From contig NZ_FTOG01000001.1 of NCBI RefSeq assembly GCF_900156655.1, positions 124,001-188,000 of the forward strand: a stretch of 64,000 bases of DNA, in the 5' to 3' direction. This document shows positions 1 to 64,000 of the stretch, in pieces. The number at the start of each line of letters is the position of its first letter. Positions within the stretch are counted from its first letter, which is position 1. A program made the position numbers and the translations under genes. The notes below the pieces were generated by a model. The model was not told the DNA's origin and made no database searches. It saw only the letters and a list, made by a program, of their open reading frames with translations. This DNA is from Rhodobacter aestuarii. GTDB taxonomy: Bacteria > Pseudomonadota > Alphaproteobacteria > Rhodobacterales > Rhodobacteraceae.

Positions 1-1648
1 GGCCTTTTACCTTGCCGTGACCGCGCTTTATCCGCTGGCGCGGCTTTTTGCTTTGGCCTTGGGGCCGGGGGCGGATGGAGCGCCCTTTGGGCTGTTGCGC
101 GAGACCTTTGCGAGCTTTGGCTTTCGCCGTGCATTGTGGAACACGCTTTGGTCTTCTGCTGGTTCGGTGGTTGTCTCGGTCTTGCTGGGGCTCGCCTTGG
201 CGCTTGCCACCGGGTTGATGCGTTTGCCGGGGCGGGCCTTGGCGTCTTTCTTGGCCCTGTCCCCGGTGCTTATCCCGTCGCAGATCATGGCGCTTGGCTG
301 GATTGAACTGACGGGGCCGGGCTCGCCCGTGCTTTCTCCGCTGGGCCTCGCGCCGCCCGCTGGTCGACCTAATCCGCTGTATTCCGGCGGCGGCGTTGTG
401 TGGCTGATGGGGATCGAGCATATGCCGCTGGTCTTCATCGCCGTGCGCGCCGCGCTGCAAGCGATCCCGGCAGATTTGGTCGAGGCGGCGCGGATTGGCG
501 GTGCGGGCACCGGGCGGATCATTGCGCGGGTGCTTTTGCCGCTCACCTTGCCTGCTTTGGTCGCGGGCGCGATGCTTTCTTTCGCGGCGGCGGTTGGGAA
601 TTTTGGTGTGCCCGCATTGCTCGGTATTCCGGGCCGGTTTTCGGTGCTGACAACGCTTATCTACCAACGGCTCAATGGCTTTGGCCCAGCGGTGATCGGC
701 AAAGTCGCGGCGATTGCTGCTGTGCTGGTGGCGCTGGCCCTGGCCGCATTGGTGCTGCGCCACATCTTGCAAAAGCGCTGGTCGGTGCCAATGGCCTCTG
801 GCGTGGGGTTTGCGGGGTTTGCGCCGGGGCGCGCGGGCTGGCCGCTTTCCATCGCACTTTGGGCGGGGTTGGGGGTGCTATGTCTCGCGCCGCTTTTGGC
901 GCTTTTGGCCACGGCTTTGGTGCCCGCGCTGGGCGTGGGACTGAGCCTCGAAACCGCAACATTTGAGAATTTTGCCAATGTGCTGGCGAACTCAGCGGTG
1001 CGCCGCGCCTTTCTCAATTCTGTTTCAATCTCCCTCGCCGCCGCAGCGCTGAGCGGGGGGATTGCCATCTTGCTCGGCTGGCTCGGCGGGGTGGGGCGCA
1101 GCCGCGTGGGGCGCGTGCTTGGCTGGGCGGCAGATGCGGGCTTTGTGGTGCCGGGCACGGTGCTGGGCCTTGCGATGATCTTGGTCTATCTGCGCCCGTT
1201 GCCGCTTGTTGGCCTCTCGCTCTACGGCACAGCCGCGATTTTGCTGCTGGCCTATCTGGGGCGCTTTTTGCCGCTTGTTCTACGCCCGGTCGAGGCCGAA
1301 ATTGCGAGCGCGGACCCTGCACTCGATGAGGCGGCGCGGATTGCGGGTGTGGGCGTGGCCCGCCGCATTGCCTTTATTGCCGCGCCCACGCTCGCCCCAA
1401 CCGCCATCGCCGGGGCGCTCCTGATCTTTATGACGGCATTGAATGAACTGACCGTCTCGGCGCTTTTATGGTCTGCCGGGCATGAGACGATCGGCGTGCA
1501 AATCTTCTCGATGCAATATGAAGGCAACTCCACCTCTGCCGCTGCGATCTCGGTGCTGGCGCTCGGTTTGGTCGGCGTGCTTGTGCTGGTGGTGGATCGT
1601 TTCGGGCGTAACCTGCCGCGTGCCACCTTGCCGTGGCGCACGCCCTAA
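1..1648 (+). CDS. ABC transporter permease with two fused permease domains (5'-truncated)
   Basis: The frame is open from the first base of the window, so the N-terminus lies outside it; the GTG at 17 is probably internal, because in-frame codons upstream continue a hydrophobic helix. The visible part (about 545 residues) is a tandem duplication of the binding-protein-dependent permease domain. Each half carries an EAARIGGAG / EAARIAGVG loop, the EAA motif that contacts the ATPase (near residues 155 and 440 from the GTG). This architecture belongs to the FbpB/ThiP class (iron(III), thiamine, sometimes putrescine or phosphonate importers) in the inner membrane. The ATPase and binding-protein partners are not visible and presumably lie to the left. 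The substrate cannot be told from this fragment. Confidence 0.85.
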   Translation, partial: AFYLAVTALYPLARLFALALGPGADGAPFGLLRETFASFGFRRALWNTLWSSAGSVVVSVLLGLALALATGLMRLPGRALASFLALSPVLIPSQIMALGWIELTGPGSPVLSPLGLAPPAGRPNPLYSGGGVVWLMGIEHMPLVFIAVRAALQAIPADLVEAARIGGAGTGRIIARVLLPLTLPALVAGAMLSFAAAVGNFGVPALLGIPGRFSVLTTLIYQRLNGFGPAVIGKVAAIAAVLVALALAALVLRHILQKRWSVPMASGVGFAGFAPGRAGWPLSIALWAGLGVLCLAPLLALLATALVPALGVGLSLETATFENFANVLANSAVRRAFLNSVSISLAAAALSGGIAILLGWLGGVGRSRVGRVLGWAADAGFVVPGTVLGLAMILVYLRPLPLVGLSLYGTAAILLLAYLGRFLPLVLRPVEAEIASADPALDEAARIAGVGVARRIAFIAAPTLAPTAIAGALLIFMTALNELTVSALLWSAGHETIGVQIFSMQYEGNSTSAAAISVLALGLVGVLVLVVDRFGRNLPRATLPWRTP

Positions 1649-1820
1649 CCGACCTGCGCGCAGACCACGCGGCCAGTTTGTGGGGCCGTCATAAACGTTG
1701 CTTGATAGGAAAAGAGCGAGAGCCACAGATTGGGCGCTCCGCATAGAAAACGCCGCGATGCCGCGAGGTGGTTGTGGTATTTTACCTTAAACGAACAAAG
1801 CCTTGCAGGGTGAAGTTGAT

Positions 1821-2648
1821 CTAGCGCGCCAAGCCCAAGGCTTCGAGCCGCGCGACGGTTTGCGGCAGCCGCGTCCGATCCTCGCGGACTTCCAAAATCA
1901 AGCGCGGCGGTGTTTCCAACTTGGCCAATGCCTCGAACACCGGGCGCCACGGAATGCGGCCATCGCCGGGGTGCCAATGGCGGTCGGCGTAACCATCGGC
2001 ATCTTGCAAATGCACATGGCCCAGCGTTGCCCCTGCTGCGGCAATGTAATCGACCACGGGGGGCGCGCCATAGCGGCCATGCGCCAATTCGGCATGGCCG
2101 GTATCAATCGAAACGCGTAGGTTCGGTTGGTTGATCTGCTGCACCAGTCGCACCCGCGCGGTGGGGTCGGTGTCATCGAGATTTTCCAGCATCACAGTGC
2201 AGCCCACATCGGCCGCCCGCGCCAGCACCGGGGCCAAGCAATCGGCCATCGCGTCGAACATCGCGGGCTCGATGAAAGGGTAATTGGCGCGGTTGAGCAG
2301 GTGCCAATAGGTGAAGGGGGAATGCACCACCATATGTGTGGCGTTGAGCGCCTCGGCCACGTTCACCCCCCACAACAGCCGTTTTGTGACCAGCGCACGG
2401 ATTTCCTTGTCTGCGGTGGAAAGGTCGAGCCCCAAAAACGGCCCATGGATGCCGCGCGGCCCGGTGTGCGCGGGCAGCAGTTTTTGCCATTGCGCGATGA
2501 GTTCTGCGGTCTCCGCCTCGCTCATATTGGGGGTGACGAAGTCTTGGATTTCAATCGCGCGGCCCGCCTCGCAAATCCAATCGCGCAGCGGGGCGAAATG
2601 GTCGATCAACAGCGCGGTGCCAAGCAGGGGGAGGGGCGTCGCAGTCAT
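1821..2648 (-). CDS. Sugar phosphate isomerase/epimerase-like TIM-barrel protein
   Basis: A protein of 275 residues with the pattern of the xylose-isomerase-like / AP-endonuclease-2 TIM-barrel family. It has conserved acidic and His residues at strand ends (VMLENLDDTD, VSIDTGHAEL, GHVHLQDADG, LILEVRE), which in this family bind a divalent metal that drives sugar epimerisation or isomerisation. There is no signal peptide, so it is cytoplasmic. The ATG at 2648 follows a GGACGG-like ribosome site. It converges on the ABC permease gene with about 170 bp between them, in which I see no gene. The substrate is unknown; members include tagatose/psicose epimerases and inosose dehydratases. Confidence 0.75.
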   Translation of the reverse strand: MTATPLPLLGTALLIDHFAPLRDWICEAGRAIEIQDFVTPNMSEAETAELIAQWQKLLPAHTGPRGIHGPFLGLDLSTADKEIRALVTKRLLWGVNVAEALNATHMVVHSPFTYWHLLNRANYPFIEPAMFDAMADCLAPVLARAADVGCTVMLENLDDTDPTARVRLVQQINQPNLRVSIDTGHAELAHGRYGAPPVVDYIAAAGATLGHVHLQDADGYADRHWHPGDGRIPWRPVFEALAKLETPPRLILEVREDRTRLPQTVARLEALGLAR

Positions 2649-2854
2649 GGGGGCCGTCCTTTGATTTCAACTTGATAGGAGCGCGCAGGACGCTTTGCAC
2701 AAACTGGCGCTGAATGCACAGGAAGGCAATCAGTAGCGGCGCAGGCATCATCCGCTTGGCCGCGTTTCGACCAAATTGGTGATGGCGCGCGGCCAGAGGA
2801 AATTCTTCCAATGCACCGTAAGCATTTGCCACGCTTTGAAACGTAAGGCTGTGC

Positions 2855-3421
2855 TTAAAAATCCCCCACGGCGGCCTTGTCCATCAGTGATAGGATCGAA
2901 TTGCGCACGGTCTCGGCCTCGGCGGCCACCGCATCGGGCAGCGGGCGGCCCCCGTGCAGCATGTAATCCATATTGAGCGTATAGAGCCAAAGCGCCCCGG
3001 TCTCATCCTCGACAAGGCTCACCCGGCAGGGCAACCAGGCGGCAAAAGCGGTGGAATAATCGACCATCGCCGCCGCTGTAAGCGGGTTGCAATAAAGGTA
3101 GACCTTCATCTTGCGCCAGTCTTCCCCCTTCATCGAGGAGACCTGATCGCCCAAGGGCAGGGCGCCCACATCGCGGATATTGAGATCCATCGCCAGCGAG
3201 CGGATCGATTCATCGACCTCTTCATAGCTAAGATCTTCTGCGACTTTGCGCTTCCAGACCATAGCCTCGGCAGGGTTGCCGTTTTTCGCAAGGTCTTGCA
3301 CGAGGCCGAGGTAAAGCCCGCCCGCCGCCGGGTCAAAGCCCCGGAAGGTGAAGGCCGCCCAGCCAAGGCTGCAAAGTGCGACGACTCCCAAGAGGGCAAG
3401 GATATTGCGCAGGAAACTCAT
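2855..3421 (-). CDS. DUF302 domain protein, membrane-anchored, at the sox locus
   Basis: 188 residues from the ATG at 3421, which is preceded by AGGGAGAGAG. An N-terminal hydrophobic helix (residues 5-25) acts as signal or anchor. The rest resembles DUF302 proteins: the segment VYLYCNPLTAAAMVDYSTAFAAWLP contains the family's short core around a Cys-Asn-Pro, followed by LPCRVSLVEDETGALWLYTLNMDYMLHGG. DUF302 proteins recur in sulfur-oxidation loci, but their role is not established; heme or sulfane-sulfur related functions have been proposed. It lies 46 bp downstream of the YeeE/YedE gene on the same strand and is probably the last gene of the soxS-soxR-soxT transcript. Confidence 0.7.
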   Translation of the reverse strand: MSFLRNILALLGVVALCSLGWAAFTFRGFDPAAGGLYLGLVQDLAKNGNPAEAMVWKRKVAEDLSYEEVDESIRSLAMDLNIRDVGALPLGDQVSSMKGEDWRKMKVYLYCNPLTAAAMVDYSTAFAAWLPCRVSLVEDETGALWLYTLNMDYMLHGGRPLPDAVAAEAETVRNSILSLMDKAAVGDF

Positions 3422-3467
3422 CTCTCTCCCTTTCACTCATACACCTCGGGCTCCCGCTCCGAGGTTT

Positions 3468-4511
3468 TCAGCCAAGCCGGAACCCGGTCATTAATTGCCG
3501 CAGGCCGATCAGTGCACCCAAGGTGATGGCGGCGAGCGTCACCGGGCCGGACCATGCAAGCGTGGCAAAGGCGGTGATGCCTTGCCCGACGGAACAGCCC
3601 ATGGCGATCACCCCGCCCACGCCCATCAAGACAGCCCCGCCTACAAGGCGGCCCAATTCGCGGGGGTCTTCGCAGGCCTCCCAACGGAAAAGCCCGCGCA
3701 GGGCTGACCCTGCGACGGCACCGATCAAAACGCCCAAGACCGAGCCAACCGAGAAGGTCAGCCCGCCCCCGGTCGAGGTCATCAAGTAAATCAAGGTGCG
3801 GCCCACGGGGGCAGTGAACGATGGCCCTTCAATCGCCACCGCGCCAAGGCTGTCTTGCGCGAGCCATGTGGTACCGATGAAGCTGCCCGCCACGGCAAGC
3901 CCCGCCGCAACACCCCAAAAAACCATGCGCGGGACTTGCCTTAGCGGCTTGTGAAACAGCGCAACGGCGAGCGGCACGAGCCCCAAAACCATCACCACAA
4001 CCCAGCCGGGCACGCCCCGCGTAGCAAGGTCGGCTACGATACCTTGCGGGGCAGGTGCGGCGATCTGCGGGAAGAGCTTTTGCCGCACTGGGCCGAGGGG
4101 CCCTGACAGGGTCATGAAGCCAGCAATCCCCATTACGATCACTACGATCATCGCGCGCAGATCGCCCCCGCCGAACCGTACCAAGGCCGAAAACCCGCAA
4201 TTGCCCGCAAGCGCCATGCCATAGCCAAAGATCACTCCGCCCAAGATCGAAGCGAGCGGGTTCCACGCAATGCTGTGATAGGCGCTTGCATCGAGATCAG
4301 CCCAACCGAGCGCCGCAGCCCCTTGGGTGGCGAGAATGGCGGTGCCCAGCACCACCCCCCAAAGCCGCAGCCGCTTTTGGTCCCGGCCATAGGCGGCGCT
4401 TTCCAATGCGCCCAAGGTGCAGAAATCCCCCAGCCGGGCCGCAAGGCCCAGAACGATCCCGGCTGCCAGCCCAATCAAGGCCGCCAGCCCGCCGTAAGGC
4501 AGGTCCTCCAT
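3468..4511 (-). CDS. soxT: YeeE/YedE family sulfur-compound transporter, SoxT-like
   Basis: An integral membrane protein of 347 residues with about nine hydrophobic helices. It carries the three conserved cysteine contexts of the YeeE/YedE (TsuA) family: LGDFCTLGA near the start, AGNCGFSA in the middle and AMGCSVGQG near the end. These cysteines relay thiosulfate or sulfane sulfur across the inner membrane in characterised members. The ATG at 4511 is preferred over the adjoining GTG at 4514 because GGAGGA lies a few bases upstream. It follows soxR by about 30 bp. soxT genes are known beside soxSR in other alphaproteobacteria, which is the basis for the symbol. A second paralogue lies at 13041-14084. 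Confidence 0.8.
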   Translation of the reverse strand: MEDLPYGGLAALIGLAAGIVLGLAARLGDFCTLGALESAAYGRDQKRLRLWGVVLGTAILATQGAAALGWADLDASAYHSIAWNPLASILGGVIFGYGMALAGNCGFSALVRFGGGDLRAMIVVIVMGIAGFMTLSGPLGPVRQKLFPQIAAPAPQGIVADLATRGVPGWVVVMVLGLVPLAVALFHKPLRQVPRMVFWGVAAGLAVAGSFIGTTWLAQDSLGAVAIEGPSFTAPVGRTLIYLMTSTGGGLTFSVGSVLGVLIGAVAGSALRGLFRWEACEDPRELGRLVGGAVLMGVGGVIAMGCSVGQGITAFATLAWSGPVTLAAITLGALIGLRQLMTGFRLG

Positions 4512-4545
4512 CACTCCTCCCTCGCTCCCCGCCTCCCCGCGGGGG

Positions 4546-4926
4546 TCAGCCCTCGGCCCGGTCTTGTGCCGGTACGCCGTAAAGCTTGCTCAGCAATCCG
4601 ATCATCTCTGCGACCTTTGGGTCAAGCAGGGAATAGATGATCGTCTGTCCTTCGCGGCGTGCGCTAACCAACCCTTCAAGGCGCAACCGCGCCAGTTGTT
4701 GGCTCACGACGGCCTGCCGGGCAGCAAGGAGGTTTTCGAGTTCGGTCACGCTGCGCGGGCCGCGCAGCAGATGGCACAGGATGAGAAGGCGACCATCATG
4801 CCCCAGCGCTTTGAGGAAATTCGTGGCGGGTTCCGCCGCGCCGATCAGCCCGTCCAGCCCCTCGGGAAGGGGCCATGGTGGAGGGACTTCATCCTCAAAT
4901 TGTCTGCGGGGTTCCGCCACGTTCAT
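4546..4926 (-). CDS. soxR: SoxR, ArsR-family repressor of the sox genes
   Basis: 126 residues from the ATG at 4926, which follows GAGGA. An upstream in-frame ATG at 4974 lacks a ribosome site. The ArsR winged helix-turn-helix covers roughly residues 30-110 (FLKALGHDGRLLILCHLL, SVTELENLLAARQAVVSQQLARLRLEGLVSARREG). A Cys sits in the recognition region's first helix (LILCHLL), where SqrR/BigR/SoxR-type regulators keep a redox cysteine; a second Cys partner is not obvious after trimming to this start. SoxR represses sox transcription until sulfane sulfur or thiosulfate is sensed. It lies between soxS and soxT and faces the operator described at 5402-5425. Confidence 0.85.
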   Translation of the reverse strand: MNVAEPRRQFEDEVPPPWPLPEGLDGLIGAAEPATNFLKALGHDGRLLILCHLLRGPRSVTELENLLAARQAVVSQQLARLRLEGLVSARREGQTIIYSLLDPKVAEMIGLLSKLYGVPAQDRAEG

Positions 4927-5017
4927 CCTACCGTCCTCTTGCTCCTTCCTGCCGCAGCGCGGCATGTTTCGCAACGGAAAACCGTTACCTACAACCTATC
5001 TTTGCGTTGCGTCATAT

Positions 5018-5389
5018 CTACTCGCCTATATCTTCTGCGCCGGGGCTTTGCGCTTGTGCGATCAGCGCGCTGAGCATGGGCCAAAAGAAATCTTCCCCCG
5101 GATAGCCTTCGATCCGCCCGGTTTCGGTGCCGTCGTCGAGCAAGATGAAGGTGGGCGTGAAACTGGCCGGGCGTGCCGTGGTCAGCCCCTCTGGCAGGGG
5201 CGCGCGCAATTGCACGCGTGTGATCGGCGCCGCTTGCCCTTCAGCCGTAAGTGCATATTTGGGGCCGATCTCTTCTTCCCAACGCGCGCAATAAGCGCAG
5301 CCCGGTTGTTCGACCATCAGCAAGCGCAATTCCCCTGCACTGACGGCCAAGGGGGCAAGGAAGAACGCAACCGCAAGGCGAACGAGCAT
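5018..5389 (-). CDS. soxS: SoxS, periplasmic thioredoxin-like protein
   Basis: 123 residues from the ATG at 5389; GAGG lies 8 bases upstream, and the signal peptide (MLVRLAVAFFLAPLAVSAG) begins cleanly there. The mature protein has a thioredoxin-like active site GCAYCARW (CxxC) and the cis-Pro region SFTPTFILLDDG. In Paracoccus, SoxS is a periplasmic thiol-disulfide protein that reactivates the SoxYZ carrier. It is the first gene of the leftward arm, divergent from soxV across a 123-bp regulatory gap, with soxR about 90 bp downstream. Confidence 0.85.
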   Translation of the reverse strand: MLVRLAVAFFLAPLAVSAGELRLLMVEQPGCAYCARWEEEIGPKYALTAEGQAAPITRVQLRAPLPEGLTTARPASFTPTFILLDDGTETGRIEGYPGEDFFWPMLSALIAQAQSPGAEDIGE

Positions 5390-5512
5390 GTTGACAGCCT
5401 CATTAGAACATAGAAATATGCTAATAAATCCCCGCCACTTCGGCAAGGCGCGCTTTCAGGGAGGAGAGCGTTTCTCAAGGGGCTTTCAGAGCATGGTTTT
5501 TGGGAGGAGACG
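5390..5512. promoter_or_regulatory. soxS-soxV divergent regulatory region with SoxR-type palindrome
   Basis: The gap between the divergent soxS and soxV genes holds an interrupted palindrome at 5402-5425: arms ATTAG and CTAAT, inner arms CATA and TATG. It is AT-rich in a GC-rich setting, as ArsR-family operators usually are. The half-site GCTAATA recurs in the soxW-soxX gap (6868-6874). Published SoxR work in related bacteria places operators in the soxS-soxV and soxW-soxX gaps, which matches these positions. Binding here is inferred, not shown. Confidence 0.6.
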
Positions 5513-6259
5513 GTGCTCGATATCACCTTTGGAGGGGCAGCCCTAGCGGGACTGCTGTCGTTTCTGTCACCCTGCATTTTGCCGATGGTGCCGTTTTACC
5601 TGTCTTACATGACGGGCCTTTCGGTGGGGGAATTGCGGTCTGGGGGCGCTGTCGCTCCGGGGGCGCAGGGGCGCATCTTGATCCAAGCGCTGGCCTTCGC
5701 ACTGGGGGTGACCACGATCTTCGTGTTTCTTGGGGTTGGGGCTAGCTTTCTGGGGCAGGCTTTTGGGGCCTTTAAAGAGGTGCTGAGCTGGGCGGCGGCC
5801 GCGATCTTGGCGCTGTTCGGGCTGCATTTTCTGGGTATTTTGCGGATCGGGCTGCTGTATCGCGAGGCGCGTGTGCAATCCGATATGAAGCCTACCACCT
5901 TGATTGGCGCCTATGTGATGGGGCTGGCCTTCGGCTTTGGCTGGACCCCCTGCGCAGGCCCGCCGCTTGCCGCGATTTTGTTTGTGGCGTCGGGCATGGG
6001 CGATCCGCTGCGTGGCGGGCTTTTGCTGCTGATCTATGGGCTCGCCATGACGCTTCCCTTTGTTGTGGCATCGCTTTTTGCCGGGCCGTTTCTGGGCTGG
6101 TTTGCCCGCCACCGCGCGGTGATGGGTTATGTCGAAAAAGCGATGGGGGTGATGCTTTTGGTCTTTGCGCTGCTGATCGCCACCAATTCCGTCAGCCTGA
6201 TTTCGGATTGGCTTTTGAAGACGTTTGACTGGAGTGCCACGCTCGAAGGGGAGCTTTGA
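5513..6259 (+). CDS. soxV: SoxV, CcdA-type membrane thiol-disulfide transporter
   Basis: 248 residues starting at GTG 5513, chosen because GGAGGAG lies just upstream and the first helix starts there. It is a six-helix CcdA/DsbD-gamma family protein with the two conserved cysteines in SPCILPMVP (first helix) and WTPCAGPPL (fourth helix). These carry electrons from cytoplasmic thioredoxin to the periplasm. In the Sox system SoxV reduces SoxW and feeds reductant to the thiosulfate-oxidising complex. It is the first gene of the rightward sox arm; soxW starts one base after the stop codon. Confidence 0.9.
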   Translation: MLDITFGGAALAGLLSFLSPCILPMVPFYLSYMTGLSVGELRSGGAVAPGAQGRILIQALAFALGVTTIFVFLGVGASFLGQAFGAFKEVLSWAAAAILALFGLHFLGILRIGLLYREARVQSDMKPTTLIGAYVMGLAFGFGWTPCAGPPLAAILFVASGMGDPLRGGLLLLIYGLAMTLPFVVASLFAGPFLGWFARHRAVMGYVEKAMGVMLLVFALLIATNSVSLISDWLLKTFDWSATLEGEL

Positions 6260-6260
6260 G

Positions 6261-6821
6261 ATGAACCACTGGACCACGCTTGCCGCCGCCTTCGCCTTGG
6301 TTGCGATGCCCGCTTTTGCCTCCGATTTGGGCGATGATGGGCTGCATAAACCCGATTGGCTGCGCGAAACCTTCAAAGACCTGCGCGAAGACTTGGCCGA
6401 GGCCAATGCAGAGGGCAAACGGCTGATGCTGATCTATGAGCAGCGCGGCTGTATCTACTGCACCAAGATGCATGAAGAAGTGTTTCCGGTCCCCGCCATC
6501 GACGCGCTGATCCGCGAGCATTACTTCGTCGTGCAGCTCAACCTGTTTGGCGATGTGGAGGTGACAGATTTTGACGGCACCACTGCGAGCGAAAAAGACA
6601 TGGCGCTGCGCTGGGGGGTGATGTTCACCCCGACACTGATCTTTTTGCCCGAAGAGGTGCCCGAGGGCGAAAGCGCCGCACAAGCCGCCGTTGCAATGAT
6701 GCCCGGTGCCTTTGGCAAGGGCACGACCGAGGCGCTGCTGACATGGGTGAAAGACCACGGCTATGAGAGCGGCGAGAATTTCCAAAAATATGTCGCAAGC
6801 CGCATGACGGTGCAGGAATAG
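6261..6821 (+). CDS. soxW: SoxW, periplasmic thioredoxin
   Basis: 186 residues from the ATG at 6261, with a signal peptide ending near AFA-SDLGDD (about residue 20). The thioredoxin-fold active site is RGCIYCTKMHEEVF (CxxC, about residues 65-70), followed by the cis-Pro context MFTPTLIFLPE. It is the periplasmic partner of SoxV and accepts electrons from it. The start is one base past the soxV stop, so the two genes are translationally coupled. It ends with no clear terminator, 113 bp before soxX. Confidence 0.88.
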   Translation: MNHWTTLAAAFALVAMPAFASDLGDDGLHKPDWLRETFKDLREDLAEANAEGKRLMLIYEQRGCIYCTKMHEEVFPVPAIDALIREHYFVVQLNLFGDVEVTDFDGTTASEKDMALRWGVMFTPTLIFLPEEVPEGESAAQAAVAMMPGAFGKGTTEALLTWVKDHGYESGENFQKYVASRMTVQE

Positions 6822-6934
6822 GCTGCAAGCCTTTGAAACTGTAGGGTATATATGAATATTCGCGAAGGCTAATATTTTTATTGCTCCAGTTGTGAAACCT
6901 TGGTTATCGTAACCTTAGGGAGAATTCAGGGAGG
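6822..6934 (+). promoter_or_regulatory. soxW-soxX intergenic regulatory region
   Basis: An AT-rich stretch of about 45 bases (6845-6885) contains the perfect 8-bp palindrome GAATATTC at 6854-6861 and the half-site GCTAATA at 6868-6874, which is also present in the soxS-soxV palindrome. The position matches the second SoxR operator known upstream of soxX in related organisms. soxX has its own ribosome site (GGGAGGATG region) right before 6935, so a promoter here is plausible. A sigma-70 -35/-10 pair is not convincing by eye. Confidence 0.5.
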
Positions 6935-7417
6935 ATGAAAATGACACGTCAGCTTGCGCTGGCGGTCGCAGTGGCTTTGGCTGCTGCGTCCCCAGCTATG
7001 TCTGAAACCTCACCCAATGATGTGCAATTTGACGGGGGCGCGGTGGCGCAATCGCTGACCGGTGTGCCGGGCGATCCGACCGCGGGCGTCAAGGTGATGA
7101 CCACGCGTGCCCTTGGCAATTGCGTGGCTTGCCATCTTGTTTCGGCGCTGCCCGATGTGCCCTTTCCGGGCGATATTGGCCCCGCGCTGGATGGTGCGGC
7201 GAGCCGCTATTCCGAGGCGCAACTGCGCGGCATCATCACCAATTCCAAACATACGTTTGAGGGCAGCTTCATGCCCGCCTTCTACAAGACCGAAGGCTAT
7301 ATCCGCCCCGGCGATGCCTATACCGGCAAGGGGGCGGCTGAGCCGCTGCCACCGATCCTGAGCGCGCAGCAAATCGAGGATGTGCTGGCCTATGTGATGA
7401 CGCTCACCGACGAGTGA
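6935..7417 (+). CDS. soxX: SoxX, c-type cytochrome subunit of SoxXA
   Basis: 160 residues. A signal peptide (residues 1-23, cleavage after AMS) leads to a small c-type cytochrome with one heme-binding motif, CVACH (residues 63-67). The probable distal Met lies in GSFMPAFYK. SoxX pairs with SoxA in the periplasm; the complex joins thiosulfate oxidatively to the SoxY cysteine and passes electrons to cytochrome c. It is the first structural gene, followed by soxY after 29 bp. Confidence 0.92.
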   Translation: MKMTRQLALAVAVALAAASPAMSETSPNDVQFDGGAVAQSLTGVPGDPTAGVKVMTTRALGNCVACHLVSALPDVPFPGDIGPALDGAASRYSEAQLRGIITNSKHTFEGSFMPAFYKTEGYIRPGDAYTGKGAAEPLPPILSAQQIEDVLAYVMTLTDE

Positions 7418-7446
7418 CGCGGCGCCCAAGCAACAGGGAGAGACCC

Positions 7447-7866
7447 ATGAAACTGACACGACGCGACACGCTTTGGCTCGGACTGGGTGGTTTGGCGACA
7501 GCCGCGCTGCCGGGCGCGGGGCTGGCTGCCACGGTGGAAGAACTGACTGCGGGCTTCGCGGGCGGTGCCACACCGGGCACGGGCGGGATTACGTTGACCG
7601 CGCCCGAGATTGCTGAAAATGGCAACACCGTCCCGATCGAGGTGTCCGCACCGGGGGCGGTGGCGATCATGTTGATCGCGCCGGGCAACCCAGAACCTTC
7701 GGTGGCCACGTTCACCTTTGGCCCTGCGGCAGGCAGCCAGCGCGCCGCCACGCGGATCCGGCTGGCCAAAACGCAAGATGTCTTGGCGCTGGCGAAAATG
7801 GCCGATGGCTCGGTCGTGCAGGCGCAATCGACCGTCAAGGTCACCATCGGCGGCTGCGGCGGCTGA
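7447..7866 (+). CDS. soxY: SoxY, sulfur carrier subunit
   Basis: 139 residues from the ATG at 7447, preceded by AGGGAGAG. The N-terminus has a Tat-type signal (TRRDTLWLGLGG). The protein ends in the diagnostic flexible GGCGG tail, whose cysteine covalently carries the sulfur substrate through the Sox cycle. SoxY is exported folded with SoxZ, whose gene follows after 17 bp. The tail is intact, so the carrier should be functional. Confidence 0.95.
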   Translation: MKLTRRDTLWLGLGGLATAALPGAGLAATVEELTAGFAGGATPGTGGITLTAPEIAENGNTVPIEVSAPGAVAIMLIAPGNPEPSVATFTFGPAAGSQRAATRIRLAKTQDVLALAKMADGSVVQAQSTVKVTIGGCGG

Positions 7867-7883
7867 GGCAGGGAGGAAACACC

Positions 7884-8213
7884 ATGGCAGACAATGCAAA
7901 ACCGCGTGTGAAAGTGCCCAAATCCGCCGCGGCGGGTGAGGTGGTCACGGTCAAAGCGCTGATCAGTCACGCGATGGAATCTGGCCAACGCAAAGACAGT
8001 TCTGGCAACCCGATCCCGCGGTCGATCATTCACCGCTTCACCTGTGATCTGAACGGGCAAAACGTCATTGATGTGGCGATCAACCCATCGGTCTCCACCA
8101 ACCCCTATTTCGAATTTGACGCGCGCGTCGATGCGGCGGGGGAATTTGTCTTCACGTGGTACGACGACGACGGCTCGGTCTACACCGAGACGAAGCCGAT
8201 CGCACTGGCCTGA
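7884..8213 (+). CDS. soxZ: SoxZ, partner of the SoxY carrier
   Basis: 109 residues with no signal peptide, as expected for SoxZ, which is carried to the periplasm with SoxY by the Tat pathway. The immunoglobulin-like sheet pattern is visible (PRVKVPKSAAAGEVVTVKALI, the Met-Glu-Ser-Gly-Gln-Arg-Lys turn, NPYFEFDARVDAAGEFVFTWYDDDG). A ribosome site (GGGAGGAAAC) lies just before the ATG. soxA follows after 26 bp. Confidence 0.95.
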   Translation: MADNAKPRVKVPKSAAAGEVVTVKALISHAMESGQRKDSSGNPIPRSIIHRFTCDLNGQNVIDVAINPSVSTNPYFEFDARVDAAGEFVFTWYDDDGSVYTETKPIALA

Positions 8214-8239
8214 GCGGCATGGCGTAGGGAGGAAAGCCA

Positions 8240-9097
8240 ATGCATCGCACAAGCATAATGGCCGCCGTTCTGGCGGTTGGGGTCGCGTTTCCAGCACTTG
8301 CGACCCCGGTCGAAGATACGCTGGTGATCGAAAGCGACGACGGGCCGGTTGAGATCGTTACCCAAACCACAGCGCCCGCGCATCTTCAGGGCGCGTTGGA
8401 AACGATCTATTCGGGCTGGCTGTTTCGCAATGACGAGACGCGCGATTTGGAGCGGGATGATTTCGACAATCCCGGCATGGTCTTTGTTGATCGCGGGCGC
8501 GACACATGGAACGCCGAGATCGGGGCCAAGGGGGAAAGTTGCGCCTCTTGCCATGGCGGGCCGGAAAGCCTGAAAGGGCTGCGCGCCGTGCTGCCGCGTG
8601 TCGACGAAAAGACCGGCGCGTTGATGACGATGGAAAACTACATCGACACCTGCTTGACCGAGCGGATGGGGCTGGAAAGCTGGGGATGGACCTCGACCAA
8701 TATGAGCGACATGCTCGCGCTGATTTCGATGCAGTCGCGGGGCATGCCGGTCAATGTGGCGATTGATGGGGCCGCCGCACCCTATTGGGAGCAGGGCAAA
8801 GAAATCTACTACACCCGCTTTGGTCAGCTTGAGATGGCCTGCGCCAACTGCCACGAGCAATATTACGGCCATATGATCCGCGCAGATCATCTCAGCCAAG
8901 GGCAGATCAACGGCTTCCCGGTCTATCGGCTCAAGGACTCGGCGCTGTTGTCGGCGCAAAAGCGTTTTGTTGGCTGCGTGCGCGACACCCGCGCCGAGAC
9001 CTTCAAACCCAATTCGCCAGAGTTCAAAGCCTTGGAGCTTTACGTTGCCTCGCGTGGCAATGGGCTTTCGGTCGAGGGCGTGTCGGTGCGCCATTGA
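8240..9097 (+). CDS. soxA: SoxA, diheme cytochrome subunit of SoxXA
   Basis: 285 residues with a signal peptide (residues 1-21, cleaved after ALA). There are two heme motifs, CASCH (residues 101-105) and CANCH (201-205), so this is the diheme SoxA type. The context GCVRDTRAE near the end (Cys246) is the conserved cysteine that becomes the persulfide ligand of the active-site heme and conjugates thiosulfate to SoxY. It lies between soxZ and soxB, with a 58-bp gap to soxB. Confidence 0.94.
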   Translation: MHRTSIMAAVLAVGVAFPALATPVEDTLVIESDDGPVEIVTQTTAPAHLQGALETIYSGWLFRNDETRDLERDDFDNPGMVFVDRGRDTWNAEIGAKGESCASCHGGPESLKGLRAVLPRVDEKTGALMTMENYIDTCLTERMGLESWGWTSTNMSDMLALISMQSRGMPVNVAIDGAAAPYWEQGKEIYYTRFGQLEMACANCHEQYYGHMIRADHLSQGQINGFPVYRLKDSALLSAQKRFVGCVRDTRAETFKPNSPEFKALELYVASRGNGLSVEGVSVRH

Positions 9098-9155
9098 CCC
9101 TTGCGCGGCCGTTTGTCCCGAAGGCGGCCGCGCTTTCATCTGTGGGGAGAACCGG

Positions 9156-10850
9156 ATGATTACCCGGCGCGAATTTCTTCAAGCCTCGCTGGCCACCTCA
9201 ATGCTGTGGGGGGCTTCGGGCATCGGTAACTGGTCGCGGCTCGCCGCACAGCAGGCGCTGAGCCAAGACAAGCTTCTGGAATTTGACGATTTTGGCAATG
9301 TGACGCTGATCCATATCACCGATATCCATGCGCAGATGCGCCCGATTTGGTTTCGGGAGCCGGAATGGAACATCGGTGTGGGCGCGGCGCAGGGCCAGCC
9401 ACCGCATGTGGTCGGCAAAGAGTTCTTGCAGATGTTCCAGATCGCGCCGCAAAGCCCCGAGGCCTATGCGCTGACCTATGAGGATTTTTCGGCGCTTGGT
9501 CGGGAATATGGCAAAATGGGCGGGCTGGATCGGGTGGCGACCGTGGTGGCGGCCATTCGCGCCGCACGGCCAGAGGCGCTTTTGCTTGATGGCGGCGACA
9601 CGTGGCACGGATCGATGACCTCTTTCCTGACCAAGGGCCAGGATATGGTCAACGCCATGAACCTGCTTGGCGTTGAGGCCATGACCTCGCATTGGGAATG
9701 GACCTATGGCGCAGATCGGGTGCGCGAAATCGTGGAAAACGATCTGCAATTTCCGTTCCTTGGCGCGAATATCTTTGATGCGGAATGGGATGAACCCGCT
9801 TTTGAGCCCTATCAGATGTTTGAGCGTGGTGGTGTGCAGGTGGCGGTGATCGGGCAGGCCTTCCCCTATATGCCGATTGCCAATCCGCGCTGGATGTTCC
9901 CCGAATACAGCTTTGGCATCCGCGAAGAACGGATGCAGGAAATGGTCGATGAAGTGCGCGCCAAGGGCGCCGATCTTGTCGTCTGCCTAAGCCACAATGG
10001 CTTTGACGTGGACCGCAAGATGGTCAGCCGCGTGCAGGGCATTGATGTGATCTTGACCGGCCACACCCATGACGCGGTGCCCGAACCTGTGGTGATTGGC
10101 GAGACGATCTTGATCGCCTCTGGCTCCAACGGGAAATTCGTCTCGCGCGTTGATCTCGATGTCCGTGATGGGCGGATGATGGGTTTCCGCCACAAGCTGA
10201 TCCCGATCTTTGCCGATGTCATTACGCCCGACCCCGAGATGGCGGCGCTGATCGAGGCGGAACGCGCCCCCTTCAAGGCGCAGTTGGAAGAAGAGATCGG
10301 CACCACCGAGAGCCTGCTTTATCGGCGGGGCAATTTCCAAGGCACGTGGGATGATCTGATCTGCGATGCGATCCGCTCCGAACGGGATGCGCAGATCGCG
10401 CTGTCTCCGGGGGTGCGCTGGGGGCCTTCGCTTTTGCCCGGCGATGCGATCACCCGCGAAGACATTCATAACGTCACCTCGATGACTTATGGCCAGTGCT
10501 ACCGCACCGAAATGACGGGTGAGGTGATCAAAACGATCCTTGAGGACGTGGCCGACAACATCTTCAACACAGATCCTTATTACCAGCAGGGTGGTGACAT
10601 GGTGCGAGTGGGCGGCATCGGCTTTACCTGCGACGTGGCCAAACCGATCGGAAGCCGCATCTCTGAGATGGTGCTGACCGATACGGGGGCGACGGTCGAT
10701 GCCGCCAGTTCTTATACGGTCGCCGGCTGGGCCTCGGTCAACGAGGGCACCGAGGGGCCGCAAATTTGGGATGTGATCGAGGCGCATGTGAAAAAGCTCG
10801 GCACCGTGCGGGTCGCGCCGTCTGATACTGTCCGTGTTACGGGGCTATAG
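9156..10850 (+). CDS. soxB: SoxB, dimanganese thiosulfohydrolase
   Basis: 564 residues from the ATG at 9156 (GGGGAGAACC upstream), with a Tat signal (MITRREFLQAS). The metallophosphatase motifs are in order: DIHAQMRP (Asp56 region), GGDTWHGS, SHWEWTYG (the SoxB replacement for the GNHE motif of 5'-nucleotidases), CLSHNGFDVD and TGHTHDAVPE. A C-terminal 5'-nucleotidase domain follows. SoxB hydrolyses the terminal sulfonate of SoxY-bound thiosulfate to sulfate in the periplasm. In Paracoccus-type clusters soxC and soxD would come next; here soxF starts 3 bases after the stop. Confidence 0.95.
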   Translation: MITRREFLQASLATSMLWGASGIGNWSRLAAQQALSQDKLLEFDDFGNVTLIHITDIHAQMRPIWFREPEWNIGVGAAQGQPPHVVGKEFLQMFQIAPQSPEAYALTYEDFSALGREYGKMGGLDRVATVVAAIRAARPEALLLDGGDTWHGSMTSFLTKGQDMVNAMNLLGVEAMTSHWEWTYGADRVREIVENDLQFPFLGANIFDAEWDEPAFEPYQMFERGGVQVAVIGQAFPYMPIANPRWMFPEYSFGIREERMQEMVDEVRAKGADLVVCLSHNGFDVDRKMVSRVQGIDVILTGHTHDAVPEPVVIGETILIASGSNGKFVSRVDLDVRDGRMMGFRHKLIPIFADVITPDPEMAALIEAERAPFKAQLEEEIGTTESLLYRRGNFQGTWDDLICDAIRSERDAQIALSPGVRWGPSLLPGDAITREDIHNVTSMTYGQCYRTEMTGEVIKTILEDVADNIFNTDPYYQQGGDMVRVGGIGFTCDVAKPIGSRISEMVLTDTGATVDAASSYTVAGWASVNEGTEGPQIWDVIEAHVKKLGTVRVAPSDTVRVTGL

Positions 10851-10853
10851 CCG

Positions 10854-12116
10854 ATGCGCGGGGGCCTGACACGCCGCCGCATTTTGGCTGCGGGCGCGGG
10901 GCTTGCGGTCGGCTTGGTCGCGCCGGCTGTTCGCGGGCAGGGCCTGCCACGGGTGCTTGTTATCGGTGGGGGAGCGGGCGGCGCGTCATGTGCGCGTACC
11001 CTTGCCGAAGCGGGGGGCGTGGCCGTGACGCTGCTAGAACGCGCTCCCCGCTACACGACCTGCTTTTTCTCAAACCATGTGATTGGCGGGCTGCGTCCGC
11101 TTGAAAGCCTGCAATTTGGCTATGAGGGTCTGGCGCGCGCCGGGGTGCATGTTGTGATTGGCGAAGCGGTGGCGGCGGAGCGTTCGGCTCGGTTGGTGCG
11201 GCTCGCTACGGGTGAGGGGCTCACCTATGATCGGTTGGTTGTCTCGCCGGGGATTGATTTTGTCCCGGATGCGGTGCCCGGCTGGTCTGAAGACGTGGCC
11301 GAGATCATGCCGCATGCGTGGAAGGCGGGGCCGCAGACGCTTTTGCTCAAACGCCAGATCGAGGCGATGCCCGAAGGCGGCACTTTCGCCTTGATCGCGC
11401 CGCCAGCGCCCTATCGGTGCCCGCCCGCCCCCTATGAACGGGTGAGCATGATCGCGCATCGGCTCAACCAGGTGAACCCCACGGCAAAGATCCTGATCTT
11501 TGATCCCAAGGATCATTTCTCCAAACAGACGCTCTTTGAAAACGGCTGGGGCAAATACACCAATGGCATGGTGACATGGTTCGGCCCCGAATTTGGCGCA
11601 GCGGATATTGAGGTGCGCCCCGAGACGATGGAGGTTTTGGTTGAGGGGGAGGCTGAGAAGGTCGACGTCTGCAATGTGATCCCGGCGCAGCAGGCGGGAA
11701 AACTTACCCATCTTGCCGGGCTCACCGATGCGACGGGTTGGGCTCCGGTGGACCCGTTCACGATGCGCTCTTTGGCCGATCCCAACATCTGGGTTTTGGG
11801 CGATGCCAGCGCGCAGGGCGCGATGCCCAAAGGCGCTTTCGCCGCGCATTCGCAGGCGCAGATGGCCGCAGCCGCAATCCGGCGCGACCTTTTCGGGGCA
11901 GGGGATCTGCCTGATCATTACAGCAATATCTGTTGGTCCGTGCTTGCCCCGGGGGATGCGGTGAAGCTTGGTGGGATTTATGTGCCGCGCGCCGACGGTA
12001 TCACCCAGACCGAAAGCGTTATTTCGGCGGCGGGCGAGGATGCTGCCACCCGCCAAGCCACCTATGAAGAGGCGCAAACATGGTATGGCGCCTTCACGCA
12101 AGACATCTTTGGTTGA
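10854..12116 (+). CDS. soxF: SoxF, FAD-binding sulfide dehydrogenase (flavocytochrome c flavoprotein)
   Basis: 420 residues with a Tat signal (LTRRRILAAGAGL). The Rossmann FAD motif VIGGGAGGASCAR starts near residue 37. The two redox-active cysteine contexts of the flavocytochrome-c sulfide dehydrogenase flavoprotein are present (YTTCFFSNHVIGG and YRCPPAPYER), and WVLGDAS near residue 300 is the second FAD-binding segment. FccB/SoxF oxidises sulfide or SoxY-bound sulfane in the periplasm. The usual cytochrome partner SoxE (FccA) is missing from the cluster, so the electron acceptor must be encoded elsewhere. It begins 3 bases after soxB. Confidence 0.88.
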   Translation: MRGGLTRRRILAAGAGLAVGLVAPAVRGQGLPRVLVIGGGAGGASCARTLAEAGGVAVTLLERAPRYTTCFFSNHVIGGLRPLESLQFGYEGLARAGVHVVIGEAVAAERSARLVRLATGEGLTYDRLVVSPGIDFVPDAVPGWSEDVAEIMPHAWKAGPQTLLLKRQIEAMPEGGTFALIAPPAPYRCPPAPYERVSMIAHRLNQVNPTAKILIFDPKDHFSKQTLFENGWGKYTNGMVTWFGPEFGAADIEVRPETMEVLVEGEAEKVDVCNVIPAQQAGKLTHLAGLTDATGWAPVDPFTMRSLADPNIWVLGDASAQGAMPKGAFAAHSQAQMAAAAIRRDLFGAGDLPDHYSNICWSVLAPGDAVKLGGIYVPRADGITQTESVISAAGEDAATRQATYEEAQTWYGAFTQDIFG

Positions 12117-12132
12117 GCCGGAAAGGAGCGCC

Positions 12133-13044
12133 ATGATCGCCCGTCGCCGCTTTTTAATGACTGCCGCCGCAGTGCTTGCCGCGCCGCCGCGGCTTTGGGC
12201 CAATACCAGCCTAGAGCAAGGTGCTGTGCGCATTGATACGCTCTCGGACGGGTCTTTGATGCTTTCGCCCGGCTTTTTGTTTGGCGCGATGCCGCAGGCG
12301 GAATTGCATGAAATCCTCGCACGTTATGGCGCGCCGCTTGATCGCTTTGATCCGCCGTGTAATGTGACGCTCTACCGCGATGGCATGCATACGGTGCTGT
12401 TCGATGTGGGGGCTGGCCCCGATTTTCAGCCGACAGCAGGCAAATTGACCGAGGCGCTTTCGGTCTTGGGGCTTGCGCCTGAAGACATTACCCATGTGCT
12501 TTTTACCCATGGGCACCCAGACCATCTGTGGGGCGTTTTGGATGAGTTCGATGAGCCCGTTTTCCCCAATGCGCTGCATATGATGGGGCGGATCGAACAT
12601 GATTTCTGGGCCGACCCCGAGATAGTGAACCGTATCGACGCACCGCGCCAAGGCTATGCGGTGGGGGCGCTGCGGCGGTTGCAGACGCTTGGCGAGATCC
12701 GCTTGCTGGAAGCGGGGGAGGAGGCTCTGCCCGGTATAAGCGCGCAGCTCACCCCCGGCCATACGCCGGGGCATATGGCGTTTCGTATCGAAGGGCCAAA
12801 GCCTGCGCTGGTGCTGGGCGATTGTCTCTCGAACCACCATGTCGCCTTTGAGCGGCCCGAATGGCTGACCGGCTCGGACCATGATCGGGAAACCGCCGCC
12901 GCAACGCGGGTCGCGCTGTTGGCGGAACTGGCCAGCGAAGAGATCGCCTTGATTGGCTACCATTTGCCCGGCGGGGGGATTGGTCGGGTGGAGCGGGCCA
13001 ATGGCTCCATCGGGCAGGGCTATCGGTTTGCTTTGGACTTTTAG
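12133..13044 (+). CDS. soxH: SoxH-like exported metallo-beta-lactamase-fold hydrolase
   Basis: 303 residues from the ATG at 12133, with AAAGGAG just upstream. A Tat signal (ARRRFLMTAAAVL) is followed by the metallo-beta-lactamase motif FTHGHPDHLWG (HxHxDH), then LTPGHTPGHMAF and LVLGDCLSNHH, which supply the other zinc ligands. Such proteins close several sox clusters (soxH) and may act as thiol or persulfide hydrolases; the function is not settled. The stop overlaps the 3' end of the convergent YeeE/YedE gene by 4 bases. Confidence 0.8.
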   Translation: MIARRRFLMTAAAVLAAPPRLWANTSLEQGAVRIDTLSDGSLMLSPGFLFGAMPQAELHEILARYGAPLDRFDPPCNVTLYRDGMHTVLFDVGAGPDFQPTAGKLTEALSVLGLAPEDITHVLFTHGHPDHLWGVLDEFDEPVFPNALHMMGRIEHDFWADPEIVNRIDAPRQGYAVGALRRLQTLGEIRLLEAGEEALPGISAQLTPGHTPGHMAFRIEGPKPALVLGDCLSNHHVAFERPEWLTGSDHDRETAAATRVALLAELASEEIALIGYHLPGGGIGRVERANGSIGQGYRFALDF

Positions 13045-14084
13045 CGCTGATCCACCAGCCGGTCGGTCGCCATCGCGCCGATCCACATGCACAAAAGCGC
13101 AAGCCATGCCGTTGCTGTTCCAATGGAGGTGCCAGTGACCCCCGCGCCAATCGCGCAGCCGCCTGCCAGCATCGCCCCAAACCCCATCAAAACCGAACCG
13201 AACATGGAGCGCCGCATCTGGCTTTCGCGCTCGAAGCCTTGAAATTTTAACTCCCGCGTCAGCGCGGCGGCGAAAAACGCCCCAAGAAACACGCCGGGCA
13301 CCAGCCCAACATCGAAATCGAGCTTCGGGGTGGGCTCGAGGAAAAACATCAAGGTGCTGGCCGAAGGCCCGGAAAACGTGGCCGAGGTGACGGAAACCGG
13401 CTCAAAGGCCACTTGCGACAGCGCGAAGGTCAATACCCAGCCCAAGGCCACGGCAAAGCCGACACCCGAGGCAAAGGTGAGCGTGGAAAAGCCGATCTGA
13501 TTGCGCCGCGCCAGCCAAAGTGCCAGCGCTGCGCAACCGGCCCCGAGCCCCAAAGCGCTGCCTTTTGGTAACGAAAGGGCCGCGAAAAGCTCAAGATTAT
13601 GTCCGCCCGGTGTGACCCAAAGCCCGGCCAGCCATTGCCGCAAAGGTGCGAGCCAGCCATGCAGTGCCATCTGCGCCGTGACGGCGAAAATCAGCCCCGA
13701 AACCACGGCGCGCAAATTGCCGGTGGCCGCCAGCACCAAAAGCCGCCCCGAGCAGCCACGCGCCAGCACCATGCCGACCCCAAACATCAGCCCGCCGATC
13801 ACCGCCCCGGACCAGCTGCCCGCAACCGCCATCATCCGCGCATCTTCGGCGCGAAACAGCCCAAGCATTTGCGCCGATTGCACCCAGATCAGCGCGGTTG
13901 AAAAGGTGAGCAGCCAGACCGCGACCGGTCGGCCTAGGTTGCCGCGGGCAAAGTCGATCGTTGCCGCGCGCAGGCAAAAAGAAGACCGCTGTGCCGCAAC
14001 GCCGAAAACCGCCCCTGTCAGCACCCCAAACAGGGCGGACAGGATCGGTTCTTCGATCCAGTCAAGCAGCGGCGTGATCTCCAT
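13041..14084 (-). CDS. Second YeeE/YedE family transporter at the sox locus
   Basis: 347 residues and about nine transmembrane helices. The three family cysteines sit in RSSFCLRAA, LARGCSGRLL and LAGGCAIGAG, which are the positions used for thiosulfate passage in TsuA. It is a distant paralogue of the SoxT-like protein at 3468-4511 (same length, similar Cys layout, little other identity). It converges on soxH with a 4-bp overlap, so the two mRNAs share 3' ends. It may import thiosulfate for assimilation or move sulfane sulfur between compartments. Confidence 0.82.
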   Translation of the reverse strand: MEITPLLDWIEEPILSALFGVLTGAVFGVAAQRSSFCLRAATIDFARGNLGRPVAVWLLTFSTALIWVQSAQMLGLFRAEDARMMAVAGSWSGAVIGGLMFGVGMVLARGCSGRLLVLAATGNLRAVVSGLIFAVTAQMALHGWLAPLRQWLAGLWVTPGGHNLELFAALSLPKGSALGLGAGCAALALWLARRNQIGFSTLTFASGVGFAVALGWVLTFALSQVAFEPVSVTSATFSGPSASTLMFFLEPTPKLDFDVGLVPGVFLGAFFAAALTRELKFQGFERESQMRRSMFGSVLMGFGAMLAGGCAIGAGVTGTSIGTATAWLALLCMWIGAMATDRLVDQR

Positions 14085-14472
14085 GCGTCCTCCCCGACGC
14101 GGGTCTCCCTAAGTGGGCATGGTGGCGCAAAATGGCGGAAATGTCATCTCTGTGTACCGCGCAGCCAAAGGCGCGGCGGCGATGCGTGATCGACCACATT
14201 CGATTGTGCGCAAATGACGTTAAGCACGCTGCAAATAGGTGGTGGGTGCTTCATTTCACATGAGGTCAGGCGCGGTTTGCGTTGGAGCTTTTTGTAGTGC
14301 CTTCTTTTTAAATGTAAAATTTTGGCGTGTGCGTCGTGCGGGTGAAATGCGCTGTCGTGATCGCGGCTCTCTCTGCGGGTGGGGTTGGGACGCTATCGTT
14401 ACGTCAATTTACGTTTTGACAACACTTCGGGCACACCCTTGAAGCGTAAGTACGAGTGATCGGGAGGGTGAA
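14085..14472. other. 388-bp non-coding gap upstream of the secretion/signalling operon
   Basis: No gene is convincing here. It holds the divergent upstream regions of the YeeE/YedE gene and of the repeat-protein operon. An imperfect palindrome, CACATTCGATTGTG, lies at 14195-14208, and an AT-rich patch at 14283-14315. A -35-like TTGACA lies at 14416-14421, but the hexamer 17 bases further on (TTGAAG) is a poor -10, so a sigma-70 promoter is only possible. A ribosome site (GGGAGGG) precedes the ATG at 14473. Confidence 0.5.
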
Positions 14473-16227
14473 ATGGCCAAAGTTGCCTATACCGAGGGCC
14501 TGAATGCCAAGCGGTATGACGCCGATGAAGCCGATATTGGCGATGGCGTGACTGCGGGCGCTGTTCAAGGGGATCGTCCCGCATTGATGGGCACCTCTGC
14601 CGCAGGTCCAAACGGCGGACATGCTGCGGAGGTGTCCGTGATGCGTGCCGCCGCGCTTGCCTCCGAAAGCAAAACCAGTTTTGTCAGTGAACCCGTAGCC
14701 CCCCTTTCCGTTTTGGAAACGGATATGCCGGGGCGGAGCTTTGCCTCCGCCGATATGGGGCCCGCGAATGCGTCTATTCGGCCGCTGAATGCACCGCCCA
14801 TTGGCAATGCGCCGACCGCGCGCCTTGCGGATGGCCAGTCGGTGACGATGGATGAGGGCGGTTTCGTCACGCTGGATCCGGGGCCGCCTGTCTCTCCGCC
14901 TGCGATTGATCCTGAAACGGATGACCTTCCCTCGCAGCCCCAGCCGCCGTCGGACCCCGTTGTGGACGATACGAGCGATGACCCGACGCCTGCGGATGAT
15001 CCTGTGCCGCCAGTGGTCGATGATGGGTCCACCCCGGTGATGCCGGACACCGATCCGGGGGAAGATGATCTTCCGCCCGGTGACACGGATGGCCCGGTCG
15101 ATGATGGTGTCGACCCTGAGCCAGATACGGATGACCTTCCTCCGCAGCCCGAGCCGCCGTCAGACCCCGTTGTGGACGATACGAGCGATGACCCGACGCC
15201 TGCGGATGACCCTGTGCCGCCAGAGGTCGATGATGGGTCCACCCCGGTGATGCCGGACACAGATCCGGGGGAAGACGGTCTTCCGTCCGGTGACACAGAT
15301 GGCCCGGTCGATGATGGTGTCGACCCCGTGCCAGATACGGATGACCTTCCTCCGCAGCCCGAGCCGCCGTCAGACCCCGTTGTGGACGATACGAGCGATG
15401 ACCCGACGCCTGCGGATGACCCTGTGCCCCCAGAGGTCGATGATGGGTCCACCCCGGTGATGCCGGACACAGATCCGGGGGAAGACGGTCTTCCGCCCGG
15501 TGACACAGATGGCCCGGTCGATGATGGTGTCGACTCCGTGCCAGATACGGATGACCTTCCTCCGCAGCCCGAGCTGCCGTCAGACCCCGTTGTGGATGAC
15601 ACGAGCGATGACCCGACGCCTGCGGATGACCCAGTGCCTGATACGGATTCCGATGGAACTGGCGATGATCCCACCGCCGATCCGCCTGTCGATGATCATT
15701 CTCCGGAGGACGAGCCGGGGGATGGGGACACCGATCCCACCCCCAATGACAGTACTGGCGACCCAGAGGATGATGCCGGGTCTGATCCGGACAAAGGAAA
15801 CGGTCAGGGCAAGGACGGGGACAAGAAAACCTATGTTGACCCGAACAGTGGCCGTGATGGTGCGGAGCCCGGCCCCGCCGATGTTTACAAGGTGATCACC
15901 GATGAGGATGGGGTGACCACGGTCACCTCGCCCACTGACAAGCGGGGCGGTGGCAAGACTAGCGATGATGGTGGTCTTGATCCCGACATTGATGTGGATG
16001 GGTTGTTTGGGGACTTCACCAATCTGGAGAAGGACGGGGCACCCGGGAACGGCAATGGCCGGGGGAATGAAAAATCGGCGGAGCTAGACGACCTGTCCAT
16101 ACCTTTCGCTGCGGATGGGGGCGAAGACAACGTCTTCATGGGCGACGATATGGACGGCTTCGATTCCGATGTCGGCTCGGCCTTGGATATGGCGCATGAC
16201 CATGGACCGCATGTGAATTTTTTCTGA
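14473..16227 (+). CDS. Acidic Asp/Pro-rich repeat protein, candidate type I secretion substrate
   Basis: 584 residues, not a recognised family. Residues 1-140 are Ala/Gly-rich without a Sec or Tat signal. Residues about 150-390 are three full 70-residue repeats plus a fourth partial one, made almost only of Asp, Pro, Glu, Thr, Gly and Val (for example DDTSDDPTPADDPVP). Then comes a Gly/Asp/Asn-rich linker and an acidic tail ending in hydrophobic VNFF. No RTX nonapeptides are seen. An uncleaved acidic protein with a short hydrophobic C-terminus immediately before two secretion-type ABC genes and an HlyD gene is likely their substrate. This is inference from position; a surface, calcium-binding or mechanical spacer role is possible. 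Confidence 0.6.
   Translation: MAKVAYTEGLNAKRYDADEADIGDGVTAGAVQGDRPALMGTSAAGPNGGHAAEVSVMRAAALASESKTSFVSEPVAPLSVLETDMPGRSFASADMGPANASIRPLNAPPIGNAPTARLADGQSVTMDEGGFVTLDPGPPVSPPAIDPETDDLPSQPQPPSDPVVDDTSDDPTPADDPVPPVVDDGSTPVMPDTDPGEDDLPPGDTDGPVDDGVDPEPDTDDLPPQPEPPSDPVVDDTSDDPTPADDPVPPEVDDGSTPVMPDTDPGEDGLPSGDTDGPVDDGVDPVPDTDDLPPQPEPPSDPVVDDTSDDPTPADDPVPPEVDDGSTPVMPDTDPGEDGLPPGDTDGPVDDGVDSVPDTDDLPPQPELPSDPVVDDTSDDPTPADDPVPDTDSDGTGDDPTADPPVDDHSPEDEPGDGDTDPTPNDSTGDPEDDAGSDPDKGNGQGKDGDKKTYVDPNSGRDGAEPGPADVYKVITDEDGVTTVTSPTDKRGGGKTSDDGGLDPDIDVDGLFGDFTNLEKDGAPGNGNGRGNEKSAELDDLSIPFAADGGEDNVFMGDDMDGFDSDVGSALDMAHDHGPHVNFF
14921..15640 (+). repeat. Tandem 210-bp coding repeat, three copies plus a partial fourth
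   Basis: Copies begin at 14921, 15131, 15341 and 15551, an exact 210-bp (70-codon) period. The first three run full length; the fourth keeps only about 90 bases before diverging. The copies are nearly identical at DNA level, including synonymous sites, with scattered single-base differences. That points to recent expansion or ongoing homogenisation. The frame is preserved throughout, so copy number can change without breaking the gene. Confidence 0.92.
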
Positions 16228-16262
16228 AGCCCGACCTTTCGGTTGGCGTGTGAGAGTGACGA

Positions 16263-17942
16263 GTGCAAAGGGTAGGTTTGAAGTGGGATGTGGTCCCGTT
16301 GGTCGTCGCGACGCTTCTGATCGTCGCGCTGGAACTGGTGATCCCGGTCACGGTGCGCCAGGTCTATGACACGTTCATTCCACACCAATCGCTCGACTCC
16401 CTGAATGTGCTGATGACCGCTGCCGTCGGCTTTTTGCTCGTGGATGCGTTTTTGCGCTGGGCGCGGGCAAATCTTCAGGCATGGCAGGGCGCCCGGCGGG
16501 CGCATGCCGCGGGCACCCGGATGATTGACGCGCTGCTGCAAGGGAATGTGGCGCCGAGCCGGAACAACATCGGCGGAAAGCTTGCGCTGATCAATCTGGT
16601 GCGCGGATATCATGCCGGGGGCGGGGGCAGTTTAGCCGTGACGCTTGCCGAATTGACGATGATCCCGCTGATGCTGGTGCTGATTGCGCTGATCGCGGGC
16701 AAGCTGGCGCTGGTGTCGCTTACGCTGATTGCCGTTTTCTGTGTGGTCATGGTGGTCGCGGGTCGGTTCTTGCGCGATGCCCGCGATGCGCGCCGGGCAG
16801 AGGATGCTGTCCGGCTTGATATGATGGTGGAGACGCTGGGGGCGGCGCAGTCGATCAAGGCGCTTTCGGCGGAGCGGGTCATGGCTGCGCGGCATGCGGG
16901 GCTAAAATACACCTCGGCGCGTTGGCAGTTTGAGGTGGGCCGTTTCCAAACGCTTGTTTTCGATATCACGCAAATCTTCGGCACGGTGATGATCTTGGCC
17001 GTGGTCTTTGTGGGCGCGGGGATGGTGCTTGATAAAGACCTGACGGTCGGTGCGCTTTTGGCGGCGATCATTCTTTCCGGTCGCTCGGTCGTGCCGATGC
17101 AAAAGGCGCTGGGCGCGCTGCATCGCAGCCAAGCGCAACGTAGCGAGCGCAAGCAGGTCGAGGCGCTGCTCGCCACCCCTGCCAGCGCTGCAGTGACGAC
17201 CGTTTCTGCGGCCTTGCCCGAAAACGAGGGCAAGCTGGCGCTGCACGGCGTGCGGATCATGGAGGCCGAGGGGGAAGCGCCGCTTCTCGACACAGTCGAT
17301 TTTGCCTTTCCTGCCCGTCAATTCAGCCTGCTGGATGGTTTGGATCATGCGCAGGCGATGACGGTGTTCAAAACGCTGTCCGGTTTGCAGCGGCCAGAAC
17401 AGGGGGCGGTGCAGCTGAATGGCGCCGATCTGCTGCAACTGCCCGAAGCCTGCCGGGCGCAGCAGATTGCCTATCTGCAAGCTGAAACGGTGCTCTATCG
17501 TGGTACGATCTTGGAAAATTTGACCCGCTTCGGACAGGTGAAAATGTCCGATGCGCAATTCGTGATGCGGCAATTGCGGTTGGATGAAGATCTGAACGTG
17601 CTGCCGCGGGGCTTGCAAACCGTATTGCGGGGCGATGGCGGCGATCCGGTGCCGCCGGGGTTGCGCGAACGTATTGCGCTGGCGCGCAGCTTGGCGCCTC
17701 GGCCGCGGGTGATCCTGTTCAATCATGCGGACAGCGGTTTGGACCGACGCAGTTATACCGCGCTTTACGAATTGCTGGCCAAACTGCGTGGTCACGCAAC
17801 GATTATCATGGCCAGCGATGATGAAACGCTGCGCTCGCTTGCGCAGCATTGCTTTGTTTGTGAGGGCGGCGGGTTGCGTGCGAACGAAGGGGTCTGCCCG
17901 CCGAGCCGACCGCAGACGCGCTATCGTGAGTTGCGGCTATGA
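16263..17942 (+). CDS. Type I secretion-like ABC subunit with degenerate nucleotide-binding domain
   Basis: 559 residues. The N-terminal half is a six-helix ABC exporter membrane domain without a C39-like leader. The C-terminal half aligns as an ABC ATPase, but its key motifs are lost. The Walker A position (near residue 353) reads SLLDGLDHAQAM with no Lys. The signature position reads DPVPPGLRERIALARS. Walker B (near 482) reads VILFNHADSGLD with neither the Asp nor the catalytic Glu. It probably forms a heterodimer with the next protein and does not hydrolyse ATP. The start is GTG 16263 with a weak ribosome site; TTG 16278 is an alternative. The stop overlaps the next start (ATGA). Confidence 0.8.
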   Translation: MQRVGLKWDVVPLVVATLLIVALELVIPVTVRQVYDTFIPHQSLDSLNVLMTAAVGFLLVDAFLRWARANLQAWQGARRAHAAGTRMIDALLQGNVAPSRNNIGGKLALINLVRGYHAGGGGSLAVTLAELTMIPLMLVLIALIAGKLALVSLTLIAVFCVVMVVAGRFLRDARDARRAEDAVRLDMMVETLGAAQSIKALSAERVMAARHAGLKYTSARWQFEVGRFQTLVFDITQIFGTVMILAVVFVGAGMVLDKDLTVGALLAAIILSGRSVVPMQKALGALHRSQAQRSERKQVEALLATPASAAVTTVSAALPENEGKLALHGVRIMEAEGEAPLLDTVDFAFPARQFSLLDGLDHAQAMTVFKTLSGLQRPEQGAVQLNGADLLQLPEACRAQQIAYLQAETVLYRGTILENLTRFGQVKMSDAQFVMRQLRLDEDLNVLPRGLQTVLRGDGGDPVPPGLRERIALARSLAPRPRVILFNHADSGLDRRSYTALYELLAKLRGHATIIMASDDETLRSLAQHCFVCEGGGLRANEGVCPPSRPQTRYRELRL

Positions 17943-20155
17943 GAGATTTGCCGCTCGATATGCTGGCGCAATTGCGCCATGGGGCGCCAAGCGAACCAAA
18001 GCTTGGGCATGCTGAAAGTGCGGCGCAATTGTTTTATGCGCGGTTGAAGGGGGCCGATTGGCACGTGACGCCAGACGCCGAGCCCTTGGCGCTTTGTTTT
18101 TGCATGCTGGTCTTGCGGCTCAAACCAACCCTGCATCCGCGCAGCTTGGCGGCAATCATCAATGCGTCCGCAGATCACGGGTTTGACCGCATGGCCTTGG
18201 TCAACACGATGGCCGCGCTGGGTTACCGCTATGATCGCGTGCGGTTGATGCTGACGGATCTGGATATTCGGGTGCTGCCGGCGCTGATTGTGGGGCGCGA
18301 TGGGCAGGCCTTGGTCTATTATCGCGATGGCGATGATATCGCACTTTTTGATGGTGCGACGCGCCAGCTCGTCGATCCTACGCAATATCGGCAAGAGGTT
18401 GAGGTTTATCTGTTTTCGCGTCTGAACCCAGACGATTTAGCGACCTCTCAAACGCGCCGTGAGGCCACGCAGCAGGCATGGTTCCTGTCTTTGTTCAGCC
18501 GGTTCTGGCCGCATCTGCGCAGCGTGGTTTTGATGGGCATCAGCCTCAATCTGCTGGCGCTTTTGGTGCCAGCGCTGATCTTGGCCGTTTATGCCTTTGT
18601 GATCGACAGCGGCCAGATCGCGCCTTTGCAATATTTGGCGGCGGGCGCGGCGTTGCTTTTGGGCTTTGAGTTCACGCTGCGGCGGCTGCGCTCTCGGGTG
18701 CTGACATGGATGATGGCGCGGCTCGATTATCTTGTGGGCGTCAGCAGCTATGACAAGCTTCTGGGCCTTTCCGCCGAGGCGTTGAATACGGCGGGCGTGT
18801 CGTCTCAAATCGCGCGGATCAAGACCTTTGAGGCGGTGCGCGATTTTCTGTGCGGGCCCTTGATCCTCTCGGCGATAGAGCTGCCGGTCACGGTTTTGGC
18901 GCTGGTCGCCTTGTTCTGGATTGGAGGTACGCTCGCGGTGCCGATCCTTGTCGCCATTATCGTGCTTGTGGCGATTACGCTTATTGCACGGCGCGGCATT
19001 GCGGTGCGCATTCGCCAAAGCGCGGTCGAAGGCTCGAAGATGCAGCAGTTCATCTTGGATACCTTCACGCGACTTGAAAGCATTCGTCTTGATGGGCTGG
19101 CGGGGATCTGGATGGACCGGTTTTTGCATCTGTCGGGGCGTGAGCAATTTGCCATGCTGCGGATGAGCCGGCTTGCCGCCACGGCGGAGATTTTGGCGCA
19201 TCTGACGGTGGGGCTTGCGACGCTTGGGCTGCTTTTCATTGGCACGAAGCAGATTTGGGCCGGGGAGCTTGCTGCTGGAGCCTTGATCGCGGCGATGATG
19301 TTGCAATTGCGGGCCTTGGCGCCCTTGCATGCGATTGTTGGGATGCTGCCGCGCATCGAACAACTCCGCAATGCCATTGAGCAGATCGACCGGCTGATGG
19401 ATATGTCGGAAGAAATTGACCTCAATGACCATGAAGAGGTGAATGCGGCGGCGCTGAACGGACAGATCCGCATTCGCAATGTTTCGCTGCGCTATGGTCC
19501 CAAGGTGCCTGCGGTGCTCTCGGGCTTTTCTATTGATATTGCCGAGGGGGAGGTGATCGGGATCACCGGCGGCAATGGCAGTGGCAAAAGCACCCTGCTC
19601 AAACTGCCGCTGGGGCTGAGCACGCCGCAGCTTGGGGCGGTGCAATTGGGCGGGTTTGATATTCGCCAGTTCAATGCGGCAGAGCTGCGCGAGCGGGTCG
19701 CCTATTTTCCGCAGACGGTGGATTTGTTCAGCGGCACGCTGGCCGACAATTTGCGGATTGCGATGCCGATTGCCCGCAATGCCGATTTGGAGGCCGCGCT
19801 CGAAGAAGCTGGTGCCTTGAACCAGTTACGCAGCTTGCCCGATGGGCTGCAAACGGTGGTGGACCCGGCACGGCTTTCGGCCAGCCAACCTTTGTTGCGC
19901 GAGCGGATTGGCCTTGCGCGCGCGCTGTTGCGCCCGGCGCAGGTGCTGTTGATTGATGAGCGGCCCGCGATGGCACTTTTGGCCGGGTTGGATCGGGATA
20001 TCGAACGGGTTTTGAAACAAAGCCGGGGTCATAAAACCACGCTTTTTGTCAGTTCGCGCACCGATTTTCTGCGCCTTGCGGATCGGGTGATTGCGATGAC
20101 CGGCGACGGGCGCGCGCAGGTGGGCCCACTCGATAAGATTATGAGGACAGCATGA
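17939..20155 (+). CDS. Type I secretion ABC ATPase with C39-like N-terminal domain
   Basis: 738 residues. Residues 1-150 form a C39-peptidase-like domain (DMLAQLRHG, LPALIVGRDGQALVYYRDGDDIALFDG) of the kind that binds type I substrates without cutting. Then come membrane helices (about 180-440) and an ATPase domain with intact Walker A GGNGSGKST (near 544) and Walker B VLLIDERP with the catalytic Glu (near 672). The signature is altered to LSASQ, and the switch-His position reads FVSSRTDF, without His. With the preceding dead subunit it would form a pump with at most one competent nucleotide site. Overlaps both neighbours by ATGA. Confidence 0.85.
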   Translation: MRDLPLDMLAQLRHGAPSEPKLGHAESAAQLFYARLKGADWHVTPDAEPLALCFCMLVLRLKPTLHPRSLAAIINASADHGFDRMALVNTMAALGYRYDRVRLMLTDLDIRVLPALIVGRDGQALVYYRDGDDIALFDGATRQLVDPTQYRQEVEVYLFSRLNPDDLATSQTRREATQQAWFLSLFSRFWPHLRSVVLMGISLNLLALLVPALILAVYAFVIDSGQIAPLQYLAAGAALLLGFEFTLRRLRSRVLTWMMARLDYLVGVSSYDKLLGLSAEALNTAGVSSQIARIKTFEAVRDFLCGPLILSAIELPVTVLALVALFWIGGTLAVPILVAIIVLVAITLIARRGIAVRIRQSAVEGSKMQQFILDTFTRLESIRLDGLAGIWMDRFLHLSGREQFAMLRMSRLAATAEILAHLTVGLATLGLLFIGTKQIWAGELAAGALIAAMMLQLRALAPLHAIVGMLPRIEQLRNAIEQIDRLMDMSEEIDLNDHEEVNAAALNGQIRIRNVSLRYGPKVPAVLSGFSIDIAEGEVIGITGGNGSGKSTLLKLPLGLSTPQLGAVQLGGFDIRQFNAAELRERVAYFPQTVDLFSGTLADNLRIAMPIARNADLEAALEEAGALNQLRSLPDGLQTVVDPARLSASQPLLRERIGLARALLRPAQVLLIDERPAMALLAGLDRDIERVLKQSRGHKTTLFVSSRTDFLRLADRVIAMTGDGRAQVGPLDKIMRTA

Positions 20156-21576
20156 GCTATTCGGATCAAACTGCGCTGGCTGTTTCGGCCTCGGCTGGGG
20201 GGCTTCAACCTGCGGGCGGTGTGTCTTTGGGGGCCGCGAAAAGTGGCCGTCGCCGCAAGCGCAATATCCAGTTGCGCCATTTGGCCGAAAGCATTCGCCT
20301 TGAAGAGCGCACCGATGGGATTGGATTGCAGGCGGCGATTTGGCTTTGTGCGGCCATGTTGGTCGCCATCACCCTTTGGGCGGGGCGGGCAGAATTGCCG
20401 ATTGTCGTGCAGGCTCCGGGGCAGATCATGCCCGCCAGCTTTGAACGTGAATTGGTGCATCGTGAAGCTGGGCGGTTGGTTGAATTGGCGGTGCGTCCCG
20501 GTGAAAAGGTGGCGCAGGGGCAATTGATCGCGCGGCTTGATGACGACGATCTGGTGGCGGATTTGCAGTTGCAGGCGCGCCAGCGGCTTTCGTTTTTGTT
20601 GCGGATTGAGCGCCTGACAGCCTTTGTAGAGGCGCGCGACCCCGATTTTCGCACGGGCGACCCGTCTGCGCCTTTTGCGGCAGAAGAGCTTGTTTCCGCG
20701 CGCAATGCATGGGCGGCGATGAAAACCGCGCTGCACGATCAGACCACAATCGTCTCGGAACAGCTGGCGAAGGCTGTGCGCGAGCAAGGCATCGTTACCA
20801 GCCGGATCGCCGCGCAAAAGGACCTGTTGGCGTCTATGGAAGACCTGCTTGGGCGTAAGGAGGTTCTGTTTGCCAAAGAATTGGTCGCTTATCCGGTGAT
20901 TATCGAGGCGCGGCAGGCGGTGATTTCGGCCAAGGCCGAGCTGGAGGTTCTGGAGCGTCAGTTTGAGCGTAGCGTGAATTCGATCCGGGAGTTGGACGCT
21001 CGGCTTTTGGCGGTGACAAGCGAGCGGCAAGCCTCTGCGCGGCAAGACCTTGAGGTGGCGCGGGCCGGGCTTGCGGAAACCGATGTGCGGATTGCGACGC
21101 TCTCCTCTGCCATCGAGATGCGCCGCATTCGCGCGCCGATTGACGGCACGGTCAAGCTGCCAGAGCGGCTGGCTGTGGGCGATTATATCGGGGCAGGGCG
21201 CCCGATTGGCCATATTGTCCCGACGACGGATCGGCTTGTCGCGCGGGTTAGAATTCCGGCGGAAGATATTGCAAATATCGCGCCGGGGATGTCGGTCGAA
21301 CTTAAAATAACCGCGCTAGATTACACGCGATTTGGGACGATCTCTGGTATTTTAGAGACTTTATCGCCTGCGGCCATGTTGGCCGAAAATGGGGCAGTCT
21401 ACTTTACGGCGGAGGTTTCGCCTAATGTTGAATATATTGATTATCAAGGGCGAGAATTAAAATTGATTCCGGGAATGACTGTGGAGGCTGGTCTTATTAA
21501 TGGGTCGCGAACCATTCTGGAATACCTTTTTAATCCAATAAATCAAGCGGTGTATGGTGCGTTTCACGAGGGTTGA
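20152..21576 (+). CDS. HlyD-family membrane fusion protein of the type I secretion system
   Basis: 474 residues. A cytoplasmic N-terminus of about 60 residues precedes one transmembrane helix (LQAAIWLCAAMLVAITLWAG region). A biotinyl-lipoyl half-motif (VVQAPGQIMPA, EAGRLVELAVRPGEKVAQGQLIARLDD) follows, then a long alpha-helical hairpin of about 200 residues and the returning lipoyl half with beta-barrel (RAPIDGTVKLPERLAVGDYI). This is the LapC/PrtE/HlyD adaptor that links the ABC pump to a TolC-type channel. No outer-membrane channel gene is present nearby. The last 270 bases are clearly richer in A/T than the rest of the operon. Confidence 0.88.
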   Translation: MSYSDQTALAVSASAGGLQPAGGVSLGAAKSGRRRKRNIQLRHLAESIRLEERTDGIGLQAAIWLCAAMLVAITLWAGRAELPIVVQAPGQIMPASFERELVHREAGRLVELAVRPGEKVAQGQLIARLDDDDLVADLQLQARQRLSFLLRIERLTAFVEARDPDFRTGDPSAPFAAEELVSARNAWAAMKTALHDQTTIVSEQLAKAVREQGIVTSRIAAQKDLLASMEDLLGRKEVLFAKELVAYPVIIEARQAVISAKAELEVLERQFERSVNSIRELDARLLAVTSERQASARQDLEVARAGLAETDVRIATLSSAIEMRRIRAPIDGTVKLPERLAVGDYIGAGRPIGHIVPTTDRLVARVRIPAEDIANIAPGMSVELKITALDYTRFGTISGILETLSPAAMLAENGAVYFTAEVSPNVEYIDYQGRELKLIPGMTVEAGLINGSRTILEYLFNPINQAVYGAFHEG

Positions 21577-21578
21577 AT

Positions 21579-22502
21579 ATGTTGGAAGCAGGATCAGAGA
21601 GCTTTAAGGTCGCCTCCACCATTATGGCGGTGGATGATGATCCTGTGGCATTGTTGATGATTTCCGAGCTTCTCAAGAAGCTTGGCTATCAAACGCTTAC
21701 GGCCACCAGCGGTTCGGCGGCGCTTGAGATGATGGAGCAGGGCTCTGTGCCGCAAGTTTTGTTGCTGGATCGACAAATGCCCGGCTTGAGCGGCATGGAT
21801 GTCGTCCATCACCTGAAAGAAAAGAAGCAGTTCGCTCGGATTCCCGTGATTATGGTGACGGGTTCAGATGATCCGAAAGAAATCCGCGAAGGCATTGATG
21901 CGGGGGTCTTTTACTACTTGCACAAGCCGGCGCATGTGGGCGTTTTGTCTTCGGTTCTGGCGGCAGCTTTGCGGCAGGCAAGCGAAAGCACCGCCCTCGT
22001 GCATGAAACTGTGCCGCAAGTTGGCTTTGACCTGTGCGAAGCCGCGAAATGGACGTTTCGCACCCCGCGCGAAGCCACGGCCTTGGCCGCCACCATCGCG
22101 AATTATTTTCCGGATCCTGATCGCAGTGTCGATGGCATTGGGGCGCTTTTGCTCAATGCGGTAGAGCATGGGATTTGCGCGATCGGTTTTGAGGAAAAGG
22201 GGCGGTTGCTTGAGGAAGGGCAGCTTTCGCAGAGCATCAAGGAACGGCTGATCCAGAACCCCGATACCCGCGCAACCGCCGCGATTTCGCGCCGGGACGA
22301 TGGGATGATGCTGATCGTCGATGACCCGGGCGCGGGCTTCAATTGGAGCGAATTTACGACGCTGGACCTGTCGCGTTCAAGTGCATCGCATGGTCGGGGC
22401 ATCGCGCGAGCAAAAGCCATGGCTTTCGATGATTTAAAATTCAACGAGGCCGGGAACCGCGCCATCGCTTTCATGCGGTATAATGCGACTTTTGAGTGGT
22501 GA
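21579..22502 (+). CDS. Response regulator with REC domain and HATPase (SpoIIAB/RsbW-like) output
   Basis: 307 residues from the ATG at 21579. GAGGG at 21568-21572 fits this ATG and not the upstream TTG at 21573. The REC domain (residues 12-135) has acidic pocket VDDDP, phosphoacceptor Asp64 in LLLDRQMPG, VTGSDD and the conserved Lys in YLHKPA. Residues about 150-300 resemble a GHKL ATPase of the anti-sigma/serine-kinase class: IGALLLNAVEHGI (N-box), VDDPGAGFNW (G1), and SRSSASHGRGIARAKAM (G2). The protein may phosphorylate or bind a partner-switch antagonist when phosphorylated. It lies between the secretion genes and the hybrid kinase. Confidence 0.8.
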   Translation: MLEAGSESFKVASTIMAVDDDPVALLMISELLKKLGYQTLTATSGSAALEMMEQGSVPQVLLLDRQMPGLSGMDVVHHLKEKKQFARIPVIMVTGSDDPKEIREGIDAGVFYYLHKPAHVGVLSSVLAAALRQASESTALVHETVPQVGFDLCEAAKWTFRTPREATALAATIANYFPDPDRSVDGIGALLLNAVEHGICAIGFEEKGRLLEEGQLSQSIKERLIQNPDTRATAAISRRDDGMMLIVDDPGAGFNWSEFTTLDLSRSSASHGRGIARAKAMAFDDLKFNEAGNRAIAFMRYNATFEW

Positions 22503-22511
22503 GGCGGTTCG

Positions 22512-25500
22512 ATGCCCTTTTCTGAAGGCCTTGCTGGCGCTGCGACAAATAAAGGAAAATACGCCGATACATGGTGGTTGCGTTGGTCCTTGGTCGCCGT
22601 ATTGGGTGTGTTGACGATTGTTGGCTTGAATGTCTACTTTTTACGAGCCGATTACGAGGAATATGTAGCAGGTCAGAACGTTCATATTTCAGAAGAAATA
22701 TCGAAGCAGCTTGAAGACCCTTTTCAAAAATCATCCGGGCGGGTTTTGGCCCTGCGTTCCCTCATTATGTCGTCGCATGAGGTGACCTTAGAAGAGTTTG
22801 AGGCGTTTTCTGCCGTAGCTGTCGCGCATGGGACCGATTTTGCGCATGGCTATGGTTGGCTGCCCAGTGCGGGGAGCGGGCCGATCATGATGGTTGGCAA
22901 TATGCCGAACGCGCCAACATTCGAAATGAAAGACTTAAGCCCCCAAGTTCGGAAGCTATTGGAAGATGTTGAGGCCGGGCGCGGCCTTCAGCGTGATGTG
23001 CTTGTGGGCGGCGTTTTGGCCGAGCAAAGCGCGAATACCGATCTGGTCACGCTTTTGCGCCAAGTCTCCACCAGCTCCCATAACGGCGACGAAAAGGGGA
23101 TTGTCTTTGCCACCTTCAGCATTCGGCGGTTCTTGCTGTTTGCCTCGCTGCCGCTGGAAAGCTGGATCACGCGTGTGGCACTGGTTGAAGAGAGTGGAGA
23201 GACAACGCTTTTCCGGCATGCACGGATGCCCGGTTTCAGCGCAGAAGAACCGCTGACCCTCACCGAAGGCCCGATGACGTTTTCGCTTGCGGTGCAATAT
23301 GAAAACACGCCGTTTGGGACCTTTTTCGTCGAAGAGAAGCTCGCGAACCAATTGGTTTTTATCGCCATGATGGTGCTTTTGTCGGCCTCGGCTTATCTGA
23401 CGCTGCGCCAAATCCGGTTGAGCCGCAAAGCGGCGCAAATCTCGGCCGAGGCGAATTATCAAAAGACCCGTTTTTTGGCGACGATGAGCCACGAGATGCG
23501 CACGCCGCTCAACGGGATCATCGGCATGTCGGATTTGTTGCTTGATACCAAGTTGGATGACGAGCAACGCAGGAATGTGCAAACGCTAAACCATTCGGCC
23601 GAGAACCTGCTGGCGCTGATCAACCAGATCCTCGACTTTTCCAAGATTGAGGCCCGCGAAGTGGTGTTGGACCCGCAGATCATGGATCTGGGGGAATTGG
23701 TTTCGAATGTGATCAATGCCGTTGGCGTGTTGGCCTCAGATAAACAGATCGAATTGGTGGCAATTATGCCGTTGGACGCCTGTATCTCGGTGCAGGTGGA
23801 CGATATGAAGCTGCGCCAAATCCTGACCAATCTGATGTCAAACGCGATCAAATTCACCAATGAGGGCAGCGTCACGCTGCGGGTGGATGTGATCGAGAAA
23901 GACAGCAATGAGCGTGCGGTGTTCCGGTTCACCGTGGAAGATACCGGTGTTGGTATTCCGGCTGAGCGGCTGGAGACGATCTTCAAACCCTTTGAGCAGG
24001 CCGATAGTTCGACCACGCGCAATTATGGGGGCACCGGGCTTGGGCTTGCGATCACGCGCGAAATGCTTCTGGCAATGGACAGCGACATTCGTGTGCGTTC
24101 GGAAGTTGGAAAAGGGTCGGCCTTTGGGTTTGAACTGCGGCTTGAGGCCGACACCCACACCCCGGTATTGCGTAAGGAGCGCTGCATTCTGGGGCTGCAA
24201 AACATGCTGGTGGTGATGCCCGATACGCCGCGCAGGTTGGCAGCGATCATCGAGCTTGAAACAGTGGGCGCACAGCCGATCAGCGCGTTCACGGTCGATG
24301 CGGCGCGGCATGTTTTGGAGGGCGCGTTGGAACGGAACGAGCCCATCGGTCTTGTTTTGGCGGGCGATGCGCCAACCGCCGCTGCGATCCGCGCTTACTG
24401 CGCCGGGCGTGAAGAATTCTCCAAGATTAAAATCGCGATCGTCCGCTCTTCGGTGCGGAACACGCAACCCTTGAGCAAAGAAGAACAAGCGGCGGCGGAT
24501 TTCTTTGTGGCCTCGCCGCATACGGCGGTGACCCTGACACAAAATATCGCCTCTGCCTTCCAGCATTGGTTCTTTAGTTCTGGCCCCGACACGGCGATGA
24601 CCCAGCCGATCCAACCGCCGAAAGTGCGGTATGACGGGCTCCGGGTGCTGCTGGTGGATGACGACAAGGTCAACCAGATGTATGGCACCTCGCTTTTGGG
24701 CAAAATGGGCTGCGAGGTTGGTACGGCATGGAATGGGCAAGAGGCGATTGAGACTTTTGGCTCTGGGGCCGACTGGGATGTAATTTTGCTCGATTGTCAG
24801 ATGCCGATCATGGATGGCTATGAGACGGCGCGAAAACTGCGCGAGGCAATGCAGGAGCGGCGGGTGAAGCGCCGTCCGATCATTGCGCTCACCGCCAATG
24901 CACAAAAAGGCGACCGTGAAAAATGCCTCGCCGCGGGAATGGATTCTTTCCTCTCCAAGCCTGTGCGCCAAGGCGATGTGGAAGCCAAATTCAAAGAGCT
25001 TTTGCGCGGCTGGAGAGCGAAATCCCCTGCAAAACCTGAAGCTCAAGAACCGGAAGCCCCGCCGCCACAGCCCCCGATGCTTGTGGAACCCATCGACGCG
25101 CAGAAGGTGCTGATCGACGATGACGACATACCGCCTGCGGTGCCCGTGGCGGAGCCGCCCCCCGCGCTGACAGGGTTAGAAACCCTCGATGAATTGGAGG
25201 GCAACGCCGTGCAAGCTGCGCCCGAAGCGACGAAGGAAGAGACACTCCCCGAATATCGCCCGCGCGCCGAGATCGTTGCCACTGCGGTGATGCTTGAAAC
25301 GAAAGAGATGTTGGGAGAGGCTTTCGTGCAGCTTTTGCAGACATTCCTAGATGGTGTACCGGGGCAGTTGGGCGCGATCGACTTCGACATTGACGCCCGC
25401 AATTATGACAATGTCCGGCTCGTCGCGCACACGTTGAAAAGCTCTTCAAAAATGGTTGGGGCGATGGCGATGGCGGAAGTGGCCGAGTTGCTCGAAGCGG

Positions 25501-25622
25501 AGGCGCGCGCCGCAGAGCCATCGCGGATCATGGCCTTGTCTTATGCCGATGCCTTGCGGCGCAGTTTCGGCAATTTTGTACGGGTGCTTGATACCGCCCA
25601 AAACCTTGCAAAATCGGCCTAG
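22512..25622 (+). CDS. Hybrid sensor histidine kinase with CHASE-like sensor, REC and HPt domains
   Basis: 1036 residues. Transmembrane helices at about 24-46 and 278-300 bracket a periplasmic CHASE-like domain ([30 protein letters not shown]). The cytoplasmic part holds a HisKA H-box with His327 ([13 protein letters not shown]), HATPase boxes ([30 protein letters not shown]), a degenerate receiver-like segment (about 560-690), a functional REC with Asp761 ([11 protein letters not shown]), a Pro-rich linker and an HPt with His973 ([11 protein letters not shown]). This is a complete ArcB/BarA-like relay in one chain. It is co-directional with the REC-HATPase gene 9 bp upstream, which is its most likely target. 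Confidence 0.88.
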
Positions 25623-25630
25623 GGGGGACC

Positions 25631-26533
25631 ATGCGGCAGTTTTTCTTTGCTTCGGTGCTGGCCTGTGCAGCGGTTTTTGCCGCCCCGGTGAGGGCCGTTG
25701 AAATCTCGATCATCGTCAATGAACCCTCGAACGAGTTCTGGTTCGAAGAGGGGGAATTGGCAAAACGCTACGCGCGGAAACTGGGCTATGACGTGCGTGT
25801 TTTTGCGCATTCGGGTGATTTGACCACGGAAACGGCCTTGCTTCAGCGTGCAGTCGAAAGCGGCAGTGCCGCGATTTTACTGGACCCTGCGCATCTGGAA
25901 AATTCGGCCCGCGCAGTGGACGAGGTGGTCGCGCGCGGTGTCCCGGTTTTTGTGCTCAATGCCAAGCTGAACTCTGCCAGCGTTACGGCGCAATTTCTGT
26001 CAGACAACGAGGCTTGCGGGCGGTTGGCTGCGCAGCAATTCGTGACCGAAATGCAGGGGGCGGGCACATTCGTGCAGTTGGATGGCCCCGATAGCGATCT
26101 GAATTCACAACTGCGCCGCCAAGGGTTTGAATCGGTTTTGCCGGAATACCCCAAATTGCAGCGGTTGAAAGCGATGAGCGCGGGCTGGGACAGACAGACC
26201 GCGTTTCGGAAAGTCTCTGCATTGCTTGAAACCGGGGCGCATTTTGATGGCGTGCTCTCGGCCAATGATACGATGGCGCTTGGCGCAATTGATGCGCTTG
26301 CGAATTATGATCGGGCGCAATTCGTGATCATTGGCGGCTTTGATGGCACTTTCGAGGCCCAAGAGCGCATCACCCGGGGGGACATGAGCTACACGATTGC
26401 CCAACCCTTGGAGCAGATCACGCAAAATGCCGTGGATATGATGGACCGGCTCTTGAAGGGCGAAGAACTGCCCAAGGTCGAGGCCCCGTTCCTGTTTCCC
26501 TGCCATGTCATCGGTGGTGGGACAACGGGCTAA
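25631..26533 (+). CDS. Periplasmic sugar-binding protein (ribose-binding-protein family), orphan
   Basis: 300 residues with a signal peptide (cleavage after VRA, about residue 23) and a type I periplasmic-binding fold (Peripla_BP_4): IIVNEPSNEFWFEEGE, AILLDPAHLENSARAVDEVVARGVPVFVLNAKL, VLSANDTMALGAIDAL, VIIGGFDGT. No permease or ATPase gene is nearby. It starts 8 bases after the hybrid kinase stop, with GGGGGG as ribosome site, so it is co-transcribed with a kinase that has a large periplasmic domain. That suggests a ligand-loaded sensor partner, as LuxP is for LuxQ, rather than uptake. The ligand is unknown. Confidence 0.8.
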   Translation: MRQFFFASVLACAAVFAAPVRAVEISIIVNEPSNEFWFEEGELAKRYARKLGYDVRVFAHSGDLTTETALLQRAVESGSAAILLDPAHLENSARAVDEVVARGVPVFVLNAKLNSASVTAQFLSDNEACGRLAAQQFVTEMQGAGTFVQLDGPDSDLNSQLRRQGFESVLPEYPKLQRLKAMSAGWDRQTAFRKVSALLETGAHFDGVLSANDTMALGAIDALANYDRAQFVIIGGFDGTFEAQERITRGDMSYTIAQPLEQITQNAVDMMDRLLKGEELPKVEAPFLFPCHVIGGGTTG

Positions 26534-26564
26534 AACGCCGGAGATCAGCGGGGACTGTTCAGCT

Positions 26565-27395
26565 TTAAAGGGTTCCCCAAAGCGCCACGGCTGTGATTGC
26601 GGTGGCGCCTAGAGCCAGCCCGAGTGCCTGTAGCTTGGCCCGTCTTCGCAGTTGTTTCCTCAGCGCGGTAGTCTCGGCGGTGTGCTGCTGTGTTTGCGCT
26701 TTCAATTCAAAGACAAGGCGCTCCAGATTGGCGAGCGATCGCGAAATGGCGGCCTGACCGGTTGGTGTGAAGCCTTCACCAAAATCGAAGGAACTGCCGG
26801 TGGAGTTCTGCCCATGCGTGCCAAAATGCTGAACCTGAGATTTTGCGGCGCAGTAGATTTTCCGCCTTCCGCGCATGTAGGTACAGATGTCCCAATCATA
26901 ACAGGTTGATTGGGGAACATGGCGCAGAACCTCGGCAACCACCTCTTGCGACCAAACGGTTCCTGCAAAGCCAATACTGTGTTTGACAACCATGTCGGTG
27001 GCATCCGTTGAGGCGTAGGCTGGATGGGCCGAGGCGTTGAGCAAAGACAGAATGCCCTCGGTTTGGGAAAAATGCGCGTCCACAAAGGTAAGCGCAGAAG
27101 AGGAAACGATCAGATCGCTGTCGCACAGAAACAGGCGCTGGTAGCCGCTCTGTGCGAAATGATTGAAAATCGCATGAACCGCGAAATCCGCACGACCGCT
27201 GTTGGTGGGCGAAGAGACGATCTGTGCCTGCGGGGCGAATTCTTGCGTAAGGTCGCTATGGCTGTAATCTGTGCTGCCATCATTGAAAATCACCACATCC
27301 GCATGGGTGAGACCGTCGAGTTCAAACACCGTGCTCATCGTGTCGCGCAGGCGATCAAGCCTGTTGAACGCCGGAACCGCGATCAAGGTTTTCAT
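26565..27395 (-). CDS. Family 2 glycosyltransferase with C-terminal coiled coil and membrane tail
   Basis: 276 residues from the ATG at 27395 (GGAAGGA upstream). The GT-A fold starts at once with LIAVPAFNRLDRLRDTMSTV, followed by ADVVIFNDGSTDYSHSD and LFLCDSDLIVSS, which carries the metal-binding DxD. Residues about 215-250 form a heptad-like helix (LERLVFELKAQTQQHTAET), and the protein ends with one hydrophobic helix (LGLALGATAITAVALWG) that would anchor it. It converges on the sugar-binding-protein gene with a 31-bp gap. The acceptor is unknown; surface or cell-wall glycan is likely. Confidence 0.75.
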   Translation of the reverse strand: MKTLIAVPAFNRLDRLRDTMSTVFELDGLTHADVVIFNDGSTDYSHSDLTQEFAPQAQIVSSPTNSGRADFAVHAIFNHFAQSGYQRLFLCDSDLIVSSSALTFVDAHFSQTEGILSLLNASAHPAYASTDATDMVVKHSIGFAGTVWSQEVVAEVLRHVPQSTCYDWDICTYMRGRRKIYCAAKSQVQHFGTHGQNSTGSSFDFGEGFTPTGQAAISRSLANLERLVFELKAQTQQHTAETTALRKQLRRRAKLQALGLALGATAITAVALWGTL

Positions 27396-27464
27396 AAACG
27401 GTATCCTTCCCCAGCGCAGAGCGAGGCTAGGGGAGAGTAGGGGCCTTGCCAATATCCACAAAGC

Positions 27465-27500
27465 CGCGGCAGCGCAGGGTCTATGGCGCCCGCTGCCGCG
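27465..27500 (-). terminator. Stem-loop downstream of uxuA
   Basis: A perfect 10-bp inverted repeat (CGCGGCAGCG at 27465-27474 and CGCTGCCGCG at 27491-27500) with a 16-base loop lies just past the uxuA stop on the minus strand. Only a weak T-run (GCTTTGTG) follows, so termination may be inefficient. Confidence 0.55.
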
Positions 27501-27518
27501 CTTGAAGGATCGGCCTTC

Positions 27519-28724
27519 TTAGGCGCTCGCGCGCGTGAAGGCGTGGTAGAGGCCGCGCAGTTCTGCGAGGCCTTTCAGGCGACCAATCGCGGGGTAACCG
27601 GGCTGCGCTTCGCGGCCAATGTCATCGAGAATGTCTTGCCCGTGGTCGGGCCGCATCGGGATCGACCAATCTGTCCGCCCAGCGTCGCGCCGCCGCGCTT
27701 CCTCCGCCACCACGGCGCGCATCATTGCCACCATGTCGGTGTGCCCGCTCAGATGCTCATCCTCAAAGAAGGAGTTCATCACCGCCGTGCCCTCGATCCG
27801 GACATTGCGCAGATGCAAGAAATGCACCCGGTCCGCCAAAGCCTCAAAGATCTTCACCGGGTCATTGTCAGGCCGCGCGCCGAGTGAGCCGGTGCACAGC
27901 GTGACCCCGTTTGCGGGCAGATCGACAGCCTCTAGAATGGTGCGGTAATGCGCCTCGCTCGACATGATCCGGGGCAGGCCCAGAAGCGGGAAGGGCGGAT
28001 CATCGGGGTGGCAGCACAACCGCATGCACAGTTCTTGCGCAAGCGGCGCGACCTCAGAGAGGAAGTCGATCATGTGGCGCTGCAATTGCGGCTCTGAAAT
28101 CGCATCATATTCGGCCAGATGCGCACGCACATCTTCCAGCGTGAATCGCTCTGCCGCGCCCGGCAGACCAAAGACGACATTCCCCGCGATCAAGGTTTTC
28201 TCGGCTTCGGTCATCTCTGCAAAACGTTTTTGCGCCGCTTCAACCACTTCGGGCGGGAAGCTTTCGGCAGCGCCTTTGCGCGCGAGGATATGAATATCGA
28301 ACGCGGCGAAGTCGATCAGATCAAAGCGCATGCAACGCGCGCCGTTGGGGCGCTCCCACGCCAGATTGGTGCGTGTCCAATCCAAGACCGGCATGAAATT
28401 ATAGCAGATCACCTCGATCCCGGCGGCGTGCAGGTTCTGCATCGAGGTTTTCCACGCGGCGATATGGGCTTTCCAATCGCCTTGCTGTTTTTTGATGTCT
28501 TCCGACACGGGCAGGGATTCGACCACTTCCCAGTTCAGTCCGGAGGGGCGGCCATCGCGCCGGGTGGCAATTTCAGCTTGGCGGCGGGCAATTTCTTCGG
28601 GGGTCCAGACCGTTCCAGTCGGCACATGATGGAGCGCCGAAACCACGCCTTCGACCCCGGCTTGCATCATATCATCAATGCTCACACGGTCTTGCGGCCC
28701 AAACCAACGCCAGGTCTGACGCAT
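27519..28724 (-). CDS. uxuA: Mannonate dehydratase
   Basis: 401 residues, the usual UxuA length. Family features include the start MRQTWRWFGPQDRVSI, VVSALHHVPTGTVWTPEEI, the metal/catalytic region RLCCHPDDPPFPLLGLPRI (Cys-His-Pro-Asp-Asp-Pro) and FEDEHLSGHTDMVAMM with the conserved His. It dehydrates D-mannonate to 2-keto-3-deoxy-D-gluconate in the cytoplasm, a step of glucuronate or gulonate breakdown. It is divergent from a GntR regulator gene 119 bp away and belongs functionally with the TRAP transporter and dehydrogenase that follow that regulator. Confidence 0.95.
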   Translation of the reverse strand: MRQTWRWFGPQDRVSIDDMMQAGVEGVVSALHHVPTGTVWTPEEIARRQAEIATRRDGRPSGLNWEVVESLPVSEDIKKQQGDWKAHIAAWKTSMQNLHAAGIEVICYNFMPVLDWTRTNLAWERPNGARCMRFDLIDFAAFDIHILARKGAAESFPPEVVEAAQKRFAEMTEAEKTLIAGNVVFGLPGAAERFTLEDVRAHLAEYDAISEPQLQRHMIDFLSEVAPLAQELCMRLCCHPDDPPFPLLGLPRIMSSEAHYRTILEAVDLPANGVTLCTGSLGARPDNDPVKIFEALADRVHFLHLRNVRIEGTAVMNSFFEDEHLSGHTDMVAMMRAVVAEEARRRDAGRTDWSIPMRPDHGQDILDDIGREAQPGYPAIGRLKGLAELRGLYHAFTRASA

Positions 28725-28843
28725 GTCTTCTCCTCCCCTATGTCACCGCCCGGATGGGGCGTTCCTCGCGCTTTTCCTAGCACGCTGGGGAATGTGTTGA
28801 CTAGTATGGAAGTATGGCGCATGGTCTGCCTCAGGAGGAGAGA
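28725..28843. promoter_or_regulatory. uxuA-gntR divergent promoter region
   Basis: This 119-bp gap must contain promoters for both directions. A short direct repeat (AGTATGG at 28803-28809 and again at 28811-28817) sits next to TTGACTAG, close to where a GntR operator for self-control could lie. GGAGGAGAG just before 28844 is the ribosome site of the regulator. No clean palindromic GntR site is visible, so the operator call is tentative. Confidence 0.4.
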
Positions 28844-29608
28844 ATGACCAAGACGCGCCCCGACCCGGCACGCCTAGACCCGACTGCGCCTGTAGGGCCG
28901 CAGTTGGCGCGGCTGATCCGCTGGTCTATCGTTTCCAATGCTTTAGAGCCCGGTATGCGGCTTTCTGAATCCGAAATCGGCTTGCGCTACGGTGTGAGCC
29001 GCCAGCCTGTGCGGGAAGTGTTCATCAAACTCGCCGAAGAGGGTTTGGTGGAGGTGCGCCCGCAGCGCGGCACCTTCGTGCGCAAGATCAATATCGCCAA
29101 CGTGCTGGATTCCCGTTTCGTCCGGGAAGCGATTGAGGCGGATATCGTCAAAGCCTGTGCCCGTGCGCCGGCCCCCGGTTTGGTCGAAGAATTGCGCAGC
29201 CAGCTCGAAGCGCAAAAACGCGCGCGCGGTGATGATCCGGCGGTTTTCGTCACGCTCGACGATCTGTTCCACCGCACCTTGGCCGAAGGGGCAGGGCGCC
29301 CCAGCGCTTGGGGCGTGATTGATGGGGTGAAGTCGCAGCTTGACCGTGTGCGCCAGTTGACCACCGCGCGGATGCCCGTCGATCACCTTGTGACCCAGCA
29401 TACCGCCGTGGTGGAGGCGATTGACGCACGCGACCCGAACGCCGCCGAAGGCGCCATCCGCCACCACTTGCAAATGATCCTGTCGGACCTGCCCGCGATC
29501 CGCGAAGCCTGCCCGCAGTTTTTCGAACCTCAGGACAATAACCCTGACCTGAGCCAAAACCGGCCACTCCGGCCAGACCCCGAAGCGACCCAAGGGAGGA
29601 AACCATGA
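28844..29608 (+). CDS. GntR/FadR-family regulator of the sugar-acid operon
   Basis: 254 residues from the ATG at 28844, chosen for its GGAGGAGAG site. The winged helix-turn-helix is at residues about 20-85 (ALEPGMRLSESEIGLRYGVSRQPVREVFIKLAEEGLVEVRPQRGTFV). The FCD ligand domain follows, with metal-binding positions in DDLFHRTLAEGAG, VTQHTAVVEAI and AIRHHLQMI. By location it should answer to mannonate, fructuronate or a related acid and control both uxuA and the TRAP operon. The last bases overlap the dctP start (ATGA). Confidence 0.85.
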   Translation: MTKTRPDPARLDPTAPVGPQLARLIRWSIVSNALEPGMRLSESEIGLRYGVSRQPVREVFIKLAEEGLVEVRPQRGTFVRKINIANVLDSRFVREAIEADIVKACARAPAPGLVEELRSQLEAQKRARGDDPAVFVTLDDLFHRTLAEGAGRPSAWGVIDGVKSQLDRVRQLTTARMPVDHLVTQHTAVVEAIDARDPNAAEGAIRHHLQMILSDLPAIREACPQFFEPQDNNPDLSQNRPLRPDPEATQGRKP

Positions 29609-30582
29609 CCGTCGCCAAATCGCTTAAGACCCTGCTGGCAGCCAGCCTTGCCACTGCAGCCCTTTCGGCTGCGGCCTTTGCGCAAGATGTCACGCTCAAG
29701 CTGGGTCACCCGGCGAACGAGCAAAACACCTGGCACCTCGCCTCGGTGAAATTTGCCGAAGAAGTCGCTGCGCGCACCGAAGGCCGTGTGGCTGTGGAAG
29801 TGTATCCGAACGAAACGCTCGGCAAAGAGATGGACGTCATCAACGGCATGCAGCTTGGCACGGCCGATATGACGATCACCGGGGAATCGCTGCAAAACTG
29901 GGCGCCGATGGCCGCGCTGCTCGCCGTGCCCTATGCCTATGGCTCGCTTGAAGAAATGGATGCCATCGCCTCGGGTGAACTCGGCGACCGGATCGAAGCG
30001 CAGATCGTTGAAAACGTCGGCATCCGCCCGATTGCCTACTTCGCCCGTGGGCCGCGCGATCTGACCTCGAACCGTCCGATCACCTCGCCCGCCGAGCTTG
30101 ATGGGCTGAAAATGCGCGTGCCGAACGTGCCGCTGTTCCTCAACGTTTGGAAAGCGCTTGGCGCGAACCCGACGCCGATGGCCTTCTCGGAAGTCTTCAC
30201 CTCGCTTCAAAACGGCACCATCGAGGCGCAAGAGAACCCGCTCGCGCTGATCAAATCGGCCAACTTCAACGAAGTTCAGAAATACATCAACAAGACCGAG
30301 CATGTGCGTTCGTGGATCTATCTGACGATTTCGGAACTTTCGTGGGAAAAACTCTCGGCCGAAGATCAAGCCGCCGTCATGGATGCGGCCGCCGCGGCGC
30401 AAGCCTATGAGCGCGAGCTTTTCACCGCGCAAGAAGCCCAACTCGTGGGGGAACTCGAAGCGCTTGGCGTGACCTTCGTCGATGTGGATGGCCCGGCCTT
30501 CGCCGCCGCCGCCAAAGATGCGGTTCTGTCCTCGGTTTCCGATGAGATCCGCCCCGAGGTTGAGAAACTCTTCGACAAGTAA
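29605..30582 (+). CDS. dctP: TRAP transporter solute-binding protein (DctP family)
   Basis: 325 residues with a signal peptide (cleavage after AFAQ, about residue 27). DctP-family features are LKLGHPANEQNTWHLASVKFAEEVAARTEGRV, the carboxylate-binding Arg region LKMRVPNVPLFLNVWKALGANPTPMAFSEVFTSLQNGTIEAQENP, and KYINKTEHVRSW. It binds an organic or sugar acid in the periplasm and delivers it to the DctQM membrane pair. Context (uxuA, IdnD-like dehydrogenase) suggests mannonate, fructuronate, gulonate or idonate. It is coupled to gntR by ATGA and followed by a strong hairpin. Confidence 0.92.
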   Translation: MTVAKSLKTLLAASLATAALSAAAFAQDVTLKLGHPANEQNTWHLASVKFAEEVAARTEGRVAVEVYPNETLGKEMDVINGMQLGTADMTITGESLQNWAPMAALLAVPYAYGSLEEMDAIASGELGDRIEAQIVENVGIRPIAYFARGPRDLTSNRPITSPAELDGLKMRVPNVPLFLNVWKALGANPTPMAFSEVFTSLQNGTIEAQENPLALIKSANFNEVQKYINKTEHVRSWIYLTISELSWEKLSAEDQAAVMDAAAAAQAYERELFTAQEAQLVGELEALGVTFVDVDGPAFAAAAKDAVLSSVSDEIRPEVEKLFDK

Positions 30583-30601
30583 GCCGATCCGGCATCATGA
30601 G

Positions 30602-30629
30602 CGGGGGGCGCATCGCGTCCCCCGTTTTT
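30602..30629 (+). terminator. Hairpin with T-run after dctP
   Basis: A 10-bp stem with a 3-base loop (left arm CGGGGGGCGC, right arm GCGTCCCCCG, one G-T pair) is followed by TTTTT. It lies between dctP and dctQ, which have no other promoter in sight. It probably attenuates transcription or protects the dctP 3' end so that the binding protein is made in excess. Confidence 0.8.
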
Positions 30630-30651
30630 CGGACCGGGCAGGAGAACCCCG

Positions 30652-31161
30652 ATGCAACGCCTCATAAAAACACTGAGCCTTGGCCTTACATGGGTGGCGC
30701 GTATCGCCACCGGGCTCGCTTTTCTTGTCATCATCATCGCTGTGGTGATCCAGCTTTTGGGGCGCTCGGGCGTGATCGACTCGGTGATCTGGTCCGAAGA
30801 ACTGACCCGCTTTGCGCTTTTGTGGCTTGTGGCCTTTGGCGCCGGGCTCGGGCTGCGCTCTGGCGCGCTCGTCAATGTTGATATTTTCTGCGAGGCGCTG
30901 CCGGAGCCTTGGCCGTGGCGGCTGCGGCTTTTCTCGGCTGCGCTAACGGCGGTCTTCGCCTTTTCGCTACTGCCCTCTGCGGCCTTCTTCATGCGCATTG
31001 GCGCGCGCCAAACCGCGCCTGCCCTTGGCATTCACATGAACTGGATCCACGCCTCCGCGCTGGTGACGCTGGCGGTGCTTGGCACGGTCGCCACCTTGCG
31101 CGTGATCGGCATGCTCGCCGGGACGGAAAAGGGCCGCCCCGACAATCTGGAGGATATCTGA
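30652..31161 (+). CDS. dctQ: TRAP transporter small permease (DctQ family)
   Basis: 169 residues with four predicted transmembrane helices. The family segment WSEELTRFALLWLVAFGAGLGLRSGALVNVDIF matches the DctQ signature. It is the small subunit that joins the large permease in sodium-driven uptake of the acid bound by DctP. A GGAGAACCCC ribosome site precedes the ATG. The stop shares its last base with the start of the large-subunit gene. Confidence 0.92.
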   Translation: MQRLIKTLSLGLTWVARIATGLAFLVIIIAVVIQLLGRSGVIDSVIWSEELTRFALLWLVAFGAGLGLRSGALVNVDIFCEALPEPWPWRLRLFSAALTAVFAFSLLPSAAFFMRIGARQTAPALGIHMNWIHASALVTLAVLGTVATLRVIGMLAGTEKGRPDNLEDI

Positions 31162-32438
31162 TGGGCCTTGCACTTCTACTGGGCGTTTTCGTGCTCGGCC
31201 TGATTTTGGGCGTGCCGGTTGCGGTGACGCTTGGGGTGGCCTCGGTCGCCTATCTGCTTGAGGCGGGCATCCCGCTCGTGACGATCCCGCAAAAAATGTA
31301 TGCGGGGATCGACACCTTTGTTTTGCTGTGCATTCCGGGCTTTATCCTTGCGGGGAACCTGATGAATGAAGGCGGCATCACCACCCGCATCGTGCGGCTG
31401 GCGCAAGCCATGGTGGGCTGGATGCGCGGCGGTTTGGGGCTGACCAACGTCGCCGCTTCGATGCTTTTTGGCGGTGTCTCGGGCACCGCTGCCGCCGATG
31501 CGGCGTCAATCGGGGGGATGATGATCCCCGGCATGAAGAAAGCGGGCTATCCGGTTGAATTTTCAGCGGCAATCACCGCCGCCTCTTCAACCGTGGGGCC
31601 GATCATTCCACCCTCGGTGCCGATGATCATTGTCGGCACGCTCTCGGGCATTTCGGTGGGCAAGATGTTCATCGCCGGTGCGCTTCCGGGCGTTTTGATG
31701 GGCGTTGCCATGATGATCACGGCTTGGATCATCGCACAGCGCCGCAATTTCCCGCGCCAGCCGTGGCAAGGCTTTGGCGAGTTGGGCAAAGCTTTCCTTG
31801 GCGCGTTTTGGGCCGTGTCGATGACGCTTCTGATCATTGGCGGCATGCTTTCCGGCTTTGCGACGCCCACGGAAACCGCCGTTGTGGCCTCGATCTACGC
31901 CTTCGTCGTCGGGGCCTTCATCTACCGTGGTCTGAAACTGAGCGCCGTGCCGCGCATCTTGATCGACAGCGCCGTCTCTGCCGCTTCGATCTTGCTCTTG
32001 GTGGGGCTCGCCAATGTGTTTGGCTGGATCTTGGTTTCTGAGCGCATCCCGCAGATGATCGCAGAAACGGTGCTGTCGATCACGACGAACAAATATGTGG
32101 TGATCTTGCTGATCAACCTCGTGCTGTTGTTCATGGGCATGTTCATGGAAACGATCGCGGCGCTGATCATTTTGTTCGTGCCGCTACTCGCGCTGGCGCA
32201 AGGTGTCGGCATTGACCCGATCCATTTCGCGACCTTCGCCGTGCTAAACCTGATGATTGGCCTCACCACCCCGCCGGTGGGGGTGTGCCTGTTCATCTGT
32301 GCAGGCATTGGGCGAATTTCGCTAGCGCAAATCACCAAGGCGATTTGGCCGTTCCTGCTTACCAACCTCATCGTGCTGATGCTCGTGTCTTACGTGCCCT
32401 TCTTCAGCACGTGGCTCCCCAATCTTCTCTCCAACTAG
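31161..32438 (+). CDS. dctM: TRAP transporter large permease (DctM family)
   Basis: 425 residues, about twelve hydrophobic helices. DctM features are VLLCIPGFILAGNLMNEGGITTRIVRLAQAMVGWMRGGLGLTNV, MLFGGVSGTAAADAASIGGMMIPGMKKAGYP and TVGPIIPPSVPMIIVG, the substrate and sodium pathway region. The ATG at 31161 begins within the dctQ stop codon. It is the transport channel of the dctPQM system, followed after 9 bp by the dehydrogenase gene. Confidence 0.93.
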   Translation: MGLALLLGVFVLGLILGVPVAVTLGVASVAYLLEAGIPLVTIPQKMYAGIDTFVLLCIPGFILAGNLMNEGGITTRIVRLAQAMVGWMRGGLGLTNVAASMLFGGVSGTAAADAASIGGMMIPGMKKAGYPVEFSAAITAASSTVGPIIPPSVPMIIVGTLSGISVGKMFIAGALPGVLMGVAMMITAWIIAQRRNFPRQPWQGFGELGKAFLGAFWAVSMTLLIIGGMLSGFATPTETAVVASIYAFVVGAFIYRGLKLSAVPRILIDSAVSAASILLLVGLANVFGWILVSERIPQMIAETVLSITTNKYVVILLINLVLLFMGMFMETIAALIILFVPLLALAQGVGIDPIHFATFAVLNLMIGLTTPPVGVCLFICAGIGRISLAQITKAIWPFLLTNLIVLMLVSYVPFFSTWLPNLLSN

Positions 32439-32447
32439 GCTTTCCTG

Positions 32448-33512
32448 ATGACCCAAGCGCTCAACCGCATCGTCCGGCTGCATGGACAAAACGACCTGCG
32501 CCTTGAAACCGAACCCATGCCCACGCCCGGCCCGGGCATGGTGATGGTCGCTATTGGCGCCGTAGGGTTTTGCGGCTCCGATCTGCATTACCATTCCGAA
32601 GGCGGCATCGGCACAATCCGCGTGCGCGAGCCGATCATTTTGGGCCATGAGGCGGCGGGGACCATCGTCGCGCTTGGCGAGGGAGTGCCGGGCTTGGCCG
32701 AGGGCGATGTGGTCGCGCTGAACCCCTCGCACCCCTGCGGGGAATGTGAGTTCTGCGCCAAAGGCCAGCATCAGCATTGCTTGAACATGCGCTTTAAAGG
32801 CTCGGCCATGTTCTTGCCGCACGAACAGGGCTTCATGCGCGACCGCGTGGTGATTGGCGCGGCCCAATGCCACAAAATCGCGCAAGGCGTGCCAGTGACC
32901 GAAGCGGCGCTTGCCGAGCCTTTGGCCGTGTGCCGCCGCGCGATCACCCGCGCTTTGGAGGTCGCGGGCGATCTGACCGACAAACGCGTGCTGGTGACCG
33001 GCGCCGGGCCGATTGGAGTGCTCTGCGTTGCACTCGCGCGTCATTTCGGGGCGCGCGAGATCGTTGTCACCGACCTGCATGATGCCACGCTGGAGGTTGC
33101 GCGTCAGGTCGGCGCGACGCAGGTGATCAATGTCGCGCGCGAGGCCGAGGCTTTGGCGCCTTGGGGCGAAAACAAAGGGCAGTTTGATCTCGCCTTTGAA
33201 TGCTCCGCCGCGCAACCCGCGCTGCGCAGTGCGATTGCCAGCGTGCGCCCGCTTGGCACCATTGTGCAGGTGGGGGTGATGGGCGACACGCCGGTGCCTT
33301 TCAACATGCTGGTGGCGAAAGAGCTTAACGTCATCGGCACGCACCGCTTTGATGCCGAGTTTGCGCAAGCGGTGGAACTGATCAACAGCCGCGCGCTCAA
33401 CCTCGCCCCGGTGGTGACGCAGGTCTTCGACGGGGCCGAGGCGCTCGAGGCGATCAAGGTCGCCGCAGATCGCAGCTGTGCTGTGAAGGTTCAACTCGTC
33501 TTCACGCCCTGA
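32448..33512 (+). CDS. Zinc-dependent dehydrogenase of the L-idonate / L-gulonate 5-dehydrogenase type
   Basis: 354 residues, medium-chain alcohol dehydrogenase fold. The catalytic zinc site is VGFCGSDLHYH with GHEAAG, the structural zinc cysteines are CGECEFCAKGQHQHC, and the NAD(P) Rossmann motif is VTGAGPIGVLCVALAR. The sequence resembles L-idonate 5-dehydrogenase (IdnD). With mannonate dehydratase and a TRAP importer in the same locus, oxidation of L-gulonate to D-fructuronate, which feeds mannonate, is an equally good reading, so no symbol is given. It is the last gene of the operon, closed by a strong terminator. Confidence 0.85.
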   Translation: MTQALNRIVRLHGQNDLRLETEPMPTPGPGMVMVAIGAVGFCGSDLHYHSEGGIGTIRVREPIILGHEAAGTIVALGEGVPGLAEGDVVALNPSHPCGECEFCAKGQHQHCLNMRFKGSAMFLPHEQGFMRDRVVIGAAQCHKIAQGVPVTEAALAEPLAVCRRAITRALEVAGDLTDKRVLVTGAGPIGVLCVALARHFGAREIVVTDLHDATLEVARQVGATQVINVAREAEALAPWGENKGQFDLAFECSAAQPALRSAIASVRPLGTIVQVGVMGDTPVPFNMLVAKELNVIGTHRFDAEFAQAVELINSRALNLAPVVTQVFDGAEALEAIKVAADRSCAVKVQLVFTP

Positions 33513-33536
33513 ACCTCCCTCTGCGAGAAGACATCG

Positions 33537-33563
33537 CGCCGCTCCTTCGGGGGCGGCGTTTTT
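33537..33563 (+). terminator. Rho-independent terminator of the sugar-acid operon
   Basis: A 9-bp stem (CGCCGCTCC / GGGGCGGCG, one T-G pair) with loop TTCG is followed by TTTTT. It begins 24 bp after the dehydrogenase stop codon. Confidence 0.9.
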
Positions 33564-33832
33564 GATTCATTAGGCGAAGGTGGCAAGTGGCTATCAATCC
33601 CGGCGGGACAGATCGCGTGGTGGTTGGCGACACGCCGGTCTCAACGCGGATGATAACCGCGCAGTGCCGCGGCGGATTGGTCGCTTTCTTTAACTATTAT
33701 TGGGTTGTGCCGCATCGCGGCGAGATCGTACAATCAAGCCGATGGGCAAGCCCGCTGTTAGGCAAGATATCCTTGCGTAAGGTTCCCTGCGTCCGTAATT
33801 GAAGACTGGTCCCGCCCGAGCGTTTTGCGATT

Positions 33833-33836
33833 GGAG
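33833..33836 (+). promoter_or_regulatory. Ribosome binding site selecting a TTG start
   Basis: GGAG at 33833-33836 lies 6 bases before TTG 33843, but inside or too far from the other in-frame starts (TTG 33825, TTG 33831, ATG 33855). It therefore favours TTG 33843 as the start of the export lipoprotein. Confidence 0.6.
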
Positions 33837-33842
33837 TTACAC

Positions 33843-35219
33843 TTGCGATTGATCATGACCGCCCTGCTTTCGGGCACCGTTCTTGTTGGCCCCTTGTCGG
33901 GCTGCGGCGTCGTCTATCACAGTTCCTCCGTCTCGCCCGGGGTCTCGGCCGAGGGTAAGGTGCGGGTGTTGCCCCTCACCGCTGAATCGGTGATGGTGGC
34001 GAATGCGGCTCCCTACCAACCGCGCGAATTGCCAAGCTATTTTCGGCAAACGGCAGGGTTGAGCGGCTCGATGTCGGCGCCAATCGCGGCCCCTGACGCT
34101 GCGTTTGACCGTGTGACCCGCCCGGGTCGGCTCGACACCCGGTTGCCGCCGCCCGCGACCACGCCCAACTACCGGATCGGCATTGGCGACGTGGTGCTTC
34201 TGGCCACGCCGCAAGCGGGGTCGACGGTGGAACAACTGACCGGCATTCTTGCCGCACAAACCGCCCGGCAAGGCTATACGGTGCAAGATGATGGCTCGAT
34301 CTCCGTGCCCACCGTGGGGCGCGTGCAAATTGCGGGCCAAACCGTGGATGACGCGGAAGCAACGCTGTTCCAACGCTTCCTCGACAAGCAAATTGATCCG
34401 ACCTTCTCGCTTGAAATCACCGAGTTCAATTCGAAGAAAGTTGCGATCGGCGGCGATGTCTCCAATCCGGGGATCGTGCCCGTCACGCTGCAACCGCTGC
34501 ATCTTGATGAAGCGCTCGCGGCCGTGGGCGGCGTGAAATCAGCAGATCTCGATACGGCGGTGGTGCGGATTTACCGCTCCGGCAAGCTTTACCAAGTGCC
34601 GCTCAAATCGGTCTACGAGAAGCCCGAAATCGGCCGGATGTCGCTTCTGGCGGGGGATAGTCTCTTTGTCGATACGGCCTATGAGCTTGATAAAGCGGCG
34701 GCCTATTTCGAAGAGCAGATCAAATTGGCCGAGTTCAAGCAGGCCGAACGGCAATCGCGCCTGCAAGCCCTTCAGACCGAGATCGGCCTGCGCCGCAGCG
34801 AATTGCAGGAGCGTCGCGATACCTTCGCGACACGGCTCGAACTGGGCGCTGAGGCGCGTGACTACGCGTACATCACCGGCGAAATCAGCAAACAGACCCG
34901 CTATGCATTGCCCTATGACCGCAAGGCGACACTGGCCGATGCGATCTATGATGCAGGCGGCGGGCTTGATGTCGCGCGCTCAAACCTGAAGGAAATCTAC
35001 GTTCTGCGTGGCTCGAGCGATCCGATGGAATACGAGTCCATCACCGCTTGGCACCTTGATGCCCGCAATGCGGCGGCAATGCTTCTGGCCACCCGGTTCG
35101 AACTGCACGCCAACGATGTGATTTTCGTCGCGACCCAGCCCGTGCGCCATTGGGGCAATGTGGTGAATGCGATCACGCCTTCGCTGATCGTCTCCTCGGT
35201 GAATGCAGCTTCGAACTGA
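33843..35219 (+). CDS. Outer-membrane polysaccharide export lipoprotein (Wza/OPX family)
   Basis: 458 residues from TTG 33843. A lipoprotein signal with lipobox LSGC precedes a low-complexity leader. The polysaccharide biosynthesis/export domain starts at NYRIGIGDVVLLATPQAGSTV, with the SLBB-like segments VAIGGDVSNPGIVPVTLQPLHLDEALAAVGGV and ETTR-free hairpin; then come a coiled-coil stretch (YFEEQIKLAEFKQAERQSRLQALQTEIGLRRSELQERR, about 300-340) and a C-terminal SLBB-like repeat (TLADAIYDAGGG). OPX proteins form the exit pore for capsule or exopolysaccharide. No tyrosine kinase Wzc or glycan gene set is adjacent, so its polymer is encoded elsewhere. It is followed by a perfect terminator. 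Confidence 0.8.
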   Translation: MRLIMTALLSGTVLVGPLSGCGVVYHSSSVSPGVSAEGKVRVLPLTAESVMVANAAPYQPRELPSYFRQTAGLSGSMSAPIAAPDAAFDRVTRPGRLDTRLPPPATTPNYRIGIGDVVLLATPQAGSTVEQLTGILAAQTARQGYTVQDDGSISVPTVGRVQIAGQTVDDAEATLFQRFLDKQIDPTFSLEITEFNSKKVAIGGDVSNPGIVPVTLQPLHLDEALAAVGGVKSADLDTAVVRIYRSGKLYQVPLKSVYEKPEIGRMSLLAGDSLFVDTAYELDKAAAYFEEQIKLAEFKQAERQSRLQALQTEIGLRRSELQERRDTFATRLELGAEARDYAYITGEISKQTRYALPYDRKATLADAIYDAGGGLDVARSNLKEIYVLRGSSDPMEYESITAWHLDARNAAAMLLATRFELHANDVIFVATQPVRHWGNVVNAITPSLIVSSVNAASN

Positions 35220-35247
35220 GTTTGGCAGGATCTGTTGTTGATGATCT

Positions 35248-35278
35248 GGACTGCCCATGGGGCAGTCCAACGTTTTTT
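35248..35278 (+). terminator. Terminator after the polysaccharide-export gene
   Basis: A perfect 9-bp stem (GGACTGCCC / GGGCAGTCC) with a 3-base loop, then AACG and TTTTTT. It lies 28 bp after the stop codon. Confidence 0.9.
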
Positions 35279-35381
35279 CGCATGCCAATCATCCACATCC
35301 GAGATGTTGGTTTGCGCGTGTGATCGGGCCGGGATGGCGGATGAAGAACGAGCGCTAAAGGTTGGGGGGGCTTTGGCAGTT

Positions 35382-37025
35382 CTATGCCGCAGCAGCTTCC
35401 GCGGAGCGTAGGGCAAGGGCCATGATGGTCAGGGAGGGCGACTCCCCAAAGCCCGAAGACGGGAAAACAGAGGCATCTGTGATCCAAAGATTTTCGTGGT
35501 CATGCGCGCGACAGAGGGGGGTGACCACAGAGGTTTCGGCCTCGCGTCCCATACGTGCCGTGCCAAAAACATGCGTTGCAGAGAAAGTGTCTCGGCTGCT
35601 TGCTTCCTCAACAAGCGTGGTGTCGGCGGCGGCCAGAACGGCGCGCGCTGCCGTGCGCATGGCGCGCAGGCGGGCGATAGATTGCGCCGTCAGCACTGAG
35701 GAGATCCGCGCGATCGGTTGGCCGAACGCGTCGCGTAGTTGCGGATCAAGCTGAATATGCGAGCGCGCATCGGGAACCACTTGGCCGATGGCCCCAACCG
35801 CGATGGCCGCCCCAAAATTCTGCCGCATCGCCGCTTTTAGGTCGTTTCCAAAGCCCGGCAACAGGCGGTTTGCATAGGCGATCGGGCCATTGAGCCCCGT
35901 TTCGGAGGTGGTGTGGTTCAGCCGAAACCCGGCTCGCGCCCCCGGTCCCCACCAAATTGCATCGGCGGGAAGGCCAAACTGGCTGCGGATGGGCGCTTTT
36001 GCCAAGCCGACACTGCGCAGCGACAGGGTCTCCATGAAATTGCGCCCGAGTTGCCCAGAGCCGTTCGCAAGACCCTCTGCATGATCCCTATTTGCCGAAG
36101 CCAGCAAAAGCCGTGGCGTTTGGACGGCACCGGCTGCAAGAAACACCATCGGTGTTTCCACATCCTGTGCGACGTCCCCCACGATCACCGTTGCCCGTTC
36201 GATGCGCCCCCCCGGCCCGGGATGAAGTTGGGTCACCGTTGCATTGGGGATCAGCGTCAGGCGCCCGGTTGCATGCGCTCTTCGCAGCAAAGAGACATCG
36301 GTTGATCCTTTGTCGCCCAAGGGGCAGCCGCGCGCGCACTGGCCGCAATAATTGCACGGGGGGCGATCATCATAGGGTTCGGAAAGCGTGAAATGCGGAT
36401 TGACCTGCCAGCCTTGGCCAATCTTTTTGCCCGCTTCCAACAGGACTTGGGCGCCGGGGCTTAGCGGATGCGCGGGAAGGGGGTAGGGCTGGCTGCGCCA
36501 CCGACCGCCGTCTTCAGGCGTGCCGGCGACGCCAATCATCTGTTCGACGCGCGTGTAATAGGGTTCCAGATCGGCATAGCCGATCGGCCAATCTGCGCCG
36601 TCTCCGGTCAGGCTCCCCGCCCGAAACGCATCGGGGTGAAAGCGGTGCGCTTCGCCAACAAAATGCAAAGTGCTGCCGCCCACGCCCATTACATGGAAAT
36701 AGCCTTCGTTCAAAGGCGGGCGGGCGCTGCCAGCGGGTAGGCGCCAAGGAAACCCCGCCTGAGACCAATCCGCCAGATCTTCGTCTTCTGGCGCGAGGGT
36801 TCCAAGATCGCCCCATGAAACCTGCGCCCGGCTACCGGATTTGACCGGAAACGGGCGGCGCTCCCAGCCCGGCGTATCAAGCGGATAGTCCACCACAGGG
36901 TCAAAGGCCGGTCCCGCTTCCAGCAAAAGCACGCGCAACCCAAGCGCACACAATTGCCACGCCGCCGCAGCGCCCCCCGCACCGGAGCCGATGACCACAG
37001 CATCGTGTGAACCGTTTAGCGCCAT
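35382..37025 (-). CDS. GMC-family flavin dehydrogenase large subunit with 3Fe-4S-type Cys motif
   Basis: 547 residues. The FAD Rossmann motif VVIGSGAGGAAAAWQL is near the N-terminus, a GMC loop is at GVGGSTLHFVGEAHRF, and a cysteine motif CNYCGQCARGC lies at residues 224-234. That motif is the Fe-S site of FAD-dependent glucose/gluconate dehydrogenases. The C-terminal catalytic His region is ATHVFGTARMG and NLWITDASVFPSSGFGESPSLTIMALA. No signal of its own is seen; it should be carried out with the Tat-tagged small subunit encoded just upstream, whose stop it overlaps by 10 bases. The sugar or polyol substrate is unknown. No cytochrome subunit gene follows. Confidence 0.85.
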   Translation of the reverse strand: MALNGSHDAVVIGSGAGGAAAAWQLCALGLRVLLLEAGPAFDPVVDYPLDTPGWERRPFPVKSGSRAQVSWGDLGTLAPEDEDLADWSQAGFPWRLPAGSARPPLNEGYFHVMGVGGSTLHFVGEAHRFHPDAFRAGSLTGDGADWPIGYADLEPYYTRVEQMIGVAGTPEDGGRWRSQPYPLPAHPLSPGAQVLLEAGKKIGQGWQVNPHFTLSEPYDDRPPCNYCGQCARGCPLGDKGSTDVSLLRRAHATGRLTLIPNATVTQLHPGPGGRIERATVIVGDVAQDVETPMVFLAAGAVQTPRLLLASANRDHAEGLANGSGQLGRNFMETLSLRSVGLAKAPIRSQFGLPADAIWWGPGARAGFRLNHTTSETGLNGPIAYANRLLPGFGNDLKAAMRQNFGAAIAVGAIGQVVPDARSHIQLDPQLRDAFGQPIARISSVLTAQSIARLRAMRTAARAVLAAADTTLVEEASSRDTFSATHVFGTARMGREAETSVVTPLCRAHDHENLWITDASVFPSSGFGESPSLTIMALALRSAEAAAA

Positions 37026-37537
37026 GGGGGGAGGTATCCCTCGGGTTGCGGGCTTGGGTTCAGCCCCAATCCCGCAAGGGACTCGGGCGTCGCATAGTAA
37101 AACTCCACCGCGAGCGCGCGCGCGATATGATAAAAACGGCCCGGGATCTGATTGTAATCCGCCGCCGACATATAGGTCAGAATCTCGGTTCTTTCGGCGA
37201 AGGAAAGCTGCCAGAACGGAACCTGCGCCAAGCCATCCATCCAGTTCAGCGCGATGATGAACAATTGTTCAAGTTGGCCATTTGCGGACAGAAAGGCCCG
37301 CAAGTCAGTGGCAACCCCGACCGCTGTCGCAGCGGGAGACAGGTCATCTTCGGGCAAGAACGTATCAAGCAACGCCCCAAGAGAGGCGAAAGCCGCCTCA
37401 TCCGAGGTGTTTTGCGCCCGCGCCGTGGAGGGCACACCGATCAAAGCAGACAGGCCCGCCGAAAGCGCAAGTGCTAGCGCTTCGCGGCGGGTCGTCTTGT
37501 TTTGCGAAAACGGCGTATGAACCGTTTTGGGCGTCAT
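37016..37537 (-). CDS. Tat-exported small subunit of the GMC dehydrogenase (gluconate dehydrogenase subunit 3 family)
   Basis: 173 residues with a Tat signal (KTTRREALALALSAGL, residues 15-45). The body matches the gluconate 2-dehydrogenase subunit 3 (gamma) family: LDTFLPEDDLSPAATAVGVATDL, LNWMDGLAQVPFWQLSFAERTEIL, PGRFYHIARALAVEFYYATPESLAGLG. It serves as hitchhiker chaperone that exports and stabilises the flavoprotein. The gene overlaps the flavoprotein gene start, so the two are coupled. Confidence 0.85.
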   Translation of the reverse strand: MTPKTVHTPFSQNKTTRREALALALSAGLSALIGVPSTARAQNTSDEAAFASLGALLDTFLPEDDLSPAATAVGVATDLRAFLSANGQLEQLFIIALNWMDGLAQVPFWQLSFAERTEILTYMSAADYNQIPGRFYHIARALAVEFYYATPESLAGLGLNPSPQPEGYLPPWR

Positions 37538-37555
37538 CGGGCAGGCCGAGGGTTT

Positions 37556-37981
37556 TTAACGGTTCTGATCCGTGTTCATGTAGCTTGTTGTCGTGGTCGT
37601 GGTCGGCGATTTGGTGGCGCCAAGACCCATCTGGAAGCCGCGCTTGCAGATGTCATAGCTCGAGGTGATCGTCGCGCCAGAGGTGTTATAGGCCACCCCA
37701 ATGTCACAGCCGAACGTGCCATCGAAGTTGTAGGTCACACCGCCCGTCAACGCGCCGCTATCACGCTTGTTGGTCGAGAGCGCTTTCAGGGTAATGCCCG
37801 GCGTGCCCGGAGCGCCGCCGCTGCCAAAAGTCCAAGACATCCCCAAAAACAGCGAGGGGTCATTATTGGTGGTCGTGACCGTCGTCGGGATACTCCCCCC
37901 GGCAGAGGCGATCGAAGCAACAAAGACAAACGGCGCCGCAAGCAGCAGCGCTTTAACATGGGAACCAGTCATGAGTGCCAT
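37556..37981 (-). CDS. Secreted protein of unknown function, two-cysteine
   Basis: 141 residues from the ATG at 37981 (AGGA 8 bases upstream). A Sec signal is cleaved after ASA-GG, about residue 27. The mature part is Gly/Thr/Ser-rich with beta-strand-like alternation (SLFLGMSWTFGSG, GALTGGVTYNFDGTFGCDIGVAYNTSGATITSSYDICKRGF) and ends in a Thr-rich run. Two cysteines (in FGCDIG and YDICKRG) could form a disulfide. The pattern hints at a small beta-barrel or periplasmic protein. No family is recognised. It sits 18 bp upstream of the GMC small-subunit gene on the same strand, so it may be part of that operon. Confidence 0.6.
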   Translation of the reverse strand: MALMTGSHVKALLLAAPFVFVASIASAGGSIPTTVTTTNNDPSLFLGMSWTFGSGGAPGTPGITLKALSTNKRDSGALTGGVTYNFDGTFGCDIGVAYNTSGATITSSYDICKRGFQMGLGATKSPTTTTTTSYMNTDQNR

Positions 37982-38377
37982 CTAGATATTCCTTTGCGCC
38001 AATCGTGTTTGGGCTGGATGCCAAGGCGTCACGCTTTGCCCATAATTTGCGGTGCAACCCCATCCCCCAAGGCTTATGCGTAGGCTTTCCGTTTATTTGC
38101 GTCAAGTTTTGCCGATTGGGGCCTTTGTAAATGGGCGTTTCTGCCTATCGAGCGGGCACCCTTTGGGGCCAATTCTCTTCGGTGTCAGTTTGCCCTGCGC
38201 GCCGTGTTTCCGCTTCACGCGGGCGCTTTGTGCCCTATTGTCAAAACAGGGGCAGCAACCAGCGGCGCGCAAAATGAAAACCGATAGAAAACAAGTCTTT
38301 GATCGCCAAACGCTATATTTGCGGACCAAAAACAGCGCCAAAACTGGTGTGAAACGGTGCGTTCTTAGGATCAAGAC
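37982..38377. other. 396-bp divergent gap upstream of the SulP gene
   Basis: No gene is supported. The region separates the leftward secreted-protein gene from the rightward SulP transporter and must hold promoters for both. It is somewhat AT-rich from 38270 to 38340 (runs of A in AAAATGAAAACC and GAAAACAAG). No palindrome of note, and no clear ribosome site better than AGGATCAAGAC before 38378. Confidence 0.5.
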
Positions 38378-40012
38378 ATGAGCATGAGGCTCTTTGCATC
38401 GCTGCGCGGGGCAAGCCTGCGCCATGATCTGATCGCCGCGCTGACCTTGGCTGCGCTTGCTCTGCCCGAACAATTGGCAACTGCGCGTCTGGCGGGCTTG
38501 CCCGCGGCGCAGGGGATCGCAGTCTTCGCGGTCGCATCGCTGGTGATGGTTCTGGTCTCGCGGGACAAAGTTCTCTCGGTCGGTGCGGATTCGAGCATTT
38601 CGCCGATCATCGCCTCTGCGCTGATTGCGGCGACCGTGCCGGGGGCGGCGCCGTTGATCGCGGCGCTGGTCGGGGTGATCTTGTGCATCGTTGCTCTTTT
38701 GCGTCTTGAGGGGATTGCCCGCCTTTTGTCCATGCCTGTCGCGACGGGAATGATGGCGGGGATTGCGCTGCATATTCTTGTGGGCCGTCTGCCCATCGCG
38801 CTTGGGATAGAGATCCCTGCGCGAAGCCCCGTTGCGACGCTTGAAGCACTATGGCAGGCCAGCGATGCAATCCGCTTTGAACCACTCGCGTTGACGATGC
38901 TCGTCACGGGGCTGTGCGTTCTTGGCCGGGCGTGGAGCGCGCGCTTCCCCGCAGCGCTTGTTGCCCTGGCGGCCGCTGTGGCGATTGCCGCCTTTGCAGA
39001 TCCAGACGCAACACTCTGGCCACGTGTGGAAACCTTTGGCGGCAGTTGGGGGCTGACGCCGCTCACGGTCTCGCCCGATGCGATCCTTTCTTTGCTGCCG
39101 GTGGCACTGGTGATCGCCTTCCTGTGTCTTTTCCAGACCACGGCGGTGCTGCGCGAGGGACGCGCGGATCAGCCCAAAGACCGCCGCAATGCGCTTGGCG
39201 CGCTCGGCCTGTCGAATTTGGCTGCCGCCGCGATTGGTGGCTTTGCGGTGAATGCCAGCCCGCCACGCACTGCCATCTTGCGCGACGCCGGTGCGACGAG
39301 CCAGTTTGCGGGGGTCATTGCCGCGCTGGTCGCGCTTGCGGTCATGGTTTTGGCCCCGGATCTCTTGCAACGGGTGCCCGCCGCCGCGCTTGCCGGGATT
39401 TTGGTCTTTGTTGCACTCCACATCTTTCCGCTGCGTAGCTTTGTTACGCTTTTGCGCCACAGCCGGATCGAGGCCGGTATTGCTCTCACGACCACGGCGC
39501 TGGTGACGGTGCTGCCTTTGCAAAGCGGGCTGCCACTTGCGATTTTGCTTTCTTTCTTGCACGCGACACTGCCACTTTTCGCAACGCAGGTCGTGCGCCT
39601 GTCGCAGGTTCCGGGCACGACAATTTGGTGGCACCGTCCCGAGGCCGATGCCGCCGGTCGTGTGCCCGATCTGCTGGTGCTTGGCATCACCGCGCCGATG
39701 AATTTCGTGACCGCAGAGGGGATCGTCGCGGAAATTCGCGCCTTCCTTGCCTGCAAGCCAAAGCCGCCGTCGCGGTTGGTTTTGGAATGTGCGGGCCTTT
39801 TGTCGCTCGATTTGACCGGGGCAGGGGCCTTGATCGCGTTGATCGAGGAATGCCATCGCAATGGCACGGCGGTGGCTTTGGCAAGGGTGGAGTCCGACCG
39901 CGCCTATGCGCAACTTGCCCAAGGCGGTGTGCTGGAGGTGCTGGGCAAGGACCGTGTCTTCGACAGCGTAGCGGAAGCCGTTCATGCGCTGGGGCCGCAT
40001 GCGACTTTGTGA
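38378..40012 (+). CDS. SulP-family anion transporter with C-terminal STAS domain
   Basis: 544 residues. About eleven to fourteen transmembrane helices cover residues 15-400, with SulP features (LPEQLATARLAGLPAAQGI, VGADSSISPIIASAL, GGFAVNASPPRTAILRDAGATSQFAGVIAALV). A STAS domain follows at about 430-540 (DLLVLGITAPMNFVTAEGIVAEI, LVLECAGLLSLDLTGAGALIALIEECHRNGTAVALARV). SulP proteins move sulfate, bicarbonate or dicarboxylates. Sulfate export or uptake would suit a sulfur oxidiser, but this gene is not near the sox locus and the anion cannot be assigned. Confidence 0.88.
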   Translation: MSMRLFASLRGASLRHDLIAALTLAALALPEQLATARLAGLPAAQGIAVFAVASLVMVLVSRDKVLSVGADSSISPIIASALIAATVPGAAPLIAALVGVILCIVALLRLEGIARLLSMPVATGMMAGIALHILVGRLPIALGIEIPARSPVATLEALWQASDAIRFEPLALTMLVTGLCVLGRAWSARFPAALVALAAAVAIAAFADPDATLWPRVETFGGSWGLTPLTVSPDAILSLLPVALVIAFLCLFQTTAVLREGRADQPKDRRNALGALGLSNLAAAAIGGFAVNASPPRTAILRDAGATSQFAGVIAALVALAVMVLAPDLLQRVPAAALAGILVFVALHIFPLRSFVTLLRHSRIEAGIALTTTALVTVLPLQSGLPLAILLSFLHATLPLFATQVVRLSQVPGTTIWWHRPEADAAGRVPDLLVLGITAPMNFVTAEGIVAEIRAFLACKPKPPSRLVLECAGLLSLDLTGAGALIALIEECHRNGTAVALARVESDRAYAQLAQGGVLEVLGKDRVFDSVAEAVHALGPHATL

Positions 40013-40355
40013 AGAGAACGCGCTAAGACATTGGGCTTGGCGGAGGGGGGCAGTGGCCCTTTTGTGGCCCTTATCACGCAGAAGCGAAATCCAGAGAAAC
40101 TCGGTGTGCGCGCAAAAAAAACGCGATCGGGAGGTCAATGTGCCGCGTAGCATCATGGCCAGTTCGGGAAAGCGGGCTACGGCTATCTTCGAATTTGCGC
40201 CATCCAATCCCCTAGGCCGTCGCCTTACATGCTCCCGGAGACTACCCGGCGTTATGTAAATCCATCCTATATTGTCAAAGGTTTGCCGTGGGCGGAAAAC
40301 GGATATGGGGCGATTGCGCCTCTGATGATTTGATGAAGTAAGAAAGGTTTTTTCG
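40013..40355. other. 343-bp gap before mop with a possible weak Mo-box
   Basis: No coding region is convincing. The AT-rich segment at 40250-40274 has CGTTATGTA and, 9 bases on, TATATTG. These resemble the half-sites of ModE-type boxes and the left arm (GCTATGTA) of the clear box at 42812-42842. The spacing is 2 bases longer than in that box, and the right arm is poor. It lies about 80 bp before the mop start, where control by molybdate would be expected. Confidence 0.35.
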
Positions 40356-40562
40356 ATGAAACTCAGCGCACGCAATATCCTTGATGGCACGATCACCGCG
40401 GTCGAGGTGGGTCAGGTAACGACGCATGTCAAACTCGACATCGGCGGCGCGACGATCACCGCTTCAATCACCAATGAAGCCGCAGCCGATCTGGGGCTGA
40501 AGGTCGGTGAAAAAGCCTGCGCGGTGATCAAATCGAGCGATGTGATCATCGGTATCGCCTAA
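40356..40562 (+). CDS. mop: Mop, molybdate-binding TOBE-domain protein (molbindin)
   Basis: 68 residues, a single TOBE/Mop domain: MKLSARNILDGTITAVEVGQ, LDIGGATITASITNEAAADLGLKVGEKACAVIKSSDVIIGIA, with the SARN-like start and the terminal IKSSDV typical of molbindins. These proteins assemble as hexamers that store molybdate or tungstate in the cytoplasm. It ends 2 bases from the end of the convergent modE gene. The ATPase ModC at this locus has no TOBE domain, so this protein may also supply molybdate sensing for the system. Confidence 0.9.
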   Translation: MKLSARNILDGTITAVEVGQVTTHVKLDIGGATITASITNEAAADLGLKVGEKACAVIKSSDVIIGIA

Positions 40563-40564
40563 TC

Positions 40565-41365
40565 TTAGGGTCGGGCCAAGATCACATGGCTCGCCTTGAA
40601 CAGCGCCGTGGCGGGAACGCCCGGCGCAAGCCCCAAAGCCTCGGCGCTGGAGTGGGTGATGACAGCGGTGATGGATTTGCAGGCGCCAAGGTCGATCACG
40701 ATCTCACTGTTCACCGGGCCATCGGTGCGGGCCGCCACAAGCCCCGTGAGCCGGTTGCTTGCAGAGACGCGCCCCGGGTCGCCCCCCGCCGTCAGCATCA
40801 CGAAACTTGCCTTGATCAAAGCAAACACCGTAACGCCGGGTGCAAGCCGCATCTCTGCCGCTGAGCGTTCGGTGATGACGGCGGTCAGGTGATGCCCGTC
40901 GGTGAGCGCCAATTCCACCTCGGCGTTGACGGGCCCCATCGTCACCCGTGTGACCGTGCAGCGGAAGGTGTTTCGGGTGGAGGTGTGCATTGTCATGCTC
41001 CAGAGTTTCTCCAAGACCTGCTCGGGGGCGGTGCAGACCCCGCCCTCCAGCGTTGTCAGCGCCTGCGCCAATGTGGTTTCCAGCTGCTCAAAACCCGCAA
41101 TCAAGGCCCGTCCAGCCTCCGTCACCCGTGCATTGCCGCCCGTTCGGCCTCCCGGCGCAGCTTCGACCAAGGGCCGGTCAAACAGGTTATTGAGCGTGCC
41201 CACCGCATCCCAAGCCGTTTTGTAAGACAGGCCCAGTTCGCGCGCGGCCCCGGCGATGGTGCCCAAGCGCTCAATCGCGGCCAGAAGGCGGATCCGGTCT
41301 TGCCCGATCCGGGCCTCTCCGGGGCGATGCAAACTGAGCGAGGCGGTCAGCGGTCGTTCGTTCAT
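40565..41365 (-). CDS. modE: ModE-type molybdate-responsive regulator
   Basis: 266 residues. The N-terminal winged helix-turn-helix (residues 18-85: RIRLLAAIERLGTIAGAARELGLSYKTAWDAVGTLNNLFDRPLVE) is the LysR-like DNA-binding part of ModE. Two tandem TOBE/Mop domains follow (STRNTFRCTVTRVTMGPVNAEVELAL and SASNRLTGLVAARTDGPVNSEIVIDLGACKSITAVI) and bind molybdate. It represses transport genes when molybdate is plentiful. It starts 9 bp after modB, making modA-modB-modE one leftward transcript, and likely binds the box at 42812-42842. Confidence 0.92.
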   Translation of the reverse strand: MNERPLTASLSLHRPGEARIGQDRIRLLAAIERLGTIAGAARELGLSYKTAWDAVGTLNNLFDRPLVEAAPGGRTGGNARVTEAGRALIAGFEQLETTLAQALTTLEGGVCTAPEQVLEKLWSMTMHTSTRNTFRCTVTRVTMGPVNAEVELALTDGHHLTAVITERSAAEMRLAPGVTVFALIKASFVMLTAGGDPGRVSASNRLTGLVAARTDGPVNSEIVIDLGACKSITAVITHSSAEALGLAPGVPATALFKASHVILARP

Positions 41366-41374
41366 GGCAAATCC

Positions 41375-42061
41375 TCAAACAAGCGGGGCTGGCTTCCGGC
41401 GCAGCACCAAAAGCACCGCAACAGAGACAAGGCCCAAAGCGGCAGACAGGACCAAGGCCCGGTGGAAATCGCCCACCGTGACGGCGTTATAGATTTCAAG
41501 TGAAACGGTGTTGGTGCGGCCAAGAATATTGCCGCCGAGCATCAGCGTGACGCCGACTTCGCCAAGCGCGCGTGCGGTCGCCATCAGCAGCCCCGCCGCC
41601 ACCGCCCCCGCAATATTGGGCAAGATCACGCAAACGAAAATCGAGGCCTCGCCATGGCCCAAAGTGCGCGCGGCCTCAGCAAGGTTGGTGGGCAGCGCTG
41701 CGATCGCGGCTTGCACCGGTTTTACGATCATCGGTAGCCCGACGATCACCGAGGCAAGCAAGACGCCCGCTTCGGTGAAGACAAAGCCTTGGCCCAGATG
41801 CGCCTCGATCCACGTGCCAAAGCCGCGCCGCCCCAAGAGCAACAAAAGCCCAAACCCCAAGACGATGGGGGGGAAGACCATCGGCAAGGTCACCAGCACA
41901 TCAAGCGCCCCACGCCCCCACCAACCGCGCCGCGCAAGCGCCCAGCCAAGGGCTACGCCAAGGCTTGCATGCACCAAAAGCGTGCCGAGCATGATCCGCA
42001 GGCTGAGCCCCAAGGGAAAGGCCAGCGCCGGATCGCCCAAAACCTCGGCGAACCCGGCCAT
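41375..42061 (-). CDS. modB: ModB, molybdate ABC transporter permease
   Basis: 228 residues from the ATG at 42061, one base after the modA stop. Five to six membrane helices with the EAA loop TNLAEAARTLGHGEASIFVCVILPNIAGAVAAG, and VGVTLMLGGNILGRTNTVSLEIYNAV, a stretch typical of ModB. It forms the channel for molybdate (or tungstate) delivered by ModA and powered by ModC. Translationally coupled to modA. Confidence 0.9.
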   Translation of the reverse strand: MAGFAEVLGDPALAFPLGLSLRIMLGTLLVHASLGVALGWALARRGWWGRGALDVLVTLPMVFPPIVLGFGLLLLLGRRGFGTWIEAHLGQGFVFTEAGVLLASVIVGLPMIVKPVQAAIAALPTNLAEAARTLGHGEASIFVCVILPNIAGAVAAGLLMATARALGEVGVTLMLGGNILGRTNTVSLEIYNAVTVGDFHRALVLSAALGLVSVAVLLVLRRKPAPLV

Positions 42062-42062
42062 A

Positions 42063-42770
42063 TCACAGCCCGTTCGCGGCCATGATCGCCTTGGCCGTTG
42101 GGGTTTCGAGGAAGGCGGCAAACCCTGCGGCTTCATCGCTCAAGAGCCCGCAGGCAATTTCAATCGGGCTATAAAGCGCTGGGTCTACAGGCACATAGCC
42201 GCCGATGGCCGCGCCCGCGCCAATCGCATCGGTGATATTGAGAAATCCAGCCTCGACCTCGCCGGTGGTGAGATAGGCGGTCACCTGCGGCACCGTCTGG
42301 ACCGAGATCAGCTTCGCGCCCACCTGATCGCCCAAGCCGGAAGCGGCCAGATATTCGCGCCCCGCTTTGCCATAAATCGCCGCCTTGGCATCGGGAATGC
42401 CGATCCGGGTGACGCTTGCTTGCGCAATGTCTTCCGCCGCGCGCAGGCTTTGCCCTTTGGCATAGGCCACCACCAGCTTGCCCGCGCCAAGCGGCACGAA
42501 CCGGGTGAACGTGAGCCCCTCGGCCTTCGCCAAGACCTTGCGGTCGCCGCAGACCATCGCGATTTGCCCGCTTTCACGCGCCTGCCCAAGCACTTGGCCC
42601 ATATTTCCATAGACTTGGCCGATGCTTTCGCCGCCTTGAGCTTCGTAGGCGGCAAAGACCTGCGCCATCGGGCGGCGGTAGCCCGCGCCAGAGGCCACAG
42701 TAAGCCCTTCGGCCCAAGCAGAGGTGGCACAGACCGTCAAAAGGGCGAAGATGGCAAGCTTCTTGCGCAT
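42063..42770 (-). CDS. modA: ModA, molybdate/tungstate-binding periplasmic protein
   Basis: 235 residues with a signal peptide (cleavage after AWA-E, about residue 21). The ModA-type fold is seen in LTVASGAGYRRPMAQVFAAYEAQGGESIGQVYGNMGQVLGQARESGQIAMVCGD, LVVAYAKGQSLRAAEDIA and RIGIPDAKAAIYGKAGREYLAASG. It starts with ASGAGYR, not the classical AASS. Molybdate and tungstate cannot be separated by sequence alone. First gene of the leftward modABE transcript. Confidence 0.85.
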   Translation of the reverse strand: MRKKLAIFALLTVCATSAWAEGLTVASGAGYRRPMAQVFAAYEAQGGESIGQVYGNMGQVLGQARESGQIAMVCGDRKVLAKAEGLTFTRFVPLGAGKLVVAYAKGQSLRAAEDIAQASVTRIGIPDAKAAIYGKAGREYLAASGLGDQVGAKLISVQTVPQVTAYLTTGEVEAGFLNITDAIGAGAAIGGYVPVDPALYSPIEIACGLLSDEAAGFAAFLETPTAKAIMAANGL

Positions 42771-42811
42771 GGATTTCTCCTGTCAGAACGTGGGGGTGGA
42801 CTCGGGGAGTG

Positions 42812-42842
42812 TTTCGCTATGTAGTCAGGCTATACAGCGAAA
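42812..42842. promoter_or_regulatory. Mo-box (ModE operator) between modA and modC
   Basis: Inverted repeat TTTCGCTATGTA (42812-42823), a 7-base spacer, then TATACAGCGAAA (42831-42842). The arms match at 10 of 12 positions and follow the ModE consensus CGCTATATA-N6/7-TATATANCG. It lies in the 84-bp gap between the divergent modA and modC and ends 1 base before the modC ribosome site (GGAG at 42844), so a bound ModE could shut both directions. Confidence 0.85.
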
Positions 42843-42854
42843 CGGAGCCTGCCC

Positions 42855-43619
42855 ATGCCAAACTTCGTGCCAAGTCCGCGCCCCCTTCACGCCACCCTGC
42901 GACAGGGGCTTTCTGGCTCCCAGGGGCGGTTTTTACTCGATGTGGATCTGCGCATTGCACCGGGGGAATTCGTGGTGCTGACCGGGCCGTCGGGGGCGGG
43001 AAAGACCACATTGATGCGATTAATCGCCGGGTTGATGCGGCCCGAAAGCGGCCATGTCACGATGGGCGGCGAGACATGGTGCGACACGAAAGCGGGGGTG
43101 ATGCGCCCGGTGCGAGATCGGTCCTTGGGTTTCGTGTTTCAAGATTACGCACTTTTCCCGAACATGAGCGCGGCGCGGCAAATAGCCTATGCGCTGCCCG
43201 GTATGGCCCGGGCGGAGCGCGCAGAGCGGGTGGATGAAATGCTGGCGCTCGCAGGGCTTTTGGGGCTTGCGAAGGCACGGCCTGCGCAGCTTTCAGGCGG
43301 GCAAAAGCAACGGCTCGCCTTGGTCCGCGCGCTTGCTAGGCGACCGAAACTGCTGTTGCTGGATGAGCCGCTTTCGGCGCTGGATCCCGAGACGCGGGCA
43401 CGGCTGCAAGATGATCTGCGCACCTTGCATGCCCATTTTGGCGCCACCACGCTGATGACAAGCCACGATCCGGCTGAGGCGGCGCGCCTTGCCGACCGAG
43501 TATTACGGCTGGAAGCGGGACGATTGGTGCCGCTGCGCCCTCCGAAATTGGCGATCTTTCCCCGACCAAAGCAAACCGAGGATATTGGTTCGCACAAAGC
43601 GGCCTGTATCGGGGTATAA
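42855..43619 (+). CDS. modC: ModC-like ATPase without the C-terminal TOBE domain
   Basis: 254 residues. ABC motifs are complete: Walker A GPSGAGKTT, Q-loop GFVFQDYALFPNMS, signature LSGGQKQRLALVRAL, Walker B LLLLDEPLSALD, and switch His TSHDPAEAARLAD. It provides energy for ModB. Usual ModC proteins reach about 350 residues with a molybdate-binding TOBE domain; this one ends shortly after the ATPase fold, with a basic tail. It is divergent from modA rather than following modB. Confidence 0.88.
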   Translation: MPNFVPSPRPLHATLRQGLSGSQGRFLLDVDLRIAPGEFVVLTGPSGAGKTTLMRLIAGLMRPESGHVTMGGETWCDTKAGVMRPVRDRSLGFVFQDYALFPNMSAARQIAYALPGMARAERAERVDEMLALAGLLGLAKARPAQLSGGQKQRLALVRALARRPKLLLLDEPLSALDPETRARLQDDLRTLHAHFGATTLMTSHDPAEAARLADRVLRLEAGRLVPLRPPKLAIFPRPKQTEDIGSHKAACIGV

Positions 43620-43694
43620 GCCGCGCAGCTTGATCCAATTGCCTTTGGCAGCCTGCCTGTGGTGAACGCGGTCACAATCACCACAGGACCCTAA

Positions 43695-44123
43695 ATGCTT
43701 GCACTGATCGGATTGTTTTTCGCCGCGCTTTTGGCCGCGACCTTAGTGCCCGCGCAATCGGAAACGGTGCTGGTTGGGCTGATCCTTGCGGGGGCGCATC
43801 CGCTTTGGGGGCTGCTGGTGGTGGCGACAGCGGGGAATGTGCTGGGCGCGCTGATCAATTGGGGGCTCGGCCGCTTTTTGGGCCATCACGCTGGCGCGCG
43901 CTGGTTTCCGGTTTCGCCCAAAGCTTTAGAACGTGCGCGCAATGCCTATGCGCGTTGGGGGCATTGGAGCCTTTGGGGGGCTTGGTTGCCCATTGTCGGC
44001 GACCCGCTCACCTTTGCAGCGGGGCTGTTGCGCGAGCCGATGTGGCGGTTTTTGGCCGTGGTGACTTTGGCAAAAGGCGGCCGCTATCTCGTGCTCGCTT
44101 GGGCGACGGTTCAGCTTTCGTGA
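43695..44123 (+). CDS. YqaA/DedA-like (SNARE-associated/VTT) small membrane protein
   Basis: 142 residues, four or five hydrophobic helices. YqaA-type features: SETVLVGLILAGAHPLWGLLVVATAGNVLGALINWGLGRF, RWGHWSLWGAWLPIVGDPLTFAAGLLREPMWRFL (the conserved Gly-Asp-Pro). Members of this VTT-domain group are thought to move lipids or maintain membrane potential; function here is unknown. The ATG at 43695 lacks a strong ribosome site (AGGACCCTAA). Confidence 0.8.
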   Translation: MLALIGLFFAALLAATLVPAQSETVLVGLILAGAHPLWGLLVVATAGNVLGALINWGLGRFLGHHAGARWFPVSPKALERARNAYARWGHWSLWGAWLPIVGDPLTFAAGLLREPMWRFLAVVTLAKGGRYLVLAWATVQLS

Positions 44124-44337
44124 CCTGATGGCAACGTGATCCAAACCGCCAGCCCAGCCTCGGCGCGATTGGCGATCTTGAGCGGTCAAAACCGGTGCCG
44201 ATACAGCGGGATAGACCCGCAGCAGATCTGTCGCCGCCGTTGCACTTGGGTGGATTTCATCGAACCGTTACGCAAAGGTTAACATTCTGTCACTGCCTCG
44301 GGGCAGGGTCCGCGCGAACTGAACCTCGGAGAGACCC
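44124..44337 (+). promoter_or_regulatory. ugp promoter region with a weak Pho-box-like element
   Basis: CTGTCAC at 44287-44293 matches the PhoB half-site at 6 of 7 positions, with poorer 11-bp-phased copies upstream (AGGTTAA, CCGTTAC). Glycerol-3-phosphate transport operons are often PhoB-controlled, so this is plausible but weak. No other structure is clear. GGAGAG precedes the ugpB ATG. Confidence 0.35.
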
Positions 44338-45633
44338 ATGCTCAAAACCGTTTCCCTCGCAACGCTTGTTGCCGCCTTGACCACCACCTCGGCGCTGGCC
44401 CAAACCGAAATCAGCTGGTGGCACGGCATGGGGGGCCGAAATGGCGAAGTGATCAACGAAATCTCGATGAAATTCAACGAGGCGCAGCAGGCTTGTCATC
44501 TGACGCCGCTTTCGAAAGGCACCTATGAAGAGGCGCTGGCCTCGGGCATCGCCGCGTTCCGTTCGGGCGAACAGCCCAACATCTTGCAAGTGTTCGACGC
44601 GGGTGCCGCCACGATCATGGCTGCCAAAGGCGCGACGATTGCCGCTGAAGATCTGATCGTGCAAGCGGGCAAACCCTTCAACCGCGAAGACTTCATTGCG
44701 GGCGTGCGCAACTTCTACGCCGATGCCGATGGCAAATTCGTCGGCATGCCGTTCAACTCGTCGGCGCCGATCATGTATATCAACACCGAGGCGCTGGAAG
44801 CTGCGGGCGTTGAAGCGCCGACCACTTGGGAAGAGTTTGAAGCGGTTGCGCCGAAGCTGAAAGAAGCGGGCTATATTCCGCTGACCGCTTCGCAGTTGAC
44901 CTGGATGTTCATGGAGAACTTCAAGTCCCGCAATAACCAGCAATTCGCGACCAATAACAACGGCTATGACGGGATCGAAGGCACCGAGATCATCGTCAAT
45001 GACGACAACACCGTGATGATGTTCGACAAGCTCAAAGAATGGGCTGATGCGGATCTCTTTGGCTTCTATGGCGCGGGTTGGGCTGACAACCAAAAACCGT
45101 TCGAAGAGGGCAAAGTGGCGTTCTGGATCGGCTCGTCGGGCAGCTTCGGTGGCCTGCAAAAAACCGCCACCATGCCGTTCTCGGCAGAGTTCCTGCCCTA
45201 TTGGGCCTCGCTTGGCGAAGGCACTCAATCCTTCATCGGGGGCGCGGCGCTTTTCGCGATGGCGGGCAAACCCGCGGAAGAAAATGCCTGCACGGCGGAG
45301 TTTTTCAGCTTCCTGACCTCGCCGGAAATCCAAGTCTACTGGCATGAAAACACCGGCTATGTGCCGATCACCACGGCCGCTTACGAAATGGCGAAAGCCG
45401 AGGGCTGGTATGACGAAAAGCCGGTCGCTGAAGTCGGCATCCAACAGCTGATGTTGCCGGGTGGCGAATGGACCAAGGGCTATCGTCTGGGCTTCTTCCC
45501 GCAAATCCGTTCCATCGAAGAGCGTGAATTCAACCGCATCTTCTCGGGCGAAGTAAGCCCGAAAGACGCGCTCGACACGATCCAAGTGGAAGCGAATGCG
45601 CTCTTGGCGAAATTCGCCAAAACCGCGAACTGA
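44338..45633 (+). CDS. ugpB: UgpB, glycerol-3-phosphate-binding periplasmic protein
   Basis: 431 residues with a signal peptide (cleaved after ALA, about residue 21). Family features: ISWWHGMGGRNGEVINEISMKFNE, KGTYEEALASGIAAFRSGEQPNILQVFDAGAATIMAAKGA, PFNSSAPIMYINTEAL and EAAGVEAPTTWEEF. It captures glycerol-3-phosphate or glycerophosphodiesters for the UgpAEC importer. First gene of the ugpBAEC operon, followed by a hairpin. Confidence 0.93.
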   Translation: MLKTVSLATLVAALTTTSALAQTEISWWHGMGGRNGEVINEISMKFNEAQQACHLTPLSKGTYEEALASGIAAFRSGEQPNILQVFDAGAATIMAAKGATIAAEDLIVQAGKPFNREDFIAGVRNFYADADGKFVGMPFNSSAPIMYINTEALEAAGVEAPTTWEEFEAVAPKLKEAGYIPLTASQLTWMFMENFKSRNNQQFATNNNGYDGIEGTEIIVNDDNTVMMFDKLKEWADADLFGFYGAGWADNQKPFEEGKVAFWIGSSGSFGGLQKTATMPFSAEFLPYWASLGEGTQSFIGGAALFAMAGKPAEENACTAEFFSFLTSPEIQVYWHENTGYVPITTAAYEMAKAEGWYDEKPVAEVGIQQLMLPGGEWTKGYRLGFFPQIRSIEEREFNRIFSGEVSPKDALDTIQVEANALLAKFAKTAN

Positions 45634-45653
45634 GCCCCATTCAACTGACTTTG

Positions 45654-45680
45654 GCTCCGGAGGGACACCTCCGGAGCTTT
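45654..45680 (+). terminator. Intercistronic hairpin after ugpB
   Basis: A perfect 10-bp stem (GCTCCGGAGG / CCTCCGGAGC) with loop GACA, followed only by TTT. It is probably a partial terminator or mRNA stabiliser that sets ugpB expression above ugpAEC. Confidence 0.75.
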
Positions 45681-45698
45681 CCCCATTGAAAGACGCCG

Positions 45699-46655
45699 AT
45701 GACCGCTTCGCCTGTTGTCCCTTCTCCGTTTTTGCGGCTGCGCCAGTGGTGGACGCGCCCCTCCGCGCATCCCGCCAAAGTCGCGCAGTTTGACCGCCCG
45801 CTGGCGCCTTGGCTGTTTGTGGCGCCGCAGCTTTTGATTGTGGCGATCTTCTTTTACTGGCCCTCGGTGCAGGCGGTGACCTCTTCGTTTTACCTAGAGG
45901 ACCCATTTGGTTTTGGCGCGGCTTTCGTTGGGCTGGACAATTACCGCGAGGCGCTCTCCTCAACCGAATATCGCAATATCGCCGGGTTCACTGCGCTTTT
46001 CGCGGCCACGGTCACGGCGCTCTCGCTCGGTCTTGGGCTTTTGCTTGCGGTGAAGGCCGATGCGGTGATGCGCGGGGCAGGGGCCTATAAAACCGCGCTC
46101 ATCTCCGTTTATGCCATCGCGCCGCCGGTTGTGGGGCTGATTGGTATGATGATGTTTGACATGCATATCGGCCCTTTCACCAAAGCCGCCGCGCTTTTTG
46201 GTTGGGAGATGCGGGTGGGGATTGATTACCGTGATACCGCCGTGGCGTTGATCACCGTCGCGGTGTGGAAGCAAATCCCCTACAACTTCATCTTCTTCCT
46301 GTCGGGCCTTCAGGCCGTGCCTTCAAGCGTGCGCGAAGCCGCGTTGATTGATGCGCGCTCGGGCTGGCGGCGGTTTCGCGATGTGACCTTGCCGCTTTTG
46401 GCCCCCACCGGCTTTTTCTTGCTGGTGATCAACATCACCTATGCGCTCTTTGATACCTTCGGGATCATCGACGTGATGGTGAAAGACAAACCCGCCAACA
46501 ACCCGATCACACTGGTCTACAAAGTCTATCTTGATGGCTTCAAAGGCAATGATATCGGCGGTTCCTCGGCGCAATCGGTCATTTTGATGGTGGTCGTCGC
46601 CGCGCTCACTGTGGCGCAATTCCGGCTGATTGAGCGCCGGGTTCATTACGGATAA
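45699..46655 (+). CDS. ugpA: UgpA, glycerol-3-phosphate ABC permease
   Basis: 318 residues, six membrane helices. The N-terminal cytoplasmic part is longer than usual. Family segments: PLAPWLFVAPQLLIVAIFFYWPSVQAVTSSFYLEDPFGFG and the EAA loop VREAALIDARSGWRRFRDVTLPLLAP. It forms the channel with UgpE in the inner membrane. ATG 45699 is preceded by a weak site (AAAGACGCCG); a downstream start would remove the leader only. Confidence 0.92.
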   Translation: MTASPVVPSPFLRLRQWWTRPSAHPAKVAQFDRPLAPWLFVAPQLLIVAIFFYWPSVQAVTSSFYLEDPFGFGAAFVGLDNYREALSSTEYRNIAGFTALFAATVTALSLGLGLLLAVKADAVMRGAGAYKTALISVYAIAPPVVGLIGMMMFDMHIGPFTKAAALFGWEMRVGIDYRDTAVALITVAVWKQIPYNFIFFLSGLQAVPSSVREAALIDARSGWRRFRDVTLPLLAPTGFFLLVINITYALFDTFGIIDVMVKDKPANNPITLVYKVYLDGFKGNDIGGSSAQSVILMVVVAALTVAQFRLIERRVHYG

Positions 46656-46658
46656 GCC

Positions 46659-47501
46659 ATGCAACGTTTCAGACCTTTCGACCACCTGATCTTGCTTTTG
46701 GGCGCGGCCTTTCTGGTGACGCCCGTGGTCATGGCCTTCATGTCCTCGACCCATGCTGCAACCGAAATCCATATGAACGGGCTTTTCCTCTCCCCCGGCG
46801 GAGAGGGGATGGCCACCTATGAAAAGGTGCTGACGCAAAAAGGCGGCTTTACCGGCACCGTGACCGGCGCGCGGATGGTGATGAACTCCACCATCCTTGG
46901 CCTTGGCTTTGCGCTTGGTAAGGTGGTGGTGTCGATGTTGGCGGCTTACGGGCTGGTTTACTTCCGGTTCCGGTTCGCCACACCGATCTTTTGGATGATC
47001 TTCACCACGCTTTTGCTGCCGCTCGAAGTGCGGATCATGCCCTCCTATCAGGTGATGAGCCAGCTTCATGCGCTCAACACCTATTGGGGGCTGATCATCC
47101 CGCTTTTGGCCTCGGCCACTGGCACGTTCTACTTCCGGCAGTTCTTTAAATCGGTCCCCGATGAGCTGCTGGAAGCCGCGCGGATTGATGGCGCCGGGCC
47201 GGTGCGGTTCTTCCTAGGCGTGCTGGTGCCGCTTTCCCGCCCGATGATGGCGGCGATCTTCATCATCATGTTCGTCTATGGCTGGAACCAATACCTCTGG
47301 CCGATGCTGATGACGACGGATGAGCGGTTCTTCACCCTGATGCGCGGCATCAAGACGATCCTGCAAGTCTGGATCGGCAGCCAAATCCCCGATTACAACG
47401 AAGCCTTCGCCCTTGCGGTGCTGGCGATGCTGCCGCCTCTGGGCGTCGTGCTCGCGTTCCAGCGCCTCTTCATCAAGGGCCTGACGGAAAGCGATAAGTG
47501 A
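46659..47501 (+). CDS. ugpE: UgpE, glycerol-3-phosphate ABC permease
   Basis: 280 residues, six helices, with EAA loop [29 protein letters not shown] and the C-terminal [26 protein letters not shown] typical of UgpE. It starts 3 bases after the ugpA stop and overlaps ugpC by 4 bases (ATGA), so the three genes are coupled. Confidence 0.93.
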
Positions 47502-48574
47502 TGGCCGAAATCCTTCTTGAACATGTGGGCAAAACCTATCCGGGTGGCACGCAAGCGGTCAGCGATGTGTCGCTTTCTGTGGCCGATGGCGAGTTTATCG
47601 TGCTGGTTGGCCCTTCGGGCTGCGGGAAATCCACGCTTTTGCGCATGGTGGCGGGGCTGGAAGACATTTCCGCAGGCACGGTGACCATTGGTGGGCGTGT
47701 TGTGAACCGGCTTGAACCCGCCGAGCGCGACATTGCGATGGTGTTTCAAAACTACGCGCTCTACCCGCATATGACGGTGCGGGAGAATATGTCTTGGGGG
47801 CTCAAGAACCGCCGCATCCCCAAAGATGAGATCGCCGCGCGGGTCGAAGAAGCGGCGCGGATGCTGGAGTTGCACCCTTACCTTGACCGCAAGCCTCGTG
47901 CCCTTTCGGGCGGGCAGCGTCAACGGGTGGCGATGGGCCGGGCGATTGTGCGTCAGCCCGCCGCGTTTTTGTTCGATGAGCCGCTGTCGAACCTTGATGC
48001 GAAACTGCGCGTCACCATGCGCGGCGAGATCCTTAAGCTGCAAAAGCGGCTCGGCACCACCGCGCTTTATGTGACGCATGACCAGCTCGAGGCGATGACC
48101 TTGGCGGATCGTTTGGTCGTGCTCAATGGCGGGCAGATCGAGCAGGTGGGCCGCCCGCTTGAGGTCTATCACCGCCCCGCCTCCACCTTTGTGGCCGCCT
48201 TCATTGGCGCGCCAGCGATGAACCTGCTTGATGCGCGGATTGAGGCCGGGCATCTGCGGCTTGCGGGCGTTGATCTGGGCCGGGTCGAGGGCGAGGCGCG
48301 GGCCGTCACGCTTGGCATTCGGGCCGAGGATTTGCAGCTTTTGCAATCGGGCGGGCTGCCGTTCCGCATTGATGTGATTGAGGAATTGGGCGCAGGCCGT
48401 GTGGTGCATGGCTTTGTCGAAGACCAACCCCTGTGCGTGAGCCTGCCCTCGGGGGCGGAACTGCCCGCGCAACTGCATCTGGGGGTGGCTCCCGAAGCGT
48501 TGCATTTGTTCGATGCGATCACCGGCAAGCGTTTGCCGCAATCGGTGCATCGCAGCGCAAAGGTGCGTGCATGA
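47498..48574 (+). CDS. ugpC: UgpC, ATPase of the glycerol-3-phosphate importer
   Basis: 358 residues. Walker [11 protein letters not shown]-loop [13 protein letters not shown], signature [15 protein letters not shown], Walker [12 protein letters not shown] and switch His [13 protein letters not shown] are all present. A C-terminal TOBE/MalK-like regulatory part (about 240-350) follows. It powers uptake through UgpAE. The stop overlaps the next gene start (ATGA). Confidence 0.94.
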
Positions 48575-49551
48575 TTTTTGAAAAGACTTCGGCGCTTGAT
48601 GTCCCCACGCAGGCGCTCCGGGCAGAGTTTGTCACCGCTGCGCGCGCGGGCACAGCCCATGATGACCTCGCCCGCCAAGTGCCCGCCTTCACGCAAGTGG
48701 AGGTGGGCGGCACCGCCCCCAACGCGCCGCTCGGGCTGCCGCTTCGTGTCGCGGCGTGGAACCTTGAACGCTGCCTGTTCCCCGAGCCTTCGGCGCAAGC
48801 CTTAGCGGGGGCGGATGTGCTGCTTTTGTCCGAGATGGATTGTGGCATGGCCCGCACCGCGCAGCGCCACACCACAGCCGATATCGGCCAAGCGCTTGGC
48901 ATGGCCTACGCCTATGGGCTTGAATTCCTTGAGCTAGGCTTGGGCTCTGAAATTGAGCACAGCTTTTGCACCGACACGTTCAACACGCATGGCTTTCATG
49001 GCAACGCGCTTTTGGCGCGCGCACCGCTGAACCATGCTTTCGTCTTGCGCTTGCCGGGGCAGGGGCATTGGTATGGCGATGCGGGCCAACCGCGTTTGGG
49101 GGGGCGCATTGCGGTTGGGGCTGAAATCGCCACGACGGCGGGGCCGATCGTATTTGTTTCCACCCATCTTGAAAGCGCATGCGATGCTGCGCATCGTGCC
49201 GCGCAAGTGGCCGCAATCATCGCGGCGCTTGATACCCATTTCCCCGATCGACCCGTTTTGATGGGGGGCGATTTGAACACCGGCAACCACATCGGCGGCG
49301 ATTGGCGCGATGAAACGCTGTTCGATTTGGCCCGCGCCGCCGGGTTTGAGGTGCACGGCGGTCCGGAAACTCAGCCGACAACACGCCCGAGCCTGATCAC
49401 CCGCTTTCCCGAACGCGCGATGAAGCTTGATTGGTTTTTCTCGCGCGGGCTGCGGTTAGGGGAAACACTGATCCACTCAAGCCTCGATGCCAATGGTAGA
49501 CCGCTTTCGGACCACGACCGGGTGGAAACCACAATCGAGGCGCTGCTCTGA
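48571..49551 (+). CDS. Endonuclease/exonuclease/phosphatase-family protein at the end of the ugp operon
   Basis: 326 residues, cytoplasmic. The EEP fold is shown by [73 protein letters not shown] and [11 protein letters not shown] (the catalytic Asp/His pairs). It is coupled to ugpC by ATGA. In many ugp operons this place is held by ugpQ, a glycerophosphodiester phosphodiesterase of a different fold. This protein may replace it and hydrolyse an imported phosphodiester. Function is inferred from position only. Confidence 0.78.
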
Positions 49552-49892
49552 GGGGTTGGGATTGCGGGCCTAAGGCGCGGTTCAGATATGGCTGGGTAGG
49601 GCTGTGGAAATTCCACGGCCCAGCTTCCCCGCCTATTTCAACCGTCCTGTTCCTTGCCTGCGTCGCGTAACACGTTTTAAGCCGCGCCCGAACGCCCTCG
49701 CGAGCGGGCGCGGCTTTGGCCCTGATTTTTCACACCGATTGATGAGTGGTTTTCATGAACGCTTGTCTTGGCGGCCCTCTAATCGTCGTGGGGCATGGGC
49801 GCTATCTGTCAGACATCTTCAAAGGCGCGCCCTGCTGAAAAGGGCAGGCCCGCTCGGGTCATAGTCGCCGCATCTGAACAGAAAGCCACGCC
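49552..49892. other. 341-bp gap with two hairpins after the ugp operon
   Basis: No gene. An inverted repeat GGGCTGTGG / CCACGGCCC lies at 49599-49621 with no T-run. A second, stronger stem (AGCCGCGCCCG at 49680-49690 and CGGGCGCGGCT at 49705-49715, 11 bp, 14-base loop) is followed by TTGGCCCTGATTTTT and is probably the operon terminator. The rest, 49720-49892, should hold the promoter of the DUF3737 gene. Confidence 0.6.
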
Positions 49893-50762
49893 ATGACCGC
49901 GCAAGCCGCCTTTCCCGCCACGATCACGGACCAATATTTTGAAGGGGAGCGCCCGCTTTATGCGCTTCACGACACGGTGCTGGAGGGGCTGCGCATTGGC
50001 GTTGGGGAATCTGCGCTCAAGCATGGGCAGAGCCTTTTGGTGCGCAATAGCGAGTTTGCGGGCAAATATCCGTTTTGGCATTGCGATGGGGTGACGGTGG
50101 AGCACAGCCTGTTCCGCCCCGGTGCCCGCGCCGCGATTTGGTATTCCGAAAACATGCTGATGCGGGGCTGCACGGTGGAAGCGCCGAAGATGTTTCGCCG
50201 GATGCGGGGCCTGACGGTGGAAAACTGCCGCTTCCCCGATGCAGCGGAAACGCTTTGGAACTGCGAACAGGTAAAGCTGCGCAACGTCGTGCTGGATGGG
50301 GCCGATTATGTGCTGATGAACGGCATCGACCTTGAGGTGGAGGGGATGACGCTTCAGGGCAATTACTCCTTCCAAGATGCGCGCAATGTCACCGTGCGCA
50401 ATTCGCATCTGGCCTCGAAAGACGCGTTCTGGGGGGCGGAAAATGTCACCGTCACCGATTGTGTGCTCGATGGCGAATTCCTTGGCTGGCATTCGAAAAA
50501 TCTGCGGCTGGTAAACTGCACGATCCGGGGCACGCAGCCGCTTTGCTATGCGACCGACCTTGTGATGGAAAACTGCCGGATGGACGAAAACGCCGATCTC
50601 GCGTTTGAATATTCGACGCTGCAGGCAGAGATCACCACGCCCGTCACATCGGTCAAGAACCCGGCGGGGGGCCATATTCGCGCGCCGCGTATTGGCGAGG
50701 TGATCTTGGATGAAAATTGCCGCAACCCCGGTGCGTGCAAAATCGAAACCGCAGCGCACTAA
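49893..50762 (+). CDS. DUF3737 family right-handed beta-helix-like protein
   Basis: 289 residues with no signal peptide. The repeated pattern of short strands with Asn/Cys turns (LLVRNSEFAGKYPFWHCDGVTVEHSLF, MLMRGCTVEAPKMFRR, LTVENCRFPDAAETLWNCEQVKLRNV, VTVTDCVLDGEFLGWHSKNLRLVNCTI) is typical of DUF3737, a pectate-lyase-like parallel beta-helix of unknown activity. The gene stop is 3 bases before the aminotransferase start, so they are co-transcribed. Confidence 0.8.
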   Translation: MTAQAAFPATITDQYFEGERPLYALHDTVLEGLRIGVGESALKHGQSLLVRNSEFAGKYPFWHCDGVTVEHSLFRPGARAAIWYSENMLMRGCTVEAPKMFRRMRGLTVENCRFPDAAETLWNCEQVKLRNVVLDGADYVLMNGIDLEVEGMTLQGNYSFQDARNVTVRNSHLASKDAFWGAENVTVTDCVLDGEFLGWHSKNLRLVNCTIRGTQPLCYATDLVMENCRMDENADLAFEYSTLQAEITTPVTSVKNPAGGHIRAPRIGEVILDENCRNPGACKIETAAH

Positions 50763-50765
50763 GCC

Positions 50766-51920
50766 ATGACCTTCGATTTTGACGAACTGGTAGAGCGGCG
50801 TGGCTCTGGTGCCGCCAAATGGGATGATACTCCCGCCGATGTGCTGCCGATGTGGGTGGCGGATATGGATTTCCGCACTGCGCCTGCCGTTGTGGAGGCG
50901 CTGCACGCCCGCGTTGCGCATGGGGTCTTTGGCTATGCGCATCTGCCCGGGGCTTATTATGACGCGGTCGCGGGCTGGCAAGCGCGCCGCCACGGCCACC
51001 AGTTTGCGCGCGAAGACATGCTCGTGACCTCGGGCGTCGTGCCTGCGGTGACGGCGATTTTGCGCGCGCTCACCCGCCCCGGCGACCGGGTCATTTTGCA
51101 GCCGCCCGTCTATAACTGCTTCTTTTCTTCGATCCGCAACATGGGCTGCGGGGTCGAGGAAAACGCGCTGATCCTGCGCGACGGCCGCTATGAGATGGAT
51201 TTCGCCGATCTGGAGCGCCGCGCCGCGCACCCCGATTGCCGCGCACTTTTGCTGTGCAACCCGCATAACCCGGTCGGCCGGGTGTGGAGTGCTGAGGAAC
51301 TGCGCCGCTTGCATGAGATTTGCGCGCGTCACGGCGTGACCGTGATCAGTGATGAGATCCACGCCGATTTGACGATGCCGGGGCATCGCCATCAATGTTA
51401 TGCGGCGCTTGGGCCGGAGGTGGCGGCCAATTCCGTCACCTGTTTGGCGGCGAGCAAGGCGTTCAACTTGGCCGGGCTGCAAATTGCCACCATCGTCGCG
51501 CCCGATCCCGATCTGCGCGGGCATATCGACAAGGCGTTGAATGTCCATGAGGTTTGCGATGTGAACCCCTTTGGCATTGCTGCGACCATTGCGGCTTATA
51601 CAGAAGGGGCCGCGTGGCATGCGGCGCTTGTGGACTATTTGGCCGAGAATAGCCGCTTTGTGGCGGAGTATCTGGCTACCCACCTGCCCAAATTGCACTA
51701 CACCCCGCCGCAGGCCACCTATCTCGCTTGGCTCGATGCCCGCGCCTATGGCCAAAGCGCCGATGCGCTGGCCGCGCAGGTGCAAGAAAAAGGCCGGCTT
51801 CGGCTTACCGCTGGCACTGCCTATGGCGCGGCGGGCGAAGGCTTTTTGCGGCTCAATATGGCTTGCCCACGGGCGCGCTTGGAAGACGGGCTCACCCGGC
51901 TTGCCAAGGCACTCGGCTAA
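50766..51920 (+). CDS. patB: MalY/PatB-family PLP-dependent aminotransferase / C-S lyase
   Basis: 384 residues, fold-type I PLP enzyme. MalY/PatB features: KWDDTPADVLPMWVADMDFRTAPAVVEAL, FGYAHLPGAYYDAVAGWQ, LLLCNPHNPVGRVWSAEEL, ISDEIHADLTMPGHRH and the PLP-binding Lys in LAASKAFNLAGLQ. Such enzymes split cystathionine or cysteine conjugates, or transaminate. The precise substrate is not decided; the symbol denotes the family. It follows DUF3737 and precedes an SDR gene by 27 bp. Confidence 0.85.
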   Translation: MTFDFDELVERRGSGAAKWDDTPADVLPMWVADMDFRTAPAVVEALHARVAHGVFGYAHLPGAYYDAVAGWQARRHGHQFAREDMLVTSGVVPAVTAILRALTRPGDRVILQPPVYNCFFSSIRNMGCGVEENALILRDGRYEMDFADLERRAAHPDCRALLLCNPHNPVGRVWSAEELRRLHEICARHGVTVISDEIHADLTMPGHRHQCYAALGPEVAANSVTCLAASKAFNLAGLQIATIVAPDPDLRGHIDKALNVHEVCDVNPFGIAATIAAYTEGAAWHAALVDYLAENSRFVAEYLATHLPKLHYTPPQATYLAWLDARAYGQSADALAAQVQEKGRLRLTAGTAYGAAGEGFLRLNMACPRARLEDGLTRLAKALG

Positions 51921-51947
51921 CGATCCCCTCAACGGAAAGGACATATC

Positions 51948-52793
51948 ATGACGGACACTCCCGTTTGGTTCATCACCGGCTGCTCGACCGGCTTCGGGCG
52001 CGAAATCGCTAAATTGGTGCTGGCAAAAGGCTGGCCCGTGGTGATGACGGCCCGGCGCACCGAAACGCTGGCCGAATTGGTCGAAGGGCATGAAGAGCAC
52101 GCCCTTGCCGTGTCTTTGGATGTGACCGATGCGGCGCAAATTGCGGCGGCTGTGGAACAGGCCGAGGCGCGCTTTGGGCGCATTGATGTGCTCGTGAACA
52201 ACGCGGGCTACGGCTATTTCTCGGCCATCGAAGAAGGCGAAGATGCCGAAATCCGCCGTCAGTTTGAGACCAATGTCTTTGGGCTCAATGCGCTGACGCA
52301 AAAGGTGCTGCCCGGCATGCGGGCGCGCCGCAAAGGCCATATCATCAACTTCTCTTCGATTGGCGGGCTGATTTCTTACCCGGCGCTTGGCTATTATTGC
52401 GCCACGAAATTCGCGGTCGAGGCGCTTTCGGAAGCGCTGGCGCAAGAGGTGGCCCCGCTTGGCTTGAAGGTCACGATCATCGAGCCGGGTGGCTTCCGCA
52501 CCGATTGGGCGGGCCGTTCGGTGATTGAATCGCAAACCCGGATTGACGATTACGAGGCGACCTCGGGTGCCCTGCGCGATGGCCTGCGCGCGGCGTCGGG
52601 CCACCAAGATGGCGATCCGCAAAAGCTTGCCGAAGCAGTGCTGATGGTTGCCGCGGCGGAAAACCCGCCGCTGCGCTTGCTGCTGAGCAAACAAGCCTAT
52701 GATCGGGCGCTTGAGCGCGTGGAAGAGATGCGCAAAAGCGCCGAGGCGTGGAAAGAGGTCACGCTCGGCGCGGACTTCCCGCCCGGCGCATAA
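51948..52793 (+). CDS. Short-chain dehydrogenase/reductase
   Basis: 281 residues. The cofactor motif FITGCSTGFGREIA (TGxxxGxG) is at residues 7-16, followed by NNAG in VLVNNAGYGYFSA, catalytic Ser in INFSSIGGLISYPALG, and YYCATKFAVEALSEAL with YxxxK. The TGCSTGFG form and the length place it in the classical SDR group often annotated as oxidoreductase of unknown substrate. Preceded by AAAGGACATATC as ribosome site. Probably the third gene of the DUF3737-patB-SDR operon. Confidence 0.88.
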   Translation: MTDTPVWFITGCSTGFGREIAKLVLAKGWPVVMTARRTETLAELVEGHEEHALAVSLDVTDAAQIAAAVEQAEARFGRIDVLVNNAGYGYFSAIEEGEDAEIRRQFETNVFGLNALTQKVLPGMRARRKGHIINFSSIGGLISYPALGYYCATKFAVEALSEALAQEVAPLGLKVTIIEPGGFRTDWAGRSVIESQTRIDDYEATSGALRDGLRAASGHQDGDPQKLAEAVLMVAAAENPPLRLLLSKQAYDRALERVEEMRKSAEAWKEVTLGADFPPGA

Positions 52794-52842
52794 AGTGGCG
52801 CGGGGCCATTGGCCCCGTATCCTCCAGAACCCAGACATAAAG

Positions 52843-52872
52843 AAGGGGCGCAGAGTGATCTCTGCGCCCCTT
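52843..52872. terminator. Bidirectional terminator between two SDR genes
   Basis: A perfect 13-bp stem (AAGGGGCGCAGAG / CTCTGCGCCCCTT) with loop TGAT. A short T-run follows on the plus strand (TTTGCTTT), and CTTTATG on the minus strand. It separates the convergent SDR genes. Confidence 0.9.
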
Positions 52873-52892
52873 TGCTTTGGCTTGTGGCCCGA

Positions 52893-53660
52893 TCAGAGGA
52901 ACTGACCGTTATCCACTTGGATCACTTGGCCCGTGACCGCGCGGCCCATTTCCGATGCCAGATAAAGCGCGGCATAGGCCTGATCGCGCGGGTCGGTCGA
53001 GGGCACGGTGGTGTTGGTGTATTTGTCCGAAAACTCAAGCATCTCGCCGCCGCCCTCTTGCTCGCCCGCGGCCCAAGCGCGCGCGGCATCGGTATCGGTC
53101 ACGCCCGGTGCAATCGCATTGACGCGGATTTTCGTGCCCGAGAGGCGAATGGCGATGTTCTTCGTCATCGTGTTGATCGCGCCTTTGGTCGAGGTATAGG
53201 CAACCCCGCAAATCGGCAAAATGCCGTTCACCGAAGAGATGTTGATGATCCGTCCTTCGCCGCGCGGCATCATGTGGTTCACCGCTTCGCGGCAATAGCG
53301 GAACGGGCCGACGAGGTTGATCCCCATGATCTTTTCAAAATGATCATCGGTGGTTTTTTCCACCGCATACATCTCACCGACACCGGCGTTATTGACCATG
53401 ATGTCGACCTGACCAAAAGTCTCGATTGCGGCTTTGAAAACGCGGGCCGGGGCCTCTGGGTCGGCGGAGTCCGCCACAAGGCCAATCGCCGAACCGCCTG
53501 CGGCCTTGATGGCCGCGACAGCCTCGTTCACGCCTTTTTCGTGGCGTGCGGTGATCACGACATTCGCGCCTTCTTCGGCGAAAAGCGTGGCGATGGCATT
53601 GCCGATCCCCCGGCTGGCCCCGGTGACGACGGCGGTTTTTCCTTCAAGCATCTTTTGCAT
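52893..53660 (-). CDS. Short-chain dehydrogenase/reductase (second)
   Basis: 255 residues. TGASRGIGNAIA, NNAGVGEM, catalytic Ser in INISSVNGILPI, YTSTKGAINTM (YxxxK) and PGVTDTDAARA are all present, as in glucose-1-dehydrogenase / 3-oxoacyl-ACP-reductase-like SDRs. The C-terminal ASEMGRAVTGQVIQVDNGQFL is classical. ATG 53660 follows AAGGACAG. The substrate is unknown. DUF2255 lies 85 bp upstream on the same strand. Confidence 0.88.
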   Translation of the reverse strand: MQKMLEGKTAVVTGASRGIGNAIATLFAEEGANVVITARHEKGVNEAVAAIKAAGGSAIGLVADSADPEAPARVFKAAIETFGQVDIMVNNAGVGEMYAVEKTTDDHFEKIMGINLVGPFRYCREAVNHMMPRGEGRIINISSVNGILPICGVAYTSTKGAINTMTKNIAIRLSGTKIRVNAIAPGVTDTDAARAWAAGEQEGGGEMLEFSDKYTNTTVPSTDPRDQAYAALYLASEMGRAVTGQVIQVDNGQFL

Positions 53661-53745
53661 GATCTGTCCTTTCTTGGATATGCGCAGCCATCCGCGCCAA
53701 AGGGCGCGCTGGTGCTGTTTGAATGGGGGAGGCGTTCTGGCCCGC

Positions 53746-54123
53746 TTAGGCGCGGGGCAGCACTTCCAATGTGGCCGCTTGGGCGCGTGCCGAAATCATC
53801 GGCGCAAGGTAGCGGCTGGTGGTGTATTTCGCGCGATAGGCGGCGTCGATCGGATCGGTGAGCGCGAGGTCAACCGTCGCAAAGGTCACATCGACCGCCT
53901 TGCCATCAAGCACAATCTGCCCCGCGCCTTGCGCGCGCCCAGCTTGAAACCAGCTTGAACTTTCGCCCGAATAGGCGCGCACGAAGAGCCGCCCTTCCAC
54001 TTGCACGAACCAAATATAGGTCGGCGTGCCGGGGGTCTTTCCATCCGCGCGGTAAGGCGCGATGCGGAAGGAGTCTGTCGCGGCGATCTGCGCTTGTTCC
54101 TCCGTGCTCCAAAGCTTACTCAT
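53746..54123 (-). CDS. DUF2255 family protein
   Basis: 125 residues, no signal peptide. It has the pattern of the DUF2255 / flavin-split-barrel-like proteins: FRIAPYRADGKTPGTPTYIWFVQVEGRLFVRAYSGESSSWFQAGRAQGAGQIVLDGKAVDVTF, with a basic ligand-binding face (RAYSG, WFQ). F420- or FMN-dependent reductase-like proteins share this shape, but activity is unproven. It likely starts the DUF2255-SDR transcript. Confidence 0.7.
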   Translation of the reverse strand: MSKLWSTEEQAQIAATDSFRIAPYRADGKTPGTPTYIWFVQVEGRLFVRAYSGESSSWFQAGRAQGAGQIVLDGKAVDVTFATVDLALTDPIDAAYRAKYTTSRYLAPMISARAQAATLEVLPRA

Positions 54124-54239
54124 GATATCCTCTTGTTTTTCAATGGCGTGGGGTCTTCGCCCGCCGCGTCTGAAACAGATTTAGGGCAATGGGCCGCACG
54201 GATTAGCGTGGCGTTCGTAACGGCGGCTATGAATGGGGC

Positions 54240-55601
54240 TCATGAAACCGGATGCGCTTTGCCGCGTAGGGCCGCGAGCGCGAGCACGCCCAGAAGGCTC
54301 AGCCCGGCGCTGGCCAAAACCGCCACATGCCAGCCCGCAAAGAAATCCGCCCCGTCGCGCCCCGCGATCAGCACCGAAACAAGCGCGATCCCGAGCGCGG
54401 AGCCCAAATAACGCGCGGTGTTATTGGCGGCAGAGCCCATCGCGGCACGTTCGGGCGGCACGGTGGCCACCGCCGCATGGCCAAGCGCGGTGTTCAGAAG
54501 CCCGTTCGATACCCCGGCCACAAAAAGCCCCGGCAGCACAGCAGCCCAACTGGCCCCGGGAGCCGCGCGCAGCATCAAAAGCTGGCCCAAGGTGCAGCCC
54601 AAAATCGCGCCAATCGCGCGTTGGCGGGCGGTGAGCCCTTTCGGCAAATAGCCCGTTCCAAGGGCGGCAAAAACCGTCACCGCCGACCAAGCAAGCAAGA
54701 TCAAGGCCGCTTCAAAGGGCGTTTCGCCAAAGCCGCGCACCAGCACCGTGGGGACAAGCGACATCAGCGCCAGCACGCCCGCGCCTGACGCAAAGGCGGC
54801 GAGCGTCGCGCCCAGAAAATCCACACGCCCAAACAGATCGACCCGCAAGATCGGGTTCGGCACGCGCCGTTCGATGACCACGAAAATCGTCATCAGCACC
54901 ACACCCGCAGCGGCGATTATCCCAACCGTTGGGGTCGCGCCCAGCCGCGCCTCGGTCAGTGCGTAAAGCAGCGCACCGAGCCCCAGCATCAAAACAAGGC
55001 TCCCCGCCAGATCGACCTTGGCGCCCGTGCGCGCGCTTTCTGGAAGCCGCGCGGCGGCAGCCAGCGCCAAACTGGCCGACACCAAAGCGAGCAGCCAATG
55101 CATCGCGGGCCAGCCGCCAAGGCGAAGCAAAAGCGAGGCAAGGATCGGCCCCAGCGCTACGCCAGCGCCCAGACCCGCCGCCCAAATCGCGGCAGCGCGT
55201 TGCCGGGCCGCCCCGTGATAGACCTGCCCCAAAAGACCCAGCCCGCAGGCCATGATGCCCGCGCTGCCCAAGCCTTGCAAAATGCGCATCGCAATCAGCA
55301 TCGGCCCATTGACCGAAACCGCCGCCAAGACCGAGGCCATGGCGGTGAGCCATAGCCCGCCCAAAAAGGTGCGACGGCGCCCGGTCGTATCGCCCAAAGC
55401 GCCGGCGGTCAGCAGCCCACAGGCCGCGCCCAAGGGCATGGCGCTCATCACCCAAGCCTGTTCGGCCGCGCCAAGAGAAAGCGCCTGTGTCATCGCCTCG
55501 AGTGTGGTGAGGGGTTGGGTGAAGACAATGAGCGAAAGACAGGTGGCTGCCGCCACAATCACAAGCGGCAAAACGGGCGGGGCTTCAGCGTGAGGGGTCA
55601 T
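54240..55601 (-). CDS. MFS drug-efflux transporter
   Basis: 453 residues, twelve to fourteen helices. The MFS loop motif GALGDTTGRRRTFLGGLWL follows helix 2; PLGAACGLLTAG and ILQGLGSAGIMACGLGLLGQVYHG are typical of DHA-type drug:proton antiporters. It begins 4 bases after the stop of the RibD-like gene, so the two are in one transcript. The export substrate is unknown. Confidence 0.85.
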   Translation of the reverse strand: MTPHAEAPPVLPLVIVAAATCLSLIVFTQPLTTLEAMTQALSLGAAEQAWVMSAMPLGAACGLLTAGALGDTTGRRRTFLGGLWLTAMASVLAAVSVNGPMLIAMRILQGLGSAGIMACGLGLLGQVYHGAARQRAAAIWAAGLGAGVALGPILASLLLRLGGWPAMHWLLALVSASLALAAAARLPESARTGAKVDLAGSLVLMLGLGALLYALTEARLGATPTVGIIAAAGVVLMTIFVVIERRVPNPILRVDLFGRVDFLGATLAAFASGAGVLALMSLVPTVLVRGFGETPFEAALILLAWSAVTVFAALGTGYLPKGLTARQRAIGAILGCTLGQLLMLRAAPGASWAAVLPGLFVAGVSNGLLNTALGHAAVATVPPERAAMGSAANNTARYLGSALGIALVSVLIAGRDGADFFAGWHVAVLASAGLSLLGVLALAALRGKAHPVS

Positions 55602-55605
55602 CGGC

Positions 55606-56286
55606 TTAGCCCTGCTTCACACGGTGGCGCAGCCACACAATGCCATCGGTCAGCGTTTCGACTGAGATCAACTCCAAAGCCTGCGCGGGCAAAGGAGCGC
55701 GGTGGTCATAAATCGCCGCTTCCCCCGCAAGCCCGTCGATGATCGGGTAAAGGAGCGTGCTTGTTTCATCAATCATACCCGCCGCCCAAAAGGCGCCCTT
55801 GATCTCGCCTCCGCCTTCAAGCAACAGCCGCGTTACCCCAAAGGCGGTGCCAATCCGCGTTAGCGCTCCGGCGATATCCTCGCCATCGGGGCCGGAGGAA
55901 ATGACCGAAACCCCGCGCGCCGCCAGATCATCTACATGCGCTTGGCTCACCCGGTCTGAGACCACCAGCACCAAATGCTCGCCATCCAGATCGCCGCTTT
56001 CGGGGCGCAGCCGCCCGGTGCGGTCAAAGGCGATCCCAAGTCGGCGGCCTGCACTGTCCGCGATGTGGTCTGCGCGCGGCTGCGGCGCGTCTTGCAGCTG
56101 CGGTTCCCCATGCGGCAGGTAATGCTCCATCGTGCGGCGCCCGGCGATCCAGCCCTCGGCTTCCAGCTTGGCGGCGACGGGGTCATAGACGGCCAGCAAC
56201 TCCGCGACCGTATAGGGCCAGCGGTCGGGTTCGAGCCGACCATCCAAAGTGGTGAGCATGTGACAAATAATTTCGGGGCGGGACAT
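55606..56286 (-). CDS. RibD C-terminal / dihydrofolate-reductase-like protein
   Basis: 226 residues. The RibD_C fold is shown by IICHMLTTLDGRLEPDRWPY, WIAGRRTMEHYLPHG, LVLVVSDRVSQAHVDDLAARGVSVI and TRLLLEGGGEIKGAFWAAGMIDETSTLLYPII. The EGGGEIKGAF motif is the NADPH-binding loop. Such stand-alone proteins are annotated as DHFR-like reductases; their substrate is unknown. It is upstream of the MFS gene. Confidence 0.82.
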   Translation of the reverse strand: MSRPEIICHMLTTLDGRLEPDRWPYTVAELLAVYDPVAAKLEAEGWIAGRRTMEHYLPHGEPQLQDAPQPRADHIADSAGRRLGIAFDRTGRLRPESGDLDGEHLVLVVSDRVSQAHVDDLAARGVSVISSGPDGEDIAGALTRIGTAFGVTRLLLEGGGEIKGAFWAAGMIDETSTLLYPIIDGLAGEAAIYDHRAPLPAQALELISVETLTDGIVWLRHRVKQG

Positions 56287-56486
56287 GAGGGCCTTCCTGC
56301 GCCACCGCTTTGGGTGGCTTTGTTGATCGTAACGTCTTTGCGCTAGAGCTAGGCCGCTGGCCGGGAGAGGGGAATGCGCGAAAGCGGCTAGCTTCTATGA
56401 GCCCTACTCATCAATAAACCCGGCCTGTCCCGTTGCTGCGGTTTGCCAGCCGGCCTATCTCTGCCCCAACAACAAACAGGACGCCC

Positions 56487-57461
56487 ATGCCCCGCAACCC
56501 CTACCATTCCGGCCCGATCACCGATCATTTTGATGGCCTTCGGTTTCATTCGCCGGGGCAACCCTCGCCGGATCGTTCGCTTTTGGACATTTGGCGCTGG
56601 AACCGGGCGGGCGAGCGCGCGCAATGGCCAAAACAGGTTGCCATTACCCCCGCTGTTCCGCCCGCGCGCAGCGAGGCGCCGCGGATCACGATGGTGGGCC
56701 ATGCTTCTGTGCTGATCCAAGTGGCGGGTATGAACATTCTGACGGATCCGGTCTGGTCGCGCCGGGCTGGGCCTTTCGGGATCACCGGGCCCAAACGCAC
56801 CACCGCGCCGGGGATCGCCTTTGACGATTTGCCCAAGATCGATGCGGTGCTGTTGAGCCACAATCACTATGACCACCTTGACCTTGCCACTTTGCGCAAG
56901 CTGCATCGCCGCGATGCCCCGCATATGGTGATGCCGCTGGGCACCGATGCCACGGCGCGCAAGGCGGGCAAGGCGCTGCGCATCACCACGGCAGATTGGC
57001 ATGAAACGGTTGCGCTTTCGGGCGGTGTTTCGGTCACGCTCACGCGGGCCAACCATTGGTCCTCGCGCGGGCTGCGGGACCGACGCATGGCGCTTTGGGC
57101 CGGGTTTTGGATCAATACTCCCGCCGGGCAGATTTGGTTTGCGGGCGATACCGGCTATGGCGATGGTGCGATTTTCCGCGAGATCCGCGCGCGCCACGGC
57201 AGCCCCGATATCGCGCTCATTCCGATTGGCGCCTATGCGCCGCGCTGGTTCATGGAGCCCCAACATGTCGGCCCCGATGAAGCGGTGAAGATCTTTGAAG
57301 ATGTCGGCGCAGGCCAAGCCTATGGCATCCATTGGGGCACGTTTCAGCTCACCGATGAGCCGCGCGAAGAACCGCGTGATTTGCTGGTGGAGCATGTCAA
57401 AGCGGCCGGGATTGACCCCGCCCGCTTCATCGCGCTCGATCCCGGGGCAAGCTACGGGTAA
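56487..57461 (+). CDS. Metallo-beta-lactamase-fold hydrolase of the NAPE-PLD/UlaG type
   Basis: 324 residues from ATG 56487 (CAGGACG upstream), with no signal peptide. The motif LSHNHYDHLDLATL (HxHxDH), then VTLTRANHWSSRG, FAGDTGYGDG and GIHWGTFQLTDEPREEP match the N-acyl-phosphatidylethanolamine phospholipase D / RomA-like group of MBL enzymes. Probably hydrolyses a phosphodiester or lactone. It is divergent from the RibD-like gene by 200 bp in which no further gene is seen. Confidence 0.85.
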   Translation: MPRNPYHSGPITDHFDGLRFHSPGQPSPDRSLLDIWRWNRAGERAQWPKQVAITPAVPPARSEAPRITMVGHASVLIQVAGMNILTDPVWSRRAGPFGITGPKRTTAPGIAFDDLPKIDAVLLSHNHYDHLDLATLRKLHRRDAPHMVMPLGTDATARKAGKALRITTADWHETVALSGGVSVTLTRANHWSSRGLRDRRMALWAGFWINTPAGQIWFAGDTGYGDGAIFREIRARHGSPDIALIPIGAYAPRWFMEPQHVGPDEAVKIFEDVGAGQAYGIHWGTFQLTDEPREEPRDLLVEHVKAAGIDPARFIALDPGASYG

Positions 57462-57491
57462 CCGCGCGTGCACCCTGGGATGGCGTTGGGA

Positions 57492-59162
57492 TCAGTTCAG
57501 CCCGGCGCGGGCCCAGAGCATTTGCCGGAACAGCGCCACCGCCTTGGCATCAATATAGGGGGCAACTTTCGCTGCCCGGTCGAGATGCATCGCCGCGCGG
57601 GTGGTGGTGTCATATTGCGGCCAGTTCGGTAGGCCGGGCGCGGCGGGCGTGCCGGTTTTCGCAAATTGCACCCACGCCTCTGACACGGTTTTGGCAAGCG
57701 CTTCGGCCTCGGTGCCGCCGCCCGTCATCACCTGCCCCGCTTCGGTCGCGACATTGTCGAAGACGAAGGGGATTTCCATCGTATGCGGCGAGAACAGCTT
57801 GCCCCCGGCAATCGGGGTCATCCATTCAAACCGATAGGCGTAGACCGGCGCAGTGCCTGAGGTGGCGCGCTGATCCAAGATCTCATTCGACAAAGCGCCC
57901 ATCGCGAAATCGGAAAAGAGCCGGAACCAAAGCGCTGCCGGGGGAAGCGCCGGGAAATCGCGCTGGTAGCTTTGCAACAGCCAAGCCGCATTTTCGGGGC
58001 CGAACATTTGGTTTGCGCGCGCGGCGAGCCCCTCTGCATCCAGCGTGTAAGCGGCTTCGTCTTGCAGCATGAAAAGCGTGAATTCGGTGCCCGTTTGCCC
58101 CACCATCAGCGGCACATCGCGCGCGCTTTCGGCGGTGTCCGGGTCATAGATATGGCGCGTGATGAAGCGCCCATCAATCACCGGCCAAAAGCCCGAGGGG
58201 AAACCCGGCGCGGCGAAAGACATTGGCGTCTCTGCCATCACTTTACGCTCTGCCGCGAGCACGTCTTCCATCGTGACGGTGTTCAGCGCCTCTGGTGCGG
58301 TTTCTGAAATGCCAAGCGCGGCCAAAACCTTACGGGCGATCTCATCCGCGGCCTCAGCGGTGTGGAAGCGCGTCAGCGGGCCGCTTTCGACAATGGCGCG
58401 GTGAAACAGCCCCTTGGCCGAGGGCACGCCCAAAAGCGTGTTCACTTTCCAGCCGCCGCCAGATTCGCCAAAGATCGTGACCGTGTTCGGGTCGCCACCA
58501 AAGCCTGCGATATTGGCCTGCACCCATTCGAGCGCGGCGACCATATCTTTGACGGATAGGTTCGCGCTCTCGGCCCAAGCCCCACCCAAAATGCGCGAGA
58601 AATCGGTGAGCCCATGTGCGCCAAGGCGATGGTTCAGCGTTACCACCACCACATCGCCGCGCGAAGCGAGCCGCGTGCCGTCATAAATCGCGCAAGAGCC
58701 GGAGCCGCTTTGCCAGCCGCCGCCATGCAGCCAAACCATCACCGGCAGGTCTTTCGCGCCCTCAGGTGCCCAGATGTTGAGCGCGAGGCAATCTTCCCCG
58801 GCTTTGACGTAATCGGGCGGGGCAAAGGCAGGGGTGACGGGCGTGCCCGAGACAGGCTCCGGCCCTTGCGGGGCGGTATCGGCATGGCGGTCGGCAACAA
58901 AAACGCCTGACCACGGTGCCACCGGTTGCGGCGGCAAAAAGCGGTTCGCGCCGGAAATCGGTTGCGCATAGCGCAGACCCAAAAACCGCGAAACGCCCTT
59001 TTCCGTCACGCCTTGGACGAGGCCTTGACGGGTTGCAACGATTGGCGCTGCTTCGGTTTGCGCATTGGCGAAACGGGGGAGGCCTGCCGCCAAAATGGCG
59101 GCGCAGCTGCCTTGCAAAACGGTGCGCCGCGGAAGGTTTGTGTTTTGAAATGAAGGGGACAT
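57492..59162 (-). CDS. Exported type-B carboxylesterase
   Basis: 556 residues with a Tat-like signal (NLPRRTVLQGSCAAILAAGL, residues 9-30). The alpha/beta hydrolase has the oxyanion region VMVWLHGGGWQSGSGS, nucleophile GESGGGWKV (Ser), and catalytic His in LFSPHTMEIPFVFDN. It should cleave carboxylic esters in the periplasm. It lies 52 bp after the tannase-like gene, separated by a hairpin. Confidence 0.9.
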   Translation of the reverse strand: MSPSFQNTNLPRRTVLQGSCAAILAAGLPRFANAQTEAAPIVATRQGLVQGVTEKGVSRFLGLRYAQPISGANRFLPPQPVAPWSGVFVADRHADTAPQGPEPVSGTPVTPAFAPPDYVKAGEDCLALNIWAPEGAKDLPVMVWLHGGGWQSGSGSCAIYDGTRLASRGDVVVVTLNHRLGAHGLTDFSRILGGAWAESANLSVKDMVAALEWVQANIAGFGGDPNTVTIFGESGGGWKVNTLLGVPSAKGLFHRAIVESGPLTRFHTAEAADEIARKVLAALGISETAPEALNTVTMEDVLAAERKVMAETPMSFAAPGFPSGFWPVIDGRFITRHIYDPDTAESARDVPLMVGQTGTEFTLFMLQDEAAYTLDAEGLAARANQMFGPENAAWLLQSYQRDFPALPPAALWFRLFSDFAMGALSNEILDQRATSGTAPVYAYRFEWMTPIAGGKLFSPHTMEIPFVFDNVATEAGQVMTGGGTEAEALAKTVSEAWVQFAKTGTPAAPGLPNWPQYDTTTRAAMHLDRAAKVAPYIDAKAVALFRQMLWARAGLN

Positions 59163-59182
59163 GAGGGGCTCCAGATAGAAAG

Positions 59183-59204
59183 CCGCCGCCCCGAAGGGCG
59201 GCGG
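59183..59204 (-). terminator. Stem-loop between the two esterase genes
   Basis: A perfect 9-bp stem (CCGCCGCCC / GGGCGGCGG) with a CGAA loop lies between the tannase-like stop and the carboxylesterase start on the minus strand; a short CTTTCT follows. Partial termination or a processing site is likely. Confidence 0.7.
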
Positions 59205-59213
59205 TTGAGGGTG

Positions 59214-60761
59214 TTAGGGCTGGGTGCAGGTGTAGCTTTCAAGCGCGTTCACATCCCCGCCGGTGTAAGCGGCATAGGCAGGATAGGCGCAGATCGGCAT
59301 TTCCCGTTCTGGCATCGAGGGGGCCTTGGCGGGCATCACCTCGGGCGCGGTGCCAGTTTCTTCCCAGTTTTCCAAAAGCGTCAGCGGGTCAAAGTCTTCA
59401 AAGGCCGGGCCGCCGCCGCAATGGGTCATGCCGGGCACCACGAAGAGCTGCGCGAAATCGGCCCCAGTATCGGCGCGCGATTGCTCCACCCAGCGGGTGA
59501 TATCGGTGGCCGAAAAGACCGGGTCCGCCGCGCCTTGGAAGATCACCATCTTGCCCCCGCGGGCGACAAAGCTGCTCAGATAGGTGTCATCGGCATCAAA
59601 ATACCCGCCCACATCGGCCACGGCCTCGGCCAGCGCGCCAAAGTCTTGGGTGTCGGGCACCGTTTGCGGCGGGGTCATGAAGACCGCCCCGGTCGAGGGC
59701 AGGGTGAGCGTTTCATGCAGGCCGGGGTGATCGGCGCTGCCAAGTTTCCACGCGCGCCAGCCCGCCGAGGCAATGCCCGGATCCCACGGCCAGCCGGTGT
59801 AAACGGCGTTTCCATTTAGATCTTTGGCCCCGCCCATGACCGCAACCAGCGCATCAAGCTTATTGTCGGGCAGTTGGCCGCGCAGCGCCTCGGCGTTGAA
59901 ATCGCATTGGCCGTAAGCAGCCACGATGCCATCTTCCAGACCATCCAGCGCATCGCATTGCTTCAGGATTTCTGCCGAGACGGTGTCCAGTTCATCTTGC
60001 GTCAAAGCGGCATGAAGCTGGCCTTCGGGCGCGACCGGCAGCAGGTGCTGCACATCCCAAACGCCCCCCAAAGCCGCGCGCGACAGATGGAAGCCGGGGT
60101 TGCCAGCAACCACACCGGCAAATTCGAGCGGGAAACGCTCTGCCGCCATCATCGCCTCGCGCCCACCGTTCGAGCAGCCCATGAAGAACGACTTTTCAGG
60201 GAGTTGCGTATAATAGGCGCGGATCAACGTTTTGGCGGCACTGTTCACTTTCCCAATCGCCGCATAGGCCAGATCAATCCGCGCTTGTTGATCGGCGGTA
60301 AAATCAAGCCCAAGCCCGTTGTGGCCGCTGTCCATGCTGACGACGGCATAACCGCGTTGCAGCGCAGGCACCGCCGTCGACCCGGTCGAGGGCACCGCCC
60401 CCGTGGCCGGGGCAATAAACCCATCGGTGCCGCCACCGCCTTGGAACAGGAAGCGCCCGTTCCAGTCTTCGGGCAGGCGCAGTTGGAAGGTGATCCCATA
60501 GCGCCCGTTCACACCCTCGCGGTCTTCGATCTTGCCTTCGACAAGGCAATGCGCGCCCACCGCCACCGGGCGCGGCGAGCCGCCCGTCATCGCGCTCATC
60601 GGATCAGGGGGCAGGGTGCCCGCCGATTGTGCTTCGGCATTGGTGATTTGCACGCCATAAAGGTCAAGCCCGGCCAGCGCCGCGCAGCTATCGGCCAGCG
60701 CCGGGGCCGCGCAAAGCGCGCTCGTCATCAAGAGGGCACTCGTGAAAAGGGGGGGCTTCAT
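59214..60761 (-). CDS. Tannase / feruloyl esterase family exported hydrolase
   Basis: 515 residues from ATG 60761, where a Sec signal begins (cleaved after LADS, about residue 24); an upstream in-frame ATG lacks a ribosome site. Family features: FQLRLPEDWNGRFLFQGGGGTDG, nucleophile MGCSNGGREAMM (Cys-Ser-x-Gly-Gly), FQGAADPVFSATDITRW and GMTHCGGGPAFEDFDP (His next to Cys for the catalytic disulfide). It releases phenolic acids from esters in the periplasm or outside. It is divergent from a TetR gene across a strong operator. Confidence 0.9.
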   Translation of the reverse strand: MKPPLFTSALLMTSALCAAPALADSCAALAGLDLYGVQITNAEAQSAGTLPPDPMSAMTGGSPRPVAVGAHCLVEGKIEDREGVNGRYGITFQLRLPEDWNGRFLFQGGGGTDGFIAPATGAVPSTGSTAVPALQRGYAVVSMDSGHNGLGLDFTADQQARIDLAYAAIGKVNSAAKTLIRAYYTQLPEKSFFMGCSNGGREAMMAAERFPLEFAGVVAGNPGFHLSRAALGGVWDVQHLLPVAPEGQLHAALTQDELDTVSAEILKQCDALDGLEDGIVAAYGQCDFNAEALRGQLPDNKLDALVAVMGGAKDLNGNAVYTGWPWDPGIASAGWRAWKLGSADHPGLHETLTLPSTGAVFMTPPQTVPDTQDFGALAEAVADVGGYFDADDTYLSSFVARGGKMVIFQGAADPVFSATDITRWVEQSRADTGADFAQLFVVPGMTHCGGGPAFEDFDPLTLLENWEETGTAPEVMPAKAPSMPEREMPICAYPAYAAYTGGDVNALESYTCTQP

Positions 60762-60844
60762 GTCTCTCGTCCGTTTCGGTTTCATCTGTCAAAAGGGCCA
60801 AAGACCACCAAAGGCTGGTGTTTCGTGGCGGCCCCGCCTATAAT

Positions 60845-60879
60845 TGACTTGCGGTCAGATAAATAGTGACCGCCGGTCA
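60845..60879. promoter_or_regulatory. Inverted repeat operator between the esterases and tetR
   Basis: TGACTTGCGGTCA (60845-60857), a 9-base AT-rich spacer, then TGACCGCCGGTCA (60867-60879): the arms are inverted repeats matching at 11 of 13 positions. It lies in the 159-bp gap between the tannase-like gene and the divergent tetR gene and overlaps any promoter there. It probably binds the TetR protein encoded at 60921, controlling both directions. Confidence 0.85.
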
Positions 60880-60920
60880 TTTATCAAGCCCTAAAAGGAT
60901 TCTTTGGGAGGAAATCCGCT

Positions 60921-61559
60921 ATGACGCTGCCGCAAAACAAAAAAAGGGCCCGCTCTGACAGTGAGAAAGAGGCGCGGCGCACAGCGATTTTGGGCGCAAC
61001 CCGGCGCAAGATCGACTCAGATGGTTTCGATAAGGTGACGATGAATGCGATTGCGCATGAGGCGGGCGTCTCCAAGGGCACGCTTTATCTTTACGCGCAA
61101 AGCAAGGAAGAGCTGTTCCTCGCGCTCTTTGTTGAAACGATGGAAGAGGTGGTGACCCGGATCGAGGACACCGCCACCGAAGACACCTTGGCCGAGGTGC
61201 TGACCCATGCGCCCGCCGAGGTGCCGTTGTTCCTCGCGCTGCTCGCGCGGCTTTTTGCAGTGATTGAGCCCAATGTCTCGGATGAGGCGCTGTTTGAAGA
61301 AAAACGCCGGATGCGGGAGATGGGGTTGCGTGTGGCCAATGTGATCGCACGGCTCACCGGCGCGCCCGAAGAGCAAGCGCGCGGGGCGAGTATGGTCTTG
61401 ATGCTGACGATGCAAGGCGCGGCTCAATTTGACATTGCCACCCAGCGCGACCCCGAAACCGTGCCCGATGACCTGAAACAAGCCTTTGCGGTGCAGGCGT
61501 TCACGAAATCCTATTCGGTGGCAGTGCGGCTGATCCTTTGGGGGCTTACGCAGCCGTGA
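60921..61559 (+). CDS. TetR/AcrR-family regulator
   Basis: 212 residues. The HTH is at residues 20-65 (RRTAILGATRRKIDSDGFDKVTMNAIAHEAGVSKGTLYLYAQSKEELFLALF). The ligand-binding helical part follows. Divergent from two exported esterases, so it likely represses them and itself until an aromatic or ester product appears. It starts with GGGAGGAAATCC upstream of the ATG. Confidence 0.88.
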   Translation: MTLPQNKKRARSDSEKEARRTAILGATRRKIDSDGFDKVTMNAIAHEAGVSKGTLYLYAQSKEELFLALFVETMEEVVTRIEDTATEDTLAEVLTHAPAEVPLFLALLARLFAVIEPNVSDEALFEEKRRMREMGLRVANVIARLTGAPEEQARGASMVLMLTMQGAAQFDIATQRDPETVPDDLKQAFAVQAFTKSYSVAVRLILWGLTQP

Positions 61560-61908
61560 GGGGTGACCTTTGCTGGCGAGCGTCTTAGTTTGGCTGGCTA
61601 GGTATGCGCGGGGTGATGTCCACGCCCTCCGGTCACCGCGAAACCGGCGCGTTGGTCGCGCGTCCACCCGCAAGGCCATCGCAACCGGTTAAACTCTGGC
61701 GTTGTTGGCTCCGATAAAGCCAGCCCAGAGCCGCTCCGATTGTGGGGGCGCTCATGGTATTGAAATAATATCGTATTTTTGCTCCCGGGCCGTGCCGTTA
61801 TCCCTCCGGTGATCACGGGTGCGTGAGCGCTGTAACGAATGCATGCCCCGCTACGAACTGTTCTTTGAAGGGCAAGGGAGCCTTTCTTCAGCAACAGGGA
61901 GATAGATC
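61560..61908 (+). promoter_or_regulatory. Bufferin operon promoter region with SigF-type elements
   Basis: In this 349-bp gap there is no gene. GTAACG at 61832-61837 is followed after exactly 16 bases by CGAA at 61854-61857, which fits the SigF (ECF) promoter pattern GTAACC-N16-CGAA known from Caulobacter, differing at one base. It lies 51 bases before the bufA1 start, so the 5' leader would be about 45 bases. GGGAG at 61898 is the ribosome site. An AT-rich patch at 61758-61780 may be a second promoter. Confidence 0.6.
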
Positions 61909-62226
61909 ATGACCGCATCCACCTCGCATCGCCGCACGCAACTTGCTTTGGGGGCCACGCTGGTTTGCGCGCTTGGCGCGATGGCGGCCTTGCCTGCACA
62001 GGCCGAGGACATGGAAAAATGCTATGGCGTCGCGCTTGCCGGGCAAAACGATTGCGCCGCGGGCCCCGGCACGACTTGCGCGGGCACCTCGAAGGTCGAT
62101 TATCAGGGCAATGCGTGGAAGCTCGTTCCGGCGGGCACCTGCATGACGATGGACCTGCCCGCCGATGCCGATGGTATGGCGCGCCATGGTGGGCTGATGC
62201 CGCTTGATCGCGACATGGCCTCTTAA
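61909..62226 (+). CDS. bufA1: BufA1, bufferin precursor (DUF2282)
   Basis: 105 residues with a Sec signal (cleaved after AQA-ED, about residue 33). The mature part has four cysteines in the DUF2282 order: [31 protein letters not shown] and GTCMTMD. In bufferins the neighbouring MNIO enzyme turns internal cysteines into 5-thiooxazole groups that hold copper. The peptide is then exported and buffers copper in the periplasm. It is followed by an intercistronic hairpin and by bufB. Confidence 0.88.
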
Positions 62227-62237
62227 ACCTGCGCATA

Positions 62238-62263
62238 GGAGGCGCGGGACCCTCTGCGCCTCC
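62238..62263 (+). terminator. Intercistronic hairpin between bufA1 and bufB
   Basis: A perfect 8-bp stem (GGAGGCGC / GCGCCTCC) with a 10-base loop, followed by CTTCCC and not a T-run. It probably attenuates or stabilises so that bufA1 exceeds bufBC. The bufB ribosome site (CGGAGG) follows at once. Confidence 0.7.
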
Positions 62264-62283
62264 CTTCCCTCGGAGGTATTTCC

Positions 62284-63141
62284 ATGACCCATCTGCCCAC
62301 CAAACTGCCCGCGACGGCGGGGCTTGGTTTCAAACCAGAGCATTTTGACCAGATCCGTGCAGATCGCCGCCGGGTTGGCTTTTTTGAAATTCATGCCGAG
62401 AACTATTTGGGCGCAGGCGGGCTGCCGCATGCGCAACTCGCCGCTTTGCGAGCCGATTACGCGCTTTCGGTGCATGGGGTGGGCCTGTCGATTGGCGCAG
62501 CGCGTCCGCTTGATCGGGACCATCTCGCCCGCGTGAAAGCCCTATGTGACCGTTACGCGCCAGAAAGCTTTTCGGAGCATCTTGCGTGGTCGAGCCACGA
62601 CAGCGGTTATCTGAACGATCTGCTGCCGCTGCCCTATACCGAAGAAACGCTCGCCACCGTCTGCGCCCATATTGATCAGGTTCAGGACGCCCTTGGGCGC
62701 CAGATATTGCTTGAAAACCCAGCGACTTACGTATTGTTTGCCAGCTCAACCATCCCCGAGGCGGATTTTTTGCGTCGCATCGCTGCGCGCACCGGATGCG
62801 GGCTTTTGCTGGATGTGAACAACCTCTTCGTGTCGTGCACCAATCATCGCCGCGATCCGTGGCAGATGCTGGCCGACTTCCCCCTTGATGCGGTGGGTGA
62901 AATCCATCTCGGCGGTCATGCGGTGGAAGACCTGCCCTCTGGCCCGCTATTGATCGATGCGCATGGCAGTGCGGTCGCTGACCCGGTTTGGGCGCTTTAT
63001 GCAGAAACGATCCGCAGGGCTGGCCCGCTGCCGACGCTGGTAGAATGGGATAATGACGTGCCCGCTTGGCCCGTGCTGGCGGCAGAAGCCGAACGCGCCA
63101 CGAAAATTTTGCAACGCGAGGCCGTCCATGAGCCCGCATGA
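62284..63141 (+). CDS. bufB: BufB, MNIO-family (DUF692) peptide-modifying iron enzyme
   Basis: 285 residues, cytoplasmic TIM barrel. Family features: [90 protein letters not shown] and [11 protein letters not shown], which supply His, Glu, Asp ligands for two or three irons. It modifies cysteines in the BufA1 core. Starts after CGGAGGTATTTCC. Overlaps bufC by 14 bases. Confidence 0.92.
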
Positions 63142-63868
63142 AATGGCCCTTGTTCGGTTTGGGGCGGCTTTGGCGGGGGGCGCGCTGCCGCAAGGGGTGA
63201 CGGCCGATCCGCCAGAAGAGGCGGAGCGCCGCTTCAATGTCTATCGCAACAATGTCGCCGTCGGCCTTGGCGCCGCGCTCGTACAACGCTTTGCCGTTAT
63301 CGCGCGTCTGGTGGGGGAGGCGTTTTTTGCCGCGATGGCGCACGAATATATTGCCAAGCATCCGCCGCAAAGCCCGGTTTTGCACGAATGGGGTGAGAGC
63401 TTTCCCGCATTTTTGGAGCATTTTCCCCCGCTCGCAGCCTATCCTTATATGGGCGACGTGGCGCGGATCGAATGGGCGCGGGGGCAGGCCTTTCATGCGG
63501 CTGACGCGCTGCCAATCGCGCCCGCGCAATTGATAGGCGCAGACCCAGAGCGGCTCCAACTGGCGCTGCATCTCTCAGTTCTCGTGCTGCATCTTGCAAC
63601 GCCTGCTGTGTCGATCTGGCAGCGTAACCAGCCGGGCGGGGAAGGGGAACCCATTGGCCAGTCAGCGGAAATCGCATTGATCCTGCGCGATCGCGCCTTT
63701 CAGGTGCCCGTGCGCGCCATCTCTGCGCCCGAGGCTGCCTTGATTGCCGGGCTGAAGCGAGGTGAGACCTTGGCGCAAGCTGTGGCCCAGATGGATGATT
63801 TTGACCCAACCGCGCTTTTGCTCGAATTGATGCAAGCGGGCGCTTTATGTGAAAGGGCAGAGCCATGA
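63128..63868 (+). CDS. bufC: BufC, DNA-binding-like (DUF2063) partner of BufB
   Basis: 246 residues from ATG 63128 (GAGGCCGTCC upstream); a second ATG five codons on is also possible. The DUF2063 start is clear: [83 protein letters not shown]. BufC presents the precursor to BufB. The stop overlaps the next start (ATGA). Confidence 0.9.
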
Positions 63869-64000
63869 CCTTCGTTGCACGTCTTACCCAAGGGCTCGCC
63901 CGGTCTGCCGGGAAAGTGCCGCTGGATATTGTCGCGCTCGGGTTGCGGCTCTTTCCGGCGTTTGTGTTCCTGCAATCAGGCCGCACCAAGGTGGAGGGGG
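63865..64000 (+). CDS. DoxX-family membrane protein, 3'-truncated by the window edge
   Basis: Only the first 45 codons are seen. ATG 63865 overlaps the bufC stop. The part shown (VALGLRLFPAFVFLQSGRTKVEG) is the start of a DoxX first helix. DoxX genes commonly close bufABC operons; the protein may handle redox in the membrane. The remainder is beyond the window. Confidence 0.75.
   Translation, partial: MTFVARLTQGLARSAGKVPLDIVALGLRLFPAFVFLQSGRTKVEG

What the first reader, a model, noticed from the sequence alone, without database searches (positions are those of the whole stretch)
14473..26533. A 12-kb operon that joins a heteromeric type I secretion pump, a repeat-rich acidic protein and a full phosphorelay
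Seen: seven genes in a row on one strand, four of the junctions within 10 bp or ATGA-overlapping: Asp/Pro repeat protein, ABC with dead ATPase domain, ABC with C39-like domain, HlyD adaptor, REC-HATPase protein, CHASE hybrid kinase with HPt, orphan sugar-binding protein. Known: type I systems usually carry one ABC and are not fused to a private kinase and binding protein. Inference: surface display or release of the acidic protein may be gated by an extracellular sugar through the kinase. I know no described system with this gene set.
Basis: partly seen in the sequence, partly recalled or inferred. Interest (0 to 1): 0.85.

Follow-up and report, generated by a model that had tools for sequence, protein, structure and literature searches.

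The report
Two-ABC secretion operon with private phosphorelay
The operon is real and belongs to a lineage of protein-export machines in alphaproteobacteria, apparently including a bacterial predator, in which a lopsided pair of pump proteins probably exports a very acidic surface protein and is encoded together with its own signalling proteins.

Summary
The seven genes are present as described; five of six junctions overlap or are under 10 bp apart. The operon is rare near home (1 of 18 genomes of its genus; 3 of 394 family genomes sampled carry the inactive ABC above 40% identity) but belongs to a wider alphaproteobacterial lineage. In a tree of 71 two-ABC export loci, 36 form one clade. In 35 of these 36 an acidic, Lys/Arg-poor gene ends just upstream of the first ABC, and all 35 assessable ones carry the REC-HATPase and/or a kinase gene after hlyD, against 0 of 31 outside. 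A genome matching Micavibrio aeruginosavorus ARL-13 in size has the locus.

All 36 have one extra residue after the Walker B glutamate of ABC2 (0 of 35 others). The two ABCs have lost complementary ATP-site parts, and a relative encodes both in one protein, so they very likely pair. The sugar-binding gene occurs in 2 of 79 loci, so sugar gating is not core. Pfam does not support CHASE. Secretion, adhesion and gating are inferred; the window's acidic protein matches the others only by position and composition.

Verdict: new variant of type I secretion.

The parts
14473..16227 (+). Putative exported acidic protein, 584 aa, pI about 4.05, 126 Asp, 96 Pro, 12 Lys, 9 Arg, no Cys; C terminus HVNFF; no Pfam or NCBIfam match
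14917..15638 (+). Tandem array in that gene: 210-bp unit, 3.4 copies, 96% matches; residues 149-390 hold 0 Lys/Arg, 71 Asp, 63 Pro
16263..17942 (+). ABC1: half-transporter without Walker A Lys, Walker B NH for DE, PPG in place of the LSGGQ core, no switch His, D-loop Asp kept
17939..20155 (+). ABC2: C39-like domain plus half-transporter; Walker A Lys and Walker B DE intact; one-residue insertion after DE; degenerate signature; switch His replaced by Ser
20152..21576 (+). HlyD-type periplasmic adaptor; TIGR01843 261.3 bits over cut-off 208.65
21573..22502 (+). REC-HATPase (RsbW/HATPase_c_2-like, by relatives and motifs); receiver Asp66; alternative ATG start at 21579
22512..25622 (+). Hybrid kinase: periplasmic sensor, HisKA (His327), HATPase, REC (Asp761), HPt (His973)
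25631..26533 (+). Periplasmic binding protein, Peripla_BP_4 (RbsB-like), with no permease gene in the operon; accessory (2 of 79 loci)

Best explanation
The operon encodes a type I secretion machine with its own signalling unit. Shown by sequence: ABC1 and ABC2 are a conserved asymmetric pair with HlyD, an acidic gene directly upstream (Lys/Arg-poor in the clade), and REC-HATPase and/or kinase genes downstream. Inferred strongly: ABC1 and ABC2 form a heterodimer with one main ATP site made of ABC2 Walker A/B and ABC1 signature and D-loop. Inferred: with HlyD and a TolC-like protein encoded elsewhere, the pair exports the acidic protein, which acts at the cell surface, most likely as an Asp-rich adhesin or matrix protein like Paracoccus BapA. 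Inferred: the kinase passes phosphate His327-Asp761-His973 to Asp66 of the REC-HATPase, whose RsbW-like domain then switches a partner (a STAS protein, a sigma factor, or the ABC pair itself) and so sets production or export of the protein. In this strain and in Aquimixticola a RbsB-like binding protein is added, possibly as a LuxP-like ligand input to the kinase.
For: Clade: 36 of 36 loci monophyletic among 71, FastTree support 1.0; the insertion column, filled in 36 of 71 rows, falls under the 70% trimming rule. ABC2 insertion 36/36 against 0/35; ABC2 Walker A Lys 36/36, Walker B Asp 36/36, Glu 35/36; ABC2 D-loop Asp lost 33/36; ABC1 catalytic Glu kept 2/36 against 25/35; ABC1 D-loop Asp 36/36. 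ABC1 and ABC2 halves in one 1378-aa protein in Azospirillum lipoferum. Acidic upstream gene 35/36 against 4/35; REC-HATPase and/or kinase in 35 of 35 assessable clade loci against 0 of 31 (L040). A repeat-motif profile from 24 clade proteins finds 8 further ORFs at E<0.01 among 4381, all 8 directly upstream of ABC1. HlyD over its curated cut-off. Outer-membrane OEP matches in 6 frames elsewhere in the genome. REC-HATPase profile matches PDB 9qih over REC and ATPase parts, E 2.7e-23. BapA: Asp-Ala repeat adhesin next to its type I genes (PMC5588039, passages).
Against: No experiment. The window's own acidic protein matches none of the clade's N-terminal, C-terminal or repeat profiles and, at 3.6% Lys+Arg, is at the top of the range of the 27 complete clade proteins; its place in the family rests on position and composition. 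ABC2 has lost the switch His in 27 of 36, so ATPase activity of the main site is not certain; a Walker A pattern is still present in ABC1 of 24 of 36, so ABC1 may bind ATP in many members. A kinase was not found beside 13 of 36 loci, Micavibrio-like L184 and L186 among them, and four loci lack the REC-HATPase (L098, L102, L103, L177). Pfam does not call HATPase_c_2 in the window protein at E<=1. No outer-membrane gene in the operon. No partner of the REC-HATPase was identified.
Confidence: 0.6

Rival explanations
1. The signalling genes only share a transcript with the secretion genes; the phosphorelay controls something else, such as general stress, biofilm or c-di-GMP output.
For: A kinase plus REC-HATPase pair exists in Azospirillum lipoferum beside a diguanylate cyclase, with no annotated type I genes within about 12 kb. 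No DNA-binding domain found in the seven proteins.
Against: 35 of 35 assessable clade loci carry REC-HATPase and/or kinase after hlyD against 0 of 31 other two-ABC loci; HlyD/REC-HATPase spacing is 32 bp or less in 29 of 30 loci measured.
Confidence: 0.25
2. The ABC pair no longer pumps by regular ATP hydrolysis; it is a slow, gated or purely regulatory complex.
For: Switch His absent in 27 of 36 ABC2 and 36 of 36 ABC1; no LSGGQ in either subunit of the 12 clade loci printed; window ABC1 lacks the Walker A Lys.
Against: Walker A Lys, Walker B Asp and Glu of ABC2 are kept in 36/36, 36/36 and 35/36, hard to explain without ATP use.
Confidence: 0.12
3. The acidic protein is not the substrate; the pump exports something else and the acidic gene is only a neighbour.
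For: The window protein shares no detectable sequence with the clade's upstream proteins; the genome has another type I-like ABC gene next to an OEP gene.
Against: An acidic gene lies directly upstream in 35 of 36 clade loci, with a shared repeat motif in 28 of 35; BapA precedent.
Confidence: 0.1

Closest known systems
MARTX type I secretion RtxB/RtxD/RtxE of Vibrio (PMC3034196, passages)
   Same: Two ABC proteins, one HlyD-type adaptor, TolC encoded elsewhere; both ABC proteins reported as needed
   Different: Substrate is a very large RTX toxin; the passages name no kinase or REC-HATPase in the locus; relation of RtxE to ABC1 was not tested here
BapA-BapBCD of Paracoccus denitrificans (PMC5588039, passages)
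   Same: Asp-rich low-complexity protein (891 Asp-Ala repeats, pI 2.4) encoded beside its type I genes; needed for attached growth
   Different: One ABC protein, outer-membrane gene in the cluster, control by NO and c-di-GMP; homology to the acidic protein here was not tested
LuxP-LuxQ of Vibrio (recalled)
   Same: Periplasmic binding protein of the ribose-binding fold with a hybrid kinase
   Different: Here HPt is fused to the kinase and the candidate output is a REC-HATPase; NCBIfam LuxQ_Vibrio scores 303 bits against a cut-off of 1200
SenB, PDB 9qih (name only)
   Same: REC plus HATPase in one 304-aa chain, matched over both parts
   Different: Searches listed no paper on this protein (other proteins share the name); its context is unknown to me
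Heterodimeric ABC exporters such as TmrAB and TM287/288 (PMC8277102, passages)
   Same: Two different half-transporters, one of them with a degenerate ATP site
   Different: No C39-like domain there (recalled); this pair has lost the switch His in most members

Membership tests
Type I secretion system | HlyD-type adaptor | tested here: met
   TIGR01843 261.3 bits, cut-off 208.65
Type I secretion system | ABC exporter of the HlyB/LssB kind | tested here: met
   TIGR03375 398.4 bits for ABC2 (E 5.8e-119, residues 49-736) and 219.8 for ABC1: clear homology, but both under that model's curated cut-off of 693.1
Type I secretion system | TolC-like outer-membrane protein | tested here: inconclusive
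   None in the operon; 11 OEP matches in 6 frames elsewhere in the genome; which one serves is unknown
Type I secretion system | Substrate exported by this pump | not testable with these tools
   No experiment; gene position and composition only
Heterodimeric ABC exporter | Complementary loss of ATP-site parts in two subunits | tested here: met
   ABC1 catalytic Glu kept 2/36, D-loop Asp 36/36; ABC2 Walker A/B kept, D-loop Asp lost 33/36; against it, a Walker A pattern remains in 24 of 36 ABC1; fused halves in a relative
RTX proteins | Gly/Asp nonapeptide repeats | tested here: not met
   No Pfam match for the window's acidic protein at E<=1; no GGxGxD repeat in the sequence, read by eye
BapA-type Asp-rich type I substrate | Asp-rich repeats, gene next to type I genes | tested here: met
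   126 Asp in 584 aa, pI about 4.05, gene directly before ABC1
BapA-type Asp-rich type I substrate | Sequence homology to BapA | not tested
   BapA sequence not fetched
CHASE-domain kinase | CHASE profile match | tested here: not met
   No CHASE match at E<=0.1 in any of 9 kinases scanned; model resembles KinD dCache (E 1.8e-5), PcrK (1.4e-3) and AHK4 (5.4e-3), pLDDT 68
RsbW-type partner-switch regulator | HATPase_c_2 domain with N, G1, G2 motifs | tested here: met
   NA[VIL]EHG, DxGxGF and GRGI in all 9 sequences aligned, the window's included. Pfam HATPase_c_2 over cut-off in 1 of 8 REC-HATPases scanned, below it in 5, no match at E<=1 in the window protein and P0011; over cut-off in the Azospirillum one
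RsbW-type partner-switch regulator | STAS or sigma partner | not tested
   No partner searched
LuxPQ-type receptor | Binding protein docks on the kinase sensor | not testable with these tools
   Adjacency only, in 2 of 79 loci

The most novel reading that the evidence does not exclude
This is a signal-gated type I secretion system: a private receiver protein, the REC-HATPase, fed by a dedicated phosphorelay in most loci, acts directly on an asymmetric ABC pair and so opens or closes export of a Lys/Arg-poor acidic surface protein after translation. The one-residue insertion in the ABC2 ATP site, found in 36 of 36 loci of the signalling clade and 0 of 35 others, would be part of that control. 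In the predator Micavibrio (there with the REC-HATPase but no adjacent kinase) it would control a surface or attachment protein used on prey.
Probability: 0.25. Interest if true: 0.85.

Novelty: new variant of a known kind. Interest (0 to 1): 0.6.

Why it matters
Type I secretion is usually pictured as running whenever its substrate is made. Here a clade of exporters carries its own receiver protein (31 of 35 assessable loci) and often its own kinase (23 of 36), and the loci of that clade share a change in the ABC2 ATP site that the 35 other loci examined lack. That makes the question whether a protein exporter can be gated by a phosphorelay directly testable. Loci of 25 genomes (18 genera) of one order proved to be in the clade, among them one of the exact size of the obligate predator Micavibrio aeruginosavorus ARL-13. 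This also defines a candidate surface protein family (motif near LDPVExIVGDID, C terminus often GGLF) with no convincing Pfam match in 10 proteins scanned.

Tried and rejected
Viral contigs: ABC1 alignment gave 37 pattern stretches, none a relative. The genome-contig scan used two peptide patterns and returned 5 loci, fewer than genome search found; it served for names and two distant Stappia loci. Plasmid search with ABC1: 3323 records, the 30 listed are all under 29% identity. N-terminal 137 residues of the window acidic protein against plasmids: no match at E<=1. The REC-HATPase AlphaFold model had pLDDT 55 and was not searched. SenB: three paper searches listed no paper on that protein. 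Empty-site test in the genus: upstream flank found at 73% identity in G401, but the downstream flank gave only short weak matches, so no clean empty site. Promoter scan: none upstream of the acidic gene on the + strand; 6 promoter-like sites in 14 kb against 4.9 expected and 22 terminator-like against 16.6, so no evidence either way. Considered and dropped: RTX protein, CHASE kinase, sugar gating as a core feature. Pfam matches of two acidic fragments at or over cut-off (DUF3181 in the Aquimixticola fragment P0014, Brucella_OMP2 in the Oceanicella fragment P0019, each over about 20 residues of the repeat) are taken as chance. Literature searches for this gene set; no listed title or abstract start described it, and only open-licence PMC papers were searchable.

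Rows dropped before counts: 8 of 79 loci were left out of the tree (L104, L106, L113, L169, L171, L180, L191, L204) because ABC2 was truncated or not paired by the script. L040 was annotated wrongly by my ORF script (long chance ORFs in GC-rich DNA) and set by hand. L174 was called 'other' by my regular expression but has the insertion (DDLP) on inspection. The low-Lys/Arg count used a greedy ORF choice that missed some upstream genes, the window's among them. Of 39 other genomes hit, 20 were fetched; of the genomes hit, 8 places were fetched. L206 and L087 were fetched and not used.
Full report
1. Observation. The window is G000:C19:124001-188000 of a 3.84-Mb genome. All seven frames are present on the + strand at the stated places. 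Five of six junctions overlap or are under 10 bp apart; acidic gene to ABC1 is 35 bp. The acidic gene holds a 210-bp tandem unit, 3.4 copies, 96% matches, and residues 149-390 of its product contain no Lys or Arg.

2. Domains. Pfam gives ABC_membrane and ABC_tran for both ABC proteins, HlyD_3 for the adaptor, Response_reg for the REC-HATPase, HisKA, HATPase_c, Response_reg and Hpt for the kinase, and Peripla_BP_4 for the SBP. NCBIfam places the adaptor over the cut-off of TIGR01843; both ABC proteins match the LssB-type model best, below its cut-off. The window's acidic protein has no match in either library. The kinase has His327, Asp761 and His973, and Asp66 lies in the REC-HATPase. No CHASE domain was found at E<=0.1 in 9 kinases scanned. 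A model of the window sensor region (pLDDT 68) resembles KinD dCache best (E 1.8e-5), then CqsR, PcrK and AHK4: a double-PAS sensor class, with modest confidence.

3. Near relatives. In 394 family genomes, drawn one per genus from a larger group, three carry ABC1 at over 40% identity: the window's own, G042 and G263. A fourth, G414, of another genus of the family, appeared in the search of 390 genomes of the order. In Aquimixticola the order ABC1-ABC2-HlyD-REC-HATPase-kinase-SBP is intact; in Oceanicella it is intact until the contig ends inside the kinase. In both, the contig begins with the 3' part of an Asp-rich tandem-repeat gene directly upstream of ABC1, with repeats unlike the window's. 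In the window's genus 1 of 18 genomes has the system; the next best match there is E 7.9e-58 against 1.8e-303.

4. Wider family. A class-level search found ABC1 at E<=1e-75 in 40 of 385 genomes. Of the 39 others I fetched 20 loci; 8 proved to be in the clade described below, one was too short to tell (L104), and 11 were outside it or unassessed. A search of the order of G895 found ABC1 at E<=1e-110 in 32 of 142 genomes, 23 of 54 genera. I fetched 31 loci from it: 24 are in the clade, 3 are not (L194-L196), 4 were too short for the tree. With G895 that is 25 genomes of 18 genera. A phylum search hit 53 of 249 genomes; of 8 places fetched outside the class (L198-L205), 7 fell outside the clade and one was unassessed. 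One clade genome, G1086, is a single contig of 2,481,983 bp, exactly the size given for Micavibrio aeruginosavorus ARL-13 in Table 1 of PMC3189940 (passages). The passages seen there describe other type I genes, not this locus. Its locus (L184) has the acidic gene, both ABCs, HlyD and the REC-HATPase but no kinase beside them.

5. Clade. Of 79 two-ABC loci examined, 71 entered a tree of trimmed ABC1 plus ABC2 (1285 columns). Columns filled in under 70% of rows were dropped, which removes the insertion column. The 36 loci whose ABC2 has one extra residue after the Walker B Glu (Asp in L174) form a single clade with support 1.0. Window and Aquimixticola are sisters, then Oceanicella, then G414. 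I labelled loci by the insertion and their neighbours beforehand, so the tree is the independent part of this test.

6. What marks the clade. Insertion 36/36 against 0/35. Acidic gene (100 aa or more, K+R under 6%) directly upstream of ABC1: 35/36 (L193 lacks it; 8 of the 35 are cut by contig ends) against 4/35. REC-HATPase after hlyD: 31 of 35 assessable, counting L040 by hand; absent in L098, L102, L103 and L177, which all have a kinase there; L189 could not be assessed. A kinase lies beside 23 of 36. Outside the clade no REC-HATPase or kinase in 31 assessable loci (35 minus L084, L060, L202 and L047, which lack sequence after hlyD). The SBP occurs in 2 of 79 loci.

7. The putative substrates. 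The 27 complete upstream proteins have median K+R of 0.9% (range 0.2-3.6%) and median length 738; the window's is at the top of that range. Low Lys/Arg is not unique: 43 of 745 non-overlapping ORFs of 200 aa or more are under 3%, including likely substrates outside the clade. A repeat motif, roughly LDPVExIVGDID, is in 28 of 35 clade proteins and in none of the other ORFs (the pattern was written from these proteins). A profile from 24 of them finds 8 further ORFs below E 0.01 among 4381, and all 8 lie directly upstream of ABC1. Twenty-seven of 35 have LF within the last eight residues; 8, the window's included, do not. The window protein matches none of the N-terminal, C-terminal or repeat profiles; a likeness of its N terminus (RYDADEADIGDG against KLDADQYMAEDLDG) is by eye and regular expression only.

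8. The ABC pair. ABC2 keeps Walker A Lys 36/36, Walker B Asp 36/36 and Glu 35/36 but has lost the D-loop Asp in 33/36 and the switch His in 27/36. ABC1 keeps the D-loop Asp 36/36 and a Pro-Gly signature core (33/36 and 35/36) but keeps the catalytic Glu in 2/36 and the switch His in 0/36; a Walker A pattern remains in 24 of 36 ABC1, not in the window's. This is complementary loss: one main ATP site from ABC2 Walker motifs and ABC1 signature and D-loop. In Azospirillum lipoferum AZO_p3 both halves are one 1378-aa protein, the first half matching ABC1 best (447.6 bits) and the second ABC2 best (428.4 bits). Eighteen places listed lie in open frames of 1300 aa or more and may be fusions too; these were not checked.

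9. The signalling module. The REC-HATPase has invariant N-box, G1 and G2 motifs in nine aligned sequences. A profile of it matches PDB 9qih, called SenB, over both domains; the window's ATPase part alone matches it at E 2.4e-5. Azospirillum lipoferum AZO_p4 has a hybrid kinase and a REC-HATPase with no annotated type I genes within about 12 kb, so the module can live apart.

10. Mechanism. Shown: gene order, clade, motif loss. Inferred: heterodimer (strong), export of the acidic protein (likely), surface adhesion like BapA (plausible), control through the REC-HATPase (plausible; target unknown), ligand input through the SBP in two genera only (speculative).

11. Known systems. Two-ABC type I secretion is known from MARTX (PMC3034196, passages). 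An Asp-rich type I adhesin is known from Paracoccus (PMC5588039, passages). Heterodimeric ABC exporters with one degenerate site are known (PMC8277102, passages). No paper listed in searches described the combination by title or abstract start; only open-licence PMC papers are covered. Filed as a new variant of type I secretion.

Noticed in passing
L216:6833-10969 (Azospirillum lipoferum 4B, AZO_p3): ABC1 and ABC2 halves fused in one 1378-aa protein beside HlyD and a divergent very large Ig-like protein gene.
   Followed up: partly
L215:8437-12894 (Azospirillum lipoferum 4B, AZO_p4): Hybrid kinase with Cache sensor plus REC-HATPase beside a diguanylate cyclase, without annotated type I genes.
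   Followed up: partly
window 8240-14084 and 27519-30582: The operon lies between a sulfur-oxidation region (SoxA/TsdA, flavocytochrome c sulfide dehydrogenase, sulfur transport) and UxuA, GntR/FCD and TRAP binding-protein genes.
   Followed up: partly
G000:C19:98604-101886: Another type I-like ABC gene next to an OEP outer-membrane gene, about 22 kb before the window.
   Followed up: no
L194:3-9365: Outside the clade, a 3120-aa frame with K+R 0.4% directly upstream of ABC1.
   Followed up: no
G000:C6:206592-207386: ABC gene match with one in-frame TGA in the window's own genome.
   Followed up: no
L098:6087-7007 and L103:5374-6267: In two loci without REC-HATPase, a protein with two receiver-domain stretches sits upstream of the acidic gene.
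   Followed up: partly
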